Shown: in pieces, positions 1 through 55,199 of the stretch
How the letters are laid out: each line of letters starts with the position of its first letter
Position numbering within the stretch: position 1 is the first letter of the stretch
Assembly (NCBI GenBank): GCA_018818645.1
Contig: JAHIRQ010000067.1
Location: forward strand, 1 to 55,199
Direction: 5' to 3'
Source of the DNA: Bacillota bacterium
GTDB taxonomy: Bacteria > Bacillota_I > Bacilli_A > Acholeplasmatales > Acholeplasmataceae
Length of the DNA stretch: 55,199 nucleotides
Program-made: the position numbers and the translations under genes
Notes under the pieces: generated by a model
The model's input: only the letters and a program-made list of their open reading frames with translations
Told to the model about the DNA's origin: nothing
Databases searched by the model: none

Positions 1-62
1 ATCGATACCGCAGCTAGCGATACCACATAAAGCATCTTCTTTAATCTTAAGTAATTTGACAT
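1..62 (-). CDS. ribU: Riboflavin ECF transporter S component, 5' end only
   Basis: Only the first 20 codons lie in the window; the gene runs off the left edge. The visible peptide begins MSNYLRLKKMLYVVSLAAVS, a short basic stretch running into a hydrophobic helix, as at the start of RibU-type S components. The start is set by an AGGAGG ribosome site at 72-77, nine bases upstream. A second ATG six bases further upstream hits a stop after six codons. The function call rests mainly on the FMN riboswitch in its leader, which in Gram-positives controls riboflavin synthesis or uptake genes. Another FMN-controlled membrane protein cannot be excluded from this fragment. Confidence 0.7.
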   Translation of the reverse strand, partial: MSNYLRLKKMLYVVSLAAVS

Positions 63-85
63 GTCATTTAACCTCCTAAGTTAAC

Positions 86-111
86 AAAAAATCGCCAAAT
101 TACTTCGGCGA
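86..111 (-). terminator. Intrinsic terminator of the FMN riboswitch
   Basis: On the minus strand a TCGCC/GGCGA stem (107-111 with 92-96) is followed by a run of six T (91 to 86). It lies between the aptamer and the ribosome site of the transporter gene. This is the position expected of a terminator formed when FMN is bound. Confidence 0.75.
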
Positions 112-130
112 CAAAAGAACGTCAAAAAGA

Positions 131-243
131 CATTATCTTCTTCCATCCAGACTTTACTGTCGGTCCTTGAGTTACACAAGGTCTGCCCTAAGGCTCGCGG
201 ACTATACCGCCGGTCACGAATTTCACGTTGCCCCGAAGTATTC
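131..243 (-). promoter_or_regulatory. FMN riboswitch (RFN element)
   Basis: Read on the minus strand, this stretch carries the conserved RFN blocks in order: CTTCGGGGC near 240, GACCGGCGGTA near 210, CCGCGAGCC near 197, and GACAGTAAAGTCTGGATGG near 165-142. It ends in GAAGAAGAT. The variable arm is the hairpin ACCTTGTGTAACTCAAGG. These are the diagnostic conserved segments of the FMN aptamer. It lies between a minus-strand promoter (256-283) and the terminator at 86-111, so the element should switch off transporter expression when FMN is plentiful. Confidence 0.95.
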
Positions 244-255
244 AATTACACGATT

Positions 256-283
256 ATTTTATCATAATTATTTTAAATTACAA
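256..283 (-). promoter_or_regulatory. Promoter of the riboswitch-ribU transcript
   Basis: Minus-strand TTGTAA (278-283), a 16-base spacer and TAAAAT (256-261) with an extended TG upstream of the -10. It would start transcription just upstream of the FMN aptamer. Confidence 0.65.
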
Positions 284-294
284 TATACGCCCAT

Positions 295-308
295 TGAAAA
301 CGTTTTTT
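295..308. promoter_or_regulatory. Possible CcpA cre-like site upstream of gpmI
   Basis: TGAAAACGTTTTTT matches the cre consensus TGWAANCGNTNWCA at all but the last two positions. It lies roughly 55 bases upstream of the probable gpmI start of transcription, where cre sites can activate glycolytic genes. It could equally be a chance match in AT-rich DNA. Confidence 0.25.
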
Positions 309-322
309 TTGCATATGAATTC

Positions 323-349
323 TTGAGTTTAGTCAAATTAAAGTATAAT
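323..349 (+). promoter_or_regulatory. Promoter of gpmI
   Basis: A perfect TATAAT (344-349) is preceded by TTGAGT (323-328) at a 15-base spacing, or TCTTGA (321-326) at 17. The ribosome site AAGGAG is at 369-374. Confidence 0.6.
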
Positions 350-385
350 GAATGTGGAAGAAATCGATAAGGAGTATAACAAACC

Positions 386-1909
386 ATGAATAAAAAATTC
401 GCAGCATTAATCATTATGGACGGATATGGTCTAGCACCTGATAGTCCATCCAATTCAGTTTCACTGGCTAAAAAGCCATTTTTAGATTCACTTTTTAAGG
501 AATATCCCAATAACGTTTTACAAGCAAGTGGAGAATACGTAGGTCTTCCTGATGGACAAATGGGTAATTCTGAGGTCGGTCACTTAAATTTAGGTGCTGG
601 TCGTGTTGTCTATCAATCCTTAACTAGAATTAATGTAGCAATTAAGGATGGATCATTTTTTAAGAATCAAGCATTTCTAGATGCCATCAATTATACAAAG
701 AAAAATAATAGTAAATTACATATCTTCGGACTTGTATCTGATGGAGGAGTTCACTCCTATCCAACCCACATTAAAGCACTTCACGACCTAGCAGTCTCGA
801 ATGGAATCACACCCTACCTACACGCATTTATGGATGGTAGAGATACTGCACAAATGTCTGGATTAGGATTCTTAAAAGACTTAATCGATCATGGTATGAA
901 AGTAGCTACTGTTTCTGGAAGATACTATGCGATGGATAGAGATAACAACTGGGATCGTATTCAAAAAGCCTTTGATAATATGGTTTTAGGTACTGGAAAG
1001 ACATATTCAAATGCACTTCTTGGTATGCAAAAATCTTATGATGAGGGTGTTACTGATGAATTTATTATTCCATTTCTAGTGGATAAGAATGGTTTAATTA
1101 GCGATAAGGATGCAATCCTATTCGCGAATTTTAGACCAGATAGAGCAATTAGAATTGCTACTGCATTTTCAAATCCAGATGCTACAAACCTTTATGAAAC
1201 ACCAGGCAAAGCTAAATTCGATAAAACAAATGCACCTAAAGATATCTTCTTAGTTTCAATGATGCATTATAACGAATCCGTTAAAGGTCCACTTGCATAC
1301 GAACTACAAACTTTAGATAATTTATATGGTGATGTTATATCAAGTGCAAATCTAAAACAATTAAGAATTGCGGAAACAGAAAAATATCCTCACGTAACCT
1401 TCTTCTTTGATGGTGGTACTGATAAAGAATTAAAAGGCAGTACAAGAATACTTGTTCAATCACCAAAGGTTCCTACCTATGATTTAAAACCTGAAATGAG
1501 TGCTTTTGAAGTTAAAGATAAAGCAGTTGAAGCGATTTTATCAAAAGAATATGACACAATGATTCTTAATTTTGCAAATCCTGACATGGTTGGACATACT
1601 GGTTCAATAGAAGCTACAACAAAAGCAGTTGAAACAGTTGACCAATGTACAAAAGAAGTTGTAGAAGCTATTTTATCAATTGGTGGGGTTGCTATCGTAT
1701 TGGCAGATCACGGAAATGCTGAAAAAATGAGAGATGATTTAGGAAATCCTCATACTGCACATACAACCAATTTAGTCCCTGTTGTAATTACTAAGAAAGA
1801 TGTTAAAGTAAACACTGGCTCTTTATGTGATGTAGCACCGACACTACTTGATTTACTAGGTTTACCAAAACCAAAAGAAATGACTGGAAAGAGTTTGATT
1901 ATTAAATAA
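386..1909 (+). CDS. gpmI: 2,3-bisphosphoglycerate-independent phosphoglycerate mutase
   Basis: Interconverts 3- and 2-phosphoglycerate in glycolysis, in the cytosol, using two Mn ions and a phosphoserine intermediate. Its 507 residues match the usual family length of about 510. Family motifs are all present: the first metal motif MDGYG near residue 11, the catalytic serine S62 in GNSEVGHLNLGAGR, MDGRDT, GRYYAMDRDNNWDR, FANFRPDRA, and near the C-terminus ADHGNAE and HTAHTTN, which carry metal ligands. The start has AAGGAG 11 bases upstream. It is transcribed alone, between a good promoter and a strong terminator. Glycolysis is the expected sink for the glucose and glucose-1-phosphate made by the glucan locus downstream. 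Confidence 0.98.
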   Translation: MNKKFAALIIMDGYGLAPDSPSNSVSLAKKPFLDSLFKEYPNNVLQASGEYVGLPDGQMGNSEVGHLNLGAGRVVYQSLTRINVAIKDGSFFKNQAFLDAINYTKKNNSKLHIFGLVSDGGVHSYPTHIKALHDLAVSNGITPYLHAFMDGRDTAQMSGLGFLKDLIDHGMKVATVSGRYYAMDRDNNWDRIQKAFDNMVLGTGKTYSNALLGMQKSYDEGVTDEFIIPFLVDKNGLISDKDAILFANFRPDRAIRIATAFSNPDATNLYETPGKAKFDKTNAPKDIFLVSMMHYNESVKGPLAYELQTLDNLYGDVISSANLKQLRIAETEKYPHVTFFFDGGTDKELKGSTRILVQSPKVPTYDLKPEMSAFEVKDKAVEAILSKEYDTMILNFANPDMVGHTGSIEATTKAVETVDQCTKEVVEAILSIGGVAIVLADHGNAEKMRDDLGNPHTAHTTNLVPVVITKKDVKVNTGSLCDVAPTLLDLLGLPKPKEMTGKSLIIK

Positions 1910-1914
1910 TACAT

Positions 1915-1946
1915 AAGACGAAATCATAACCGATTTCGTCTTTTTT
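1915..1946 (+). terminator. Terminator of gpmI
   Basis: A perfect 11-bp stem (AAGACGAAATC at 1915-1925 with 1932-1942) and a 6-base loop run into a T-tract to 1946. Confidence 0.92.
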
Positions 1947-1990
1947 AAATCATTTCACCTATTTTGTTAAGCTGAAAAGCATATATTTGA

Positions 1991-2019
1991 TTGTATATAA
2001 ATCAATAAAATGTTATATT
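1991..2019 (+). promoter_or_regulatory. Possible promoter of the first GH35 gene
   Basis: TTGTAT (1991-1996), 17 bases and an extended -10 TGTTATATT (TATATT at 2014-2019). If correct, an upstream in-frame ATG at 2010 would not be in the transcript, which supports translation from 2058. No LacI-type operator is visible here. Confidence 0.4.
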
Positions 2020-2057
2020 TATATTATAAATATAGTTTTTCAGAAAGAGGTATGTTT

Positions 2058-4454
2058 ATGTCGTTAATATCTTATAATAAGCAGCTAATACTTGACGGAA
2101 TTCCACAAACTTTGATGTTTGCTGAATTTCATTACTACCGCACACCAAAAGAACAATGGGAAGATCGAATCAAACTCATTGTTGAAGCTGGTTTCCATGG
2201 AATTGCAGCTTATATTCCTTGGTTAATCCATGAGGAATTCGAAGGTGATTTTGACTTTAATGGTAGAAAACGTGGTGAACACGATTTAATAGGATTTATA
2301 GATCTTCTTGAAAAACATAATCTCTATTTTATTCCAAGACCAGGACCTTTTATCATGGCAGAGATGAAAAATGATGGTATTCCTTATTGGGTATATCAAA
2401 AATACCCACATATTTCACCAATCACTTGGGACAACAAACCTGGAACAACAGTTACAGTAGATTATCTTGATACTGATTTTTTAAATGTCTCAAAAGCTTA
2501 TTACCAACAAATCATTCCTATACTTGTCAACAAGCTCTATCCAAAAGGTAATGTCGTTGCGTTACAATTAGATAATGAAATCGGTATGTTGTCATGGGTG
2601 AGTAACAATCCAGAGCTCAATAAACCTGTTATCAAATCTTTTATCAGTTTTTTAGAAAGAAATTATGATCAACCTTCAATTCGATATCCATTCTTAAAAT
2701 TAGATACAGATCAAATCATTGAGTATATCAGAATACCTAAAGCAGATTATATCAATCAATTGCATTTGGATTTAGGTTACTTCTTTAGAGAAAGAATTGA
2801 TATATATGTTGAATTCTTAAAAAATACAGCTATTGATTTAGGATTTAACCAAAACTTGTTTATCATCAATATCCATGGATGCAGTGCAGGACGCACCATG
2901 ATGTATCCTATTGGAATCTCACAACTTTATAAATCCTATTATGGTAAGAAAAATGTGATTTCAGGAAGTGATGTCTATATATCTGGATTTGACGTCCCAC
3001 AATTTCATGATTCCTATATGGCTAATATCTTAACTGATGCTACCAATGATGAAAACCAAGCATTGACAAGTTTAGAATTTAGTGCTGGAACAGGAGATTA
3101 TGGAAACAACTTTTCTCAACGATATAAAACGAGTCGAATTGATTTCTTAACACGCACTTTTGTAGCATTAGGAAATCGCCTTCTTAATTTCTATTCGTTT
3201 GTTGGAGGTACAAACTACCGCTTGGACTATTCACTGAGTGACGGGAATGATCGAATCGCTTCAACTGGTGAAGCACATGGATTTGCCGCTCCTATTAGTC
3301 CTGATGGAACGAAGAGTTATGTATTTGATAGAACAAAAAATGTTGTTCAATTGATGAGAAGTCATGGTCTTAGTTTGGCAAAACAAAAACCAATTTATGA
3401 CAACATCACCTATGGATTTATACCTGATTATTTTATGACAGAATTTCATTATCCAGGTCTTGAACCTAAAATACACCGTTCATTACAGCAATTTAGAACA
3501 GGTGGAGCGTGGGATGTAGTCGTTAAAACATTATTATTACTTAACTATAATATGAATGCTACGAATCTCGATATGTTTAATCCAGATCCAAATAAAATTC
3601 TTATTCTTCCTTCCGCAGAATATATGAGTCAGCAAGTTCAAAAACGTATCGTTACCTTTTTACAAAAAGGTGGAAAATTATTACTATACGGACAAGTACC
3701 AAGATTTGATCTTGAAGGTAAACCTTGTCAATTATTAGCTGATTATTTAGAACTTGAGTTCATTAGAGATTACGAACACAAAGGATACAGATTCCGTACA
3801 TCGATTGTTGCTATGAATCATGCGAAAGGTAGACCAGAACTTCATAGATCTTATTTCCAAACATGGAAATCAAAAGATGAAAAAGATGTTTTATTCAAAG
3901 TTTATCATCTTAATGAAGCGTGTGGATTCTATCTTAAAGATAAAAATTCAATCATTATAACAACAGATTATAGAAGTGACCTAGAACTCTTTGATACATT
4001 CATGAATCTACTTAAAGCTAAGAAAAATATAACTCACACAGATATCCCTTATCATGGTGTCTTTATGATTCAAACAGAAGATGAACATCAAACATCTTAT
4101 CTTCATATCATCAATATGGATGATTTTGATAAATCATTTGATGTGAATGCGAAATACATAAAAGATTTACCAATCTATATTGAAGGTAATTCTGCTTTAC
4201 TCTTAGCATTTAATCTTCCTATTAATGCCTTTACTAAAGTCATTTCTTCTACCAATGAGATCTTTAAATTCAATGAAGATTCCATTACAGTCAAATTGAA
4301 TGGACCTCGAATGAAATTAGTTCTTGAAACTACTCAAACCGTTGATATGAATGACAAAACAGTTAAAATAACAAAAGAGAACAATTTAACAATCATTGAA
4401 AAAGATTCAAGACTATATTCAGAAAGTGAACTTGTTATTCAACTCAAAAACTAA
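2058..4454 (+). CDS. GH35-family glycosidase/glucosyltransferase, cytosolic
   Basis: A 798-residue GH35 protein without signal peptide. The N-terminal TIM barrel shows the family pattern: FAEFHYYRTP, AYIPWLIHEE, RPGPFIMAEM. The acid/base is probably E174 in LDNEIG and the nucleophile probably E340 in SLEFSAG. Beta-sandwich domains follow. Canonical beta-galactosidases have an AEW-x-x-GG-x-PAWL motif; here it is AEMKNDGIPYWV, with an unusual insert GRKRGEHDL before it. Family knowledge: a GH35 member encoded in an endo-beta-1,2-glucanase cluster of Ignavibacterium is a beta-1,2-glucosyltransferase. Inference: this protein and its paralog at 31779-34133 may act on beta-1,2-glucan. Start: an in-frame ATG lies at 2010, but AAGAGG at 2045-2050 is seven bases before 2058, so I chose 2058. 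It is a single gene, separated from the locus by an IS. Confidence 0.85.
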   Translation: MSLISYNKQLILDGIPQTLMFAEFHYYRTPKEQWEDRIKLIVEAGFHGIAAYIPWLIHEEFEGDFDFNGRKRGEHDLIGFIDLLEKHNLYFIPRPGPFIMAEMKNDGIPYWVYQKYPHISPITWDNKPGTTVTVDYLDTDFLNVSKAYYQQIIPILVNKLYPKGNVVALQLDNEIGMLSWVSNNPELNKPVIKSFISFLERNYDQPSIRYPFLKLDTDQIIEYIRIPKADYINQLHLDLGYFFRERIDIYVEFLKNTAIDLGFNQNLFIINIHGCSAGRTMMYPIGISQLYKSYYGKKNVISGSDVYISGFDVPQFHDSYMANILTDATNDENQALTSLEFSAGTGDYGNNFSQRYKTSRIDFLTRTFVALGNRLLNFYSFVGGTNYRLDYSLSDGNDRIASTGEAHGFAAPISPDGTKSYVFDRTKNVVQLMRSHGLSLAKQKPIYDNITYGFIPDYFMTEFHYPGLEPKIHRSLQQFRTGGAWDVVVKTLLLLNYNMNATNLDMFNPDPNKILILPSAEYMSQQVQKRIVTFLQKGGKLLLYGQVPRFDLEGKPCQLLADYLELEFIRDYEHKGYRFRTSIVAMNHAKGRPELHRSYFQTWKSKDEKDVLFKVYHLNEACGFYLKDKNSIIITTDYRSDLELFDTFMNLLKAKKNITHTDIPYHGVFMIQTEDEHQTSYLHIINMDDFDKSFDVNAKYIKDLPIYIEGNSALLLAFNLPINAFTKVISSTNEIFKFNEDSITVKLNGPRMKLVLETTQTVDMNDKTVKITKENNLTIIEKDSRLYSESELVIQLKN

Positions 4455-4461
4455 CAAAAAG

Positions 4462-4477
4462 GGGGCTTTAACGAAAT
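4462..4477 (+). repeat. Left terminal inverted repeat of the IS
   Basis: GGGGCTTTAACGAAAT matches the inverted right end at 14 of 16 positions. Confidence 0.65.
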
Positions 4478-4500
4478 AGATTAGTTTCAGCCTTGATAAC

Positions 4501-4535
4501 AAAAAAGCCACTCTGGAAACCAGGGTGGTTTTTTG
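4501..4535. terminator. Bidirectional terminator hairpin inside the IS left end
   Basis: A long stem, AAAAAAGCCACTCTGG (4501-4516) with CCAGGGTGGTTTTTT (4520-4534), closes an AAA loop. A-tract on one side and T-tract on the other let it work both ways. It would end GH35 read-through and shield the transposase from outside transcription. The transposase -10 box TATAAT (4537-4542) begins just after the T-tract. That puts the start of transcription almost on the ATG at 4549, so the mRNA may be leaderless. Confidence 0.8.
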
Positions 4536-4548
4536 GTATAATTGAAGT

Positions 4549-6051
4549 ATGTCAAGTACTCAATTAAATCAAGTCTATTTTAACTCAAAACAATTAAAAT
4601 TACCACTATCATTTGACATAAAAATACCATTTGATAGTGAAGCACGAACATTTGACGAAGTATTTCGGAGGATTGATTTAAATAAATACATCGTAGCCGA
4701 ACCAAAAGTTGGTAGAATCGGTTATAATCCAGTCAATATGCTCAAATTGATATTGTTTTGTCAGATGGAAAACATCACAAGCCTAAGAGACATGGCTAAG
4801 GCAGCCCAACATGATATTAGAATTATGTGGCTTACAGATGAGCTAAAGCCTTCCCATCAAACGATTAGTGAGTTTATGAAGAATCGTTTGAAAGATAGCA
4901 TTGAAAAGCTATTCAATGATTTGAATCAATATATCATTGATCAAGAGAAAATCGATACGGATAAGCTCTATATCGATGGCACAAAGATTGAAGCCAACGC
5001 AAACAAATACAAGTTCATCTGAAAAGGTTCCATTGAAAAATTTAGAGATAAGCTCTACAAAAAAATAAGTAAGCATATTGAAAAACTTAACGATCAATAT
5101 CGAGAGATAGGGATCTTCTTTCCGATTTACGAACATTATGAAGTTCGTTATATTGAAAGTATTTTGAAGTTTTTAGAGCGTGAAGTAGAACAATCAGATA
5201 TTACATTTGTCTATGGAAAAGGTCAAAGGAAGACACCTCTACAAAGGGATTATGAAGAGATATCTGAATACATCATCAAGCTTAGTGAGTATGAAAAATA
5301 CATCGATATCATCGGTCCAGATAGAAACTCATGTGCGAGAACGGATCATGACGCGACATTTATGCACATGAAAGAAGACTACATGAGAAATGGTCAGTTG
5401 AAAGCAGGATACAATGTTCAGATTGGGGTTTCTGATGAATATATCCTACACCTAGATATCTTTCAGGACCGAAGTGACTATCAGACCTTCATCCCCTTCC
5501 TTAAAGGGTATCATCAAAGCGTTGGCATTTATCCGAAATATCCAGTCGCAGATGCTGGATATGGTGGTTTGAAGAACTATCGATATCTTAAGGACAATGA
5601 GATGAAACTCTATCAAAAGTATACGATGTTCAGCAAAGAGACAAATGATAAGAAGTATGCAAGTGATCCTAAACGACCTGTCAATTTTAGAAAAGATGAA
5701 ACTGGGAACTTCTACGATGAAACTGGAGAAAAACTAAACTTCTTATGGCATAGTAAGAAGGGACATGATGTCTATGAGGTACCAAGTTCAAAGCGTAGAG
5801 TGGATATCAATGAAGAACTCTGGGCACTTCAAAAAGAAGCAAGAGAAAACCTTACGTCAGAACTTGGTATTGAACTCAGAGTACAGCGTTCGATTCAAGT
5901 TGAAGGTGCATTTGGCATCATTAAAGAGCAGATGAAATTTAGAAGATTCAAACGTCGTGGTATTCAAAATGTGAAATTTGAGTTTATGCTCATCGCAATT
6001 GGCTACAATTTAGCGAAACTTCACAATAAAAAATACAGAATCATTCAATAA
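4549..6051 (+). pseudogene. IS1182-family transposase interrupted by one in-frame TGA
   Basis: A DDE transposase for cut-and-paste movement of its IS. The frame runs 500 codons from 4549 to the TAA at 6049-6051 with a single interruption: TGA at 5020-5022 (codon 158). It falls inside the conserved segment DGTKIEANANKYKFI-stop-KGS, where family members have Trp. Catalytic residues are intact: D143 in YIDGTK, D335 in VADAGYGG and E452 in VEGAFG. The N-terminal DUF772-type region and C-terminal FRRFKRRG are also present. Three other Trp codons in the frame are TGG, and neighbouring genes use TGA as a stop, so this looks like a recent TGG-to-TGA nonsense mutation. Alternatives are read-through or origin in a UGA=Trp mollicute. 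There is no clear ribosome site, and the second piece has no credible start of its own. Confidence 0.85.
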
Positions 6052-6154
6052 TTATCCATTGGAAAACTAAGGATTCTCGTAGAATCCCCTTTAAACATGT
6101 CCAAAAATAAGTGTTTTTGACAGTTTATCCACATTGGTGGAGATAAATCAAAGA

Positions 6155-6213
6155 AAAAAGGACTGCTAAGTCCATGAAGAAAATTAAATCTTCATTTCGT
6201 TACAGTCCCTTTT
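6155..6213 (-). terminator. Terminator-like hairpin after the sulfatase maturase
   Basis: On the minus strand AAAAGGGACTG (6213-6203) pairs with CAGTCCTTTTTT (6165-6155), around an inner ATGAAGA/TCTTCAT pairing. A T-tract follows. It coincides with the right end of the IS, so the element seems to supply the terminator for the 21.8-kb operon. Confidence 0.6.
6194..6209 (-). repeat. Right terminal inverted repeat of the IS
   Basis: Read from 6209 leftwards the sequence is GGGACTGTAACGAAAT, matching the left end at 14 of 16 bases. Confidence 0.65.
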
Positions 6214-6233
6214 GCTATATTGACTTCACATGT

Positions 6234-7346
6234 TTACGATTTAATTGTGTATCCACTTTCAATTTTTTTAGCAAGTTCCAAAAAACTCTGATCTGCATAA
6301 GTAAAGAAATTTTTATAGACTTCACAATGTATATCCTTATGACTAGCATCTCTTCTTCTTTTACATCCTGTTCGACATAACTTAAACCAAGGACATTGAT
6401 AACACTCATCATTTCTTATTAACGACTCATCAATAAATGATTTAGCTATTTTTGATTGATGAACATTTTCAAATGTCTGTTCGAAAATATTCCCTAGTTT
6501 ATATGGATCTGTCACATAAAAATCGCATGGATAAATACTACCATCAGATTCGATCACATTTTGAATCGAACAAACCCCTTTTAAGTCACAACTTTCTGGT
6601 TCATATCCCAAATAGATTAAAAGCATATTATCAAAATAACGAATAGAAGTAAAATTTCCATGATGAATATCATCTATCCATAAATCAAATGACTTCTTTA
6701 GGAATTTTAAGTAATGTTCGTTATCGAGAGATTTATTGCTTAAACTCCGATTAAAATCATCAATTTGAGGTATGAATTGCATATGATTAAGGTTATGATT
6801 CTTGAAAAAAGCATATGTTTCTTCTATACGATCTGCAAGATCATTATTCAAAACTGTCAATACGTTCGTTTGAACACCATGATTTAACAATTTTTCAACA
6901 TTTTTCATGATGTCTTCATGTGTTCCTTTATTAGAATGATAAGGTCGAAAACAATCGTGATGTGATTGTTCACCATCAATTGATACACCTACTAAGAAAT
7001 GATTTTCTTTCAAGAACTTGATCCATAGATCATCTAAAGTTGTCCCATTGGTCTGGATCGAGTAGGTGATGATTTGGTTTTTCTTTTTTTTATTTACGTA
7101 ATGAATGAATTCTTCAAAGTAATCTAGGCCAATCAAAGTTGGTTCACCACCTTGAAATGCAAAATGGATCATTCCTTCATCTACGAAAGATAGTGCTTGA
7201 TTGATCAATTTTTGCATCGTTTCTCTCTTCATAAAGCCATAATCTTTAATCTGCCTATGATTTGAAACATCTTCATAAAAACAATACGAGCAGTTCATAT
7301 TACATTTACTACTGCTCGGTTTAACTAATATTGAAATCTTTTTCAA
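6234..7346 (-). CDS. Anaerobic sulfatase-maturating enzyme (radical SAM, SPASM)
   Basis: Oxidises the active-site Cys (or Ser) of sulfatases to formylglycine without oxygen, using S-adenosylmethionine and three 4Fe-4S clusters. The radical SAM motif CxxxCxxC is C15-C19-C22 (CNMNCSYCF). FQGGEPTL follows near residue 65. A C-terminal SPASM region supplies the cysteines for the auxiliary clusters, including CSIQ, YPCDF, CYQCPWFKLCRTGC and HCEVY. Length 370 is typical. The start is TTG at 7346, with AAGGAG at 7354-7359 seven bases upstream; no better ATG exists. It is the last gene of operon 1, 15 bases after lacI. The only visible client, a CLPSR-type sulfatase, is 22 kb away in operon 2, which links the two operons. 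Confidence 0.93.
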   Translation of the reverse strand: MKKISILVKPSSSKCNMNCSYCFYEDVSNHRQIKDYGFMKRETMQKLINQALSFVDEGMIHFAFQGGEPTLIGLDYFEEFIHYVNKKKKNQIITYSIQTNGTTLDDLWIKFLKENHFLVGVSIDGEQSHHDCFRPYHSNKGTHEDIMKNVEKLLNHGVQTNVLTVLNNDLADRIEETYAFFKNHNLNHMQFIPQIDDFNRSLSNKSLDNEHYLKFLKKSFDLWIDDIHHGNFTSIRYFDNMLLIYLGYEPESCDLKGVCSIQNVIESDGSIYPCDFYVTDPYKLGNIFEQTFENVHQSKIAKSFIDESLIRNDECYQCPWFKLCRTGCKRRRDASHKDIHCEVYKNFFTYADQSFLELAKKIESGYTIKS

Positions 7347-7361
7347 AGGTTAACTCCTTCA

Positions 7362-8315
7362 TTAAGTATTACGTTTTATAATTTTGATTCCAGCAACTTT
7401 TTGGGTTTCAACAACTTCACCTTTTAAGATAGAAAGCATATCTTTAGCAACTGTGATACCCCATGCTTCATGTTCAATACCTATCGTTGTTAATCCACCG
7501 TTAATATATTTAGATACATCGACATCATCAAATCCTATGATATTTAAATCTTGTGGAATTTTTATTCTATATTTTTGAAATGCATTGATCATTCCGATTG
7601 CCATTTCATCGTTTGCACAAAAAATACCATCAAACGGTGGAACACCTTCAAGTTTTTCAACGATATCTCTTCCACTTTTTTCTGTAAAATCACCGAAATA
7701 AACCATTTGAGGTAAATTGTGTTCTGCTAATACAGTGGTATACCCTAAATATCTTTGTTCATTTTCATGGCTTCCAAGAATTCCAGAAAGATAAGCGATT
7801 TTTTTTCTTCCCTGATTCACTAAATACTCTGTAGCTATACTTGCACCATCATAAGAATTCAATACATTGGAATAAACGAACTCTCCACCAGGATTAAGAC
7901 GGTCCAGTAAAATAGTTGGTATTGCAAGATTTTGTGCAATTTTAATCACTTTATCTTCTACTTTTGGACATAAAATAATTGCTGCATCGATTTGACGCTC
8001 AGTAATCATCTTTTTGGCATTCTTTGAAAAAGAGACTATCAAATTGTAATCACTACATTCTAGACCTGTAGCTATGCCATCATAGATTTTATGGTAAACA
8101 GGACCACTAAAACCAGAAACAAAGAACCCAATGTTCATTGTATTTTGGTTTTTTAAGTTGCGTGCAGCAGCATTTGGATAGTATTTTAATTTCTTTGCTA
8201 CTGCCCAGATTTTATCTTTAGTTGCTTGAGGAATATTTCCAGAATCATTTAAAGCATAAGAAACTGTTGAAATACTATATCCAGAAGCTTTAGCAACATC
8301 CTTAATCGTTACCAT
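7362..8315 (-). CDS. LacI-family transcriptional regulator
   Basis: A 317-residue repressor. The N-terminal helix-turn-helix TIKDVAKASGYSISTVSYALN (residues 3-23) and hinge region PNAAARNLK are typical of LacI/GalR proteins. A periplasmic-binding-protein-like sugar domain follows (residues 60-310). The ribosome site AAGGAG is nine bases upstream. The gene sits inside operon 1, after the GH94 gene and before the maturase, so it is likely autoregulated. Probable operators are the 12-bp palindromes TGAAACGTTTMA at 28131, 28251 and 37921. Their central CG is what this DNA-binding class recognises, but the assignment is inference. The inducer is likely a sugar from the glucan pathway, perhaps sophorose. 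Confidence 0.93.
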   Translation of the reverse strand: MVTIKDVAKASGYSISTVSYALNDSGNIPQATKDKIWAVAKKLKYYPNAAARNLKNQNTMNIGFFVSGFSGPVYHKIYDGIATGLECSDYNLIVSFSKNAKKMITERQIDAAIILCPKVEDKVIKIAQNLAIPTILLDRLNPGGEFVYSNVLNSYDGASIATEYLVNQGRKKIAYLSGILGSHENEQRYLGYTTVLAEHNLPQMVYFGDFTEKSGRDIVEKLEGVPPFDGIFCANDEMAIGMINAFQKYRIKIPQDLNIIGFDDVDVSKYINGGLTTIGIEHEAWGITVAKDMLSILKGEVVETQKVAGIKIIKRNT

Positions 8316-8353
8316 AACATCACTCTCCTTGTATCTTATTTATCATAACTCTT

Positions 8354-11300
8354 TTAAGCGAAATATTCAAGTATATATTCCTGGTCACCAATCAATTGTT
8401 CCAATGGGATATGGATCGCACCTGCACGGTACAAGTCATCTTCTACAGTGAACAATATTGGCTTATTGTTGAGTAAAACTTTCCGTTCAAGACCTTTGAG
8501 GTTATATTTCAATGTTATTCTTTTTTGATTGAAAACATAATTGAGTTCAAGACCATTAAAACCATTTGGTATTTGTGGGTCAATGATTAACTCATTACCT
8601 TCTTTACGGAATCCCAATACATTAGAAATTATTTGATTGATATAAATTCCAGGACCACTTGAGTATACTCTCCATCCACCTTTAACCCCTATTGAACCGG
8701 TAAATAGCTTATCAAAATCCTTCATGGCTTCATAGCGATTTAAGAAATTAGCATCACTGCTCGAAAAATATGCATTGGCTTGACGGTGCATAGCATTAGG
8801 CACGACATCTTTTATACAAATAGGATTTATTTTTTGTAATCCTGTCCAAGCTTCTTCTTTAAAACCTAATTTGGCTACTGCTTCAATGAATCTTATATGA
8901 GCATGTACATATTGTAATCCTATTTCACGTCCAAAACTAGCGGATGTTTCTGCACGTTTAAAATAAGTGTTTTCTCCACCTTTATATTTAACTGTTGTAT
9001 TCATTAAACGAACACCATCAGGATGATAAAGATTATCCTTTATAACTTGATATAACTCATGTGCTTGATTCTTATCAAAAAGTTGAGAAATTATACCACG
9101 ATTCATTGGAAGCAATCGATATTTCATATGCGTTTCTTGATCCGTTGGATGAATGATATGTTTAATTACATTATCTTCTCCAAAGAATAAGAATCCTGCA
9201 GGAACATTATCCTTCATGACATATTTCATGTAATCATTTTTGATTAAACCAGCTTGTTCTAAAAGATCAGAAGATAATGTTTTATAATTTGACTTTAATA
9301 TCTTACTGAGTAACATGAAAGTTTCATAGGTTAGTGCTGTTGTCCAACCACTGACCATACTTTTTCTTAGTGAACTATTTGCAGGTTGCAATGTATCATC
9401 CCAATCACCATCACCATAACTACTTAAATGTGTATTTGGAATATAATGATCTTTAATGTGTTGGATTGCTTTTAACATGTGGTCAAGAATCGTGTGTTTC
9501 TTATCAGTATATAGAGCGGTATCTAAATCTGTATATGGAACTTCCTTTTTCAATATATCAAAATCATGAGTAGCAGTTAGATACAAAGCCATACTTCGAA
9601 GCGGCCAAACAATGATATCACCATGCGCTTCTTTCGCTTGTATTCTAAAGAATTTGTCGAACATAAACCATTGTGGCCAATCCCCATTCTGTTCAAATTG
9701 ATGCATAAAAACAGTTTCTAGAATTGCTTTCGCTTCATCATATCTATTTAATGACATAAAGAACTCAAATGGACCTTGACAAACATCACGTGTTCCCCAT
9801 GCAGCACCACCAAATTGTTCTAAACCATGAGGTGAAGCAAAATGGATTAATGCGTTGTGCATATACCAAAACATAGTGGTGTTAAGTTTCATAACTTCAT
9901 TAATCATTGGATGTTTTTTATCGATGGATACATGAAATTGATTCATCAAGTCTTTATAATAAGTTATATATTTCAATCTTTCATCTTGAAAATTTGAAAG
10001 ATTTGGAGCACCAAAGTCACTATATAAACTACCTTGGATATTGATTGTTATGTAACTTCCTTTGACTGGTATCTTTAATAATGAACCATCAAATAATTGA
10101 GAAAGTTCTTCATCACTTTTTGGTACATCAAAATCACCGTTTACCAAATTAAAACGGTACTTAATATTAGGGTACTGTGTACAAATAAAGGCTTCACTGA
10201 CTGGATAGATATTGATACCATGCTCATCTATGCTCACATGAAAATCATTACTATACTCATCACTACCCATTACAATGTGAGATGTAATTAATAAGTCATA
10301 TGTATATCCTTGATGTGAAATAACTTCTAAATTCATTTCAGAACTATCCATTAATGTATATGATTTTACTTCAATGATATCATCACTAACTTTATACAAC
10401 CATTTTGAATAATTAAATCCCATTTCATACACAGCTGGAAGTCCTAACAATTGATAGGTATCATTCATTTTAATAAATATTCTTTGACCATGAGTTCTTT
10501 GAAAATTAAGACCATTTCTAGTATTGCTTACAAGTTTGGAGAATGATGTATTTCCTAAAACAATTTGAGAATTAAATACACCATAGATAAAACTTGTTGA
10601 AGCCATCACTTCTTCTCTAATAAAGTGATTTTTTCCACCTAGTATGATATGTCCATGTGCTCTTTCAACATAAGACTCTTTTTCTTGCAAAACAATATGT
10701 TCATGATGATCGTTGAAAAAAGATAACAATTTTCCGTTCTCATTTTCTTCAAAATGACGTATTGGATAAAGGTTTTCGATTTCTTCTTGATTCAAAGAAG
10801 GGCTCGTATAAACATGATTAAAACGAATAGATTTGTTTAAATTTAGTGAAATCATTTCAATTGGTTTTTGATCGATTTGGTTGTATGTTTCAAATACATG
10901 TTCTCTATACTCTAACATTTGAATAGCACTTGGATGATGATTAACAAAATAGCCATAGAAAATAGTTCGATGTTCCTCATTTTCATTCACAATTGATGAA
11001 ACACTTTGAAGAACAGCAGCAGCAAATTCATACTGATAAATCTGATTAGGCAATCTGTCTTCTTTCATCGCTTTTGGTATGTGATTTCCCTTAAAATCTA
11101 AACCAAAAAACTGATAACCATCAGTAGCATAACCTTGAGTTGGTGTTAATGCGCCAATTTGTAAATACTCCTTATTCCCTTGGTTTTGCAAAGAACAAAT
11201 AACATGCGATTGATCGACTTCAAAGACTTTGTGGTCAATGTATTGTGAATTGTATGCTTCATTGTTTCTAATCGCTCCACCATCTTTAATACCAATATCT

Positions 11301-11668
11301 TGAAATAGGAAAACATCGACTAAATCATTTTTAGAATTCCCTTTAATCGTCACGTCAGTAAACCACATATCCTCTATTACATCTATTTGAACAACATAAT
11401 GCAATTCTTCAAACATTCCAAAGTAAGTGATTCTATTTTCAGAATATATACAAGAAGATTCACCAATTACTTTTTTCCATAAAAATGCTTCTTTTCTTTT
11501 TATTCTTAAATAGATGTTCGAAAGCATATCATCAGCATCAGTCATTCTGAGTTGATTGATCATTTTTTTCTCATAAGTTATGTTATGGATGAGTGAAGAT
11601 TTAAGTAAATTTATCTTTAGTTTTCCACTACCAATTGGAATAGATTCTATTCTTGTATGAACTCTCAT
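8354..11668 (-). CDS. GH94 phosphorylase, probable 1,2-beta-oligoglucan phosphorylase
   Basis: A 1104-residue cytosolic GH94 enzyme. An N-terminal beta-sandwich half is followed by a helical barrel with GAAWGTRDVCQGP and the catalytic YGDGDWDDTL (W756, general acid D757 or D758). The last 100 residues form a beta domain (NGFNGLELNYVF). Family knowledge: cellobiose, chitobiose and laminaribiose phosphorylases are about 800 residues, while 1,2-beta-oligoglucan phosphorylase (EC 2.4.1.333) is about 1100. In Listeria innocua that enzyme is encoded beside a GH3 beta-glucosidase, as here. The likely reaction is sophoro-oligosaccharide plus phosphate giving alpha-glucose-1-phosphate and a shortened chain. 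No signal peptide. The next upstream gene, GH3, ends five bases before. Another beta-glucan specificity is possible but less likely. Confidence 0.88.
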   Translation of the reverse strand: MRVHTRIESIPIGSGKLKINLLKSSLIHNITYEKKMINQLRMTDADDMLSNIYLRIKRKEAFLWKKVIGESSCIYSENRITYFGMFEELHYVVQIDVIEDMWFTDVTIKGNSKNDLVDVFLFQDIGIKDGGAIRNNEAYNSQYIDHKVFEVDQSHVICSLQNQGNKEYLQIGALTPTQGYATDGYQFFGLDFKGNHIPKAMKEDRLPNQIYQYEFAAAVLQSVSSIVNENEEHRTIFYGYFVNHHPSAIQMLEYREHVFETYNQIDQKPIEMISLNLNKSIRFNHVYTSPSLNQEEIENLYPIRHFEENENGKLLSFFNDHHEHIVLQEKESYVERAHGHIILGGKNHFIREEVMASTSFIYGVFNSQIVLGNTSFSKLVSNTRNGLNFQRTHGQRIFIKMNDTYQLLGLPAVYEMGFNYSKWLYKVSDDIIEVKSYTLMDSSEMNLEVISHQGYTYDLLITSHIVMGSDEYSNDFHVSIDEHGINIYPVSEAFICTQYPNIKYRFNLVNGDFDVPKSDEELSQLFDGSLLKIPVKGSYITINIQGSLYSDFGAPNLSNFQDERLKYITYYKDLMNQFHVSIDKKHPMINEVMKLNTTMFWYMHNALIHFASPHGLEQFGGAAWGTRDVCQGPFEFFMSLNRYDEAKAILETVFMHQFEQNGDWPQWFMFDKFFRIQAKEAHGDIIVWPLRSMALYLTATHDFDILKKEVPYTDLDTALYTDKKHTILDHMLKAIQHIKDHYIPNTHLSSYGDGDWDDTLQPANSSLRKSMVSGWTTALTYETFMLLSKILKSNYKTLSSDLLEQAGLIKNDYMKYVMKDNVPAGFLFFGEDNVIKHIIHPTDQETHMKYRLLPMNRGIISQLFDKNQAHELYQVIKDNLYHPDGVRLMNTTVKYKGGENTYFKRAETSASFGREIGLQYVHAHIRFIEAVAKLGFKEEAWTGLQKINPICIKDVVPNAMHRQANAYFSSSDANFLNRYEAMKDFDKLFTGSIGVKGGWRVYSSGPGIYINQIISNVLGFRKEGNELIIDPQIPNGFNGLELNYVFNQKRITLKYNLKGLERKVLLNNKPILFTVEDDLYRAGAIHIPLEQLIGDQEYILEYFA

Positions 11669-11673
11669 CGAAG

Positions 11674-13848
11674 TTACCTCTCATTAATTTGTATTTTTTT
11701 AGTGAATATCATTTTTTCAGCATGAAGTCCAATTTTAATATAATATTCTGCAGACTCTGTTGTATTTACCATAGGATATCCATAGTATCTAAAATCATCA
11801 AAGTTCAAGTTGAATGACACATGCTCAGTTTCATGAGCCCTAATCCATATTTTCTTAAACTTTTTAAGTTCATTCACTGGTCTTGTTACAGAAAAGTATA
11901 ATGCTTCAATATATAGTTGAACAACTTCCGCACCATCTTGATCAGATTGATTGGTGATTTCAAATGAAACTTCAAAACCTTGATCTTCTAAAATATCTTG
12001 ACTAACATTAAAATGATCATATGTAAATTGACTATAACTTAATCCATAACCAAATGGATAAAGTGGTTGATTTTTGATATCGATATACCTGGATGTGTAG
12101 TGATTCTTTGGGTGATTGATATCATCTAAAGGCCTTCCAGTTCTCATATGATTATAATAAATAGGAATCTGTCCTTGACTATATGGAAAAGTCATCGCAA
12201 GTCTTGCTGAAGGGTTTTCTTTGCCTGAAATAATATCAGCGAGTGCATTACCGGTTTCAGTACCTAAGAACCAAGCATATAATAAAGCATCTACATAAGG
12301 AATCAATGGAGTTAAAATCAAAGGTCTACCAGAGAAAATAACAGCTACCATAGGTTTATTGAGTTCATGAAGTTTCTTCACCAACTCAATTTGTGCATCA
12401 GAAATACCGATGAAGCTCTTACTGTTTGCTTCACCAGATTCATATTGATCTTCACCAAGAGCTAGTAATATAACATCTGATTTTGATGCTACAATCATCG
12501 CTTCATTAATCATATTTTCATCAATTGTTTTTAAAGTTGATCCTTCAGCGTTTAATAAATTTGGATAGAGTTTACTTAAACCATCATAAACACTTATACA
12601 ATCCTCGTTACGCGCTTTTCCTCCCCATGGTCCAACCAAACGATTGGTTGTGCTAAAAGGACCTATTAAAGCGATATTTTTAGTTTTCTCAATTGGTAAT
12701 ACACCATTATTTTCGAGCATAACAATAGATTCTATAGCCATTTTTTTAGCAACTTCTAAATGATTGGGAAGTAAGAAATATTTTTCGAAATCAGGATGGA
12801 TATTCGAATAAGGACGATCAAATAATCCTAACTCATATTTTAGAGTTAGTACTCTATAAACTGCTTCATCAATTGACTTTTGAATGGATGGATATTCTTT
12901 TGAAAGTTCAGGTAAATATTTACTATACGAAGTTGCTATAAGTTCTATATCCATGGTCGCATCCAAACATTTAAATGCAACATCTTTCTTATCTCTCGCT
13001 GTCTTATGATTTAAAAGTTCTTCTGTAGACGTGTAATCTGATACAGTGACTCCTTTAAATCCCATTTCATCTCTAAGTACATTTTTTAATAAGAATTTAT
13101 TCGATGTAATTGGAATGCCATCATAAACGTTAAATGCTGACATCACCATTTTTGCACCTGATTGAACAGCTTGATGAAATGGTTTTAAATAGATTTGGCG
13201 AAGCATACGTTCACTCATATCAACCGTGTTATATTCTCTACCAGCTTCAGCTGCTCCATAAGCAACAAAATGCTTAGCGCAAGAACCTACATGGTTACCA
13301 TCAGAACAATCACTACCTTGAAATCCTTCAACCCAAGATTTTGCCATAACGCTCGCTAAATATGGATCTTCTCCTGGACTTTCAACGACTCTACCCCATC
13401 TTGGATCTCTAACAATATCAAGCATTGGAGCGAAAGTCACATGTGTTCCACTATGACTCGCTTCAAAAGCAATCACTTCAGCAGATTCTTTGACTAACTC
13501 TGGATTAAAACTACCAGACATCGCAAGATTCACAGGAAATCCTGTGCGGCATCCATGAATAATGTCGTTACAAAACATTAAAGGAATTCCTAGTCTCGAT
13601 TGTTCTACCGCTATTTTTTGAAGCTTTTCTGACACTTTATTATCATATGGTCCAACCATAGAACCTAAACGTCCTTCTTTGATTAGAACTGAAAGGTTAT
13701 TTTTCTCAAAGGCAGGTCCATAATCAAATTCACCCATAATTGCTGTTTGATATAGTTGACCAACTTTTTCTTCAATTGTCATTTTAGAGATTAATAGATT
13801 AACTTGATCATGAATCTCTTTTTTTGTTCTCTTGTTATCTTGGCTCAT
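11674..13848 (-). CDS. GH3 beta-glucosidase, cytosolic
   Basis: A 724-residue GH3 enzyme releasing glucose from short beta-glucosides. Domain order is the usual TIM barrel (about 1-340), alpha/beta sandwich (about 375-560) and C-terminal fibronectin-III-like domain (about 630-720). The nucleophile is D271 in GVTVSDY. The acid/base is probably the Glu in the QYESGEANSK loop. KHF (192-194) and the GRVVESPGEDPYL block are also present. There is no signal peptide, so it works on imported sugars. It lies between the lipoprotein glucanase and the GH94 gene. The pairing of GH3 with a 1100-residue GH94 matches beta-1,2-glucan clusters, so sophorose or sophorotriose are the expected substrates (inference). 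Ribosome site AAAGGTG upstream. Confidence 0.92.
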   Translation of the reverse strand: MSQDNKRTKKEIHDQVNLLISKMTIEEKVGQLYQTAIMGEFDYGPAFEKNNLSVLIKEGRLGSMVGPYDNKVSEKLQKIAVEQSRLGIPLMFCNDIIHGCRTGFPVNLAMSGSFNPELVKESAEVIAFEASHSGTHVTFAPMLDIVRDPRWGRVVESPGEDPYLASVMAKSWVEGFQGSDCSDGNHVGSCAKHFVAYGAAEAGREYNTVDMSERMLRQIYLKPFHQAVQSGAKMVMSAFNVYDGIPITSNKFLLKNVLRDEMGFKGVTVSDYTSTEELLNHKTARDKKDVAFKCLDATMDIELIATSYSKYLPELSKEYPSIQKSIDEAVYRVLTLKYELGLFDRPYSNIHPDFEKYFLLPNHLEVAKKMAIESIVMLENNGVLPIEKTKNIALIGPFSTTNRLVGPWGGKARNEDCISVYDGLSKLYPNLLNAEGSTLKTIDENMINEAMIVASKSDVILLALGEDQYESGEANSKSFIGISDAQIELVKKLHELNKPMVAVIFSGRPLILTPLIPYVDALLYAWFLGTETGNALADIISGKENPSARLAMTFPYSQGQIPIYYNHMRTGRPLDDINHPKNHYTSRYIDIKNQPLYPFGYGLSYSQFTYDHFNVSQDILEDQGFEVSFEITNQSDQDGAEVVQLYIEALYFSVTRPVNELKKFKKIWIRAHETEHVSFNLNFDDFRYYGYPMVNTTESAEYYIKIGLHAEKMIFTKKIQINER

Positions 13849-13876
13849 TTGTATTACACACCTTTAATTTATATTT

Positions 13877-15178
13877 TTAAGCTTCTATTTTAGAAATTCC
13901 AATTTCATCCAAACCATTTTGAACATATTCATTTTGCATGAAATAAGTCCAAACTGTCTCATCAAAATAATTTGAGATCATCAATAAGGTAACCCCTTTA
14001 TTGATACCTATAACATCTTGGGCAACCCAAGCTTGATCATTTTCAAAATTATAAGAGTCTTTAAATCCATAAGTACCTTTTAATCCACCAATCGTATTAA
14101 AATAGCGAGCAGCATCTTTAACGATATCTGGAGTAAACACGATACTTCCCAAAGCACCAGATGGTGGAATTGTTCCATCGTTTCTATGTGCATCATCAGT
14201 ATATCCTGATGGTTTAGATCCATAATATCCACTATATCCATCTGGTCCGTCTGACGCAGTCATTCCCCAAGAATTCGCTCTAAATGTTGAATAATAAGGA
14301 TTCATGTCAATTGCATATTGTCTGTTCGCTATTGTTGCGTGAATACTATTTTCAAACCAATTGACACCTTGTTCATCTTCTGTATCTCTAAAATCTATGA
14401 ATGCATGAGAGTATTGGTATGTGAATAAACTACCAAACCAACTCGAAATGAAAGGTGTTCCTCCGCCATAACTTGCAGTACGTCGCGTAAATGAATTGTA
14501 TACCGTTTTAGATGTGCGATAATCTTCATTTGGTGCACCTGATCCCAATACATAAAGTAAGAGCTGTTCACCATAAAAATCCCAATGTCCTCCAAAACCA
14601 CTTTCAGGACGATATCCCATGAAAAACTGGTTGTTAGAATCTAAATACCAAGTCCAATCGATTTGAGCATAAAGTTCCATCGCTTTTTCTTTGACATCCC
14701 CACCAAAATATTCACCAGCTGTTATAGCACCAGCAATAAATAAAGCAGTATCAATAATACTGACTTCACTTAAACCAGCTCTTAATCCAGTTTGTTTATT
14801 TAAGAAATGGTAGAAAAACCCATGGTAATTTGTTAAATTCAGAAATGTGTCTAGTGTTTTATCTGCTCTTTCATATCCATCATCAAATGTAATCCATTCA
14901 TTTTCAACACCAATAGGCAATCCTGCAAGACCAAAACCAACACTTGCTATACTCGCTAGAGTCGCATTAGAATCATATCGGTCATTAATTAATCCATAAC
15001 CACCGCTTGTTTCATCTGTATTTGCAAGTTCATAAAAGAATAGAAAACTTTTTTCCATTTCCTCTAACAAAATAAGTTCTGCATCATCATATACACGTGT
15101 TGGTTCAGATTCTTCTGCTCTTTCACAACCAACAAGTGTTATTAACAATAAGATGATTATTAATATTTTTTTCATCAT
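13877..15178 (-). CDS. Lipoprotein GH144-like endo-beta-1,2-glucanase
   Basis: A 433-residue surface lipoprotein: the signal peptide MMKKILIIILLLITLVGC has the lipobox LVGC at C18. The mature part is a glucoamylase-like (PF10091) helical barrel. Family blocks include GGYGLINDRYD, EVSIIDTALFIAGA, EQLLLYVLG, FTYQYSHAFIDFRD, WGMTASDGPDGY and PPSGALGSIVFTP. GH144 proteins of this type are endo-beta-1,2-glucanases giving sophoro-oligosaccharides, and some relatives (GH162, GH189) share substrate and fold. Anchored outside the membrane, it would cut polymer before import by the ABC systems in the same operon. AGGAG precedes the first ATG by seven bases. A cytosolic paralog is at 30521-31789. The family call is firm; the exact activity is inferred from the GH94/GH3 neighbours. 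Confidence 0.85.
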   Translation of the reverse strand: MMKKILIIILLLITLVGCERAEESEPTRVYDDAELILLEEMEKSFLFFYELANTDETSGGYGLINDRYDSNATLASIASVGFGLAGLPIGVENEWITFDDGYERADKTLDTFLNLTNYHGFFYHFLNKQTGLRAGLSEVSIIDTALFIAGAITAGEYFGGDVKEKAMELYAQIDWTWYLDSNNQFFMGYRPESGFGGHWDFYGEQLLLYVLGSGAPNEDYRTSKTVYNSFTRRTASYGGGTPFISSWFGSLFTYQYSHAFIDFRDTEDEQGVNWFENSIHATIANRQYAIDMNPYYSTFRANSWGMTASDGPDGYSGYYGSKPSGYTDDAHRNDGTIPPSGALGSIVFTPDIVKDAARYFNTIGGLKGTYGFKDSYNFENDQAWVAQDVIGINKGVTLLMISNYFDETVWTYFMQNEYVQNGLDEIGISKIEA

Positions 15179-15180
15179 AA

Positions 15181-17061
15181 TTATTCTCCTGTTATTCCTG
15201 ATCTGTCCACACTTTCAACAAACCATTTTTGTAATCCAAAATACATCAATAGCAATGGTGCAATACTAATCAAAGTACCTGCCATATAAATCGCTTCATT
15301 AATTCTATCGACAAAGTCTTCAGCATTTGGATCAACATTTCCAAATTGCTCCCTAAATGAAGCAGCAAATCTACTGAGTTGAAGTGGTAATGTTCTTGCT
15401 CCATCAATATATAAACCAGTTAAATAAGTTTCATTCCAATACCAAACGAAACTGAATAAGAAGACAACAACAATCGCTGGAACAGCTAATGGAAGACTCA
15501 CCTTTAAAAAGACTCGAATTGGACCAGCACCATCAACACGTGCTGCTTCATCTAATACTTTAGGTATTGTATTAAAAAATTGATAAAAAATCATGATAAA
15601 GATTGTACTCTTTAGTCCTTGACCAAACAGTGCAGGATATATAAATGCTCCAACATTTCCTAAAATACCTAAATCACGATACATTAAGTAAGTAGGTATC
15701 ATTAAAACAGGTGCTGGAATGATAAAGGTAAACAAAATGAGTGCAACAACAACTTTTTTAAACTTGAAATCAAATCTTGCAAGTCCATAACCTATCAATG
15801 CAGTACTAAAAACTTGAGCTAAAGCTGGAAAAAGTGATATGGTTATACTACTTCTAAGAGAACTAAAGAATCCGATCGTCTTAAATGCTTTTACATAGTT
15901 TTCAAAATATAATGTGGAAGGAATTAATCCAACGGTAGCATCAATAACATCTTCAGGAGATTGGAATGATGTGAGTGTCAGATAAATAAATGGATATAAG
16001 AAAGTAAATCCAACGGATGCAATCAATAAGTATATAAACACTCTGAAAACTAATCCATCTGTTCCTTTACGACCAACAAGTTTTTTTCTAACCTTTTTAA
16101 CTGTAGCATTTTTATTAAGGAATGTGTCTTTTTCAGTATATCTTGTTAAATCTAAATAGAAATGTTCAGTGTTTCTAACGTATTTAACATCCTTTTTTCC
16201 TAAATTGAATAAAACAAATAATAAAACAACGATGAGTGCGATTACAACAAAGTAAATCCACACTAAGGCTGCACTAAACCCGAATCCATTTCCAATCTCT
16301 CCCGTTTGAAACATATATTCTTTAATCAATATAATGATTCTGTTATTAGAAAATCCTGCAAGCATCACAAGTGTATAGATCATATTGATTAATATAATTG
16401 GTTTCATGAAGGGTAGCGTAACTTTCCAAAATTGTTCCCATGGACTTGCTCCATCAATTTCTGAAGCTTCATACACTTCTTTATTCATTTTTTGAAGCAT
16501 TACTAAGTAAACAATAATTTGTACACCACTAAACCAAAACATGCTGATCAAATTATTAAATACATTGACAATCAATTCACCAAATCCTTCACCAAAAATA
16601 GAGGAAAATACATGAATAACTTGGAAATTACTAATTCCAGGTAAAACAATCGCGTTATTGTTTAATAGTTCTTGCATAACAGGTCCTGAAACAATAACGA
16701 CCGGAAGGAAAAAGATGGTTCTAAAGAATCCTTTAAATTTGATATCCATATTTAAGATCATCGCGAATATAACTGCAAATACGTTGATAACAACCATCAT
16801 CATGAGTGAGTTCTGCAAGAAATTCCCTAGTTCTATAACCATCACTCTGTCGATTGCGAATGCGTGTTGATAATTTGCAAATCCAATGTATTGGAGATTA
16901 ATACCAGTTGTAGGTATCGTCACGTGATTTAAACTTAGGAAAAATGAATAAATGATTGGATAAAAGGTGAAAACAATGAACCCTACGATCCATAAACTTA
17001 CAAATGCATATCCAAGAAAGCTTTCTCGTTGTTTGAAAGTTAATCGAAATTTTTTCTTCAT
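15181..17061 (-). CDS. Fused double ABC sugar permease (MalF-MalG type in one chain)
   Basis: A 626-residue membrane protein containing two complete carbohydrate-type permease domains, which are normally two proteins of about 300 residues. The first half (about 15-295) has its EAA loop EVYEASEIDGASPWEQFWKV. The second half (about 335-620) has VLDEAARVDGAGPIRVFLKV. A charged linker (about 300-335) joins them. Each EAA loop should dock one ATPase subunit, so a single chain could form the whole pore. The start at 17061 follows GAGAGGGTG. No ATPase gene is nearby. It lies four bases after the DUF5696-like gene and directly before the glucanase. I see no stop or frameshift at the junction, so the fusion is real in this sequence. 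Confidence 0.92.
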   Translation of the reverse strand: MKKKFRLTFKQRESFLGYAFVSLWIVGFIVFTFYPIIYSFFLSLNHVTIPTTGINLQYIGFANYQHAFAIDRVMVIELGNFLQNSLMMMVVINVFAVIFAMILNMDIKFKGFFRTIFFLPVVIVSGPVMQELLNNNAIVLPGISNFQVIHVFSSIFGEGFGELIVNVFNNLISMFWFSGVQIIVYLVMLQKMNKEVYEASEIDGASPWEQFWKVTLPFMKPIILINMIYTLVMLAGFSNNRIIILIKEYMFQTGEIGNGFGFSAALVWIYFVVIALIVVLLFVLFNLGKKDVKYVRNTEHFYLDLTRYTEKDTFLNKNATVKKVRKKLVGRKGTDGLVFRVFIYLLIASVGFTFLYPFIYLTLTSFQSPEDVIDATVGLIPSTLYFENYVKAFKTIGFFSSLRSSITISLFPALAQVFSTALIGYGLARFDFKFKKVVVALILFTFIIPAPVLMIPTYLMYRDLGILGNVGAFIYPALFGQGLKSTIFIMIFYQFFNTIPKVLDEAARVDGAGPIRVFLKVSLPLAVPAIVVVFLFSFVWYWNETYLTGLYIDGARTLPLQLSRFAASFREQFGNVDPNAEDFVDRINEAIYMAGTLISIAPLLLMYFGLQKWFVESVDRSGITGE

Positions 17062-17065
17062 ATCA

Positions 17066-19228
17066 TCACCCTCTCACATAGTAGTCAAGAGGATTGACTG
17101 TTACGCCTTCATCTGTCATGGTTTGATTGGTGTAATTGATAAAAATACTTACGCCATTGTCGTAGTCAACTCTTACAAAACCTATATCTAGAACTTCTCT
17201 CCATACAATTTCATGACCAATAACATCACTTAATGCATCATCAACTTTTTTGTAGGTATCCACCATATATTCATCTAAATTTCCAAAATATGTTGCGTAT
17301 AAATCTCTGCTGATCGAACCACTTAATAAATGAGATGGTCTATATGTGATAAAGAAAGCTGGATTGATTCCATACTCAATTACTTTTAACACGTCAACAT
17401 TGATGTTTGGTGAGAAATTTAAAAATTGTGAGTATACTTCTACATAACCACTGAGTAAAATTTGCTCGAATGGTACACTATCAGTAAAAAATCTTGAGCG
17501 ATTATGATAAATAAGATTCATGTAAAAACGACTTGTATTGTTTAAATTATAGAAATCCGGACGATACATTGATACACGTTCTTCAAATAAATCATTGTAG
17601 AGTGACACAACTTCTGATCTTGTCATAGACTCATTTGAATTTAATTCATTTGAGATACCATCAATTGCGATACCTCCACGATCACTTAGTGTTTGAAATG
17701 CTTCAGGGAATTCATCTTTGATATATGAAATATCTGTTAAGTATTCATAATATTCTCCACGATTTCTAGAAACACTATATTGTCTTCTCGTAATCATTTT
17801 TAAAGAAGATGATGGAGTGTTATTGGTGTAGGAAAATTCAATGGTTGGATCATAGTAGAATTCAACATTTAGGTCATCGATGTCACCGAGTCTTCCTAAC
17901 TGTCTATCTAATCTATAATTTGAGTAACTTCGATCACTATAGCCACCACGATTGTATCCTCTGATCGTATATCTGATTTGATCAACACCTTGATCAGATA
18001 AAGTATGATGAATCGATTTTAAATCATCAAAACTTGTCATGATGAAATTTTTCTTAAACAATAAACCTTTTTCGTACTCTTTCGCTAACACATCGACATG
18101 CATACTAACTTCTGTAGGTTTATATGCATTGTTTAAGACTCCGCGATTGATTAAATCCTCTTTATATGTCTGTGCGAAACCAATATAATTAGCATCATCA
18201 CCATCTAAAATCGTATAAGAAAGTTCTGGATTATAGTCTTTTATTTCGCTTTCATAGATGGTTATATTCTCATTGGTTGATAAAGGTTGAACATGATTTT
18301 CTCTCATCAAAAAGAGTGCATTTTGACTATGGAAGTTGGTCTGATAAGTTGGTGGAGTATAAATATATTCTGCATACTCAGCACCATCTTTTACTTCAAC
18401 AAATAAAGCATTTTGGTTTACACCGTGTACAATTCCGAAGACAGGATAGTTTAATAAAGTATCACCACTTGTATTGGATCTATATTTATCTTGGCCATAG
18501 AATCTTGCACGATAGACATTGGATATCGCCGAAGATGAATTGAATCGAATTAAAGCTCCATTCCCAGATGGTAAAAAGAAATATCCAGGAATATCATCAG
18601 CATATGCAGTACCAAAGAACTCATAAATAGATAATTTGAGTAAACGATTTGGTCCATACTCTTCGATAGTATCTCTAAGCACTTTAACATCGAAACCTTT
18701 TTCTGTTAAAGTGACTGTATAATCCAGTTTGATTTGCTCGACTTCGAAATCAACATGGAATGTGACAACATCTCCATTGACTTCAAAACTAGTTGTCGCG
18801 TTTTCAGCAGATCTTCTTTGTAACATGGATGAGGTTACCGTAATATTAGACTCATTTAAAAAGTCAATAGTGATTGCAGAATTGATACGTCTTATCCACG
18901 CTCCTGTTAATTCATAATCGCTTAAATTAACGACATCACTTGACCAATAATACCCAGTTTCTTTATTCAAGATTCGAATAGCTAGACCGTTTGGATTCAC
19001 ATACAAAATAAATGTATTATTTTCGACAAGTTCAGTAAAATTGGTCATATCTGCTGCTGGTTGATTATATACTTCTAAATCTTCAACTCTTGTAAAAAGG
19101 TTAGAGTCAATGAGTGTAGTTGATACGCTGATGGGGATTTCAAATGGATCATCTTCTTCAGCTGCATAAGTTTCAAAGATGAAGAACATGCATAATATCA
19201 ATATAATCAAAAGGTTTAGTTTTTTCAT
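17066..19228 (-). CDS. DUF5696-like exported protein of a polysaccharide uptake module
   Basis: A 720-residue exported protein. The signal peptide is MKKLNLLIILILCMFFIFETYA, with likely cleavage after YA and no proper lipobox. An N-terminal beta-rich half (about 60-330) contains GLAIRILNKETGYYWSS and a PGYFFLPSGNGALIRF segment. The C-terminal half looks like an alpha/beta barrel (about 370-650), with DQIRYTIRGYNRGG and DRGGIAIDG. It resembles the uncharacterised DUF5696 proteins found beside ABC sugar transporters and Yip1 proteins in Paenibacillus-like bacteria. Whether it is a glycosidase, a binding protein or a scaffold is not known. Its start overlaps the stop of the NHL-Yip1 gene as ATGA, so the two are translationally coupled. 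Confidence 0.72.
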   Translation of the reverse strand: MKKLNLLIILILCMFFIFETYAAEEDDPFEIPISVSTTLIDSNLFTRVEDLEVYNQPAADMTNFTELVENNTFILYVNPNGLAIRILNKETGYYWSSDVVNLSDYELTGAWIRRINSAITIDFLNESNITVTSSMLQRRSAENATTSFEVNGDVVTFHVDFEVEQIKLDYTVTLTEKGFDVKVLRDTIEEYGPNRLLKLSIYEFFGTAYADDIPGYFFLPSGNGALIRFNSSSAISNVYRARFYGQDKYRSNTSGDTLLNYPVFGIVHGVNQNALFVEVKDGAEYAEYIYTPPTYQTNFHSQNALFLMRENHVQPLSTNENITIYESEIKDYNPELSYTILDGDDANYIGFAQTYKEDLINRGVLNNAYKPTEVSMHVDVLAKEYEKGLLFKKNFIMTSFDDLKSIHHTLSDQGVDQIRYTIRGYNRGGYSDRSYSNYRLDRQLGRLGDIDDLNVEFYYDPTIEFSYTNNTPSSSLKMITRRQYSVSRNRGEYYEYLTDISYIKDEFPEAFQTLSDRGGIAIDGISNELNSNESMTRSEVVSLYNDLFEERVSMYRPDFYNLNNTSRFYMNLIYHNRSRFFTDSVPFEQILLSGYVEVYSQFLNFSPNINVDVLKVIEYGINPAFFITYRPSHLLSGSISRDLYATYFGNLDEYMVDTYKKVDDALSDVIGHEIVWREVLDIGFVRVDYDNGVSIFINYTNQTMTDEGVTVNPLDYYVRG

Positions 19229-21261
19229 CGTATCGTCAACTCCTTAAATATATTGATAAAAAAGTCAAATAGTTGTGATGACAAGATGCTCACAATCAAG
19301 TATAAAATAATCATGATAATCATAATAAAGAATGTCAATAGTATATTAACAATCAATTCACCATATTTAAAATTATTCAACTCTTTCAACATGATTAATA
19401 GTAAGACTATTGACCAAGTAATCATAATTAAATATCCAAAGCTATATAAAAATGCTTCATTGTATGTTAAGAAGTTGCTGAAAATATCTAGTGGAATCTT
19501 AAACAAAAAGATAGGCATAAATGAAACAATGATTCCAATGAAGATATCTCTATAGAATGCTTCACCATTTTGAAGTGTACTTACAAGATAGTTACCTAAT
19601 CCAAATAATAGTAGAGGTATTGACCATTTTAGAATCTCAAATATGAATACCATGTCATTTAGGTTGGATCTAAATAAATACCCTCTAATGTAATAGTCAC
19701 TTAATATGTTAATCAATACAAAAACACCATACATGATTAACGCGGTTCTTATCCGTATTTTTTGTTTAAACTTAATGAAATAGACTGTATCCATAGGGTG
19801 TTTAAAAATATTGAGCATCAATATCAATTCACCGATGAATTGATATTGATTGAGTTTCTCATATGTTCTCGCTTTTATAGCTTCATAAGAATGATAATAC
19901 TCTGTTTTCTTAAATCCTTTATGTGCAAAGATCAATACAATACCAGTGATAAATACCCATAAAAAGTTTTGATTGATCCAAGCATCTCTGACTTCCCAAT
20001 ATGCTATAGAATATCCTTCTTTATTATTTGCTATACGATAACTAATTAATGCATTTTCATAATCTTCATTTCGTTCATAATATTTTCCTAATCTAGAATG
20101 TGCCAGTGCAAATAAACTATTTTGTCTAATGATTTCTTGAAAGTAAACAGCACTTTCATCATATTGGCCAATACGATAGAGTTCAATACCTGTCAAAACT
20201 GAATTTGCAAATTCAGTTTTAGAGAATACTTGGATGTTATTTCCAACGCCATCTAAAACCCAAATATCACCATATTTATCAACAGCAATACCTGTAGCTC
20301 CTGCAAACTCTCCAACTCTAAGACTGTTTAATTCTTGTCTTCCAAATTTGAATAATAAATTACCAAATGAATCATGAACTCCAATGACACCTCGTGATTC
20401 AATATCTTGAGAAACCGTATAAATATTTCCAAATGAATCTGTTGTTATATCAACATAAGCTGGATCAATTACCATATTTCCGGTTAATATATTATTTCCT
20501 TCAATATTTAGTTTTTTAAGTGGGTTATTGTACTCGTTTTTTATGACAGTATAAATCAATCCTTTTTCATCGATTGCTAAATTCGTCGTAGATTTAGGTG
20601 TTAATGAAGCGAATTGTTCTTTTTGTTCTGCACTCATTAAAGCACGCTGGAATAAAAGTTCTAACGTAATTGTTACTCTATTAATTCCAAAATATCCTAA
20701 GAAATGTCCTTCTTTGTCCAGTTGGATAATCCCATTAATACCTGTTTCACCAACGACATACATGTTCCCTCTCTGATCAACGACCACTTTGCGAGGTTCA
20801 AAAATTGAATCAGCTCCGAATAAGGGTTCTGTAGGACGTCCAAATTGATTGATGAGTTGATGATTTTCATCAAATACTAGAATCAAATTACTGTTCGAAT
20901 CCGCGACATAAACATGCTTATCGTCAGTGACAAAAACACCGGTAGGTTCGATGATAAGTTCATGCTCGATTGTGTTCATTGCTCTCGTCTCTATATTATA
21001 AATAAAGATTCTTGATTTACCTTTATCTGCTACATAAACTTCATCACCAGATATATAAATATCTTCAGGACTCATGAATCCTTCATTTAAAACAAATGTT
21101 CCTTCATACGCATTTGCAGTACGAACAAGACGACCATCAAATCCCATCGTATAAGTTCCATAAGGAATGATACTTATGTCTGTTTCAGCTTGCACGTTAA
21201 ACCTTAATGAAAAGATAGAAACGAGTAAGCAAACGATTAGTAGTTTTTTCATCAATTTCAT
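19225..21261 (-). CDS. NHL-repeat, TPR and Yip1-domain membrane protein
   Basis: A protein of 678 residues from the chosen start (681 from a GTG at 21270). Its order is: signal peptide ending about residue 25; six or so NHL beta-propeller repeats (about 40-345, for example PEDIYISGDEVYVADKGKSR and GIAVDKYGDIWVLDGVGNN); two TPR-like helix pairs (about 350-405, YDESAVYFQEII and YENALISYRIA); a transmembrane helix (WVFITGIVLIFAHKG); and a Yip1-type multi-helix domain with about five segments. The propeller and TPRs should lie outside the cell. Function is unknown; NHL propellers often bind carbohydrate or protein. It is encoded between the split permease pair and the DUF5696-like gene, suggesting an accessory of the transporter. 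I chose ATG 21261, six bases after AGGTG. Confidence 0.8.
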   Translation of the reverse strand: MKLMKKLLIVCLLVSIFSLRFNVQAETDISIIPYGTYTMGFDGRLVRTANAYEGTFVLNEGFMSPEDIYISGDEVYVADKGKSRIFIYNIETRAMNTIEHELIIEPTGVFVTDDKHVYVADSNSNLILVFDENHQLINQFGRPTEPLFGADSIFEPRKVVVDQRGNMYVVGETGINGIIQLDKEGHFLGYFGINRVTITLELLFQRALMSAEQKEQFASLTPKSTTNLAIDEKGLIYTVIKNEYNNPLKKLNIEGNNILTGNMVIDPAYVDITTDSFGNIYTVSQDIESRGVIGVHDSFGNLLFKFGRQELNSLRVGEFAGATGIAVDKYGDIWVLDGVGNNIQVFSKTEFANSVLTGIELYRIGQYDESAVYFQEIIRQNSLFALAHSRLGKYYERNEDYENALISYRIANNKEGYSIAYWEVRDAWINQNFLWVFITGIVLIFAHKGFKKTEYYHSYEAIKARTYEKLNQYQFIGELILMLNIFKHPMDTVYFIKFKQKIRIRTALIMYGVFVLINILSDYYIRGYLFRSNLNDMVFIFEILKWSIPLLLFGLGNYLVSTLQNGEAFYRDIFIGIIVSFMPIFLFKIPLDIFSNFLTYNEAFLYSFGYLIMITWSIVLLLIMLKELNNFKYGELIVNILLTFFIMIIMIILYLIVSILSSQLFDFFINIFKELTIR

Positions 21262-21270
21262 CATATACAC

Positions 21271-22131
21271 CTACTTCAATCCTGAGTGTGACATCGTGCT
21301 CATTACTCTACTTTGCATAATCATGAAAATAATAAGATTTGGTAAAAACATGATTAAAGTTGCTGCTGCACCAATACCTGCTGCAGCTACACTATTAGAA
21401 ATATTAGTGAGTGTTGCCATATAAAACGCAAACGTTTGTTTGATTTCATCATTGACGAACAATGTTGAGGTTTCAACGTTGTTCCATGTTGCTTGAAAAC
21501 TCAAAATAGCGATGGTTGCAATCGCAGGCATCGACAAAGGAACTATAATTTTTGTATAGATGTAAAAATCTCCAGCACCATCCACTTTTGCTGCTTCTAT
21601 CAATTCATTTGGAATTTGATCGATAAATTGCTTCACCAAGAATAAACCAACAGGAATAGCAATCATTGGAAGCACATGAGCAAACATTGTGTCAACAATT
21701 CCAATTTTTGTTACGACTAAAAATCTTGGAATCATCACAGCGATTGGAACGAACATAAGTGCTAGTTTATTGATCTCAAATAAAAGTTTTCTGCCTTTGA
21801 AATTCTTTTTCGATAGTATATAACCTGCCATTGAACTAAATAATACACTAGAAAATACCACTAAAGCAGTAACGATTAAACTATTAATAACAAACTTCAT
21901 AACTGGTAATCCATAACCAACAAACACAAATAAATCTTTAAAGTTTTTTAATGTTGGTTGTTGTACGAAAAATCTAGGTGGAAAAGCGAACAATTCATAA
22001 ATTGGTTTAAACGCAGTTGAAAAAATATAAACTATAGGCATCGCCATAAAGATAGCGAACGGCAATAAGAAGATATAAAATTTAAGTTGTGACTTATGAA
22101 AGTTTTGTGGATTAAAATTAATACCTGTCAT
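21271..22131 (-). CDS. Carbohydrate ABC transporter permease, MalG type
   Basis: A 286-residue inner-membrane subunit of an oligosaccharide importer. It has six predicted transmembrane helices and the EAA loop [20 protein letters not shown] (about residues 180-200), where the ATPase docks. The start is like other MalG proteins ([26 protein letters not shown]). It pairs with the MalF-type permease just upstream (22144-23115). Together with one of the two solute-binding proteins it makes a standard importer apart from the missing ATPase. Sophoro-oligosaccharides are the likely cargo by context. Confidence 0.93.
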
Positions 22132-22143
22132 ATATTTCTCCTC

Positions 22144-23115
22144 CTAATCGTCTTCTTTTAAAATCTTTTGGAAAAACTTACTAAATCCTAATATTAAAAG
22201 TAACAGCATAACCGACAAGGCAGCAGCTACCCCCATTTCAGATCTTAGAATTCCATAATCTTCTATATGGTTTATAATCATTTGTCCTGAATTTTGAGGT
22301 GTTGGGTTTGCTCCTGATAATGCAACCCCAATCGCACCAGCAGAAAAAGTCCCAACAATTGACATTACGGCAGAAAATAACATTTGTTTTTTAATTGAAG
22401 GGATTGTAATATAAAAAATTTCTTGTAATCGATTACGCATACCATCCATATAAGCAGCCTCATAAAGGTCTTTATTCACATTCAATAAACCTGCAAGAAT
22501 CGCTAAGAATCCTACACCCATTGAACTCCAAATGCTGACTAAAATCATGATTGGCATTAAATAATCGGGATTTTGAAGAAATTGAAGTGGTTCGTTAATT
22601 AAACTAAGTCTTAGTAAAAATGAGTTGGTTAAACCCTGTTCATCACCACTAAACATAATTCTCCATACAACTGCAATCGCGACACCTGCAGTCATTGATG
22701 GCGAATAAATGATGAGTGCTAAGAATGTTCTCATTTTCGGTGTTATTTGAGATAACACCCAAGCAAGCATAAAGCTTAAGACATATCCTCCAGGACCGAC
22801 GATAAAACTAAATAACAAAGTATTTGGTAATATTGTCTTCATGAATATTTCATCTTCAGTCAGAATAAATAGATAATTATCGATTCCATTGAATCTAGGT
22901 GCTTGGATACCATTAAAATAAGTAAATGATAACGCAAATGCTACAACCACTGGAACGACAATAAACGTGAAGAATAAAATAATATAAGGTGCTAAGAATA
23001 ATGCAGTCGTGCGATTCTTTCTTTCAAGGAACTCGACAACTTTGGTTTCACCTTTGTTAAAAAGATTAAGAGCAGGTTTCATAAATTGAACCATTTTAAG
23101 CATCAATGCTTTCAT
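22144..23115 (-). CDS. Carbohydrate ABC transporter permease, MalF type
   Basis: A 323-residue inner-membrane permease. A cytoplasmic N-terminus of about 35 residues is followed by six helices. The EAA loop [20 protein letters not shown] lies near residue 220. [21 protein letters not shown] is the first helix and SYTYFNG-like topology follows. It is two bases downstream of the CBM/solute-binding gene and 12 bases upstream of the MalG-type partner, so the three are an obvious transport unit. Cargo is inferred from the operon. Confidence 0.93.
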
Positions 23116-23117
23116 AT

Positions 23118-26048
23118 TTATTCACCCTCCTCAATCCAAGACATAACATCTTCTTTAGTGGTAATTGTGTAAGGCTTAATCATCATACCATCTTGGTCTA
23201 TATATCCAAATTCTTGGTACTTTCTAACAAGTTCTCTTTCAATCAACAGTTTCGCATCATCTACTGCGCTTCTGACATCAACACCATCAAAAACGACCCT
23301 ATTCCAAATATTGGACAGTTCTCTTTCTAATTTATAACCTCCTGGAACTTTAGGAACTTCTTGAAGATGTTCCCATTGTTCTAAAATGATGTTGATATGT
23401 TCTTCAGGAATAGGAAGTGATTTAAATGCTTCAACATTTGCAGAATTCCATAAGAAACCTTCTCCATAGGTTACTAATAAATTATGCATAAACCAAGTTT
23501 GAATTTCAGCACTCATCCACCATTTTAATAATTCCCAAGCTTCTTCCTTGTGCTCACTCTTTTGGAAAATAACACTTGCTTGAGCAGCTCCTGTATGATC
23601 TCTTCTAATATATCCAGTACCATCATCAACACCAGGAGCAAGTGATATTTCCCATTTATTAGAAATTTCAGGTGCTGCAAATGTTAATTGAACATAGGTA
23701 TTAAAACTACTGACACCAATCGGTATTGTAGATTCTCTAAAACTATTATAAAAATTAGGAACTTGTAAAGGAAGGCTATAAAGTGTATATAAATCAACCA
23801 TGGTGTTAATACCATCCAGTGCACTTGGTTGATCGATTAATACATCAAATCCATCTTCTGAATAAAGTTGACTGCCATGTTGATAAACAAAAGGTGCAGT
23901 TGCTGCAAAACCTTTTAATGCACTATCTGCAGAAAGAGGTAGATAATAATTCATTCCATATCTTTGTAAAGTTGGTAAGATACCAACAATTTCATCATAT
24001 GTGTTAGGAACATCAAGTTCAAGAGCATCCATGACATCTTTTCTATAGTATGTAACCGTGAAATCCTGAGTCTCAGGTAAACCAAAGACTTGAGTATCAT
24101 GAATCATATTTAAAAATGAACCTGGCATCAATTGATCAATGACTTCAGTGAAACCATCAAACTGACGCATATCTGCAGCTGCTCCTCTTAAACCAAGTTC
24201 ATAAGGTAACCATGCACTAATACCTAACGCCATATCAGGTTGCGTATTCGCTGCATTAGCGAGAATTAATTTTTGTTCATTTGGCATGACTGCGTATTTC
24301 ACACGAATACCCGTTTCTTCTGTGAATGTTGAATCAGTCATTTGTTGCATCATAGAAATATAATATCTAGAACGATTAACCCATACTTCAATATCATATT
24401 CATCTGTTGTCTCAAATGTGCTTGCAGCTTGATAAATCTGCATACCTGCAATCCATTCTTTTAAGAAATTCGCATTTTCTTTTGGTAATTTGGAATCTTC
24501 TGAATGTATATATATCTTATCTAGAGATAATGGTTGATCGATCATTTGTTGATTGATGAGCGATAACAATTGAGATAATGAGTTAGATCCAACTGATAAT
24601 AAATTCATACGATGCGGTATTTTATCAATATCATTTTTTAATGTACTCAGTTTCTCCAAACCTATTTCTAATTGCTTTTGGATTTGAGTGGATTGTCTTG
24701 GATTGGATGACATATTTTCAATCGCTTCATTCACTTCTGATAAGTCTTCATACCATCCATCAAATAAGCTTTGAGTCTCTGGAATGAATGCATTGATATC
24801 CCACTCACGATTTTCATCTGTTTCACCGCCCGTGAGTTTTTTCAGTTTGATTCCGTATTCACTGATTTCATCAATGATTCTTTGCACAGTTTCATAATGT
24901 TTCCCATAAAGACTTGCATCAACTTCAATCGTAATTGAATTCAATCCTTCATCTAAATAAATCAGTAAATCTTCATCACTACTAGAAAGTGTTTCATTTT
25001 TCCAATCTGTCGAGTAACTGAGCGGATAAGAAGAGAGTTCGTTAAATAGAACAGCTCCATTAACATAGATGTTTCGATACACATCTCTGTTTTCATATAT
25101 TGTATTCTTATATTTCAAGGTTATATTGTAATAACCACTTTGTTCAACGTCAAAAAAATAAGTCAATTGGTCACCAATTTCAGAAAACGAATTACCAATA
25201 ATATTTAAATAATGTTGTTCACTTGAAAAAGGTGATACTGATGGTGTTTTATCTGTTTCTGGTATGACTGAAATGCTATTTTTAAATGTATACTTCTCTG
25301 CTTCAATAATAATCATTTGATCTTCTATTGGAGTTGATACATTTGATAATAAATAGTTTTGGTAGTTTAAATCTTCGGTTGCATCATATATTCTTAGATC
25401 ACCCAAATAAAAACTTCCCTGTTCTTTAGTAATTGTGATTTCATTGATTCCTTCATTTAGTGTAAAAATGATTGGAGATTGATATAAAAATAATTGATCG
25501 CGTAAAAAAACCCGATTCCAGATTGAGACCGGTAAATTTTGAGGATAAACTTGATTTTTATAAATATCAAACTGAACATCATGATCTGAATATGCCCATT
25601 GAGTCAATAAACGCATACTTGTAGCATTTGGAACAACTTCTGAATTGACTTCTATTGATATTTCATTTGGTTTAACAGTTGTATCATCTGACAAATAATC
25701 GACAGCAAAAAAGTAGTCGCCTGCTTCCTCGACATCCAATTCAATATGTAGTTCATTACTGTACTCATCATTCCAAAATATTACTCTACTGCCATATCCT
25801 TTATCATCATCAGACAATGGAATCTCTGTTTGAGCACTAGCAAGTTCCTCAATAGAAAAATGCTGACTAAACCCTGTATATTCAACATCATGAATAAAAG
25901 GATATGGGGGGTGAACAGTGTCCCCCCCCATACTATCTACATCTACATGAATCAGTTTAGATAATATGAATAGTAGAGCAAATGCACCTACGATGGAACC
26001 ACATATAATTAATATGATTCTTTTCAATAACTGTTGATTTGCTGCCAT
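23118..26048 (-). CDS. Membrane-anchored CBM / ABC solute-binding fusion protein
   Basis: A 976-residue protein (981 if started at 26063). Order: one N-terminal transmembrane anchor ([19 protein letters not shown]); two beta-sandwich modules resembling CBM6/35 (about 50-220 with [11 protein letters not shown] and NEGINEITI; about 245-405 with [10 protein letters not shown] and [10 protein letters not shown]); a helical linker (about 415-550); and a complete extracellular solute-binding domain (about 555-955, with [37 protein letters not shown] and [12 protein letters not shown]). Most such proteins are 420-550 residues. The added modules would hold polymer near the transporter mouth. Start 26048 has GGGGGA five bases upstream; 26063 has no ribosome site. 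It contains G8 and C6 tracts near the N-terminus (25906-25929). Confidence 0.88.
25903..25932 (-). repeat. G8/C6 tracts forming a strong hairpin in coding DNA
   Basis: Six G (25906-25911) and eight C (25922-25929) face each other across a 10-base loop, with TAT/ATA extending the stem. On the coding strand the order is G8 then C6. They encode MGG and HPP just after the membrane anchor of the CBM/solute-binding protein. Such G/C runs stand out in this AT-rich DNA. They could slip during replication, changing the frame, or slow translation. Confidence 0.85.
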
Positions 26049-26066
26049 ATTCATCCCCCACATGTA

Positions 26067-28031
26067 TTAACTATTTATAGCTTCGTCTAAAGCAAGTTGT
26101 GCTTTAATAAATTCATAATTGATTAAGTTTTGTAATTGTGAAGTCATATAGTCTGCATAAACGATCTTACCGAATTGAGCATCCCATAATAAGTCACCAA
26201 TTGAAAGTGTTGAACCTGGAGCATTATTTGGTCTTGAAATTGTTGCATCAATACCAGTGTTATAAGTAAATCTTGCAACTGTGAAACCAGGAACGAATTT
26301 ATTACCTTCAACTAAAACTTCAACTGTACCAGCTGCAGCTGCTTCAAATACTTCTTGAACGCCCATCACTGGATAGTCTGTAAACCATTCATCAATAATT
26401 GCTTGGTCAGTACTAATTGGAAGACCTGAAATACCTAATGCTACTTCTCCATTAACTGTATCAGGAACTGCAGTTTCAACGATATTAAACATTTCATTAA
26501 TACCATCTGTACCAAATGTCATCCATTTAGCAACTTCAAATGCAGCTGCTTTATTTTCAGCAGTCTTAGAAATACCATAGAAGTCAGATACACCAACGAC
26601 TTTACTACCAGGAACACCTATAAATTGAACATCAAAGCCTGCGTTAGTTGCTGCAGTAGCTCTTGATTGTGCACCCCATGTGCCATCCCATTGGAATGCT
26701 AATTGTCCATTATTGAATGCAACCCAGTGATTAGCACCAAATCTTGTAACTCTTGGTGAAAGAAGTGGACCTTCAGCATCTGGATCAGTATTATCAAATG
26801 ATTCTGATGCCCAACCGTTAGTCATAATGCTTCCAGCTGCTGCTAATGCATCTTTAACTGGTTGGCTATTGTATAAGAATTCACTTCCAGCTAAACCAGC
26901 ATGACCAATTCCAAGTGGAGTTGCGCTTTCAGCATCCAAAATTGCTGGTAACCAGTTGAATAAATCTGCAGGATGGTTAAGACCAGCTGTTGATGTACCA
27001 TCAAGTTTTGTTGTGTCAGTAGCATTTTCGATAGCATCAATCCAATTTTGATATGTAAAACCTAAAGTTGTGAAATCAGTCAATGTGCCTGTTTCTTCAA
27101 TCAAATCTAAGTTAGCATAATAACCAAGATAGTTTAATGCTGCAGGAACTGCATAAATTTTACCATCATAAGTAATTGCGTCTCTTAGAGATACAGGAAG
27201 ATTTTCCCATTCAGAATCCATTTGAGCTTCTGCAGTGATATCACCAGCATAACCCATAATGATATGGTTAGGAATATTACCTGACATGAATACATCTGGG
27301 AATGTACCAGCTGCAGCTTGTGTAGCTAGGAATTCATCATAATTTCCAGTATATTCAACGATTTGAACTTCGATTGTTTCACTTTGTTCGTTAAATGCAT
27401 CAAGTCTTCTTCTGAACAAGTTGTTTTGTTCAACTGTGCCTAAGTTCCAAGAAGCGAATGTAACGATTGTCTTTGTGCCGTATTCTACAGTAACTACTCT
27501 AGTTCTAGTAATTGTGTTGTTTGAACTGTCAGTAATAGAATAAGTTAATGTATAATCACCAACCATATTAACATCTACTGTACCTGTAACAGTAATCATA
27601 GAAGTTAATACACCATCTTCTTCATCAGTAGCGGTAACACCTTGAAGTGAGTTGAAAACTGAACCGTAAGTGATTGTGATATCCCCAATACCTGCAAACA
27701 CTGGTGCTTCACCTAAAGTAACTGATACTTCTCTAGTTACTGATGTAATGTTGTTTGCACTATCAACTACAATGTAAGTCAATGTGTAATTGCCTTGTGT
27801 TTGGTTATCGACTGTACCTGAAACTGCAATACTACTCGTCAAGTTGCCATCTTCAGTATCAGTAGCTGTTACGCCATCCATAGGGTCAAATTCTTCACCG
27901 ACTTTAATCACTGCTGGTGCGATACCAGAAATGGTTGGTGCTAGATCTTCTTCTACAGTTGGTTCGTTTGCACATGCAACTAATCCGAATGCCATGAAGA
28001 GCACTGTAAACAATATAAAGAGTTTCTTCAT
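26067..28031 (-). CDS. ABC sugar-binding lipoprotein with two DUF5011 domains
   Basis: A 654-residue surface lipoprotein, first gene of operon 1. The signal peptide MKKLFILFTVLFMAFGLVAC has lipobox LVAC. Two Ig-like DUF5011 repeats follow (about 30-105 and 108-180), each with a TATD-EDG core and a GNYTLTY or GDYTLTY strand. The extracellular solute-binding domain fills about 190-640 (ASWNLGTVEQNNLFRRRLDAF, GTWGAQS). The Ig-like domains may lift the binding domain away from the membrane. The longer reading from 28094 is unlikely, because AAGGAG lies at 28042-28047, ten bases before 28031, and a signal peptide starts there. By position it is the main receptor, probably for sophoro-oligosaccharides (inference). 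Confidence 0.92.
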   Translation of the reverse strand: MKKLFILFTVLFMAFGLVACANEPTVEEDLAPTISGIAPAVIKVGEEFDPMDGVTATDTEDGNLTSSIAVSGTVDNQTQGNYTLTYIVVDSANNITSVTREVSVTLGEAPVFAGIGDITITYGSVFNSLQGVTATDEEDGVLTSMITVTGTVDVNMVGDYTLTYSITDSSNNTITRTRVVTVEYGTKTIVTFASWNLGTVEQNNLFRRRLDAFNEQSETIEVQIVEYTGNYDEFLATQAAAGTFPDVFMSGNIPNHIIMGYAGDITAEAQMDSEWENLPVSLRDAITYDGKIYAVPAALNYLGYYANLDLIEETGTLTDFTTLGFTYQNWIDAIENATDTTKLDGTSTAGLNHPADLFNWLPAILDAESATPLGIGHAGLAGSEFLYNSQPVKDALAAAGSIMTNGWASESFDNTDPDAEGPLLSPRVTRFGANHWVAFNNGQLAFQWDGTWGAQSRATAATNAGFDVQFIGVPGSKVVGVSDFYGISKTAENKAAAFEVAKWMTFGTDGINEMFNIVETAVPDTVNGEVALGISGLPISTDQAIIDEWFTDYPVMGVQEVFEAAAAGTVEVLVEGNKFVPGFTVARFTYNTGIDATISRPNNAPGSTLSIGDLLWDAQFGKIVYADYMTSQLQNLINYEFIKAQLALDEAINS

Positions 28032-28061
28032 TGATTTCTTTCTCCTTTGTTTTTTAGCGAA

Positions 28062-28075
28062 TGTAATCGCTTTCT
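28062..28075 (-). promoter_or_regulatory. CcpA cre-like site at the start of operon 1
   Basis: Minus-strand AGAAAGCGATTACA fits TGWAANCGNTNWCA at all but the first position. It lies about 3-16 bases inside the transcript, a position where CcpA blocks elongation. Confidence 0.55.
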
Positions 28076-28084
28076 TATAAGTTG

Positions 28085-28113
28085 ATTTTATCAAATAGAT
28101 GTGTCTGTGTCAA
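28085..28113 (-). promoter_or_regulatory. Promoter of operon 1
   Basis: Minus-strand TTGACA (28108-28113), a 17-base spacer and TAAAAT (28085-28090) with an extended TG. This near-consensus promoter lies about 55 bases before the start codon of the binding lipoprotein. Confidence 0.88.
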
Positions 28114-28130
28114 CATATTTATTTTATTTA

Positions 28131-28142
28131 TTAAACGTTTCA
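28131..28142 (-). promoter_or_regulatory. LacI-type operator O1
   Basis: TTAAACGTTTCA, reading TGAAACGTTTAA on the minus strand; 11 of 12 bases match the perfect palindrome TGAAACGTTTCA at 37921. It lies about 18 bases upstream of the -35 box of operon 1. Confidence 0.7.
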
Positions 28143-28157
28143 ATTGTTACATATGAC

Positions 28158-28171
28158 TTAACTATAGTTAA
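28158..28171. repeat. 14-bp perfect palindrome between the two operons
   Basis: TTAACTATAGTTAA lies between the two LacI-type operators. It has no T-tract after it and is not terminator-like. It may be a binding site for another dimeric regulator or an architectural protein. Confidence 0.4.
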
Positions 28172-28250
28172 TGTATGCGTTTTTATTGAATATTTAATCA
28201 TATTAACACTCGATTATGACGTTTATAAACTGTCTAAAATATAATATTAG

Positions 28251-28262
28251 TGAAACGTTTAA
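28251..28262 (+). promoter_or_regulatory. LacI-type operator O2
   Basis: TGAAACGTTTAA is the exact inverted copy of O1, with centres 120 bases apart. It begins one base past the stop codon of the last gene of operon 2. The spacing would allow a repressor-held loop over the upstream region of operon 1. Confidence 0.65.
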
Positions 28263-28263
28263 T

Positions 28264-29043
28264 CTAAAGACCCTTAACAAACTTCAAACTATTCGCGATT
28301 TCAACGAATGGATCAGCTCCATAAAAGTCATCTTGCTCAATGATTACCCATGGAAAATCAAGTTCTTGAATGACTTCGATGATTGAAGGGTACCCCATAT
28401 TTCCATCGCCTATTGAAGCGAATTGGGGAACTGCAGACCATTTATCAAGTTGTTTGACTCTCATATCTTTGATATGGATGATTTCAATGAAATCACGATA
28501 TCTTCTGATGAACTCTGTTGGATTTACACCTGCAAATTGAAGCCAATATAAATCAGGTTCTAAAGTTAAACTATTTTTCGATATATTTTGTATGATAATG
28601 TTCATCGGTATAAACGATCCATATTTCGCAAACTCATATGCGTGATTATGATAAACCAGTTTGATTTGATGGGTTAATAGTTTTTTTGATAATTTGTTCA
28701 TTTCGAAGATAAAATCTTGATAATGATTTAAATTTTTTCGATCGAATTGATCTGGCATCGCTCCAATTCCAAGGTAAGTTGCACCTAATGCTTTTTGAAA
28801 TCTCACAACATCCTCGAATTCATCTTTTAATTGATTGAAGTCAACATGTGTTGCCATAATCTCTAATCCAAGATCCTTACATACTCGACTAAAAAGTTCA
28901 ACCTTCTCTTCAGTAAATCTTCCTATACCAGATAATTGTACTGCTTGATACCCTATCTTTTTCACTTGAGTTAGAGTCGCAATAACATCTTCTTCTGTTT
29001 TAATTAATTCCCTCAACGAATAAAGTTGTAATGCAATTTTCAT
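28264..29043 (-). CDS. Xylose-isomerase-like TIM-barrel sugar isomerase/epimerase
   Basis: A 259-residue cytosolic protein of the sugar phosphate isomerase/epimerase family (AP endonuclease 2 / xylose isomerase-like barrel). Likely metal-binding and catalytic residues lie on strand ends: the Glu in LEPDLYW, the His in IIHIKDM and the Glu in VIIEQDD. The N-terminus MKIALQLYSLREL is typical. It is last in operon 2, nine bases after the sulfatase. In many clusters such barrels work with Gfo/Idh/MocA dehydrogenases, as isomerases or as lyases on 3-keto-sugars. Two dehydrogenases and a second barrel (38023-38868) are present here. The substrate cannot be read from sequence. Confidence 0.85.
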   Translation of the reverse strand: MKIALQLYSLRELIKTEEDVIATLTQVKKIGYQAVQLSGIGRFTEEKVELFSRVCKDLGLEIMATHVDFNQLKDEFEDVVRFQKALGATYLGIGAMPDQFDRKNLNHYQDFIFEMNKLSKKLLTHQIKLVYHNHAYEFAKYGSFIPMNIIIQNISKNSLTLEPDLYWLQFAGVNPTEFIRRYRDFIEIIHIKDMRVKQLDKWSAVPQFASIGDGNMGYPSIIEVIQELDFPWVIIEQDDFYGADPFVEIANSLKFVKGL

Positions 29044-29051
29044 ATACCCTC

Positions 29052-30518
29052 CTACTTGAACTCTTTTGGATGTATCTTTTTATATTTTTCAATATACTCA
29101 GTACGATTGGTTTTTACCAAATGGGTTTCACAATAATGTTTTAAGTTGCCATTTGCGTGAAAAGGTCCACCCTCTTCCATAACTAGCCATAATGGGTCCA
29201 CTTTAGGATTCATTTTTAGCATTTGATTGTCTGTCCATTCAAAAAGCTTACTTTCAGCTTCTTTTTTAATATTTGGAAGTTGATCTACCAAATTGAATTG
29301 TTCATATGGATCTTTTTCTAAATCATAAAGCATATGTTTAGGGAAGAAATGGAATCCATCATGATATGTTCTAATGTAAATGTAATTTGCAAATCTTACA
29401 CTGCGTTGTACGACATGAGACATTTGTGAGATTACTAGATGCTCATGTGATGTATCTTCTCCTTTTAAAAGTGTTTCAGAGAAGCTCTTTCCATCCCAAT
29501 GTTTGGATTTATGTTGATATTTGATTAAATCTGCAATTGTTGGAATTAAATCCACGTTGTAACGGAATCCCTTTTCATGTTTTCCTTTCAAAGCTCCTGG
29601 CCATTTAACAATCATTGGTATTCTACAAGTCATTTGATCTGCTAAACCATGTTCAGCATATATTCCCATCTCACCTAATGTTTCACCATGGTCACTTGAA
29701 ATAATGATTGCTGTATCTTCATAGACTCCTTTTTCTTTTAATATGGAAATTAATCTACCTACAGCTTGGTCTGCATACTTTATTCCAGTATCATATCCAT
29801 CATAAAGATCTTTAACATCTTTTAATGAGTCTAATCGACCCATTTGACGAGGAAATCTCGTTCTATTCTCAAAATCTGAATACATTCCAATTTCTTGAGC
29901 ACAGTGTGGACCAGCCATTTTATGATGTTCATCAAATACTTCTTTTGTAATCCAATCTGGTATTTTGTCATCTTTAAACTCGTTATCATAATCCATAGGT
30001 ACACGATAAGGTGTATGTGGATCCCAGAAATTCACATGTAAGTACCATTGGTCATCCATGCCTTTTTCATTCAGCCACTTTTCAGCTATCGGTAAGATCT
30101 CATGTGCTGATTCATCACCAAATTTTCCAGTATCGTGTATTTCATTAAATCCACAGTAAAAATACCACGCTGAATGTCTTGAAGCGAATGGAGTTATCCC
30201 TGCTGTATAAAAACCATGTGTCCTAAGCATTCCAAAAAGACTTTCTTTTTCAAATCGATGTTTAAAATCTCTTCTAGCATCAATTTTAAGTTGTGAAGTT
30301 GTGTTCCCGTGGTTGACTACGCCTGTGTGAATTCCAAACTGTCCTGAAAATAATGCTGTTCTTGATGGTAAACATGGTGCATCCGAAGTGTAATAGTTGT
30401 CAAAAACTATACCTTCCTTCGCGATTTTGTCGATATTGGGTGATGTTTTCTTATGATAACCATAACATCCCAAATGGTCTGGACGCATCGTGTCAATGTC
30501 AATATAGAGTATTCTCAT
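29052..30518 (-). CDS. Cys-type sulfatase, cytosolic
   Basis: A 488-residue type I sulfatase. The formylglycine signature C-x-P-S-R is C49 in APCLPSRTALFSG, so activation needs oxidation by the maturase at 6234-7346. Metal-binding Asp residues are in the N-terminal IDIDTMRPDHLG, and IISSDHGETLGE (about 225-240) carries the later metal ligands. WDPHTPY is also typical. No signal peptide is present, so it removes sulfate from imported sugars. It is read after the GH144-like gene and before the TIM-barrel isomerase. Its presence means at least part of the natural substrate is sulfated, or that a separate sulfated sugar enters by the same route. The exact target is unknown. Confidence 0.92.
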   Translation of the reverse strand: MRILYIDIDTMRPDHLGCYGYHKKTSPNIDKIAKEGIVFDNYYTSDAPCLPSRTALFSGQFGIHTGVVNHGNTTSQLKIDARRDFKHRFEKESLFGMLRTHGFYTAGITPFASRHSAWYFYCGFNEIHDTGKFGDESAHEILPIAEKWLNEKGMDDQWYLHVNFWDPHTPYRVPMDYDNEFKDDKIPDWITKEVFDEHHKMAGPHCAQEIGMYSDFENRTRFPRQMGRLDSLKDVKDLYDGYDTGIKYADQAVGRLISILKEKGVYEDTAIIISSDHGETLGEMGIYAEHGLADQMTCRIPMIVKWPGALKGKHEKGFRYNVDLIPTIADLIKYQHKSKHWDGKSFSETLLKGEDTSHEHLVISQMSHVVQRSVRFANYIYIRTYHDGFHFFPKHMLYDLEKDPYEQFNLVDQLPNIKKEAESKLFEWTDNQMLKMNPKVDPLWLVMEEGGPFHANGNLKHYCETHLVKTNRTEYIEKYKKIHPKEFK

Positions 30519-30520
30519 TT

Positions 30521-31789
30521 CTACTTACCTTCCATTCTTGTATATTTAAAATCATCAAATCTAGTAAACCCTAATTTCTTAAATGCTTCTTGTATAAATT
30601 CACTGTTCGTTACCAAATTTTGTATGGTTTGATTCAAGTAGTTGTCTAACATGATGATTGTAGGTCCTTTATCTATACCGATATAGGTGTTTGAATACCA
30701 CGGTTCATCTTCAAAATTGAAGGCATCATATAAGCCATATTTTCCCCACATATTTTTGTCTTCTGCAAATTTTTTAAAAATGTCTAGCGAATCTTCTTTT
30801 GTAAAGATGATTGAAGAAAGTGCTGCATAAGGAGCTACAGTTCCATCAACATTGGGTCGATAATCAACGTTGGTGAATCCCCATGGTGGTCCACCAACAA
30901 CTAAATAACCCTTTTTATTATGCATTGCAGTTAAACCCCAATACCCTTGACTTAATGTTTTAGACCATGATTGATCTAGACACCAAGCTTTATTCGCTTT
31001 CGTAGCCGCTACTGAGTTTTCAAACCAGTTAAACATCTTAGCATCAACATATGTCTTAAAATCGATGAAGGCATGTGAAAATTGGTGAATAAAAAGTGCG
31101 TTACCAAAGCAGTAAACATAGTTTTGTCCTTTGTATGCTCCAACATGACGATCAAATCCAAAATATAGCTTTCTAGCATTTTCTGCTGAGGTTTTCTTTT
31201 GACCAGCATATAGAAAATACATCATCAGTTGTTCGGCGTAATGATCCCATTTAGAATTGCTCCAACCTGTTGGAAACCGTTCCGAAATCATATGATATGA
31301 CATTCTAAAAACTGGTTTATCCGGATGAATTAACCAATCCCAATCCGTTGATTCTAACATTTGATCAACGATTTCTTTGACTTCACCTTTGAAAAACTCT
31401 GAAGCTGATAATGCCCCCATTAATAATATTGCTGTATCAATAGTTGAATATTCGGATGGACGACCTTTACTTAATCCATAATTTTCTGCAGTTTCAATAT
31501 TGAGAAAATGAATATAAAAACCATTTTTATGATCAACATGATTCGTTACCGTTTGTAAAGTTTTTAATGTGCGTTCGTATCCTTGCTCAAAAGTTATGTA
31601 TTGGTGATTCACACCAATCACATAAGCACTGAGTGCAAACCCTACAGCAGCAATCGAAGCCATATTCGAATTTCTTGAAGAATCTAGTGCTAAACCATAA
31701 CCTTTCGAATCTTGATTTGAGTTTGTTTCATACCAAAAATAGTCAAAACATCCTTTAATTTCTTTTTCAATCAGTTGTTTAATTTCCAT
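30521..31789 (-). CDS. Cytosolic GH144-like protein
   Basis: A 422-residue paralog of the lipoprotein glucanase at 13877-15178, but with no signal peptide (it begins MEIKQLIEKEIKGCFDYFW). It keeps the same blocks: GYGLALDSSRN, EYSTIDTAILLMGALSA, WDHYAEQLMMYFLYAG, FIHQFSHAFIDFK, GYWGLTAMHNKKGY and VAPYAALSSIIFT. PF10091/GH144 proteins described so far act outside the cytoplasm, so an internal copy is unusual. It may cut long imported sophoro-oligosaccharides, or have exo or transglycosylation activity. Its start overlaps the GH35 end by 11 bases, and AAGGAGGAGG precedes it. It also lies beside the sulfatase, so it may serve a sulfated variant of the substrate. Confidence 0.82.
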   Translation of the reverse strand: MEIKQLIEKEIKGCFDYFWYETNSNQDSKGYGLALDSSRNSNMASIAAVGFALSAYVIGVNHQYITFEQGYERTLKTLQTVTNHVDHKNGFYIHFLNIETAENYGLSKGRPSEYSTIDTAILLMGALSASEFFKGEVKEIVDQMLESTDWDWLIHPDKPVFRMSYHMISERFPTGWSNSKWDHYAEQLMMYFLYAGQKKTSAENARKLYFGFDRHVGAYKGQNYVYCFGNALFIHQFSHAFIDFKTYVDAKMFNWFENSVAATKANKAWCLDQSWSKTLSQGYWGLTAMHNKKGYLVVGGPPWGFTNVDYRPNVDGTVAPYAALSSIIFTKEDSLDIFKKFAEDKNMWGKYGLYDAFNFEDEPWYSNTYIGIDKGPTIIMLDNYLNQTIQNLVTNSEFIQEAFKKLGFTRFDDFKYTRMEGK

Positions 31790-34133
31790 TTTCCTCCTCC
31801 TTAAATTGAATTTGAGTTTCTAACAAAGAGTTCAACTGAATTTGATTTTCTCCTATAAATTCATATAAATTAGATTTCACAGGTTTATATTTTCCGACAT
31901 AGGAAATGATATCACCAATACGTAATGGTTTAGCAGTTAAATTGATTTCATCATTATTGACTTCTAGATGAATAATCTCAGCTGTTGAATACTGAATTGT
32001 TAAATCTTTTGAGACCTTCCAATTAAGTGGTAATATCAATCCGCTACGCATAGGAATCGTAAATTCAAACCCTCCAAAACCTTGTTTTCCAAACAGTTCT
32101 ATCACAGATTTTTTCTCGAATTCTTCAAAGTTATTGATGAATACAAAATCACCATCAAAATCTGATCTAACTGCAACATGAAGCCATTCATTTGATGCAC
32201 CAGATCTCATAATATTCATGTCATTAAATATTTCACCAACGATTTGATCGATATAATCCCAATCACTTTTAATCGCCATACCAAAGACATAGACTAACCC
32301 TTTTTTAATCTCTTTTTTAAATCCTGTAACTTTTGATGAGTCTAAATCAAGAGTAGCGAAGCCTATTTTTTGGTCATAAACTTGTGCATAATGACAGTTC
32401 ACTGAATCATGTCCATTGATATTTACACGTTTCCCATGAACTTTTTCTTTAATATCTACATCGATAAAATCTTTAAGTATATGACATGGTCGATCCAATA
32501 AATCCTTGGTCGGTACTTCTGGGAATAAGAATAATTTACCACCTTCAGAAACGTAGTTAACTAATTTTTCTTGAGCCTCTTTTTTCATCCACTCTGTTGA
32601 AAAACAGATAAGGGTTGGATTTTTTATCGGATCAATATGACTTACATGATTCATATCAATAGCATCAAAAGATATGTTATTCATCACTAAACTTTTACCG
32701 ATACCATTGTATAGATAATTTTGTCTAGCATTTTGTAGTGCATTGGCTTGAGATCTTGTAAAATCATTTTTAAACTCTGTCATGTAATAATCAGGATCAA
32801 ATGAAAGTGTTGTTTGTGTACTAAGTTTTGCACGAACAAATGCTTTTCCATAAGCATTCGTAAGATCGACGATGTGTTTAATAATATGATAGTGTCTTCT
32901 TAAACTTCCATCAGTTCCTATCGCGGACTGCCAGTCATGTCTTCTTGAGATTAGACCAATTTCCTCAAAATTTTCACCACCCACAAACATGTAATAATTG
33001 ATTGCATTCATACCATTTGATATCGTTAATCTCGTTTTTAAGTCGTGTGTTGTTGGCTGAAGTCGGGGAACTCCATTTTGGAAACCACCCTGAAATTCAG
33101 CACTAAAAAGTGGCTGATTTACAGGTTGAACAGCCTTTGTAAAAGCATTGGCTAAAACGACATCAAAGAAATTTTCTGATACGATATTACCTACATAATA
33201 ATCTCCAGCTAAGATAACATCTTTAATTTTAGCTGTCTCATAAAGTTGTGATATACCAATTGGATATAAGTTACCTCTTTTACCATAATCCACACTTGAA
33301 AACCCGTGAATATTGACAACAGGCATGGATTTAGCACCATATTTAGTAGCAATCTCGATTAATTTTTCAAGATAATCTTTAATGAAAACTCGGAAAAACA
33401 ATTTATATTCTTGATTAATCACAAAAGATACTTCTTTATTTGTTTTTCCTTGACGATATAAAGATATATAGTGATCAAAATCTTTAAAAGTACTTAATTC
33501 ATGATCAAAAAGTTCTTTTCCATATTTATTTACTATAAACGCTTTAAAATGACTTAATGTATTGTCGGAATAATCTCCTTGACCGGTAACCCAATGATAC
33601 ATACCTACTTCATTATCATATTGTATCATCACGATTGGTCCACCAAGTTCAGATTCATAATCTTTTAATATAGTGAATACCTTTTTGTACCATCCTTTTA
33701 CAAAATCCAGGTATACAGGGTGTAAATAACTGACTAACCCCATAGAAGGATGAAATTGACCGTCTTCTTTAACAGCGCGAATTTCAGGATGTTCTTTGAT
33801 TAGCCATTCAGGGATACCAGAGTTGACCAACTCTGACATCACATAAGGTCCTGGTCTTACCAAAAGCCATAACCCTACTTCCTTGACTGTATCTAAAAAT
33901 GACTTTAAGTCTCTTTCTGCACATGTTCTACCATGTAGATCAATATCACCTTTTTGATATTCATGCCAAATCCAAGGAATATAAGTACTGACCAAATTAA
34001 ATCCAGCATCTTTTATTTTTTGTAGTCGATCTAACCATAGATTTTTAGGTACACGAAAATAGTGGAATTCACCACCCCATACAAATGTTTCTTCTGCATT
34101 AATCTTAAATACACCTTGATCATATTGAAACAT
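31779..34133 (-). CDS. GH35-family enzyme, probable beta-1,2-glucan-active transglycosylase
   Basis: A 784-residue cytosolic GH35 protein, paralog of the one at 2058-4454. The barrel shows GGEFHYFRVP, STYIPWIWHEYQ and RPGPYVMSELVNSGIPEWL. The acid/base is probably E175 (QYDNEVGM) and the nucleophile probably E346 (FSAEFQGG). The galactosidase motif AEW-x-x-GG-x-PAW is altered here too. It is directly coupled to the GH144-like gene downstream, which resembles the setting of the characterised GH35 beta-1,2-glucosyltransferase of Ignavibacterium (family knowledge). Activity here is inference; beta-galactosidase remains possible. An upstream ATG at 34205 is in frame, but AAGGTGAG at 34138-34145 points to 34133, 14 bases inside the GH13 gene. 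Confidence 0.86.
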   Translation of the reverse strand: MFQYDQGVFKINAEETFVWGGEFHYFRVPKNLWLDRLQKIKDAGFNLVSTYIPWIWHEYQKGDIDLHGRTCAERDLKSFLDTVKEVGLWLLVRPGPYVMSELVNSGIPEWLIKEHPEIRAVKEDGQFHPSMGLVSYLHPVYLDFVKGWYKKVFTILKDYESELGGPIVMIQYDNEVGMYHWVTGQGDYSDNTLSHFKAFIVNKYGKELFDHELSTFKDFDHYISLYRQGKTNKEVSFVINQEYKLFFRVFIKDYLEKLIEIATKYGAKSMPVVNIHGFSSVDYGKRGNLYPIGISQLYETAKIKDVILAGDYYVGNIVSENFFDVVLANAFTKAVQPVNQPLFSAEFQGGFQNGVPRLQPTTHDLKTRLTISNGMNAINYYMFVGGENFEEIGLISRRHDWQSAIGTDGSLRRHYHIIKHIVDLTNAYGKAFVRAKLSTQTTLSFDPDYYMTEFKNDFTRSQANALQNARQNYLYNGIGKSLVMNNISFDAIDMNHVSHIDPIKNPTLICFSTEWMKKEAQEKLVNYVSEGGKLFLFPEVPTKDLLDRPCHILKDFIDVDIKEKVHGKRVNINGHDSVNCHYAQVYDQKIGFATLDLDSSKVTGFKKEIKKGLVYVFGMAIKSDWDYIDQIVGEIFNDMNIMRSGASNEWLHVAVRSDFDGDFVFINNFEEFEKKSVIELFGKQGFGGFEFTIPMRSGLILPLNWKVSKDLTIQYSTAEIIHLEVNNDEINLTAKPLRIGDIISYVGKYKPVKSNLYEFIGENQIQLNSLLETQIQFKEEENGN

Positions 34134-35745
34134 CGATCTCACCTTTATCTTTCTTAAATACTCTAACCTCATATGGCTTAAGCACACCTTGATGCATTTC
34201 ATCATTTCCTAATATGTAAAGATAATCTTTTGTATCTGGATAATCATCTATATAATCTTCTGAAAAGTTAGCAATTAACAATATTTCTTCATTTTTATAA
34301 ACTCTTCGATAACAAAACAGTCTCTCATCTGTGTTTTCAATCAAACGATATTCTCCGTAAACAACAGTTTCATTTTCTTTTCTGAAAGCGATGAGTTTCT
34401 TGTAAAAGTGATAAATGGATTCTGGATCTTGAATAGCATTTTCAACATGAATAAAATCTTTATTAGGATTGACATTTAACCATGGTTTAACATCACTAAA
34501 TCCACCATATAAAGATGAATCCCATTGCATTGGAGTTCTCGCATTGTCTCTTCCCTTAGCATTAAGTGCTTCCCATACACGTTTTGTTGGCCAAATCAAT
34601 GATTTTTCATGAAACATGTTAATCGCTTCAATGTCTCTGAGCTCATCAACTGAACACATTTTCATGTTGGTCATTCCGATTTCTTCACCTTGATATATAA
34701 AAGGTGTTCCTTGCATAAAATGTAGAATTGCTCCGAACATCTTAGCGCTCTTGATTCGGTATGTTGTATCATTTCCCCATCTAGATACGATTCTTGGTTG
34801 GTCATGATTACTCCAGTAAAGACTATTCCATCCCTTTTCATATAAAGAGGTTTGCCATTTGGATAACACTCGTTTCAAATCCTTTAAATCCAAAGGTTTT
34901 AAATGCCATTTATCATGATGAGGTTCTTGGTCTAATCCAATATGCTGGAACTGAAATACCATATCAAGCTCATTAGAATCTATTTTTGTAAACTTAATTG
35001 CTATCTCTGGTGTTACTCCTCCAGTTTCACCAACTGTCAGTGTTTTTCTTCCTTTAAAACAATTCTCATACATTTCTTTTAGATAATCATGAAGCTTTGG
35101 ACCATTTCCAAGAATACCTAAATCAATATCTTTACCGATTAAGTCTATAACATCCATTCGAAAACCATCAACACCCATATCCAACCAGTAATTCATCATT
35201 TTATAGATTTCAAAACGAAGTGTTTGATTCTTCCAGTTGAGATCTGGTTGTTTCTTACTAAATAAATGGAGATAATATGCTTCTTTATTTGGAGTAAGAT
35301 CCCATGCACTTCCTCCAAAAAAAGATGACTGACTTGTTGGAGGTTGATTGTCTTTATTTTCTTTAAATATATAATAATCTTTATAAGGACTCAAAGGATT
35401 ATGAACAGCAGATTGAAACCATTCATGTTCATCACTTGTATGATTGACAACTAAATCCATAATGATCTTTAATTTCTTTTGATGTGCTATATCAAGCAAT
35501 CTTATCATATCATCTAATGTTCCAAACATAGGATTGATATTGTAATAATCTGAGATATCATAACCATTATCATCCATAGGTGAGGAGTAAACAGGGCTTA
35601 ACCAAAGAATATCAACACCTAAATCTTTTAAATAATCAAGTTTTTCTATAATACCATTTAAATCGCCAATCCCATCACCATTGGTATCTTTGAAACTTAA
35701 TGGATATATCTGATAGATTACAGATTTTTCGTACCATCTGTTCAT
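34120..35745 (-). CDS. GH13 alpha-glucosidase (oligo-1,6-glucosidase type)
   Basis: A 541-residue cytosolic alpha-glucosidase. The four GH13 regions are present: DLVVNHTSDEH, GFRMDVIDLIG (nucleophile Asp), VGETGG (acid/base Glu) and YWSNHDQPR (stabilising Asp). The Val after the catalytic Asp, plus QPDLNW, fit the GH13_31 group that favours alpha-1,6 links, though trehalose-6-phosphate hydrolase relatives are close. It is third in operon 2, after two dehydrogenases. An alpha-glucosidase among beta-glucan genes suggests branched or decorated glucan, or shared regulation with another sugar. It ends inside the GH35 start region. Confidence 0.92.
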   Translation of the reverse strand: MNRWYEKSVIYQIYPLSFKDTNGDGIGDLNGIIEKLDYLKDLGVDILWLSPVYSSPMDDNGYDISDYYNINPMFGTLDDMIRLLDIAHQKKLKIIMDLVVNHTSDEHEWFQSAVHNPLSPYKDYYIFKENKDNQPPTSQSSFFGGSAWDLTPNKEAYYLHLFSKKQPDLNWKNQTLRFEIYKMMNYWLDMGVDGFRMDVIDLIGKDIDLGILGNGPKLHDYLKEMYENCFKGRKTLTVGETGGVTPEIAIKFTKIDSNELDMVFQFQHIGLDQEPHHDKWHLKPLDLKDLKRVLSKWQTSLYEKGWNSLYWSNHDQPRIVSRWGNDTTYRIKSAKMFGAILHFMQGTPFIYQGEEIGMTNMKMCSVDELRDIEAINMFHEKSLIWPTKRVWEALNAKGRDNARTPMQWDSSLYGGFSDVKPWLNVNPNKDFIHVENAIQDPESIYHFYKKLIAFRKENETVVYGEYRLIENTDERLFCYRRVYKNEEILLIANFSEDYIDDYPDTKDYLYILGNDEMHQGVLKPYEVRVFKKDKGEIDVSI

Positions 35746-35758
35746 AATGTCCTCCCTT

Positions 35759-36787
35759 TTAGTTTTTATTAAAATAACTTGTATCTAAAAATATTTTTTC
35801 TCTAAAGTCAGGATTCTCATATACTTTATTGATTATTTCAAGACTTGTAATGGTATCTTTTGCTTGAACAACAGATCCATAACCATAGAGAATGTAATCA
35901 TATAAGTCATGGATTAGATTTTCGTGACTCGCTCCGAAATAAAACTTTTCACCTATCGTTTTTGAATCTTTTTCAATGACTTCTAATCCTTCCTCTGTAA
36001 GTTGGTATAGTGTATCTCCGATTAATTTAAATCTTCCTTTTTCAAAAATAAGATCAATTTCTACAGGTGAATCTACAGGATAATTATTGGTTGCTGATAA
36101 AAATCCTAACGATTGATTTTTAAATTTGATAACAATTTGCACATTATCTTCAACTTCAATTTCTGGTAATAAGTAATTAAAATATGATCCATATAGAAAG
36201 TCAATCTCTCCACCTAGTAGCGTTAAGATATCAAGTGTGTGGATTGCTTGATTAATCAAGACTCCACCACCTTCATGATTTTTAGTTCCACGCCATGAAG
36301 ATTGTTTATAATAGTTCATATCTCTTTTCCAATAAACTAAACCTCTTGAACTCAATAATTTACCAAATGGTTTACTGTTTTTGAGTTCTATCATTTTTTT
36401 TGTTGTTTTATTGGTTCGATTTTGAAGACAAACAGATAAGATAACTTCTTTATCAGCCGCTATTTCAGCAAGTTCAATCGCTTGAAGATAATCAATAGTT
36501 AATGGTTTTTCTGCCAATACATGGATATGGTTATTCAATAATTCTTTAACGATTTCATAATGTGTATCATGAGGTGTTAAGACGTGGACAACGTCAGGAT
36601 GTAAGTCTAATAATTCTTGAAATGTTTGAACATATGGAATTTGGTGGGTTAAACTCGCAGAAACTGCTCTTTCGATTTGGATATCATAAATACCAACAAT
36701 TTCAGCATCTTTATATTTTTTTATATTGAATATATGTGTATTGGATATCGCACCTAGTCCTATGATTCCTATTTTTAGTTTCTTCAC
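35759..36787 (-). CDS. Gfo/Idh/MocA-family oxidoreductase (second of a pair)
   Basis: A 342-residue NAD(P)-dependent sugar dehydrogenase. The Rossmann motif is GIIGLGAISNTH (residues 7-18). AEKPLT (about 92-97) carries the usual catalytic Lys, and GGGVLINQAIHTLDIL (about 173-188) the His of the substrate site. It starts with GTG at 36787, whose codon directly adjoins the TAA of the upstream homolog. The pair may act on different positions or stereoisomers of one sugar; together with the two TIM-barrel proteins they could oxidise, isomerise or eliminate glycosides. Substrate unknown. Confidence 0.9.
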   Translation of the reverse strand: MKKLKIGIIGLGAISNTHIFNIKKYKDAEIVGIYDIQIERAVSASLTHQIPYVQTFQELLDLHPDVVHVLTPHDTHYEIVKELLNNHIHVLAEKPLTIDYLQAIELAEIAADKEVILSVCLQNRTNKTTKKMIELKNSKPFGKLLSSRGLVYWKRDMNYYKQSSWRGTKNHEGGGVLINQAIHTLDILTLLGGEIDFLYGSYFNYLLPEIEVEDNVQIVIKFKNQSLGFLSATNNYPVDSPVEIDLIFEKGRFKLIGDTLYQLTEEGLEVIEKDSKTIGEKFYFGASHENLIHDLYDYILYGYGSVVQAKDTITSLEIINKVYENPDFREKIFLDTSYFNKN

Positions 36788-36788
36788 A

Positions 36789-37904
36789 TTATTTCTCCGA
36801 ATCTATTCTTAATTTAAGTTCAGTTATAAAAAGGTCTTCATCTAGTGTATCCAATTCGATTTTTTGTCCTAAAAATGCTGATAAGTGCATCGCGTTCGAA
36901 ATCGATAATCCTTTGACTCCTTCTTCACCAGGGGCAATCAAATTGGTCTTATTTACGATTGAGTCTACAAAATTATTGAGTATCACTAAATGTTGAACCC
37001 CCCATTGATTTTCTTTTAGATCAAAAGTAACTTTCTCGTTTTTAGGTGCTGCAAAATTGTTTTCGTGGTGTAACTTATCAAAATCAGCTTCATCCATTTC
37101 TAACTTATGCCAAGAGATTTGTCCATTTTCTACAACGATTTTCCCTTTACTACCAATCGCTTCTAAGCGATTCGTCCCTGGAGTGTCAAATGTAGAAGTG
37201 ATGAACACACCGGTTGCTCCATTTGGATATTCAAGATATGCTGTTACGTCATTCTCAACAGTTATATTTCGGTGTGCACCAAATTTCATAAATGCTTGAA
37301 CTGATTTTGGCATTCCAAAGATCCATTGAAGAAGATCAATTTGATGAGGTGCTTGATTTAAAAGCACACCGCCACCTTCTTTTTCCCAGGTAGCTCTCCA
37401 TCCACCACTTTCGTAATAGGTTGAACTACGATACCAGTTTGTAACAATCCAATTCACTCTTCTAAGTTCTCCAAGTAATCCTAAATCAATCATTTCTTTA
37501 ATCTTGATATATAGTGGATTGGTTCTTTGGTTTAGCATGATAGAAAAGACTTTATCTGAATGTTGAGCTAATTGATTAAGTTCACGCACATTTTTAGTAA
37601 AAACACCTGCAGGTTTTTCAATCAATAAATGTTTTTTGTGCTTCAATACTTCGATTCCTATCGTTGGGTGATCATAGTGTGGTGTAGCGATAATCACAGC
37701 ATCTAACTCTTCATCTGAAATGAAATCACTGAATTGATCATAGATTTTAACATCTTCATATTTCTGAGCAGCAATAAGTCTTTCTTGATCAATATCCATT
37801 ACAGAATGCAACAAAGCATTTTCCACTTTATTTGTGTATAATGAATCAGCATGAAAACTTCCCATATGACCAATACCGACAATCCCAACTTTTATTTGTC
37901 TCAT
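36789..37904 (-). CDS. Gfo/Idh/MocA-family oxidoreductase (first gene of operon 2)
   Basis: A 371-residue NAD(P)-dependent sugar dehydrogenase and first gene of operon 2. The Rossmann motif is GIVGIGHMGSFHAD (8-21), the catalytic Lys lies in IEKPAG, and the substrate His in GGGVLLNQAPHQIDLL. The C-terminal GFO_IDH_MocA_C domain follows (about 135-360). GGAGG is seven bases before the ATG. A LacI-type operator (37921-37932) sits just upstream of the ribosome site, so bound repressor would block the very start of the transcript. Activity is inferred only at family level (inositol, glucose or 3-keto-glycoside dehydrogenases belong here). Confidence 0.9.
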   Translation of the reverse strand: MRQIKVGIVGIGHMGSFHADSLYTNKVENALLHSVMDIDQERLIAAQKYEDVKIYDQFSDFISDEELDAVIIATPHYDHPTIGIEVLKHKKHLLIEKPAGVFTKNVRELNQLAQHSDKVFSIMLNQRTNPLYIKIKEMIDLGLLGELRRVNWIVTNWYRSSTYYESGGWRATWEKEGGGVLLNQAPHQIDLLQWIFGMPKSVQAFMKFGAHRNITVENDVTAYLEYPNGATGVFITSTFDTPGTNRLEAIGSKGKIVVENGQISWHKLEMDEADFDKLHHENNFAAPKNEKVTFDLKENQWGVQHLVILNNFVDSIVNKTNLIAPGEEGVKGLSISNAMHLSAFLGQKIELDTLDEDLFITELKLRIDSEK

Positions 37905-37920
37905 TTTTCTTCCTCCGAAG

Positions 37921-37932
37921 TGAAACGTTTCA
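37921..37932 (-). promoter_or_regulatory. LacI-type operator O3, perfect palindrome
   Basis: TGAAACGTTTCA, a perfect 12-bp palindrome with central CG. It lies about 40 bases into the transcript, immediately before the ribosome site of operon 2, and is the best of the related sites. Confidence 0.78.
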
Positions 37933-37951
37933 TTTAATTTGTAAAAAAAAT

Positions 37952-37965
37952 ATAAAACGCTTTCA
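37952..37965 (-). promoter_or_regulatory. CcpA cre-like site at the start of operon 2
   Basis: Minus-strand TGAAAGCGTTTTAT fits TGWAANCGNTNWCA except for the last two bases. It lies about 7-20 bases downstream of the expected transcription start, as in operon 1. Confidence 0.55.
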
Positions 37966-37978
37966 TTATCATAATCTT

Positions 37979-38007
37979 ATTATACTTTATAGATTGCAAA
38001 ATTACAA
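37979..38007 (-). promoter_or_regulatory. Promoter of operon 2
   Basis: Minus-strand TTGTAA (38002-38007), a 17-base spacer and TATAAT (37979-37984). It drives the first dehydrogenase gene. Confidence 0.8.
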
Positions 38008-38022
38008 TTATAGAAACCTCTT

Positions 38023-38868
38023 TTATGGAATAAATTTTAAAAATACCTCAAGTGTTGCTTGAAAAACTTCAAAAGGTTTTGAGTTTTTTGCGCGTCCTGA
38101 TTTATTAATTTCTAGTTTATTTAAATATGCAAAATCTGCCAAGTGGGGCTCTAAAGTAAAGAAACCTTTATACCCTGAGTTAATGATATTTTGAGTGATT
38201 TCTTTAACATAACCATTTCCTTGACCAATCAATACATTTTCACTTGTAGTTTTAATTGCATCTTTGATGTGCATATACTCAATATCTTCTTTTAATAATA
38301 AGTAAGCTTCCATTGCATCATCTCCAACTTGAACAAAATTTGCAGTGTCAAAAGCAAACTTTAATTGAGGATGATTCAGTGTTTTCATAATTTTTTTGCA
38401 ATAAATTGCTTGGTCTCCATAGATATCTTTTTCATTTTCATGAAGAATGACTACATTTTTTCCTTGAGCAGCACGAAGTAATTCCTTGAAAAATTGGACA
38501 ACTTTTGAAAATGATGCATCACTATGGTCTTCTACAAATAAACTAAACACTCTAACATATCGAGTCTTTACGAGTTCCATAATTTTAATCAACTCGTGAA
38601 ATTTCTTGAGCTGATCCATTTTATTCTTTTCATCATCGATTTTTACTTTACCAATTGGAGACCCTATCGATGATACATGAATGTCATATTCTACCAAATA
38701 TGGATACACGTCTTTTTTGAATTCTTCGTATGTGAAATCTAGTATATTCTTTCCATTTATACTGCGTAATGCAATATAAGAAATACCAAGTTGTTTCAAA
38801 CTTTTTAGCTGGGTTATAAAGTCACTTGATATTTCATCTGCGAATCCTGATATTAAAATTGGATACAT
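38023..38868 (-). CDS. TIM-barrel sugar isomerase/epimerase, second copy
   Basis: A 281-residue cytosolic member of the xylose-isomerase-like family. Probable metal ligands and catalytic residues are in ILHENEKDIYG, FAFDTANF, YMHIKDA and FTLEPHL. It resembles the protein at 28264-29043 in fold and motifs but is not a close copy. An in-frame ATG at 38910 gives 14 more residues, but AGAGG at 38879-38883 and the typical opening MYPILISGFADEIS favour 38868. It has its own promoter and an operator-like site. Read-through into the promoter of operon 2 is possible, since I see no terminator after it. Confidence 0.85.
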   Translation of the reverse strand: MYPILISGFADEISSDFITQLKSLKQLGISYIALRSINGKNILDFTYEEFKKDVYPYLVEYDIHVSSIGSPIGKVKIDDEKNKMDQLKKFHELIKIMELVKTRYVRVFSLFVEDHSDASFSKVVQFFKELLRAAQGKNVVILHENEKDIYGDQAIYCKKIMKTLNHPQLKFAFDTANFVQVGDDAMEAYLLLKEDIEYMHIKDAIKTTSENVLIGQGNGYVKEITQNIINSGYKGFFTLEPHLADFAYLNKLEINKSGRAKNSKPFEVFQATLEVFLKFIP

Positions 38869-38884
38869 ATTTATATTTCCTCTC

Positions 38885-38896
38885 AATCGTTTCAAT
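38885..38896 (-). promoter_or_regulatory. Weak LacI-type operator-like site
   Basis: Minus-strand TGAAACGATTGA keeps one perfect half-site (TGAAACG) of the palindrome at 37921. It lies between the -10 box and the ribosome site of the second isomerase gene. Confidence 0.4.
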
Positions 38897-38925
38897 AATG
38901 AGTCATTCATGAATATTCTAAATCT

Positions 38926-38931
38926 ATTATA
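38926..38931 (-). promoter_or_regulatory. Extended -10 promoter of the second isomerase gene
   Basis: Minus-strand TGATATAAT, with TATAAT at 38926-38931. No good -35 box is visible, as is common for extended -10 promoters. Confidence 0.5.
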
Positions 38932-39018
38932 TCATCACCTCATGCAATATATGAAAGCAAATCTGTAGTCAAATTTATGGATAAGTGGTACTTTTTAATT
39001 AAGAAAGGGTGATTTATT

Positions 39019-39420
39019 TTGAAAGCTGATGTATTTGTAAACTTATGTGTTGCAGATGTTTTAAAATCTAGAAAATTTTTTGAGAATCTAGGCTTTGAAG
39101 TTAAAGAAGAATATTCTGATGATACCGGATATTGTCTATCCATTAATGAACGTACGTACGCGATGATGTTAGGACTTGAAAAATATATGCTTTTCTCTAA
39201 AAATACAGTTGTTGATTCCTTTAAACACACAGAACTTATATTTAGTTTAGATGTTGGTAGTGTTGATGCTGTGAATCAAATCTTAGACAAAGTCAAAAAA
39301 CTTGGTGGTACAGAAATAGGAAGTGCGCATGATGATGACTATATGTATTACCGTTCATTTAGAGATTTAGATGGACATCACTTTGAAATATTTTCGATGA
39401 AGAAAAATATAAATACTTAA
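39019..39420 (+). CDS. VOC-family (glyoxalase/bleomycin resistance-like) protein
   Basis: A 133-residue protein of the vicinal-oxygen-chelate fold. Two beta-alpha-beta-beta-beta modules are seen: the first opens VFVNLCVADVLKSRKFFENLGF, and the second ends FRDLDGHHFEIFSM. Members include glyoxalase I, dioxygenases and antibiotic-binding proteins; this lactoylglutathione-lyase-like subgroup is mostly of unknown role. The start is TTG at 39019, six bases after AAAGGGTG. It is a single gene ended by the terminator at 39422-39456. Confidence 0.85.
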   Translation: MKADVFVNLCVADVLKSRKFFENLGFEVKEEYSDDTGYCLSINERTYAMMLGLEKYMLFSKNTVVDSFKHTELIFSLDVGSVDAVNQILDKVKKLGGTEIGSAHDDDYMYYRSFRDLDGHHFEIFSMKKNINT

Positions 39421-39421
39421 A

Positions 39422-39456
39422 AAATAATGGGAGTCCTAATCAGGAATCCCATTTTT
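39422..39456. terminator. Bidirectional terminator between convergent genes
   Basis: AATGGGA (39426-39432) pairs with TCCCATT (39447-39453), with an inner TCCT/AGGA stem. An A-tract before and a T-tract after serve both the VOC gene and the HMA operon. Confidence 0.85.
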
Positions 39457-39458
39457 AG

Positions 39459-39707
39459 TTATTCACCATTGATGATGTCTTCATCATATTCAATTAAGTC
39501 TACAATATTTGGTTCAAATCCTAGTTTTGATATGGTATGCATGATTTGATCCAATTCAACTAGATTTCTATCAAAAACAATTTTAGCATGTGCGTAGGTG
39601 AAATCATAATTAAATTGCTCAACTCCGAGTGTATACAGTGCATGTTCAATGGATGTCAAACACCCGTCACAATGTTCTCCTATAAAACTCAAGTAAACAA
39701 TAGGCAT
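39459..39707 (-). CDS. Heavy-metal-associated (HMA) domain protein
   Basis: An 82-residue protein with a single ferredoxin-like HMA domain: HCDGCLTSIEHAL (12-24) carries the CxxC metal pair, followed by YDFTYAHAKIVFD and the helix LDQIMHTISKLGFEP. It could be a CopZ-like copper or other soft-metal chaperone, although the canonical MxCxxC Met is replaced here. No P-type ATPase or metal regulator lies nearby. It is the last of three genes transcribed together, 17 bases after the dehydrogenase, with an AGGAGG-type ribosome site. Confidence 0.8.
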   Translation of the reverse strand: MPIVYLSFIGEHCDGCLTSIEHALYTLGVEQFNYDFTYAHAKIVFDRNLVELDQIMHTISKLGFEPNIVDLIEYDEDIINGE

Positions 39708-39724
39708 TGCAAACCTCCTGATGA

Positions 39725-40576
39725 TTACATCATATTTCTCAAGTAATATTCAATGATACTTTGTGTACCATCTTCTGAGAATCCATGATCCGATAAAATC
39801 TGATATGCTTTGCAAGCATTTTCGACACCTTGAAGTTTTAAATCTTTCTTTTCTTCCAATACCAGTTTCAAGTCTTTCAAATAATGTTTGACAAAGAAAC
39901 CTGGAGTGTAATCTTTATTGATCATTTTAGCTCCATTATATTGAGCTTGCCATGAGTTTGCTGATCCACCTGTAATGACTCCTAGCATTGCTTCTAAATC
40001 AAGACCTTTTGTTTTCGCATAAACAAGCGCTTCAGTGATTCCTATTATATTTCCAGCAATAACAGTTTGATTTGCAAGCTTAGCGTGCATTCCTGATCCA
40101 GCTTTACCCATATAAGTCACTGTTTTACCCATGATTTTAAAGAGTGGTAACACACTTTCAAAAACCTCTTTATCTCCACCAACCATAATGGAAAGTGTTG
40201 CATTAATTGCACCAATGTCACCACCGGTGACAGGAGCATCTAACATTCTTAATCCTAATTTCCATGCTTCATGATATAACTCAATAGCAAGTGTTGGTGA
40301 TGATGTTGTCATATCGACAAGTATCGCACCTTTTTTAACATGCTTCATAACTTCAATATATGTTTCTTTTACATCACTAGGATATCCGACGATGGAAAAG
40401 ATTATATCAGCATCTTTCACACATTCTTTAATACTTTCTACTGCTTTCACATTTGGTTCTAATGCTTTCGCTTTTTCAAATGTTCTGTTGAATGCAGTAA
40501 TCGTATATCCTGCAGCACTTAAGTGATTGACCATGGGTCTACCCATGACTCCTGTTCCAATCCAAGCAATTTTCAT
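39725..40576 (-). CDS. NAD(P)-dependent beta-hydroxyacid dehydrogenase
   Basis: A 283-residue oxidoreductase of the 3-hydroxyisobutyrate dehydrogenase / tartronate semialdehyde reductase family. It has the Rossmann motif WIGTGVMGRPM (5-15), the substrate motif DAPVTGGDIGA (about 116-126) and the catalytic Lys in GSGMHAKLANQ (about 164). NRT after the second strand suggests NADP. It lies in a three-gene operon between a hydrolase and an HMA protein; the context does not reveal a pathway. Succinic semialdehyde or glyoxylate reductase activity is also possible. Confidence 0.9.
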   Translation of the reverse strand: MKIAWIGTGVMGRPMVNHLSAAGYTITAFNRTFEKAKALEPNVKAVESIKECVKDADIIFSIVGYPSDVKETYIEVMKHVKKGAILVDMTTSSPTLAIELYHEAWKLGLRMLDAPVTGGDIGAINATLSIMVGGDKEVFESVLPLFKIMGKTVTYMGKAGSGMHAKLANQTVIAGNIIGITEALVYAKTKGLDLEAMLGVITGGSANSWQAQYNGAKMINKDYTPGFFVKHYLKDLKLVLEEKKDLKLQGVENACKAYQILSDHGFSEDGTQSIIEYYLRNMM

Positions 40577-40591
40577 GATAATCTCCTTATT

Positions 40592-41383
40592 TTAAGTTCT
40601 TTCCTTCAACCATTCTAAAACATCATTAAATACTTTTTCACGATCTAGATCGTTAAATATTTCATGATAGGCATCTGGATAAGTAATTATTTTTTTATCT
40701 TCCAAAGGAATGATGTTAAATAGTCTTCTACTAAACTCTACTGGTACAATTTTATCTGCTTCGCCATGGATAATCAATACTGGTGTTTGATATTGAGCGA
40801 TTCTCTTATTTAAAAATCTTACGCCCCCTACAAACATGTTGCCAGCAAGTGAAAAATGAAATTTCTTTAAGTTAAGAGGATCTTCAATATAAGCTTTTTC
40901 TACTTCTTTTATTCTTGATAATTGGTCATCTGCAAAATTAGTCTTTTTCGTTAACATTCCTAACCATTTATAACCGATGAATCTAAAGGGTAGGACATCC
41001 TTAATAAAATAGGATGGGGCAGCACTTGAAATGATACCATCAACATCTTTATATTTGACTGCGTACATATTAACAATTAACGCTCCCATGCTGTGTCCTA
41101 ATAAAATAATCTTTTTAGGATCTCTTTTCTTTTCATCCAAAACTAAGACATGTAAATCTTCAATGGTTTGATGATAACTCTTTAGTGCTCCACGTTTTCC
41201 CTGACTTTGCCCATGTCCTCTTAAATCGTAGCGAACAACATTAAAAGATGCGTCATTTAGTTTTTTAGTAATCTCATCATATCTTCCGGAATGTTCTGCA
41301 ATTCCGTGAGTTATAATAATGCTTCCTTTCGGGTTTTCTACATCATTTCTTTTGACATGTAATAAAATATCATTGACTAGCAT
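40592..41383 (-). CDS. Alpha/beta hydrolase, monoglyceride lipase/lysophospholipase type
   Basis: A 263-residue serine hydrolase. The nucleophile elbow is GHSMGAL (about 96-102), the acid is in IHGEADKIVP, and the base is His in PDAYHEIFND. HGIAEHSGRY near residue 27 is typical of the monoacylglycerol lipase/lysophospholipase group (Hydrolase_4). No signal peptide. It is the first gene of an operon with the dehydrogenase and HMA protein. A TATAAT (41405-41410, minus) lies upstream, divergent from the membrane protein at 41485. It probably acts in lipid turnover. Confidence 0.9.
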   Translation of the reverse strand: MLVNDILLHVKRNDVENPKGSIIITHGIAEHSGRYDEITKKLNDASFNVVRYDLRGHGQSQGKRGALKSYHQTIEDLHVLVLDEKKRDPKKIILLGHSMGALIVNMYAVKYKDVDGIISSAAPSYFIKDVLPFRFIGYKWLGMLTKKTNFADDQLSRIKEVEKAYIEDPLNLKKFHFSLAGNMFVGGVRFLNKRIAQYQTPVLIIHGEADKIVPVEFSRRLFNIIPLEDKKIITYPDAYHEIFNDLDREKVFNDVLEWLKERT

Positions 41384-41484
41384 CGTTAATCACTCCTTTC
41401 TTTTATTATACATCGAAAAAACTCTTCAAGAAATGATAATTTCATGATATGATAAGTGTAATAATAGATAACGAGGTTTCTATC

Positions 41485-42348
41485 ATGAAAAAACTCACAA
41501 TATTCTTGCTTATTTTAAGCACCATCTGTCTATTTCCTTTTCTCACAGCGAATGCTGATGTTGGTCCTAAAAGAACTTTAGATATCGAGGTTATCGGTGT
41601 CGAAGAGCCTTACTTCTTAGAACTATTAGAACAAGGAACACTAGCCCCAATTGAAACACTTGAAACAGATTACCCCAATGAAGATGAAGAAGGAGAAATT
41701 TTTCCTGAACTTTTATATACATTCACCGAAAATGGTTATGTATCTTCTTATTTTGTGCGTGCTTGGGGTGTTTTTCCATCTAGAGTTTCAGAAAATTATT
41801 TTAGACATTCCTATAACCCACCTTCAAATTTTAAGATCCTTATTATTTTTGAGGACGGTTCATATGTAACATCTAAACCAGTAACAACTTCTCTTTTCAA
41901 TAGTAAAGTTACATTTGATTTAACAGATGTCAATTTAGAAGTTGTTGTATCCAATGCAGGAACTATAGTTGAAGATCTACCTGTTCAAACGATGACAATG
42001 GAATTAATTCTTAGAATTATCGGAACGATTCTAATTGAACTAATCGTCTTATTCTTATTTGGTTACGCGACAAAGAAGAGTTATTTATTTGTCACATATA
42101 TCAATTTAATTACTCAAGTGACGCTAACAGGCTTTATGTTCATGATGAAATATTATTACTTCCCAGTTTTCGGAGAACTTGCAGTATTAGCGATCGGTGA
42201 ACTCTTAATCTTCACGATTGAAATTATATTATTCAGACATTATTTAACTGAAAAAACAAAGAACCGTGCAATGCTTTACGCATTAATCGCAAACTTCTTC
42301 TCACTCATCGCAAGCTTTTCAATCATGATTTTATTAATGAACATGTAG
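41485..42348 (+). CDS. Exported membrane protein of unknown function
   Basis: A 287-residue protein I do not recognise. It has a signal peptide (MKKLTIFLLILSTICLFPFLTANA), an acidic beta-rich external domain of about 150 residues (DVGPKRTLDIEVIGVEEPYF onward), and then four transmembrane helices (about 170-285). The GPKRTLDI opening and C-terminal helices recall small sensor or scaffold proteins, but no domain is clear. ATG 41485 follows GAGG at 41473-41476; a longer reading from 41449 would lack a ribosome site and bury the signal peptide. It is a single gene with its own terminator, next to no obvious partner. Confidence 0.75.
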   Translation: MKKLTIFLLILSTICLFPFLTANADVGPKRTLDIEVIGVEEPYFLELLEQGTLAPIETLETDYPNEDEEGEIFPELLYTFTENGYVSSYFVRAWGVFPSRVSENYFRHSYNPPSNFKILIIFEDGSYVTSKPVTTSLFNSKVTFDLTDVNLEVVVSNAGTIVEDLPVQTMTMELILRIIGTILIELIVLFLFGYATKKSYLFVTYINLITQVTLTGFMFMMKYYYFPVFGELAVLAIGELLIFTIEIILFRHYLTEKTKNRAMLYALIANFFSLIASFSIMILLMNM

Positions 42349-42368
42349 TTACAATTTAACAAATAATG

Positions 42369-42392
42369 AAATGGCGGAGACGCCATTTTTTT
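42369..42392 (+). terminator. Terminator of the membrane protein gene
   Basis: AAATGGCG (42369-42376) pairs with CGCCATTT (42381-42388) around a GAGA loop, with a T-tract to 42392. Confidence 0.93.
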
Positions 42393-42432
42393 GTTTTAAT
42401 ATATAATATATATTTCTTCAAACATTATCGAT

Positions 42433-42459
42433 TTGATTTCTAAAAATATGTTGTATAAT
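42433..42459 (+). promoter_or_regulatory. Promoter of the glycine cleavage operon
   Basis: Perfect TATAAT (42454-42459) with TTGATT (42433-42438) at a short 15-base spacing. Confidence 0.6.
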
Positions 42460-42465
42460 GAAAAT

Positions 42466-42479
42466 AGAAAACGCTTTTA
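42466..42479 (+). promoter_or_regulatory. Cre-like site at the gcv transcription start
   Basis: AGAAAACGCTTTTA has two mismatches to TGWAANCGNTNWCA and overlaps the expected start of transcription. The leader is too short for a glycine riboswitch, so this may be the control point. Confidence 0.35.
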
Positions 42480-42492
42480 GGGAGAGTACAAA

Positions 42493-43569
42493 ATGAAATT
42501 TACAGCTTTACATGATCGCCACCTAGCGTTAAACGCAAAGATGATAGAATACGCTGGTTTTCACATGCCAGTATCCTATGCCGGTATTACTGAAGAGCAT
42601 ATTGCTGTTCGAACAGGTATGGGCATTTTTGATGTTTCGCATATGGGTGAATTTTTAGTGGATGGCAAAGATGCACTAAGATTTGTTAATCATTTAGTTA
42701 CCAATTTCATTCCAGAAGATACTGCAAAAGTTACTTATGCTTTATTTTGTGATGAAAAAGGATTTGTTGTTGATGATTTGTTAGTATATGTCATGAAACC
42801 TGAACAAGTTTTACTTGTCGTCAATGCAGGAAATATTGATAAAGATTTTGAATGGGTAACCAAACAGAGTAAGACATTTGATGTGAATGTTAGAAATGTA
42901 TCTGAACTGTATAGTCAAGTCGCGATTCAAGGTCCAGAAGTCATCAACCACATTGGTGAAATCATGGAAACTGAAACACCTGATTTAAAATTTATGACGT
43001 ATCAAGTTATACCTTACAAAGAAGGCTATGTAATCCTTTCACGTACTGGATATACTGGTGAAGATGGTTTTGAGATTTACGGAACACATGACTTAGTTAC
43101 TCAAGTCTTTGATAAGGCAATCGAAGTTGGTGTTACACCAATAGGATTAGGTGCTAGAGATACACTTCGCTTTGAAGCGAATCTTCCACTTTATGGTCAT
43201 GAAATCAGTGATTCAATCAATCCAGTTGAAGCAGGATTAAATTTCGCAGTAAAACTCGATAAAGAAGATTTTATTGGGAAAAAAGCTCTTTTAGAATATA
43301 AGGAGAAACCAGAAAGAAAAATAGTAGGGCTTGAACTACTACAACGTTGTATCCCAAGACAAGGCTATAAAGTACTACACAACGAAAATGAGATTGGTGT
43401 CATCACTACAGGATATATGTTACCAAATCAAGAATCACCAATCGCATGTGCATTAATTGATATTAAGTACGCTGAAATCGGCACTGAACTTCATGTTGAG
43501 ATTCGCGGAAATCGTTATTTAGCAAAAGTAAGAAATAGAAAATTTTATACAAAGAACTATAAAAAATAG
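42493..43569 (+). CDS. gcvT: Glycine cleavage system T protein (aminomethyltransferase)
   Basis: Transfers the methylene group from the aminomethyl-lipoyl arm of GcvH to tetrahydrofolate, releasing ammonia. Its 358 residues are typical. Motifs: YAGFHMPVSYAGITEEH, VFDVSHMGEF-like IFDVSHMGEF (folate site Asp), SRTGYTGEDGFEIY, and LGARDTLRFEANLPLYGHE. GGAGAG is six bases upstream. First of four gcv genes; the L protein and a lipoate attachment enzyme are not in the window. In an anaerobe the system can run to break down glycine or to make one-carbon units. Confidence 0.97.
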   Translation: MKFTALHDRHLALNAKMIEYAGFHMPVSYAGITEEHIAVRTGMGIFDVSHMGEFLVDGKDALRFVNHLVTNFIPEDTAKVTYALFCDEKGFVVDDLLVYVMKPEQVLLVVNAGNIDKDFEWVTKQSKTFDVNVRNVSELYSQVAIQGPEVINHIGEIMETETPDLKFMTYQVIPYKEGYVILSRTGYTGEDGFEIYGTHDLVTQVFDKAIEVGVTPIGLGARDTLRFEANLPLYGHEISDSINPVEAGLNFAVKLDKEDFIGKKALLEYKEKPERKIVGLELLQRCIPRQGYKVLHNENEIGVITTGYMLPNQESPIACALIDIKYAEIGTELHVEIRGNRYLAKVRNRKFYTKNYKK

Positions 43570-43581
43570 GAGGATTCAAAA

Positions 43582-43956
43582 ATGGTATTAGAGGGATTAT
43601 TATACAGCCCAAGCCATGAATGGCTTAAGGTTGAAGGGAAAACCGCATTTGTCGGTATTTCTGACCATGCACAGCATGCACTCGGTTCAGTCGTATTTAT
43701 TGAATTACCAAGAGTTGGAAAAACAGTTAAAAAAGGTGAAAGCTTTGGTGCAGTTGAATCTGTGAAGGCAGCATCTGATATGTATCTTCCAGTCACTGGT
43801 AAAATATTAGAAGTGAACTCAAAATTAGAAGGATCACCAGAATTATTAAATGATGACCCATATGGTAGTTGGATCGTCAAGATTGAATTGGTAGATGAAA
43901 GTGAATTATCATCTTTATTAACGAGCGAACAATACAAACCACTCAGTGAGGAGTAA
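43582..43956 (+). CDS. gcvH: Glycine cleavage system H protein
   Basis: A 124-residue lipoyl carrier shuttling the aminomethyl group between P, T and L proteins. The lipoylated lysine is K62 in GAVESVKAASD; YSPSHEWLKVEG and the C-terminal YGSWIVKIELVD are family landmarks. The ribosome site is TAGGAGG, which includes the gcvT stop codon, 12 bases between genes. The lipoyl domain must be charged by an enzyme encoded elsewhere. Confidence 0.97.
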   Translation: MVLEGLLYSPSHEWLKVEGKTAFVGISDHAQHALGSVVFIELPRVGKTVKKGESFGAVESVKAASDMYLPVTGKILEVNSKLEGSPELLNDDPYGSWIVKIELVDESELSSLLTSEQYKPLSEE

Positions 43957-43961
43957 TTAAC

Positions 43962-45275
43962 ATGCACAAATATCTTCCACATACAAGTCAAGATATTGAA
44001 GAAATGTTAAAGGTCACAGGGGCAAATTCCCTTGATGACCTATTTACTTCTATACCTAAAAAACTGAGACTTACAAAACCATATCAAATTCCAAGTGCTT
44101 TATCTGATCATGACTTAACAAAACATATGCAAAATCTGGCAAAACAAAATAAAGAACTGATCGTGTTTCGTGGTGCTGGTGCTTATGACCACTACTCACC
44201 ATCAATTGTTAAAGCATTGATTTCTAGACAAGAATTCTTAACATCTTATACACCTTATCAACCTGAGGTTGCTCAAGGTACACTGCAATACATTTTTGAA
44301 TATCAATCCATGGTTTGTGAACTTACAGGAATGGAAGTTTCTAATGCATCAATGTATGATGGAGCAACCGCTACAGCTGAAGCGATGTTTATGGCGTTTG
44401 CACAAACAGGAATGAGTAAAGTCTTAATTTCTTCTACTGTCAATCCTAGAATCATCGATGTCGTCAAGACTTATGCAAGATATCGTGATATTGAAGTGAT
44501 TGTAACACCAAGTCAAGATGGAGTAACCGATTTAAATTTCATCCAAAAAAATATGGAAAACGCGATGGGTCTCATCGTTCAAAATCCAAATTATTTTGGA
44601 ATCATTGAAGACTATAATGGATTTTCTGAAGTCGTTCACGAAAATGACGGTCTTTTCATTATGAACTCTGAAGGACAACCTTTAAGTTTAATTAAAACTC
44701 CTGGTGAATATGATGCAGATATCGCTGTTGGTGATCTACAATCATTTGGTCTTCCACTATCCTTTGGTGGAGCATATGTAGGTTATTTAGCGACAAAGAT
44801 GAAATATGTTAGAAAAATGCCAGGTCGTATTTGTGGGATCACTACAGATGTTGATGGCAAACGTGCATTTGTTTTAACACTTCAAGCAAGAGAACAACAT
44901 ATTAGACGTGCTAAAGCAAACTCTAATATTTGTTCAAACCAATCCTTAATGGCATTAGCTGTTACGATTTATCTATCGACGATGGGTAAAGAAGGTACAG
45001 TGATGGTAGCGAATGAATCCATGAAAGGTGCACACTATTTATATCAAGAATTATTAAAGACTAACAAATTTGAAGTCGTATACAATAAACCTTTCTTCAA
45101 AGAATTCGTATTGAAAGCGAAATTTGATGTTGATAAATTCGAAAAAGACTTACTTAAAGATGGCATTTTAGGTCCTCTTCATATCAAAGATAACCATTTA
45201 TTATTTGCAGTTACAGAAAAGAGATCGATTGAAGAAATTGACTTACTGGTAAGAAAGGTGGTAGAACAAAAATGA
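43962..45275 (+). CDS. gcvPA: Glycine dehydrogenase (decarboxylating) subunit 1
   Basis: A 437-residue alpha subunit of the two-chain P protein, which decarboxylates glycine. It starts HKYLPHTSQDIEEML, as usual, and has FRGAGAYDHYSPSIV, TPYQPEVAQGTLQ, NPNYFGIIED, GDLQSFGLPLSFGGAYVGY and ALQAREQHIRRAKANSNICSN. It does not carry the PLP lysine, which is in gcvPB. Its TGA stop overlaps the gcvPB ATG as ATGA, implying equal, coupled synthesis. That overlap also shows that UGA is a stop in this genome. Confidence 0.97.
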   Translation: MHKYLPHTSQDIEEMLKVTGANSLDDLFTSIPKKLRLTKPYQIPSALSDHDLTKHMQNLAKQNKELIVFRGAGAYDHYSPSIVKALISRQEFLTSYTPYQPEVAQGTLQYIFEYQSMVCELTGMEVSNASMYDGATATAEAMFMAFAQTGMSKVLISSTVNPRIIDVVKTYARYRDIEVIVTPSQDGVTDLNFIQKNMENAMGLIVQNPNYFGIIEDYNGFSEVVHENDGLFIMNSEGQPLSLIKTPGEYDADIAVGDLQSFGLPLSFGGAYVGYLATKMKYVRKMPGRICGITTDVDGKRAFVLTLQAREQHIRRAKANSNICSNQSLMALAVTIYLSTMGKEGTVMVANESMKGAHYLYQELLKTNKFEVVYNKPFFKEFVLKAKFDVDKFEKDLLKDGILGPLHIKDNHLLFAVTEKRSIEEIDLLVRKVVEQK

Positions 45276-46717
45276 AATACTATAACAAACTCATTTTTGA
45301 GATATCCAAAAAGGGGCGTGAAGGCTTTAACCTAACCAAAAAAGATTTACCAGAAGTGAAACTTCCTAAAGCATTAGTTCGATCAAATAAAGCGAATCTT
45401 CCAGAGGTCTCAGAATTTGATGTCGTAAGACATTACACCAATGTGAGCCAAAAGAATTTTGGTGTTGAAACAGGATTTTATCCTTTAGGATCTTGTACAA
45501 TGAAATATAACCCTAAAATTAATGATGAATTAGCGACTTTAAGTGGATTTGCAAATATTCATCCACTTCAACCTGTCGAAACTGTTCAAGGATTATTAAA
45601 GATATATCATGAAACTCAACGTATTTTAGCAGAGATTTCAGGACTTGCAGCATATTCATTAAATCCGTTTGCTGGAGCACATGGCGAATTGGCTGGTTTA
45701 ATGATTATTCAAGCTTATCATGACAAACGTAATGACTCGAAGAGAAATAAGATTATCATTCCAGATTCAGCACATGGAACCAATCCAGCAAGTGCAACTG
45801 TTTGTGGGTTTGAAACCGTTGAAATTAAATCAAATCCAGACGGAACTGTAAACCTTGAAGCACTTAAGGCTGTTTTAAATGATGAAACTGCTGGTTTAAT
45901 GTTAACCAATCCAAATACTGCTGGTGTCTTTGAAAAGGATATCGCTGAAATCTCAAGATTGGTGCATGATGCAGGTGGACTTCTATATTATGATGGAGCG
46001 AATTTAAACGCTATTTTAGGTAAAACTAGACCTGGCGATATGGGATTTGATATCACACATATCAATCTTCATAAAACATTTTCAACACCACATGGTGGTG
46101 GTGGTCCTGGTTCAGGTCCTGTTGGAGTTTGTGAAAAACTACTTGAATTCCTTCCGAATCCAATTGTTAAGGAAAAAGATGGTTTCTACTACTTTGAAGA
46201 TTCAGCTGATTCCATTGGAGCGTTAGGATTATTCTACGGCAACGCATCAGTCTATATTAGAGCATATGTTTATCTAATGACTTTTGGTAAAGAATCGATG
46301 AGTGATATCGGTTTAATGGCTGTATTAAATGCGAACTACATTAAAGAATCACTTAAAGATATCTTTGAACTTCCGATCAAAGGTCACTGTATGCATGAAT
46401 TCGTTTTTGATGGTTTAAAGGATCAATCCACTGGAGTGAAAACCTTGGATGTTGCTAAACGTCTTCTAGATTATGGATACCACGCACCTACTGTCTATTT
46501 TCCTTTAATCTTCTCACAATCCATGATGATTGAACCGACTGAAGTTGAGTCTAAAGAAACTTTAGATGAATTCATTAATATTATGAGAGTTGTTGCACAA
46601 GAAGCGAAAGACAATCCAGAGCTTGTAAAAACTGCTCCACATAACACAATTGTTAGACGTCTTGATGAAGCCAAAGCAGCGAGACAACCGATTGTTAAAT
46701 TTACAGATCTTAAGTAA
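45272..46717 (+). CDS. gcvPB: Glycine dehydrogenase (decarboxylating) subunit 2
   Basis: A 481-residue beta subunit of the P protein. The PLP-binding lysine is K268 in HINLHKTFSTPHGGGGPG. FYPLGSCTMKYNPK, NPFAGAHGELAG, SAHGTNPASA and APTVYFPL are also family motifs. It is last in the operon, followed by a UUCG terminator. The split P protein is the usual arrangement in Bacillota and many anaerobes. Confidence 0.97.
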   Translation: MKYYNKLIFEISKKGREGFNLTKKDLPEVKLPKALVRSNKANLPEVSEFDVVRHYTNVSQKNFGVETGFYPLGSCTMKYNPKINDELATLSGFANIHPLQPVETVQGLLKIYHETQRILAEISGLAAYSLNPFAGAHGELAGLMIIQAYHDKRNDSKRNKIIIPDSAHGTNPASATVCGFETVEIKSNPDGTVNLEALKAVLNDETAGLMLTNPNTAGVFEKDIAEISRLVHDAGGLLYYDGANLNAILGKTRPGDMGFDITHINLHKTFSTPHGGGGPGSGPVGVCEKLLEFLPNPIVKEKDGFYYFEDSADSIGALGLFYGNASVYIRAYVYLMTFGKESMSDIGLMAVLNANYIKESLKDIFELPIKGHCMHEFVFDGLKDQSTGVKTLDVAKRLLDYGYHAPTVYFPLIFSQSMMIEPTEVESKETLDEFINIMRVVAQEAKDNPELVKTAPHNTIVRRLDEAKAARQPIVKFTDLK

Positions 46718-46719
46718 TT

Positions 46720-46741
46720 AGGGACTTCGGTCCCTTTTTTT
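46720..46741 (+). terminator. Terminator of the gcv operon with UUCG loop
   Basis: AGGGAC (46720-46725), TTCG, GTCCCT (46730-46735) and a T-tract. A C(UUCG)G tetraloop gives extra stability. Confidence 0.95.
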
Positions 46742-46807
46742 CTTGGTCAAATCGTTTTACATGAAAAATAGAAAGGACTATACTGAAAACAAAAAGAGGT
46801 AAAAAAT

Positions 46808-47230
46808 ATGTCTACACTGGTTTACGCATTCTATAATGAAAACGCAGATGAAGCAATCAAGTTTTATCATTCAATTTTTGGAGGAAAAGATCCTATTATT
46901 ATGAGATACGGCGAATATTCAGATGAAAACTATACTCCTGAAGAAAGAATTAAGGATTTGGTTATGCATGCAGAAATGTTTGTTTTCGGTTCAAGAATCA
47001 TGATTGCAGATACACCAAAAGGATTTGGTAGGGATTGGGTAGAAGGAAATAACTTCTCTTTCGCAGTGGTTGATTCTGATGTTAAGAAACTAAAAAAAGC
47101 TTGGGACAAGCTTATTGTTGGTGGAAAAGTATTACAAGATTTCCAAACAACCTTCTTCAGTGAAGGGTACGGGCATATGACTGACAAGTTTGGAATGCAG
47201 TGGCAGTTCATTCACGAAAAACAAGAATAA
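46808..47230 (+). CDS. PhnB-like VOC-fold protein
   Basis: A 140-residue protein of the PhnB / 3-demethylubiquinone-9 methyltransferase-like group of the VOC fold. It opens MSTLVYAFYNENADEAIKFYHSIFGG, has VMHAEMFVFGSRIMIAD in the middle and closes DKFGMQWQFIHE. Such proteins are widespread and mostly of unknown substrate; despite old names they are not methyltransferases. AAAGAGGT lies before the ATG. It is a single gene between two clear terminators. Confidence 0.85.
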   Translation: MSTLVYAFYNENADEAIKFYHSIFGGKDPIIMRYGEYSDENYTPEERIKDLVMHAEMFVFGSRIMIADTPKGFGRDWVEGNNFSFAVVDSDVKKLKKAWDKLIVGGKVLQDFQTTFFSEGYGHMTDKFGMQWQFIHEKQE

Positions 47231-47235
47231 TACTA

Positions 47236-47270
47236 AAACCCACACTTCATTTAAAAAGTGTGGGTTTCTT
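47236..47270. terminator. Terminator between the PhnB-like gene and the AAA ATPase gene
   Basis: AAACCCACACTT (47236-47247) pairs with AAGTGTGGGTTT (47256-47267). The preceding A residues make it usable from both sides. Confidence 0.88.
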
Positions 47271-47288
47271 TATATGAATATCTAAGGA

Positions 47289-48506
47289 TTAAATATATTC
47301 AATGGGTAATGCATAAACATCTTCTGTTAATAACATTTTCTTTTCAATTAAACAAATTAAGGCACCTGTTCCAACTTTCATAGATGGTATTTTATCTAGT
47401 ACACTAAATGCCTTAATCATCTCTTTACTTGGGCTTGCAGTCATTTTTATTTCAACGGGATACAAAGTACCGTTCTCCTCAATAATCAAATCAATTTCTT
47501 TTCCGTCTTTATCACGATAAAAATATAATGGTAATTGAGTTTTTCCTGCATTCGTATAAGATTTTATAATCTCTGAAATAACAAATGTTTCAAATACATG
47601 CCCAGCCTTTGCACCATTCCTTAACACCTCAGGAGTCATCCATCTGGTCAAATATGATAGGAATCCAGTATCTAAAAAGTATACTTTTGGTGTTTTTACT
47701 ATTCTAGTTAATATATTATGGTGGTATGGTTCTAATATGTAGATCAGTCCTGAGGCTTTTAGAACCGAGATCCACTTCTTGACTGTATTTAAAGATATAC
47801 CTATATCATTTGAGATGCTGTTATAGTTTATTAATTCTCCACTTCTTGCTGCAACAGCAATCACAAATTTGGAAAATGTGACTTCATCACCAATATTTAC
47901 CAAACTTCTTACATCGCGTTCAATGTAGGTTTTTAAATATGAACTATAGATTTGTTCCCAATCAAAATCTTTTTTTTCTAAGATAGGTAGACTTCCTCTA
48001 TGAATTTGATACCATAGGTCGTCATATTTCTTTATTGCTTCTGTTCTTTCATCAATGTATGATTTTGTTGGTATAAATGGAGTATAGAATAAAATACCCA
48101 TTTTTTCTCTTAAAGATAATCCGTAGAGTTCAACAATAGCTATTCTACCTGCTAAAGATTCACTTACGTTTCTCATCAGTTCAAATGCTTGAGAACCTGT
48201 CATTAAGTACTTACCGTATTCCTCTTTTTGATCCACTACATATTTAATAGCAGGAAAAAGCGATGGGACGTATTGTATCTCATCAAAAATAGCATTTTTC
48301 TGATAGTTTTGCATAAATAACATCGGGTCTTCCTTCGCTAGATTCAGTTGATTGTAGTCATCAAATGTTACATATGGGTGTGTGTTCTCAAATAGATGTT
48401 TCATGACTGTTGTTTTTCCGATTTGCCTTGGTCCTGTTAACAAAACAGTTTTGAAATGTTTAGATACATTTTTTAAGACAACTTCAATATGTCTATGAAT
48501 ATACAT
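47289..48506 (-). CDS. AAA_14 ATPase with C-terminal DUF4143
   Basis: A 405-residue protein of the common AAA_14/DUF4143 family. Walker A is LLTGPRQIGKTT (about 25-36). Walker B region IFDEIQYVPSLFPAIKYVVD follows, and YLMTGSQAFELM holds the sensor. The DUF4143 part (about 195-350) has YLKTYIERDVRSL, SLNTVKKWISVL (winged-helix-like) and YFLDTGFLSYL. EIDLIIEENGTLYPVEIK resembles a restriction-endonuclease-fold active site (D...EIK). The role of this family is unsettled. ATG 48506 is six bases after AAGGGG; an upstream frame to 48629 includes the promoter and is not coding. Confidence 0.9.
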   Translation of the reverse strand: MYIHRHIEVVLKNVSKHFKTVLLTGPRQIGKTTVMKHLFENTHPYVTFDDYNQLNLAKEDPMLFMQNYQKNAIFDEIQYVPSLFPAIKYVVDQKEEYGKYLMTGSQAFELMRNVSESLAGRIAIVELYGLSLREKMGILFYTPFIPTKSYIDERTEAIKKYDDLWYQIHRGSLPILEKKDFDWEQIYSSYLKTYIERDVRSLVNIGDEVTFSKFVIAVAARSGELINYNSISNDIGISLNTVKKWISVLKASGLIYILEPYHHNILTRIVKTPKVYFLDTGFLSYLTRWMTPEVLRNGAKAGHVFETFVISEIIKSYTNAGKTQLPLYFYRDKDGKEIDLIIEENGTLYPVEIKMTASPSKEMIKAFSVLDKIPSMKVGTGALICLIEKKMLLTEDVYALPIEYI

Positions 48507-48543
48507 AAGATACCCCTTTCCGTCTATAATGCAATTCGAATTC

Positions 48544-48572
48544 ATTTTAGACGATGTTTGTTGTTTTGTCAA
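48544..48572 (-). promoter_or_regulatory. Strong promoter of the AAA_14 gene
   Basis: Minus-strand TTGACA (48567-48572), 17 bases and TAAAAT (48544-48549). A 10-bp palindrome AATTCGAATT (48533-48542) covers the likely start of transcription and could be an operator. Confidence 0.82.
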
Positions 48573-48600
48573 TACTTTACACTTATTTCGATTTAGAGTA

Positions 48601-48626
48601 AAAGAAAAAGAGACACAAAGTCTCTT
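48601..48626 (-). terminator. Terminator of the Mrp-like gene
   Basis: Minus-strand AAGAGAC (48626-48620) pairs with GTCTCTT (48614-48608), followed by TTTCTTT. Confidence 0.85.
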
Positions 48627-48632
48627 CATTCA

Positions 48633-49628
48633 TTAGATATCCATTTCTTTCATCACTTTAACTGCAAGATCGTTATAAATCTTACCAGCTTCTTCTTTAC
48701 CTGTATATAAGAAATCACCATTTAATGGTTGACCAATTGGAACTTGTCCAAATAGCTTCACACCTAATTTTTTAGCAACTTCATCCCCTCCACCTTGACC
48801 AAAGATAAATTCTCTCGTTTGGTTACAAGGATTTAAGTAATAGCTCATGTTCTCAACAACACCAATGACTTCATGTCCGATATTTTGAGCTCCAATACCC
48901 GCCTTAACGGCTACATGTGATGCATTCACATGTGGAGTGGTTACCACTAAAATCTTACTCTTAGGGACGTAAGTTTTTACATCTAATGCAACATCACCAG
49001 TTCCTGGTGGAAGATCAATTAAAATAATATCAATATCGTCTTGCCATTTCACTCCTGTAAAGAAATGAATTAACATTTTACCAAGCATTGGTCCTCTCCA
49101 CATCAGAGGTTTTTCTGGTGGCATAAAAAACTCAGTAGATATCACTTCGATTCCATCTTTTTCAAGTGGAATCATTCTTTCATCTTCTGCTGCTGATAAA
49201 GGCTTTATGCCTATCTTTAAAATATTTGGAATGGATGCTCCATAAACGTCAGCATCAATAATTCCAACTTTTTTCCCTTGTCTGATTAACGCAGCAGCAA
49301 GATTAGCAGTGACTGTCGATTTACCAACACCACCTTTACCGGAAGCTATTGCTAAATACTTGATTGGTTTTTCACCTTCAGGTACGAATTCTGATTCGAA
49401 AAAGTCAATTTTGATACCTGGAAAACCAAGTTCGATTTTTACTAACTTAATAATCATTATTTTTACAGCCTGCTCGTGCTTTGTTTTATCTTTTAAATAG
49501 ATTTCAAGTTCAGCAACTCCAGTAGGACCGATGACTAGTTTTTTAATACCATTTACAGCTTTAAAAGGAAGGTTAAAGCCTGGGTCAATTAATTGTTCTA
49601 GTCTTTTTCTTAAATCATCATATGTCAT
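48633..49628 (-). CDS. Mrp/ApbC-type P-loop ATPase
   Basis: A 331-residue MinD-like ATPase of the Mrp/NBP35 family, known for Fe-S cluster carrying. The deviant Walker A is SGKGGVGKST (about 95-104), IDADVYGASIPNIL follows, and LIDLPPGTGDVALD is the switch II region. The N-terminal 80 residues resemble a short MIP18 (DUF59)-like domain. The CPxC cluster-binding motif expected after ENMSYY is missing: here the sequence is YLNPCNQTREF with a single Cys. Cluster carrying may thus use other ligands or be lost; B. subtilis SalA-like regulators are another possibility. GAGGTG precedes the ATG. Single gene, with a terminator. Confidence 0.88.
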   Translation of the reverse strand: MTYDDLRKRLEQLIDPGFNLPFKAVNGIKKLVIGPTGVAELEIYLKDKTKHEQAVKIMIIKLVKIELGFPGIKIDFFESEFVPEGEKPIKYLAIASGKGGVGKSTVTANLAAALIRQGKKVGIIDADVYGASIPNILKIGIKPLSAAEDERMIPLEKDGIEVISTEFFMPPEKPLMWRGPMLGKMLIHFFTGVKWQDDIDIILIDLPPGTGDVALDVKTYVPKSKILVVTTPHVNASHVAVKAGIGAQNIGHEVIGVVENMSYYLNPCNQTREFIFGQGGGDEVAKKLGVKLFGQVPIGQPLNGDFLYTGKEEAGKIYNDLAVKVMKEMDI

Positions 49629-49695
49629 CTCGTTTCACCTCGAACCTATTATATCAAATGTTATTCGTTAAGCCCAAAGGAAACGATAATATTTC

Positions 49696-49723
49696 TTGAC
49701 AAATCCATGATATTCACTATAAT
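49696..49723 (+). promoter_or_regulatory. Promoter of the gntR-ptsI-ptsH operon
   Basis: TTGACA (49696-49701), 16 bases and TATAAT (49718-49723): consensus in both boxes. Confidence 0.9.
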
Positions 49724-49732
49724 TAAGATAAG

Positions 49733-49744
49733 TGGTATATACCA
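49733..49744 (+). promoter_or_regulatory. Palindromic operator for the GntR/HutC-type regulator
   Basis: TGGTATATACCA, a perfect 12-bp palindrome just downstream of the expected start of transcription and before the gntR ribosome site. It has the GT-N-TA-N-AC form known for HutC-subfamily operators, pointing to autorepression. Confidence 0.7.
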
Positions 49745-49759
49745 GTTAGAGGTGTTCTC

Positions 49760-50479
49760 TTGATTCCTGATATTCCAAAATACATGATTGTTGTTGATGA
49801 AATCGAAAAAATCATTAAAACTCAAGAAGTCAATACATTAATACCTTCAGAGAGAAATCTCTCTTTATCTCTTGATATATCTAGAATGACAGTAAGAAAA
49901 GCTATTGATATATTGGTCAATCAAGGAAAGCTCTACAGAGTGAATAACGTAGGGACTTTTATTTCTGAACAAAAACTATATAAAGTGTTTAATACTTTAA
50001 CAGGATTTACTGATGAAGTCTTATCTACTGGTGGTACTGTTCAAAATGAAGTTCTTTTATTTGAAAAGTTAAGAGCTGATGAATGGATTTCTAATAAACT
50101 AGGTATTGAAGAAAATGACTTAGTCTATAAGTTGATTCGGCTTAGAAAGAAAGACTCAATACCTTTAATGATTCAAGAGACTTATTTACCAGTTTCATTA
50201 ATACCATTAACTAAAAAAATCGTTCAGAACTCGATTTATCATTATATAACCCATAAACTGAACTATCAAATCATCTCATCTATCGAAGAAATTAAAGCGA
50301 TACTCATTCATAAAGATTACGCAACACTTCTTGAAATGAAAGAAAATGAACCGACAATAAAGACAGAACAAATTAGTTATTTAGCAAACGGAAAAATATT
50401 TGAATATACAATCAGTTATAAGAACCAAAACAAATATGAGCTTGTTGTACAAGCAATGAATGTGAGGAAATCATTATGA
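49760..50479 (+). CDS. GntR-family (HutC subfamily) regulator
   Basis: A 239-residue regulator with an N-terminal winged helix (about 5-70; PSERNLSLSLDISRMTVRKAIDILVNQG) and a C-terminal UTRA effector domain (about 90-235; IRLRKKDSIPLMIQETYLP). UTRA domains bind sugar phosphates, amino acids or similar small molecules. The start is TTG at 49760, seven bases after AGAGG. Its TGA stop overlaps ptsI as ATGA. Control of the general PTS proteins by a co-transcribed GntR regulator is uncommon. The effector may be a PTS-derived sugar phosphate such as glucosamine-6-phosphate or trehalose-6-phosphate (guess by family). Confidence 0.93.
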   Translation: MIPDIPKYMIVVDEIEKIIKTQEVNTLIPSERNLSLSLDISRMTVRKAIDILVNQGKLYRVNNVGTFISEQKLYKVFNTLTGFTDEVLSTGGTVQNEVLLFEKLRADEWISNKLGIEENDLVYKLIRLRKKDSIPLMIQETYLPVSLIPLTKKIVQNSIYHYITHKLNYQIISSIEEIKAILIHKDYATLLEMKENEPTIKTEQISYLANGKIFEYTISYKNQNKYELVVQAMNVRKSL

Positions 50480-52182
50480 TCAAAGGTATACCAGTATCTG
50501 AAGGATATGCGATTGGAAAAGTTTTAAAGCTTGAAGATTTTTCAATGGACTCATCAAAGAAAACAATTAAAGACATCGATCAAGAAATTAAAAAATTTGA
50601 TGAAGCAATCGAAAAAACCAAAGAACAACTCTCAAGTCTTTACACGCTTGCTGAAAAGAAATTTGGTGTTGAAACTGCTAGAATCTTTGAAGCACATTTA
50701 CTCATTGCAGAAGACCCAGAGATTAAAGGTGCAGTTCATCAAAAAATAAAAAATGAATCTGTTAATCTTTCCTATGCTTTAAAGACAGTTGTTACTGGAT
50801 TTGTTGATTTATTTGAAGCACTTGATGATGAATACTTAAAAGAAAGAGCTACCGATTTGATGGATGTTTTTAAGCGCATTCTAAAAAATGCGCTCGATAT
50901 AGAAATTGTCGATCTCGCTTCAATCAATCATAAAGTCATACTTTTAGCACACGAATTAACACCATCAGAAACTGCTCAAATCGATCCTAATTATGTATTA
51001 GGTTTCGCTACCGAGACTGGTGGTAAAACCTCTCACAGCGCGATTATCGCGAGATTGCTTGGTGTTCCTGCACTGGTTGGTGCGAAAGACATTATGCATA
51101 CTTATGAAAACGGACAAGAGATTATCATCGATGGCATCTTAGGTGAAATCATCGATGACTTTGATGATGAAGTTAAGGCATTATACACAAAAAAAGAAAA
51201 AGCATTTGATCATGCCAACAAAGCATTAGAAAAGATGAAAGGTGTAGCAAGCCAAACATTAGATGGATACCATATCACCTTAGCTGGCAATATTGGTTCT
51301 TCAAAAGATTTGAATCATATTATGGATTATGATGCTGATGGTATTGGTTTATATAGAACTGAATTTTTATATCTAGATCATCAAACATTTCCGACTGAAG
51401 ATGAACAGTTTAATGATTATAAAAGTGTGTTAGAAAAAATGAATCCAAAGCCTGTCGTGATTAGAACATTAGATATTGGTGGAGATAAAAATCTTCCTTA
51501 TTTAAAGATGGTTAATGAAATGAATCCATTCTTAGGTAAAAGAGCTATTCGTTTATCCCTAGATGAAAAAGAATTGTTTAAAACTCAATTACGTGCCTTA
51601 ATCCGTGCGAGTGCTTTTGGAAACTTAAAAATTATGTTTCCAATGATTGCTACCCTAAGTGAATTTTTAGAAGCTAAAGAAATAGTCGAATCCATTCAAA
51701 AAGAATTGGATGCTAAACATATAAAATATAATGACTTTGAACTAGGGATTATGATTGAAATTCCTTCTGCTGCCTTGATGGCAGATAGTCTAGCAAAACA
51801 TGTTGACTTCTTCTCTATAGGTACGAATGACTTAATTCAATATACGATGGCAGCAGACAGAATGAATGAATCGGTAGGATATTTATATCAACCATTTCAT
51901 CCAGCAATCTTAAAGCTGATTAAGATGGTAACAGATGCAGCGAAGAAACATCATATCTGGACATCTGTATGTGGAGAAATGGGTGGAGACTTAAATGCTG
52001 GCCCAATTTTAATTGGTCTAGGGGTTACTGAACTCTCTATGACTCCTACTCAAATTTTAAAAATGAGAAGAATGATTTCAACTCATAAATACTCTGATTT
52101 ACAACAAATTGCTTTAAATGTGTTAGAATTAGAAAGTGAAGAGCAAGTCCTCTTTGAGTTAAAGAAATCTATTCACATTTAA
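50476..52182 (+). CDS. ptsI: PTS enzyme I (phosphoenolpyruvate-protein phosphotransferase)
   Basis: Takes phosphate from phosphoenolpyruvate and passes it to HPr to power PTS sugar uptake. Its 568 residues are typical. The phosphorylated histidine is H187 in GGKTSHSAIIAR. DADGIGLYRTEFLYL, GDKNLPYL, MFPMIATLSEF, SIGTNDLIQYTMAADR and SVCGEMGG mark the PEP-binding barrel. It is coupled to gntR (ATGA) and followed by ptsH 11 bases later, the reverse of the common ptsH-ptsI order. No enzyme II is in the window. Confidence 0.98.
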   Translation: MIKGIPVSEGYAIGKVLKLEDFSMDSSKKTIKDIDQEIKKFDEAIEKTKEQLSSLYTLAEKKFGVETARIFEAHLLIAEDPEIKGAVHQKIKNESVNLSYALKTVVTGFVDLFEALDDEYLKERATDLMDVFKRILKNALDIEIVDLASINHKVILLAHELTPSETAQIDPNYVLGFATETGGKTSHSAIIARLLGVPALVGAKDIMHTYENGQEIIIDGILGEIIDDFDDEVKALYTKKEKAFDHANKALEKMKGVASQTLDGYHITLAGNIGSSKDLNHIMDYDADGIGLYRTEFLYLDHQTFPTEDEQFNDYKSVLEKMNPKPVVIRTLDIGGDKNLPYLKMVNEMNPFLGKRAIRLSLDEKELFKTQLRALIRASAFGNLKIMFPMIATLSEFLEAKEIVESIQKELDAKHIKYNDFELGIMIEIPSAALMADSLAKHVDFFSIGTNDLIQYTMAADRMNESVGYLYQPFHPAILKLIKMVTDAAKKHHIWTSVCGEMGGDLNAGPILIGLGVTELSMTPTQILKMRRMISTHKYSDLQQIALNVLELESEEQVLFELKKSIHI

Positions 52183-52193
52183 AGGAGCAATCT

Positions 52194-52451
52194 ATGGAAA
52201 AGAAATTCGTCTTAACTGCAGAAAATGGTCTTCACGCAAGACCAGCTACCAATTTTGTGCGTTTCATGTCGAGTATTCCAGCAAACGTTTATTTAATTCA
52301 TAAAGAGTTTGTTGCTGATGCGAAATCGATTATGGCAATAATGAGCCTTGGTTTATCCAAAGGGTCTTCATTTATCATGAGAGTTGAAAGTGAGAATCCA
52401 ATCTATTTAAAACAAGTAGAGGATTACCTAAAAGAAAACCAAATGATTTAA
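52194..52451 (+). CDS. ptsH: Phosphocarrier protein HPr
   Basis: An 85-residue phosphocarrier. The catalytic histidine is H14 in GLHARPA. The regulatory serine is S45 in DAKSIMAIMSLG, the site used by HPr kinase in Gram-positive relatives. A phosphorylated form is the CcpA co-repressor, so this residue supports real catabolite control at the cre-like sites upstream. AAAGGAG precedes the ATG. It ends within the arm of the following terminator. Confidence 0.97.
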   Translation: MEKKFVLTAENGLHARPATNFVRFMSSIPANVYLIHKEFVADAKSIMAIMSLGLSKGSSFIMRVESENPIYLKQVEDYLKENQMI

Positions 52452-52474
52452 TCTCCCTTGTGGAGATTTTTTTT
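52450..52474 (+). terminator. Terminator of the pts operon
   Basis: ATCTCC (52451-52456), loop CTTGT and GGAGAT (52462-52467), followed by eight T. The ptsH stop codon touches the stem. Confidence 0.93.
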
Positions 52475-52505
52475 GATATAGTAATTTATTAAGCAAGGAG
52501 TATTT

Positions 52506-53729
52506 ATGATCTATGAAGCAATTGTAATCGGTGGTGGTCCATCAGGCTTGATGGCAGCCAACATTCTTGAACAACATCAAATCAATTATCTTTTACTAGA
52601 GAAAAATGATAAGGTCGGAAAGAAACTTCTTCTCACTGGTGGAAAAAGATGTAATATCACCAATGCATTATCTAAAGAAGATTTTATCCAATCCCTAACC
52701 TTTAAACATAAAAGATTCTTATATCCAGCAATCAAAGATTTCGGTTCACCAGAAATCATTGAGTTTTTTAAGTCAAATGGGTTGAAATTGGTATTAGAAG
52801 AGAATTTTAAATACTTTCCTGAAACGATGAAAAGTGCGAGTGTATTTGAAGTGTTAACAAAAAACTTGAATTTGAACCATATTAAGTTTCATCATGCTGT
52901 TAAAGAGATTCTTAAAACTGAGGATGGATTTATCCTAAAAACAAGTGACGAAGAGATTTTAACGAAGAGGGTTATTGTAGCAACTGGATCCAATGCGTAT
53001 CCAACGACTGGTAGTAGTGGTGATGGTTTAGTTTTCGCTTCTAAGCTCGGATTAGACACTAAAGCATTTACACCAGCTGAAACCTATCTATATGCTTCTT
53101 ATGTGAAAGATTCACTTTCAGATTTACAGGGTGTATCTATCATTCACACGACAGTCAAAATTAGAGGAACTAAAATATCAAGCCATGGAGGATTACTATT
53201 TACTCACTTTGGTTTAACAGGTCCTGCTATATTGCAAATATCAGAATTCGTTTATGAAGAATTGCTAAAAGGTGAGGTTTACTTAACATTTAATATCACA
53301 GATCATTCAGATGATGAAGTTATTCGTCAAATGAATGCGATCCATAACCAAAAGGTTCAAATTCTAAAGATTTTAGAATCCTTGACAACAAAAAGATTAG
53401 CAAAAAAAGTTTTAGAACTTGCGAATGTCACCAATAAGAACTTAAATGAAATATCGAAAAAGGATATTGCTAAAATATTAGAACTACTTATTTCATTTCC
53501 TGTTAAAATTGATTCAGTTGAAACTAAGGAAAAAGCTTTCGTCAACGCAGGTGGAGTACTCACAAAAGAGTTGGATCCAAACACGATGGAATCTAGAAAA
53601 ATCAAAGGTTTGTACTTCATCGGTGAAACCGTTGATCTACATGGTCCAATTGGTGGATATAATGTAACGATTGGTTTATCAACAGGTAGAAAATGTGCAT
53701 TATCCATAGTTGATGATATAAAAAAATAA
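52506..53729 (+). CDS. YhiN/HI0933-family FAD-dependent oxidoreductase
   Basis: A 407-residue flavoprotein. The dinucleotide-binding motif is VIGGGPSGLMAA (7-18), GKKLLLTGGKRCNITN (about 38-53) is the family signature, and ATGSNAYPTTGSSGDG plus ETVDLHGPIGGYNVTIGLSTG near the end are also typical. The family (HI0933, BaiN-like) has no firm general function; some members reduce bile-acid intermediates or are aminoacetone oxidase-like. AAGGAG precedes the ATG. It is a single gene with its own terminator. Confidence 0.92.
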   Translation: MIYEAIVIGGGPSGLMAANILEQHQINYLLLEKNDKVGKKLLLTGGKRCNITNALSKEDFIQSLTFKHKRFLYPAIKDFGSPEIIEFFKSNGLKLVLEENFKYFPETMKSASVFEVLTKNLNLNHIKFHHAVKEILKTEDGFILKTSDEEILTKRVIVATGSNAYPTTGSSGDGLVFASKLGLDTKAFTPAETYLYASYVKDSLSDLQGVSIIHTTVKIRGTKISSHGGLLFTHFGLTGPAILQISEFVYEELLKGEVYLTFNITDHSDDEVIRQMNAIHNQKVQILKILESLTTKRLAKKVLELANVTNKNLNEISKKDIAKILELLISFPVKIDSVETKEKAFVNAGGVLTKELDPNTMESRKIKGLYFIGETVDLHGPIGGYNVTIGLSTGRKCALSIVDDIKK

Positions 53730-53776
53730 GAAAACCAGCATAATGGAGAACTCAATCTTCTGGTTTTCTTATTTTC
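53728..53776 (+). terminator. Terminator of the flavoprotein gene
   Basis: AAGAAAACCAG (53728-53738) pairs with CTGGTTTTCTT (53760-53770), with a 21-base loop and T-rich tail. It overlaps the stop codon. Confidence 0.82.
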
Positions 53777-53819
53777 TTATAATACTTTATAAATACAACT
53801 ATGCTTAATCCTATATTAA

Positions 53820-54923
53820 CTATGGATTTGTAAATGTGAATGTCAAATCTGGAATAACTCGTTGAGAATTTGTCCATAATAAAACGGCTTGTTCATGCGA
53901 TCTTGTAATAGCATCCCTCAATATATCAGCTTCAGTTTCATCTATCGGAAGAATAATCTCAATCGTGTTTTCACTGTAAAAATACTCAAAGTTTAAATAC
54001 ACAAAATAGAAAACAAATTCATCTATTGAAATTTGATTTAAACTGAATGAGTGAAAAATGATTTTTGAAATAATGTTGTGCTGATCAAAAGCATTTGCTG
54101 TGTTCTTAAATATACTCAACCCAAAAGTTGATATCGAAGCAGGAAATGAAATTGTGCTAATTGAGTTATCCATGAAAGCTCCTGAACCAATTTCAATCAA
54201 ACCTTCTGGCAACTCTAATGCACCTGAGAAACTACTTTTAGCATAACTAGCTATTCCTATTTTGATGATATTTGACGGTATATTTAATAATGTTTCAGGA
54301 GTATCAAAAAATGCATTATCTCCTACTTCTTCAACAGTATCAGGAACAACAATCTGACTAAAATGAGTTGACATTAGAGCATTTGGTCCAATTTTCATTA
54401 TACTATCCGGTAGTGTCAAAACAATCCCACTTAGTACAGTATCAAAAACATAAATCAATTCTTTCTCGTCTTTTGTGACAATGGATTTATGCTCATTAAT
54501 TAAAATTTCCTTGTGATACTTATGATTTGTAGGAAGAATAAACTCGATATTTCTTGGGGGATAGAAAGCATCAGCAAAGTAATAAAGATCTCTTGGAACA
54601 TTGAATACCAATATTTCTACTTCTGTCAACGCCCTTTTTTCAATTAATGATATCGTATCAGGAAGAATTAATGATTTTATGTCGATATCAAGATCTTTGA
54701 ATGCATCAGATTTTAACTGTGTTACAGGAAAACGTTCATGTCTTTCTGCAATGATAACGTCTTGTGCAGTACCAGTATAACCTACAACTGCATATTCATC
54801 TTTTCCTTCAATTTTTTCAAATATAACTCCTTCTGTAGTTACAATAACTCCCTTACATGACACTAAAGTAAATATTACGATAAGTATAGTGATCAAACAA
54901 ATGATTTTTTTTGTTGATATCAT
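53820..54923 (-). CDS. BspA-type leucine-rich-repeat lipoprotein
   Basis: A 367-residue surface lipoprotein. The signal peptide MISTKKIICLITILIVIFTLVSC has lipobox LVSC. It contains LRR_5 repeats of the BspA type, for example IKSLILPDTISLIEKRAL, VLTLPDSIMKIGPNALM, QIVVPDTVEEVGDNAFFD and LELPEGLIEIGSGAFMD. Such proteins are common surface proteins in Mollicutes and anaerobes, used for binding or scaffolding; the ligand is unknown. GGAGGAAA lies before the ATG. A short possible ORF with its own signal-like peptide lies just upstream. Confidence 0.85.
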   Translation of the reverse strand: MISTKKIICLITILIVIFTLVSCKGVIVTTEGVIFEKIEGKDEYAVVGYTGTAQDVIIAERHERFPVTQLKSDAFKDLDIDIKSLILPDTISLIEKRALTEVEILVFNVPRDLYYFADAFYPPRNIEFILPTNHKYHKEILINEHKSIVTKDEKELIYVFDTVLSGIVLTLPDSIMKIGPNALMSTHFSQIVVPDTVEEVGDNAFFDTPETLLNIPSNIIKIGIASYAKSSFSGALELPEGLIEIGSGAFMDNSISTISFPASISTFGLSIFKNTANAFDQHNIISKIIFHSFSLNQISIDEFVFYFVYLNFEYFYSENTIEIILPIDETEADILRDAITRSHEQAVLLWTNSQRVIPDLTFTFTNP

Positions 54924-54980
54924 GTTTTTTCCTCCTAAGGTTGTGCTTCTATTGCTAAATACAAAATAGAACTATCATAC

Positions 54981-55022
54981 CTACACACTGAATAACAGCA
55001 AAAATAAAATAATTCTTTTCAT
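54981..55022 (-). other. Possible 13-codon ORF resembling a cut-off signal peptide
   Basis: An AAGGGG site (55029-55034) six bases before an ATG leads into MKRIILFLLLFSV and then TAG. It looks like the start of a lost lipoprotein gene or a leader peptide for the LRR lipoprotein downstream. Confidence 0.3.
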
Positions 55023-55117
55023 CAGTGTCCCCTTTTGACTGATTATGTTTTATGGATATTTTCAAGCCAAATGATGATGTTCCCCCATCGAATCAATCCT
55101 TATTTATATTATATATG

Positions 55118-55130
55118 TTTTTTTTTTTTT
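55118..55130 (+). repeat. Run of 13 T
   Basis: A homopolymer in the region between the LRR lipoprotein operon start and the gene at the right edge. Such runs vary in length by slippage and could change the spacing of promoter elements. No promoter is certain around it. Confidence 0.6.
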
Positions 55131-55144
55131 CTGACGATTGGTGA

Positions 55145-55199
55145 TTAATGTTGGTGACGATCCATATGTGTCTTTAAAATATCTGTAATACCATCATCA
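55145..55199 (-). CDS. 3' end of an unidentified gene
   Basis: The minus strand carries an open frame from the right edge to TAA at 55145-55147, ending DDGITDILKTHMDRHQH. The His-rich tail could bind metal, but 17 residues are not enough to name the family. No terminator hairpin follows. Confidence 0.45.
   Translation of the reverse strand, partial: DDGITDILKTHMDRHQH

Follow-up and report, generated by a model that had tools for sequence, protein, structure and literature searches.

How should a single TGA in an otherwise intact transposase gene be read: as a lesion, a brake on expression, a codon from a different genetic code, or an error in the data? The question arises at positions 4549-6051 (+) of the window, the whole stretch of 55,199 nucleotides analysed here (contig JAHIRQ010000067.1, Bacillota bacterium). 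The frame there runs for 500 codons to a TAA and, on translation, is interrupted once, by a TGA at codon 158 (5020-5022, +), with KYKFI before it and KGS after it. An earlier note, made from the letters alone, called this an IS1182 transposase with TGA at a Trp position and offered three options: a very recent nonsense mutation, stop read-through giving low transposase levels, or arrival from a mollicute in which UGA is Trp. Its coordinates and description hold, and the first option is much the best: very probably this is an ordinary IS1182-family insertion sequence (IS) in which a recent single nonsense mutation has struck the Trp158 codon and decay is beginning. It is a known kind of IS, recently inactivated, and no special decoding is suggested.

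Judged by its 500 codons and its IS1182 homology, the frame is evidently not a chance ORF. Read through the stop, the protein scores 276.4 bits against the NCBIfam model for the family (NF033551 IS1182, cut-off 270); the separate halves score 105.6 and 153.4 bits, below the cut-off, and align with the N-terminal and the C-terminal portion of the profile respectively. In an alignment of 10 rows, with the TGA of the window row read as W, D143, D335 and E452, which we take to be the DDE catalytic acids, are invariant, as is W158. The window copy keeps all other invariant residues as well and has a single coding lesion. The earlier note was right that the DDE residues are kept and that the remaining Trp codons (94, 400 and 425) are TGG; codon 158 is the sole in-frame TGA.

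Translation from the ATG at 4549 would end at codon 158 with recognition of UGA by RF2, leaving a predicted product of 157 aa (4549-5022, +) with the DUF772 region and the first catalytic Asp, D143, only. The C-terminal part (5023-6051, +), with the DDE_Tnp_1 / DDE_Tnp_1_6 matches, D335 and E452, would stay untranslated unless there were read-through or re-initiation, and re-initiation after the stop could give a C-terminal piece only. As the stop parts D143 from the other two acids, a 157-aa fragment with one of the three should be catalytically dead.

In this host TGA is a stop. The genome retains RF2 (TIGR00020, 518.2 bits against a cut-off of 370); among its 33 tRNA matches the only tRNA-Trp anticodon found by ARAGORN on the tRNA loci is CCA, and UCA is absent; no genome match to tRNA-Sec (RF01852) exceeds the cut-off, the sub-threshold hits overlapping ordinary tRNAs. 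The assignment of TGA follows from these observations. Within the window TGA ends five of 35 long ORFs, three of them at ATGA overlaps (19225-19228, 45272-45275 and 50476-50479), the kind of evidence that the earlier note had invoked. Thus the genome shows neither of the two signs of the UGA=Trp code (table 4), a missing RF2 and a tRNA-Trp(UCA), and the result speaks plainly against code reassignment in this Acholeplasmataceae-type genome. Selenocysteine insertion at codon 158 was considered too, and rejected on the lack of a tRNA-Sec match over the cut-off.

The idea that the element came from a mollicute with UGA as a Trp codon draws some credit from the company the host keeps: it groups with Acholeplasmataceae MAGs, relatives of the mollicutes with that code (PMC4014445, in the portion available). 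According to the same excerpt, the mollicutes studied lack RF2, with the exception of three phytoplasmas and Acholeplasma laidlawii, and mollicutes without RF2 read UGA as Trp, a rule that agrees with the stop function of UGA in this host. The element does not bear out such a journey. Its nearest copies reside in the same genus, at 82-89% identity, and have TGG at the site or no internal stop; its own three other Trp codons are TGG; and among the copies examined at codon 158, none carries several in-phase TGA codons at Trp sites. With RF2, tRNA-Trp(CCA) only, TGG use and intact same-genus copies all against it, an origin under the UGA=Trp code is rejected as having practically no probability.

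Relatives leave little doubt about the residue that has been lost. Trp stands at codon 158 in 23/23 distinct non-window loci covering the site (the count leaves out the window row, L002, and the double fetches L003, identical with L012, and L004, identical with L013), as the earlier note had said of relatives in general; a stop stands there in none. In the codon alignment the codon is TGG in all five near relatives that cover it. Within the genus, nine of 20 genomes have transposase matches, the window's own genome among the nine. Two of these matches are intact full-length copies, G016 (JAUVXD010000002) at 85% identity and G003 (DIER01000020) at 82%; several of the rest are fragments that break off where a contig ends, as IS in MAGs commonly do. 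Across the family, 20 of 88 genomes have a match. Near-full-length copies (at least 490 of the 500 query residues) number 25 in the 88 genomes: 23 are free of internal stops and two have one in-frame stop each, namely the window copy (TGA) and a copy from Tenericutes bacterium MO-XQ (TAA, at another codon). Shorter degraded copies with several stops occur in G028 and G087. Named genome contigs hold 27 loci, the nearest from an Acholeplasmataceae bacterium; relatives occur in 1558 plasmid records, only one of which, an MO-XQ plasmid, lies at 60-80% identity; and none was confirmed on viral contigs.

Two groups of copies met along the way deserve a remark of their own. The MO-XQ copy with the TAA (L018, CP017948) is otherwise intact in frame, and its stop aligns with about codon 312 of the window copy. 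In G087, a single-contig genome, 5/5 copies examined (L093-L097) break frame near codons 72-80 through differing small indels, and four of the five break frame again near codons 285-335; these breaks are either long-read indel errors, or decay, or a recoding site like that reported for DUF772 transposases.

Another perspective supposes that the stop is regulated or tolerated: the near-cognate tRNA-Trp(CCA) would at times read UGA as Trp, yielding a little wild-type protein and rare transposition. The leaky UGA at Trp158 would then be a translational throttle, allowing the one copy in the genome to survive with very little activity. The stop does fall exactly at a Trp codon, where misreading would put the native residue back, and constraint on the remainder of the frame matches that in intact copies; an element living by low-level read-through would show the same otherwise intact frame. 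Recoding in this family is also in print: the part of PMC3711429 at hand reports programmed frameshifting, reaching 24%, in a DUF772 cluster whose members carry the annotation of IS1182-family transposases. Those genes resemble the window frame in family and in having an interrupted zero-frame product. They differ in that the interruption there is a frameshift, whereas the window frame continues in phase after one TGA; going by that excerpt, the precedent is of another type than stop read-through. Programmed read-through should leave a stop conserved among copies and a stimulatory context. The stop at codon 158 is shared by none of the 23 relatives, the RNA 3' of it has no unusual structure (fold z 0.32) that might serve as a stimulator, and the left terminal repeat is altered (below). 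Moreover, the intact majority of near-full-length copies needs no such stop. Read-through as a means of keeping transposase low is very improbable, and the throttle equally so, though some background leakiness of the UGA may occur.

A recent nonsense mutation, the preferred reading, fits the rates of change. Between the window copy and G016, dN is 0.100 and dS 1.15 (dN/dS about 0.09); between it and G003, dN is 0.106 and dS 1.46 (about 0.07), the pairwise dS values being near saturation. The intact pair G016/G003 gives similar figures, dN 0.115 and dS 1.13. Comparison of these three copies reveals no consistent excess after the stop over the part before it. By the three-point method the window branch has a dN of 0.045, while the two intact branches have 0.055 and 0.061 (bootstrap 95% interval of the difference, -0.030 to +0.006). 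Replacements at positions where all other rows agree number six in the window copy, and seven and six in the two intact copies. A phase of relaxed selection is thus not detectable in the three-point branch lengths. Because the window branch is no longer in dN than those of its intact relatives, the stop appears to be recent relative to the split from the nearest copies compared. This lack of excess amino-acid divergence, with the unanimous Trp of the relatives, supports the option of a very recent nonsense mutation.

The main rival to a recent nonsense mutation supposes that nothing happened to the element at all: the TGA would have entered by mistake during assembly or consensus calling of a metagenome-assembled contig, or would represent a minority variant, and the element would be intact. 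The genome is in 194 contigs with 98.3% completeness and is taken for a MAG; moreover, the frame has no other flaw, and its evolution resembles that of the intact copies. Single-base errors are, on the other hand, rare in short-read MAG consensus sequences. In addition, the window copy has a second family-unique change, in its left repeat, which would have to be another error or else be real. An error is accordingly unlikely, if less so than the other alternatives, and mutation is the probable source of the TGA.

The left repeat comes to light when the element is viewed as a whole. Bounded by its two terminal inverted repeats, the IS spans 4462-6209 (+) and is about 1.75 kb long; its ends agree with those of relatives. 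The inverted-repeat matches at 4462-4478 (+) and 6193-6209 (-) are the only two in the genome and are of the kind expected for the IS1182 family; the pair 4458-4477/6194-6213 is 85% complementary. The right repeat keeps the family sequence (ATTTCGTTACAG). The left repeat, CTTTAACGAAAT, reads CTTTAA with T as its third base, against C[T/C]GTAA in relatives: G stands there in 27/27 distinct left ends. Of 37 listed ends, the window row (L111) and nine double fetches were set aside to reach this count; the scan behind it took matches at 55% identity or more that start within the first 12 residues. Its search pattern fixed the neighbouring letters but left the tested base free to be G or T, and no listed end failed it. 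The change suggests ordinary decay, and may also be harmless.

Further copies of the IS, or of its terminal repeats, were looked for in the same genome and none was found, a result to be read with the frequent loss of multi-copy IS from MAG assemblies in mind, so that single copy is not certain. Because the left repeat is changed and no second genomic copy was found that could act in trans as a source of transposase, the window copy is probably immobile.

Upstream of the gene lie a terminator-like hairpin (4502-4534, +; 15-bp stem with a 3' T-run, -20.6 kcal/mol, equalled by 0/200 shuffles) and a promoter-like site, TGGAAA-17-TATAAT with TG before the second hexamer (4514-4542, +), in a layout like that of relatives. 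The ATG begins six bases after TATAAT in the window copy, and the same TATAAT-6-ATG recurs in relatives; six relatives' left ends, folded singly, form a like hairpin. Intact relatives have the order left repeat, terminator-like hairpin, promoter-like site, transposase, right repeat. The hairpin perhaps shields the transposase gene from incoming transcription, and the transposase mRNA may be leaderless, from the ATG six bases past the second hexamer. The IS1182-family elements of Acholeplasmataceae with the same transposase (G016, G003 and MO-XQ, at 85, 82 and about 68% identity) thus share with the window copy the terminal repeats and the upstream hairpin with TATAAT-6-ATG; the window copy differs from them by the TGA at codon 158 and the altered left repeat. 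A separate observation concerns the strong hairpin before TATAAT-6-ATG (window 4502-4551), common to L003, L004, L014-L019, L073, L077-L079 and L093-L097: in these family copies the transposase promoter lies partly inside the terminator, an overlap that could stop read-in transcription yet permit the element's own.

The insertion site completes the picture of an ordinary IS. On its left the element is flanked by a GH35/42-like glycosidase gene (2010-4454), and on its right by a radical SAM/SPASM gene (6234-7346) that is convergent with the first. In the sister genomes G002, G003 and G005 the same two genes are about 30 bases apart, with a terminator-like hairpin (AAAAGGAG...CTCCTTTT) between them. 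As G003 and G005 do not differ in this region, the hairpin is represented by two independent sequences. In the window (4455-6233) the IS stands in the hairpin's place, preceded by AAAAAG and followed by TTTT. Comparison with the sisters suggests that the hairpin was replaced in the window's own lineage, much as a terminator is replaced by IS1272. Insertion of the staphylococcal IS1272, placed in the IS1182 family by the papers concerned, is described in excerpts of PMC5678879 and PMC4923244 as hairpin-replacing and without target duplication; the former excerpt also reports IS1272 transposases with premature stops or frameshifts. The likeness to the window IS, in target and in truncated copies, is one of description, not of sequence: the IS1272 transposase is mostly 548 aa according to the paper excerpted, against 500 codons here. 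The site adds a case, from outside the staphylococci, of an IS1182 element standing where a terminator hairpin would otherwise be. The stop itself matters little beyond annotation: IS copies are many, and this one has been caught shortly after it was inactivated.

The radical SAM/SPASM gene beside the element belongs to a large carbohydrate-use cluster (6234-37904, -) in this Acholeplasmataceae-type genome. Its protein is perhaps a sulfatase-maturating enzyme; the cluster also holds a LacI regulator, an SOGP-type phosphorylase, GH3 and glucoamylase-like proteins, ABC transporters and a sulfatase, as well as GH35/42 and alpha-amylase family members and GFO/IDH/MocA oxidoreductases.

Follow-up and report, generated by a model that had tools for sequence, protein, structure and literature searches.

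The receptor gene and its neighbours

The 55,199-nucleotide stretch of Acholeplasmataceae DNA analysed here, hereafter the window, carries on its minus strand a gene for a solute-binding protein (SBP) extended by two carbohydrate-binding modules (SBP-CBM), placed among genes for another SBP, permeases and candidate glucan-degrading enzymes (Table 1). The list of open reading frames (ORFs) gives the SBP-CBM gene 981 residues; an alternative ATG at 26048, the sixth residue of that ORF, is the likelier start because a GGGGGA run resembling a ribosome-binding site lies 5 nt upstream of it. An earlier, sequence-only reading of the window had chosen this 976-residue start, with which we agree, but it had given plus-strand coordinates, and the plus strand over this interval is interrupted by many stops. 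Residue numbers below count from 26063; subtracting 5 gives the numbering from 26048. Two other origins of the gene were rejected. It is neither a chance one-off fusion nor two genes misread as one, as full-length homologues with the same domain order are common (30-77% identity), and it shows no sign of being a duplicate of the adjacent lipoprotein SBP, the best BLASTP match between the two SBPs of the window having an E-value of 0.17.

Table 1 Features of the SBP-CBM receptor, its cassette and the neighbouring enzyme genes in the window.
Feature	Position	Strand	Evidence
First SBP: lipoprotein, two Ig-like domains plus SBP domain	26067..28094	-	Pfam; PDB match 22hh, E 1.9e-43; lipobox LVAC
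SBP-CBM receptor gene (981 aa; 976 aa if read from 26048, the likelier start)	23118..26063	-	ORF list; GGGGGA before 26048; Pfam SBP_bac_1 and CBM_35
N-terminal transmembrane helix (anchor), without lipobox	25953..26048	-	Sequence; helix 6-37 in model
CBM35-fold module 1, residues 79-230	25374..25829	-	Model aligned with solved CBM35 domains (Z 11.8); aromatic residue at W156 in 98/98 relatives
CBM35-fold module 2, residues 249-385	24909..25319	-	Z 11.6; Pfam CBM_35, 28.4 bits (fragment); W354 aligned with Trp507 of PsCITase
Helical connecting segment, residues 386-553	24405..24908	-	Model; without Pfam match
Family-1 solute-binding domain, residues 554-981	23121..24404	-	Z 36.0 to 5ysb, 2.9 A over 372 residues
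Permease 1 (MalF-like)	22144..23115	-	Pfam BPD_transp_1; 70% mean pairwise identity, 62 loci
Permease 2 (MalG-like)	21271..22131	-	Pfam BPD_transp_1; 67% mean pairwise identity
NHL propeller-TPR-multi-TM (Yip1-like) protein	19225..21270	-	Pfam NHL, TPR, weak Yip1
DUF5696 protein with signal peptide	17066..19228	-	Pfam, E 7.6e-111; co-occurs with SBP-CBM, 40/40
Fused permeases 3 and 4 (single chain)	15181..17061	-	Two BPD_transp_1 stretches; encoded separately in most relatives
Secreted or lipoprotein GH144-type beta-1,2-glucanase candidate	13877..15178	-	PF10091; XcSGL 8xul, E 6.8e-62
GH3 beta-glucosidase candidate	11674..13848	-	Pfam
SOGP-type phosphorylase	8354..11668	-	SOGP Pfam domains; LpSOGP 5h3z, E 1e-239
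Second GH144-type gene, apparently cytoplasmic	30521..31789	-	Best solved match XcSGL/8xul

Architecture of the receptor

A full-length model of the receptor, built from an alignment of the window protein and 53 relatives from named genomes (pLDDT 87, pTM 0.82), places in order an N-terminal helix (6-37), a disordered linker (about 38-65), two beta-sandwiches, a run of helices (384-548) and the SBP domain; a Pfam search of the receptor assigned the helical segment to no family. The hydrophobic N-terminal helix bears out the transmembrane anchor without lipobox that had been predicted from the sequence. In a crude pattern test a lipobox was found in only 2 of 97 SBP-CBM relatives vs 75 of 88 neighbouring lipoprotein SBPs, and by the same kind of test many Bacillaceae copies of SBP-CBM start with an ordinary signal-peptide-like sequence. 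As judged from these N termini, the missing lipobox is common to the SBP-CBM family and the uncleaved anchor is not. It is plausible that the wall-less Acholeplasmataceae need a membrane anchor, while walled cells can keep SBP-CBM in other ways.

The two extra modules adopt the CBM35 fold. When residues 75-415 were modelled alone (pLDDT 91), module 1 aligned with solved CBM35 domains at Z 11.8 (3zm8; rmsd 2.2 A over 111 residues) and 11.7 (2w47), and module 2 at Z 11.6 (3wnp, 4qaw), with 2.0 A over 114 residues; CBM6 and other galactose-binding-like folds scored slightly below CBM35 for both. This agrees with the sequence-only reading, which had proposed two CBM6/35-like modules on a solute-binding protein; the structure prediction and fold search that it had put forward as a check returned solved CBM35 domains and no non-carbohydrate fold. 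The motifs that it had singled out are present, but EAEKY (254-258) and GYYNITLKY (310-318) both fall in module 2, with NEGINEITI (203-211) in module 1. At the sequence level, module 2 scores 28.4 bits against PF16990 (CBM_35) as an isolated fragment, the cut-off being 28; in a scan of the whole protein CBM_35 appears at 287-363 with 24.0 bits, below the cut-off. The family is matched by 43 of 54 homologues (E<=0.1), and a profile of the extra-module region matches the CBM35 of the Paenibacillus CITase (E 8e-9). For module 1 the CBM35 assignment comes from the predicted fold, without a sequence match.

In the profile alignment W354 of module 2 falls on Trp507 of PsCITase, which we located through its spacing of 8 residues from Trp515. 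Trp507 is the sugar-stacking residue at the canonical CBM35 site (PMC5408701). This position is aromatic in 96 of 98 relatives, and W156 of module 1, which by its place in the sequence we read as the probable counterpart of W354, is aromatic in all 98. The EAE motif of module 2 (254-256), which may belong to the conserved calcium site of CBM35 domains, is kept in cassettes with beta-1,2-glucan enzymes and is SxR/K in cassettes with a GH161 phosphorylase. The same beta-sandwich and aligned stacking Trp are seen in CBM35 modules of enzymes, from Paenibacillus (the CITase; 5x7g, 3wnk) and from Clostridium thermocellum (2w47); in the window such modules sit on a proposed transport receptor.

The C-terminal domain is a family-1 SBP. 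Pfam SBP_bac_1 matches residues 573-855 (E 8.8e-17, 62.5 bits vs a cut-off of 26), and the two-lobed fold aligns at Z 33-36 with many sugar-binding SBPs (PF01547/PF13416). Both the best PDB sequence match (E 8.1e-15) and the best structural match (Z 36.0, 2.9 A, 372 residues) are Lin1841, the beta-1,2-glucooligosaccharide SBP of Listeria innocua (5ysb-5ysf). Lin1841 is a lipoprotein that works with one permease pair; it shares the SBP fold with the receptor but has neither CBM modules nor helical segment. According to PMC6484121, the Lin1841 locus also has SOGP and GH3 neighbours and an ATPase outside the cluster.

A constant cassette of eight parts

The sequence-only reading had considered the architecture unusual. 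Instead, matches to SBP-CBM occur in 60 of 101 related genomes, often several per genome, and in 43 of 295 genomes of the phylum, 40 of them strong. Homologous receptors measure 960-1050 aa across Bacillota, and a scan of named genomes placed them in Bacillus, Halobacillus, Sutcliffiella, Paenibacillus, Haloplasma, Lachnospiraceae and Acholeplasmataceae, the nearest named relatives being Acholeplasmataceae MAGs (76%). Going by these sequence comparisons, SBP-CBM is a widespread and old family in Bacillota.

The main feature, which the sequence-only reading had missed, is the cassette to which SBP-CBM belongs. We annotated 80 named loci with profiles of the neighbours in the window and found a single gene order: lipoprotein SBP, SBP-CBM, permease 1, permease 2, NHL-TPR-Yip1, DUF5696, permease 3, permease 4. 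All parts are present in every locus with enough flanking sequence (64/64); permease 3 scored separately in 58 of these, and the remainder are explained by a fusion of permease 3 with permease 4, which the window and its clade also show. In divergent cassettes the NHL-TPR-Yip1 protein is represented by separate NHL and YIP1 genes. Independent NCBI annotations show this order again in Paenibacillus cellulosilyticus, where ugpC lies directly upstream and small SBPs lie downstream, and in Butyrivibrio fibrisolvens, where NHL and YIP1 are separate genes. No ATPase gene was found inside the cassette in the 64 loci, and the ugpC of P. cellulosilyticus was the single adjacent case; ABC ATPases were flagged in 8 loci, all outside the cassette and mostly of about 730 aa. 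At L128, in the complete genome of Mycoplasmatota bacterium zrk7, the genes for SBP-CBM and NHL-Yip1 are split over several frames, and the cassette there therefore looks decayed or hit by sequencing errors.

DUF5696 is as constant as the receptor. The two co-occur 40/40 in the 295-genome sample, one further genome having only a DUF5696 fragment; the DUF5696 gene follows the SBP-CBM gene in essentially every genome sampled and is also found at L136-L155, cassettes beside amidase, GHL10 or NAGPA genes included. DUF5696 gave no meaningful match to other Pfam families and no sequence match in the PDB, and no paper on it was found in a search of literature that included few subscription papers; the cassette gives the family a functional context. 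The same search, and with the same scope, which makes it weak evidence of absence, found nothing on a CBM-fused SBP or on the eight-part cassette. The cassette is apparently undescribed, while its parts are of known kinds.

Probable substrate and proposed mode of uptake

The beta-1,2-glucan setting proposed from the sequence holds: genes for an SOGP-type phosphorylase, two GH144-type glucanases and a GH3 enzyme adjoin the cassette, and the best solved match of both GH144-type products is XcSGL, a GH144 beta-1,2-glucanase. Other cassettes have other companions. Those at L136-L141 adjoin a GH161 phosphorylase (9qqk, E 9e-201) and a CBM4_9 protein, and those at L142-L155 adjoin amidase, GHL10 or NAGPA genes. 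Sorted by these enzymes, the cassettes would fall into classes directed at beta-1,2-glucan (GH144/SOGP), beta-1,3-glucan (GH161) and wall-like material (amidase/GHL10/NAGPA). On a tree of 98 receptors the three classes require 2 changes, the minimum possible, vs a mean of 15.4 after shuffling; the tree was built by a fast method and has long branches, and the GH161 and amidase/GHL10/NAGPA classes were chosen by score class within a single search, so that the result demonstrates clustering and not a dated history. The L142-L155 cassettes, which are divergent, lie in relatives of the organism beside genes for N-acetylmuramoyl-alanine amidase, GHL10 or phosphodiester glycosidase, which suggests scavenging of the cell walls of other bacteria.

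Conservation within the cassette is highest for permeases 1 and 2 (mean identity 70% and 67%); the SBP domain of SBP-CBM stands at 58%, the CBM modules at 38-42% and the lipoprotein SBP at 39%. In partial correlations of divergence, SBP-CBM goes with permeases 1 and 2 (r = 0.32 and 0.42), DUF5696 and NHL-Yip1 rather than with permeases 3 and 4, and the lipoprotein SBP goes with permease 4 (r = 0.36); these values are weak to modest and could arise from shared ancestry alone. An EAA-type loop appears in the consensus of all permeases, a strict pattern missing 36 of 76 permease-1 copies, and the genome encodes MalK-type ATPases outside the window, one of them a 387-aa ORF with Walker and LSGGQ motifs. 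We favour a doubled ABC importer because of the permease conservation, the divergence correlations, the EAA-type loops and the MalK-type ATPases of the genome. Two MalF/MalG-like pairs that each have an EAA-type loop in consensus, and that partial correlations separate, would also be expected of two ordinary ABC importers that are merely co-transcribed, the lipoprotein SBP serving permeases 3 and 4 and SBP-CBM serving permeases 1 and 2 in separate MalFGK2-type transporters for different chain lengths. Yet no locus of sufficient length has only one half of the cassette (64/64 are complete), and the NHL-Yip1 and DUF5696 genes always lie between the pairs, in Paenibacillus and Butyrivibrio as elsewhere, and we regard two independent importers as possible but less likely.

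The SBP domain of SBP-CBM is more conserved than the lipoprotein SBP, and many of its residues stay unchanged even across cassettes that carry different enzymes, a pattern as compatible with a role in structure or docking as with one in ligand binding. This strong conservation, the apparently secreted forms in Bacillaceae and the variable, specificity-like character of the lipoprotein SBP would suit a scaffold or sensor at the cell surface, one that gathers polymer close to the importer and leaves the lipoprotein SBP alone to feed the permeases. We think such a role unlikely, however, as SBP-CBM retains a complete SBP fold, and its gene adjoins, and correlates with, those of the two most conserved permeases.

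With moderate confidence, we instead propose that SBP-CBM serves as the fixed receptor in an ABC importer with two SBPs and four permeases that takes up glucan oligosaccharides, in the window those of beta-1,2-glucan. This glucan-importer reading is supported by the CBM35 folds, the conserved stacking aromatics, the likeness to Lin1841, the 64/64 complete cassettes, the 40/40 co-occurrence with DUF5696, the partition of enzymes and the SOGP and GH144 neighbours; the identity to Lin1841 of only 22% and the many Bacillaceae copies that look secreted and not anchored speak against it. The cassette in the window probably takes up fragments of beta-1,2-glucan. What was computed directly is the domain structure, the cassette, its strict co-occurrence, the sorting by enzyme type and the existence of an ATPase gene in the genome; the model that we build on these runs as follows. 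The GH144 glucanase would cut the polymer outside the membrane, and the CBM35 modules of the membrane-tethered receptor would grip the glucan chain, while its SBP domain would take the chain end and dock on permeases 1 and 2. The lipoprotein SBP, the more variable of the two SBPs, might serve permeases 3 and 4 or pass substrate on, and the NHL-TPR-Yip1 and DUF5696 proteins might contribute from outside to the assembly or feeding of the complex. Import would be driven by a shared MsmX/UgpC-type ATPase encoded at another locus, and SOGP and the GH3 enzyme would degrade the oligomers inside the cell. More speculatively, the eight products could form one envelope machine, a Bacillota counterpart of Sus-type systems, in which SBP-CBM, the NHL-TPR propeller and DUF5696 thread long glucan into the double permease, and whose common framework has been adapted to beta-1,2-glucan, to beta-1,3-glucan and to material of the cell wall; we put this forward as a tentative idea with the odds against it.

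The import of long glycans by Gram-positive or wall-less bacteria, which have no Sus-type outer-membrane system, is poorly understood. The cassette is a concrete candidate: strictly conserved and present in culturable Bacillus and Paenibacillus, it joins a receptor that bears CBMs to doubled permeases and to DUF5696 and NHL-Yip1, whose roles are obscure. Like the cassette, the alginate ABC transporter of Sphingomonas A1, for which long-glycan import has been proposed, uses two SBPs; unlike it, that transporter has one permease pair and works in a Gram-negative envelope, and it is not known to have a CBM-fused receptor. Clusters of GH161 beta-1,3-glucan phosphorylases offer a second comparison: Kuhaudomlarp et al. 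2019 report ABC genes without an ATPase in such clusters, and a GH161 locus of Acholeplasma laidlawii from which the SBP is missing (PMC6484121). GH161-linked cassettes of the SBP-CBM family also exist (L136-L141), and the passages of PMC6484121 drawn on here do not describe the SBP-CBM protein, doubled permeases, DUF5696 or NHL-Yip1. The cassette may also supply the receptor reported missing from the Acholeplasma locus.

Further genes surround the glucan locus. It is flanked by a sulfatase-family gene with a CLPSR formylglycine motif (29052-30518, minus strand) and an anaerobic sulfatase maturase gene (6234-7346, minus strand). Sulfatase-family genes recur near the cassette in several relatives (L056, L060-L062, L064, L066, L078 and L080), and their products may remove substituents of the sulfate or phosphate type from beta-1,2-glucans of bacteria. 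A GH35-type gene lies beside the cassette (31779-34205, minus strand) and recurs adjacent to it in many Bacillaceae; since the GH35 protein IALB_1185 of another beta-1,2-glucanase cluster acts on beta-1,2-glucosidic linkages (PMC8861115), the gene in the window may not encode a beta-galactosidase. Finally, two plus-strand ORFs by the locus (4549-6051) resemble, from their translations, a broken or split IS1182-type transposase.
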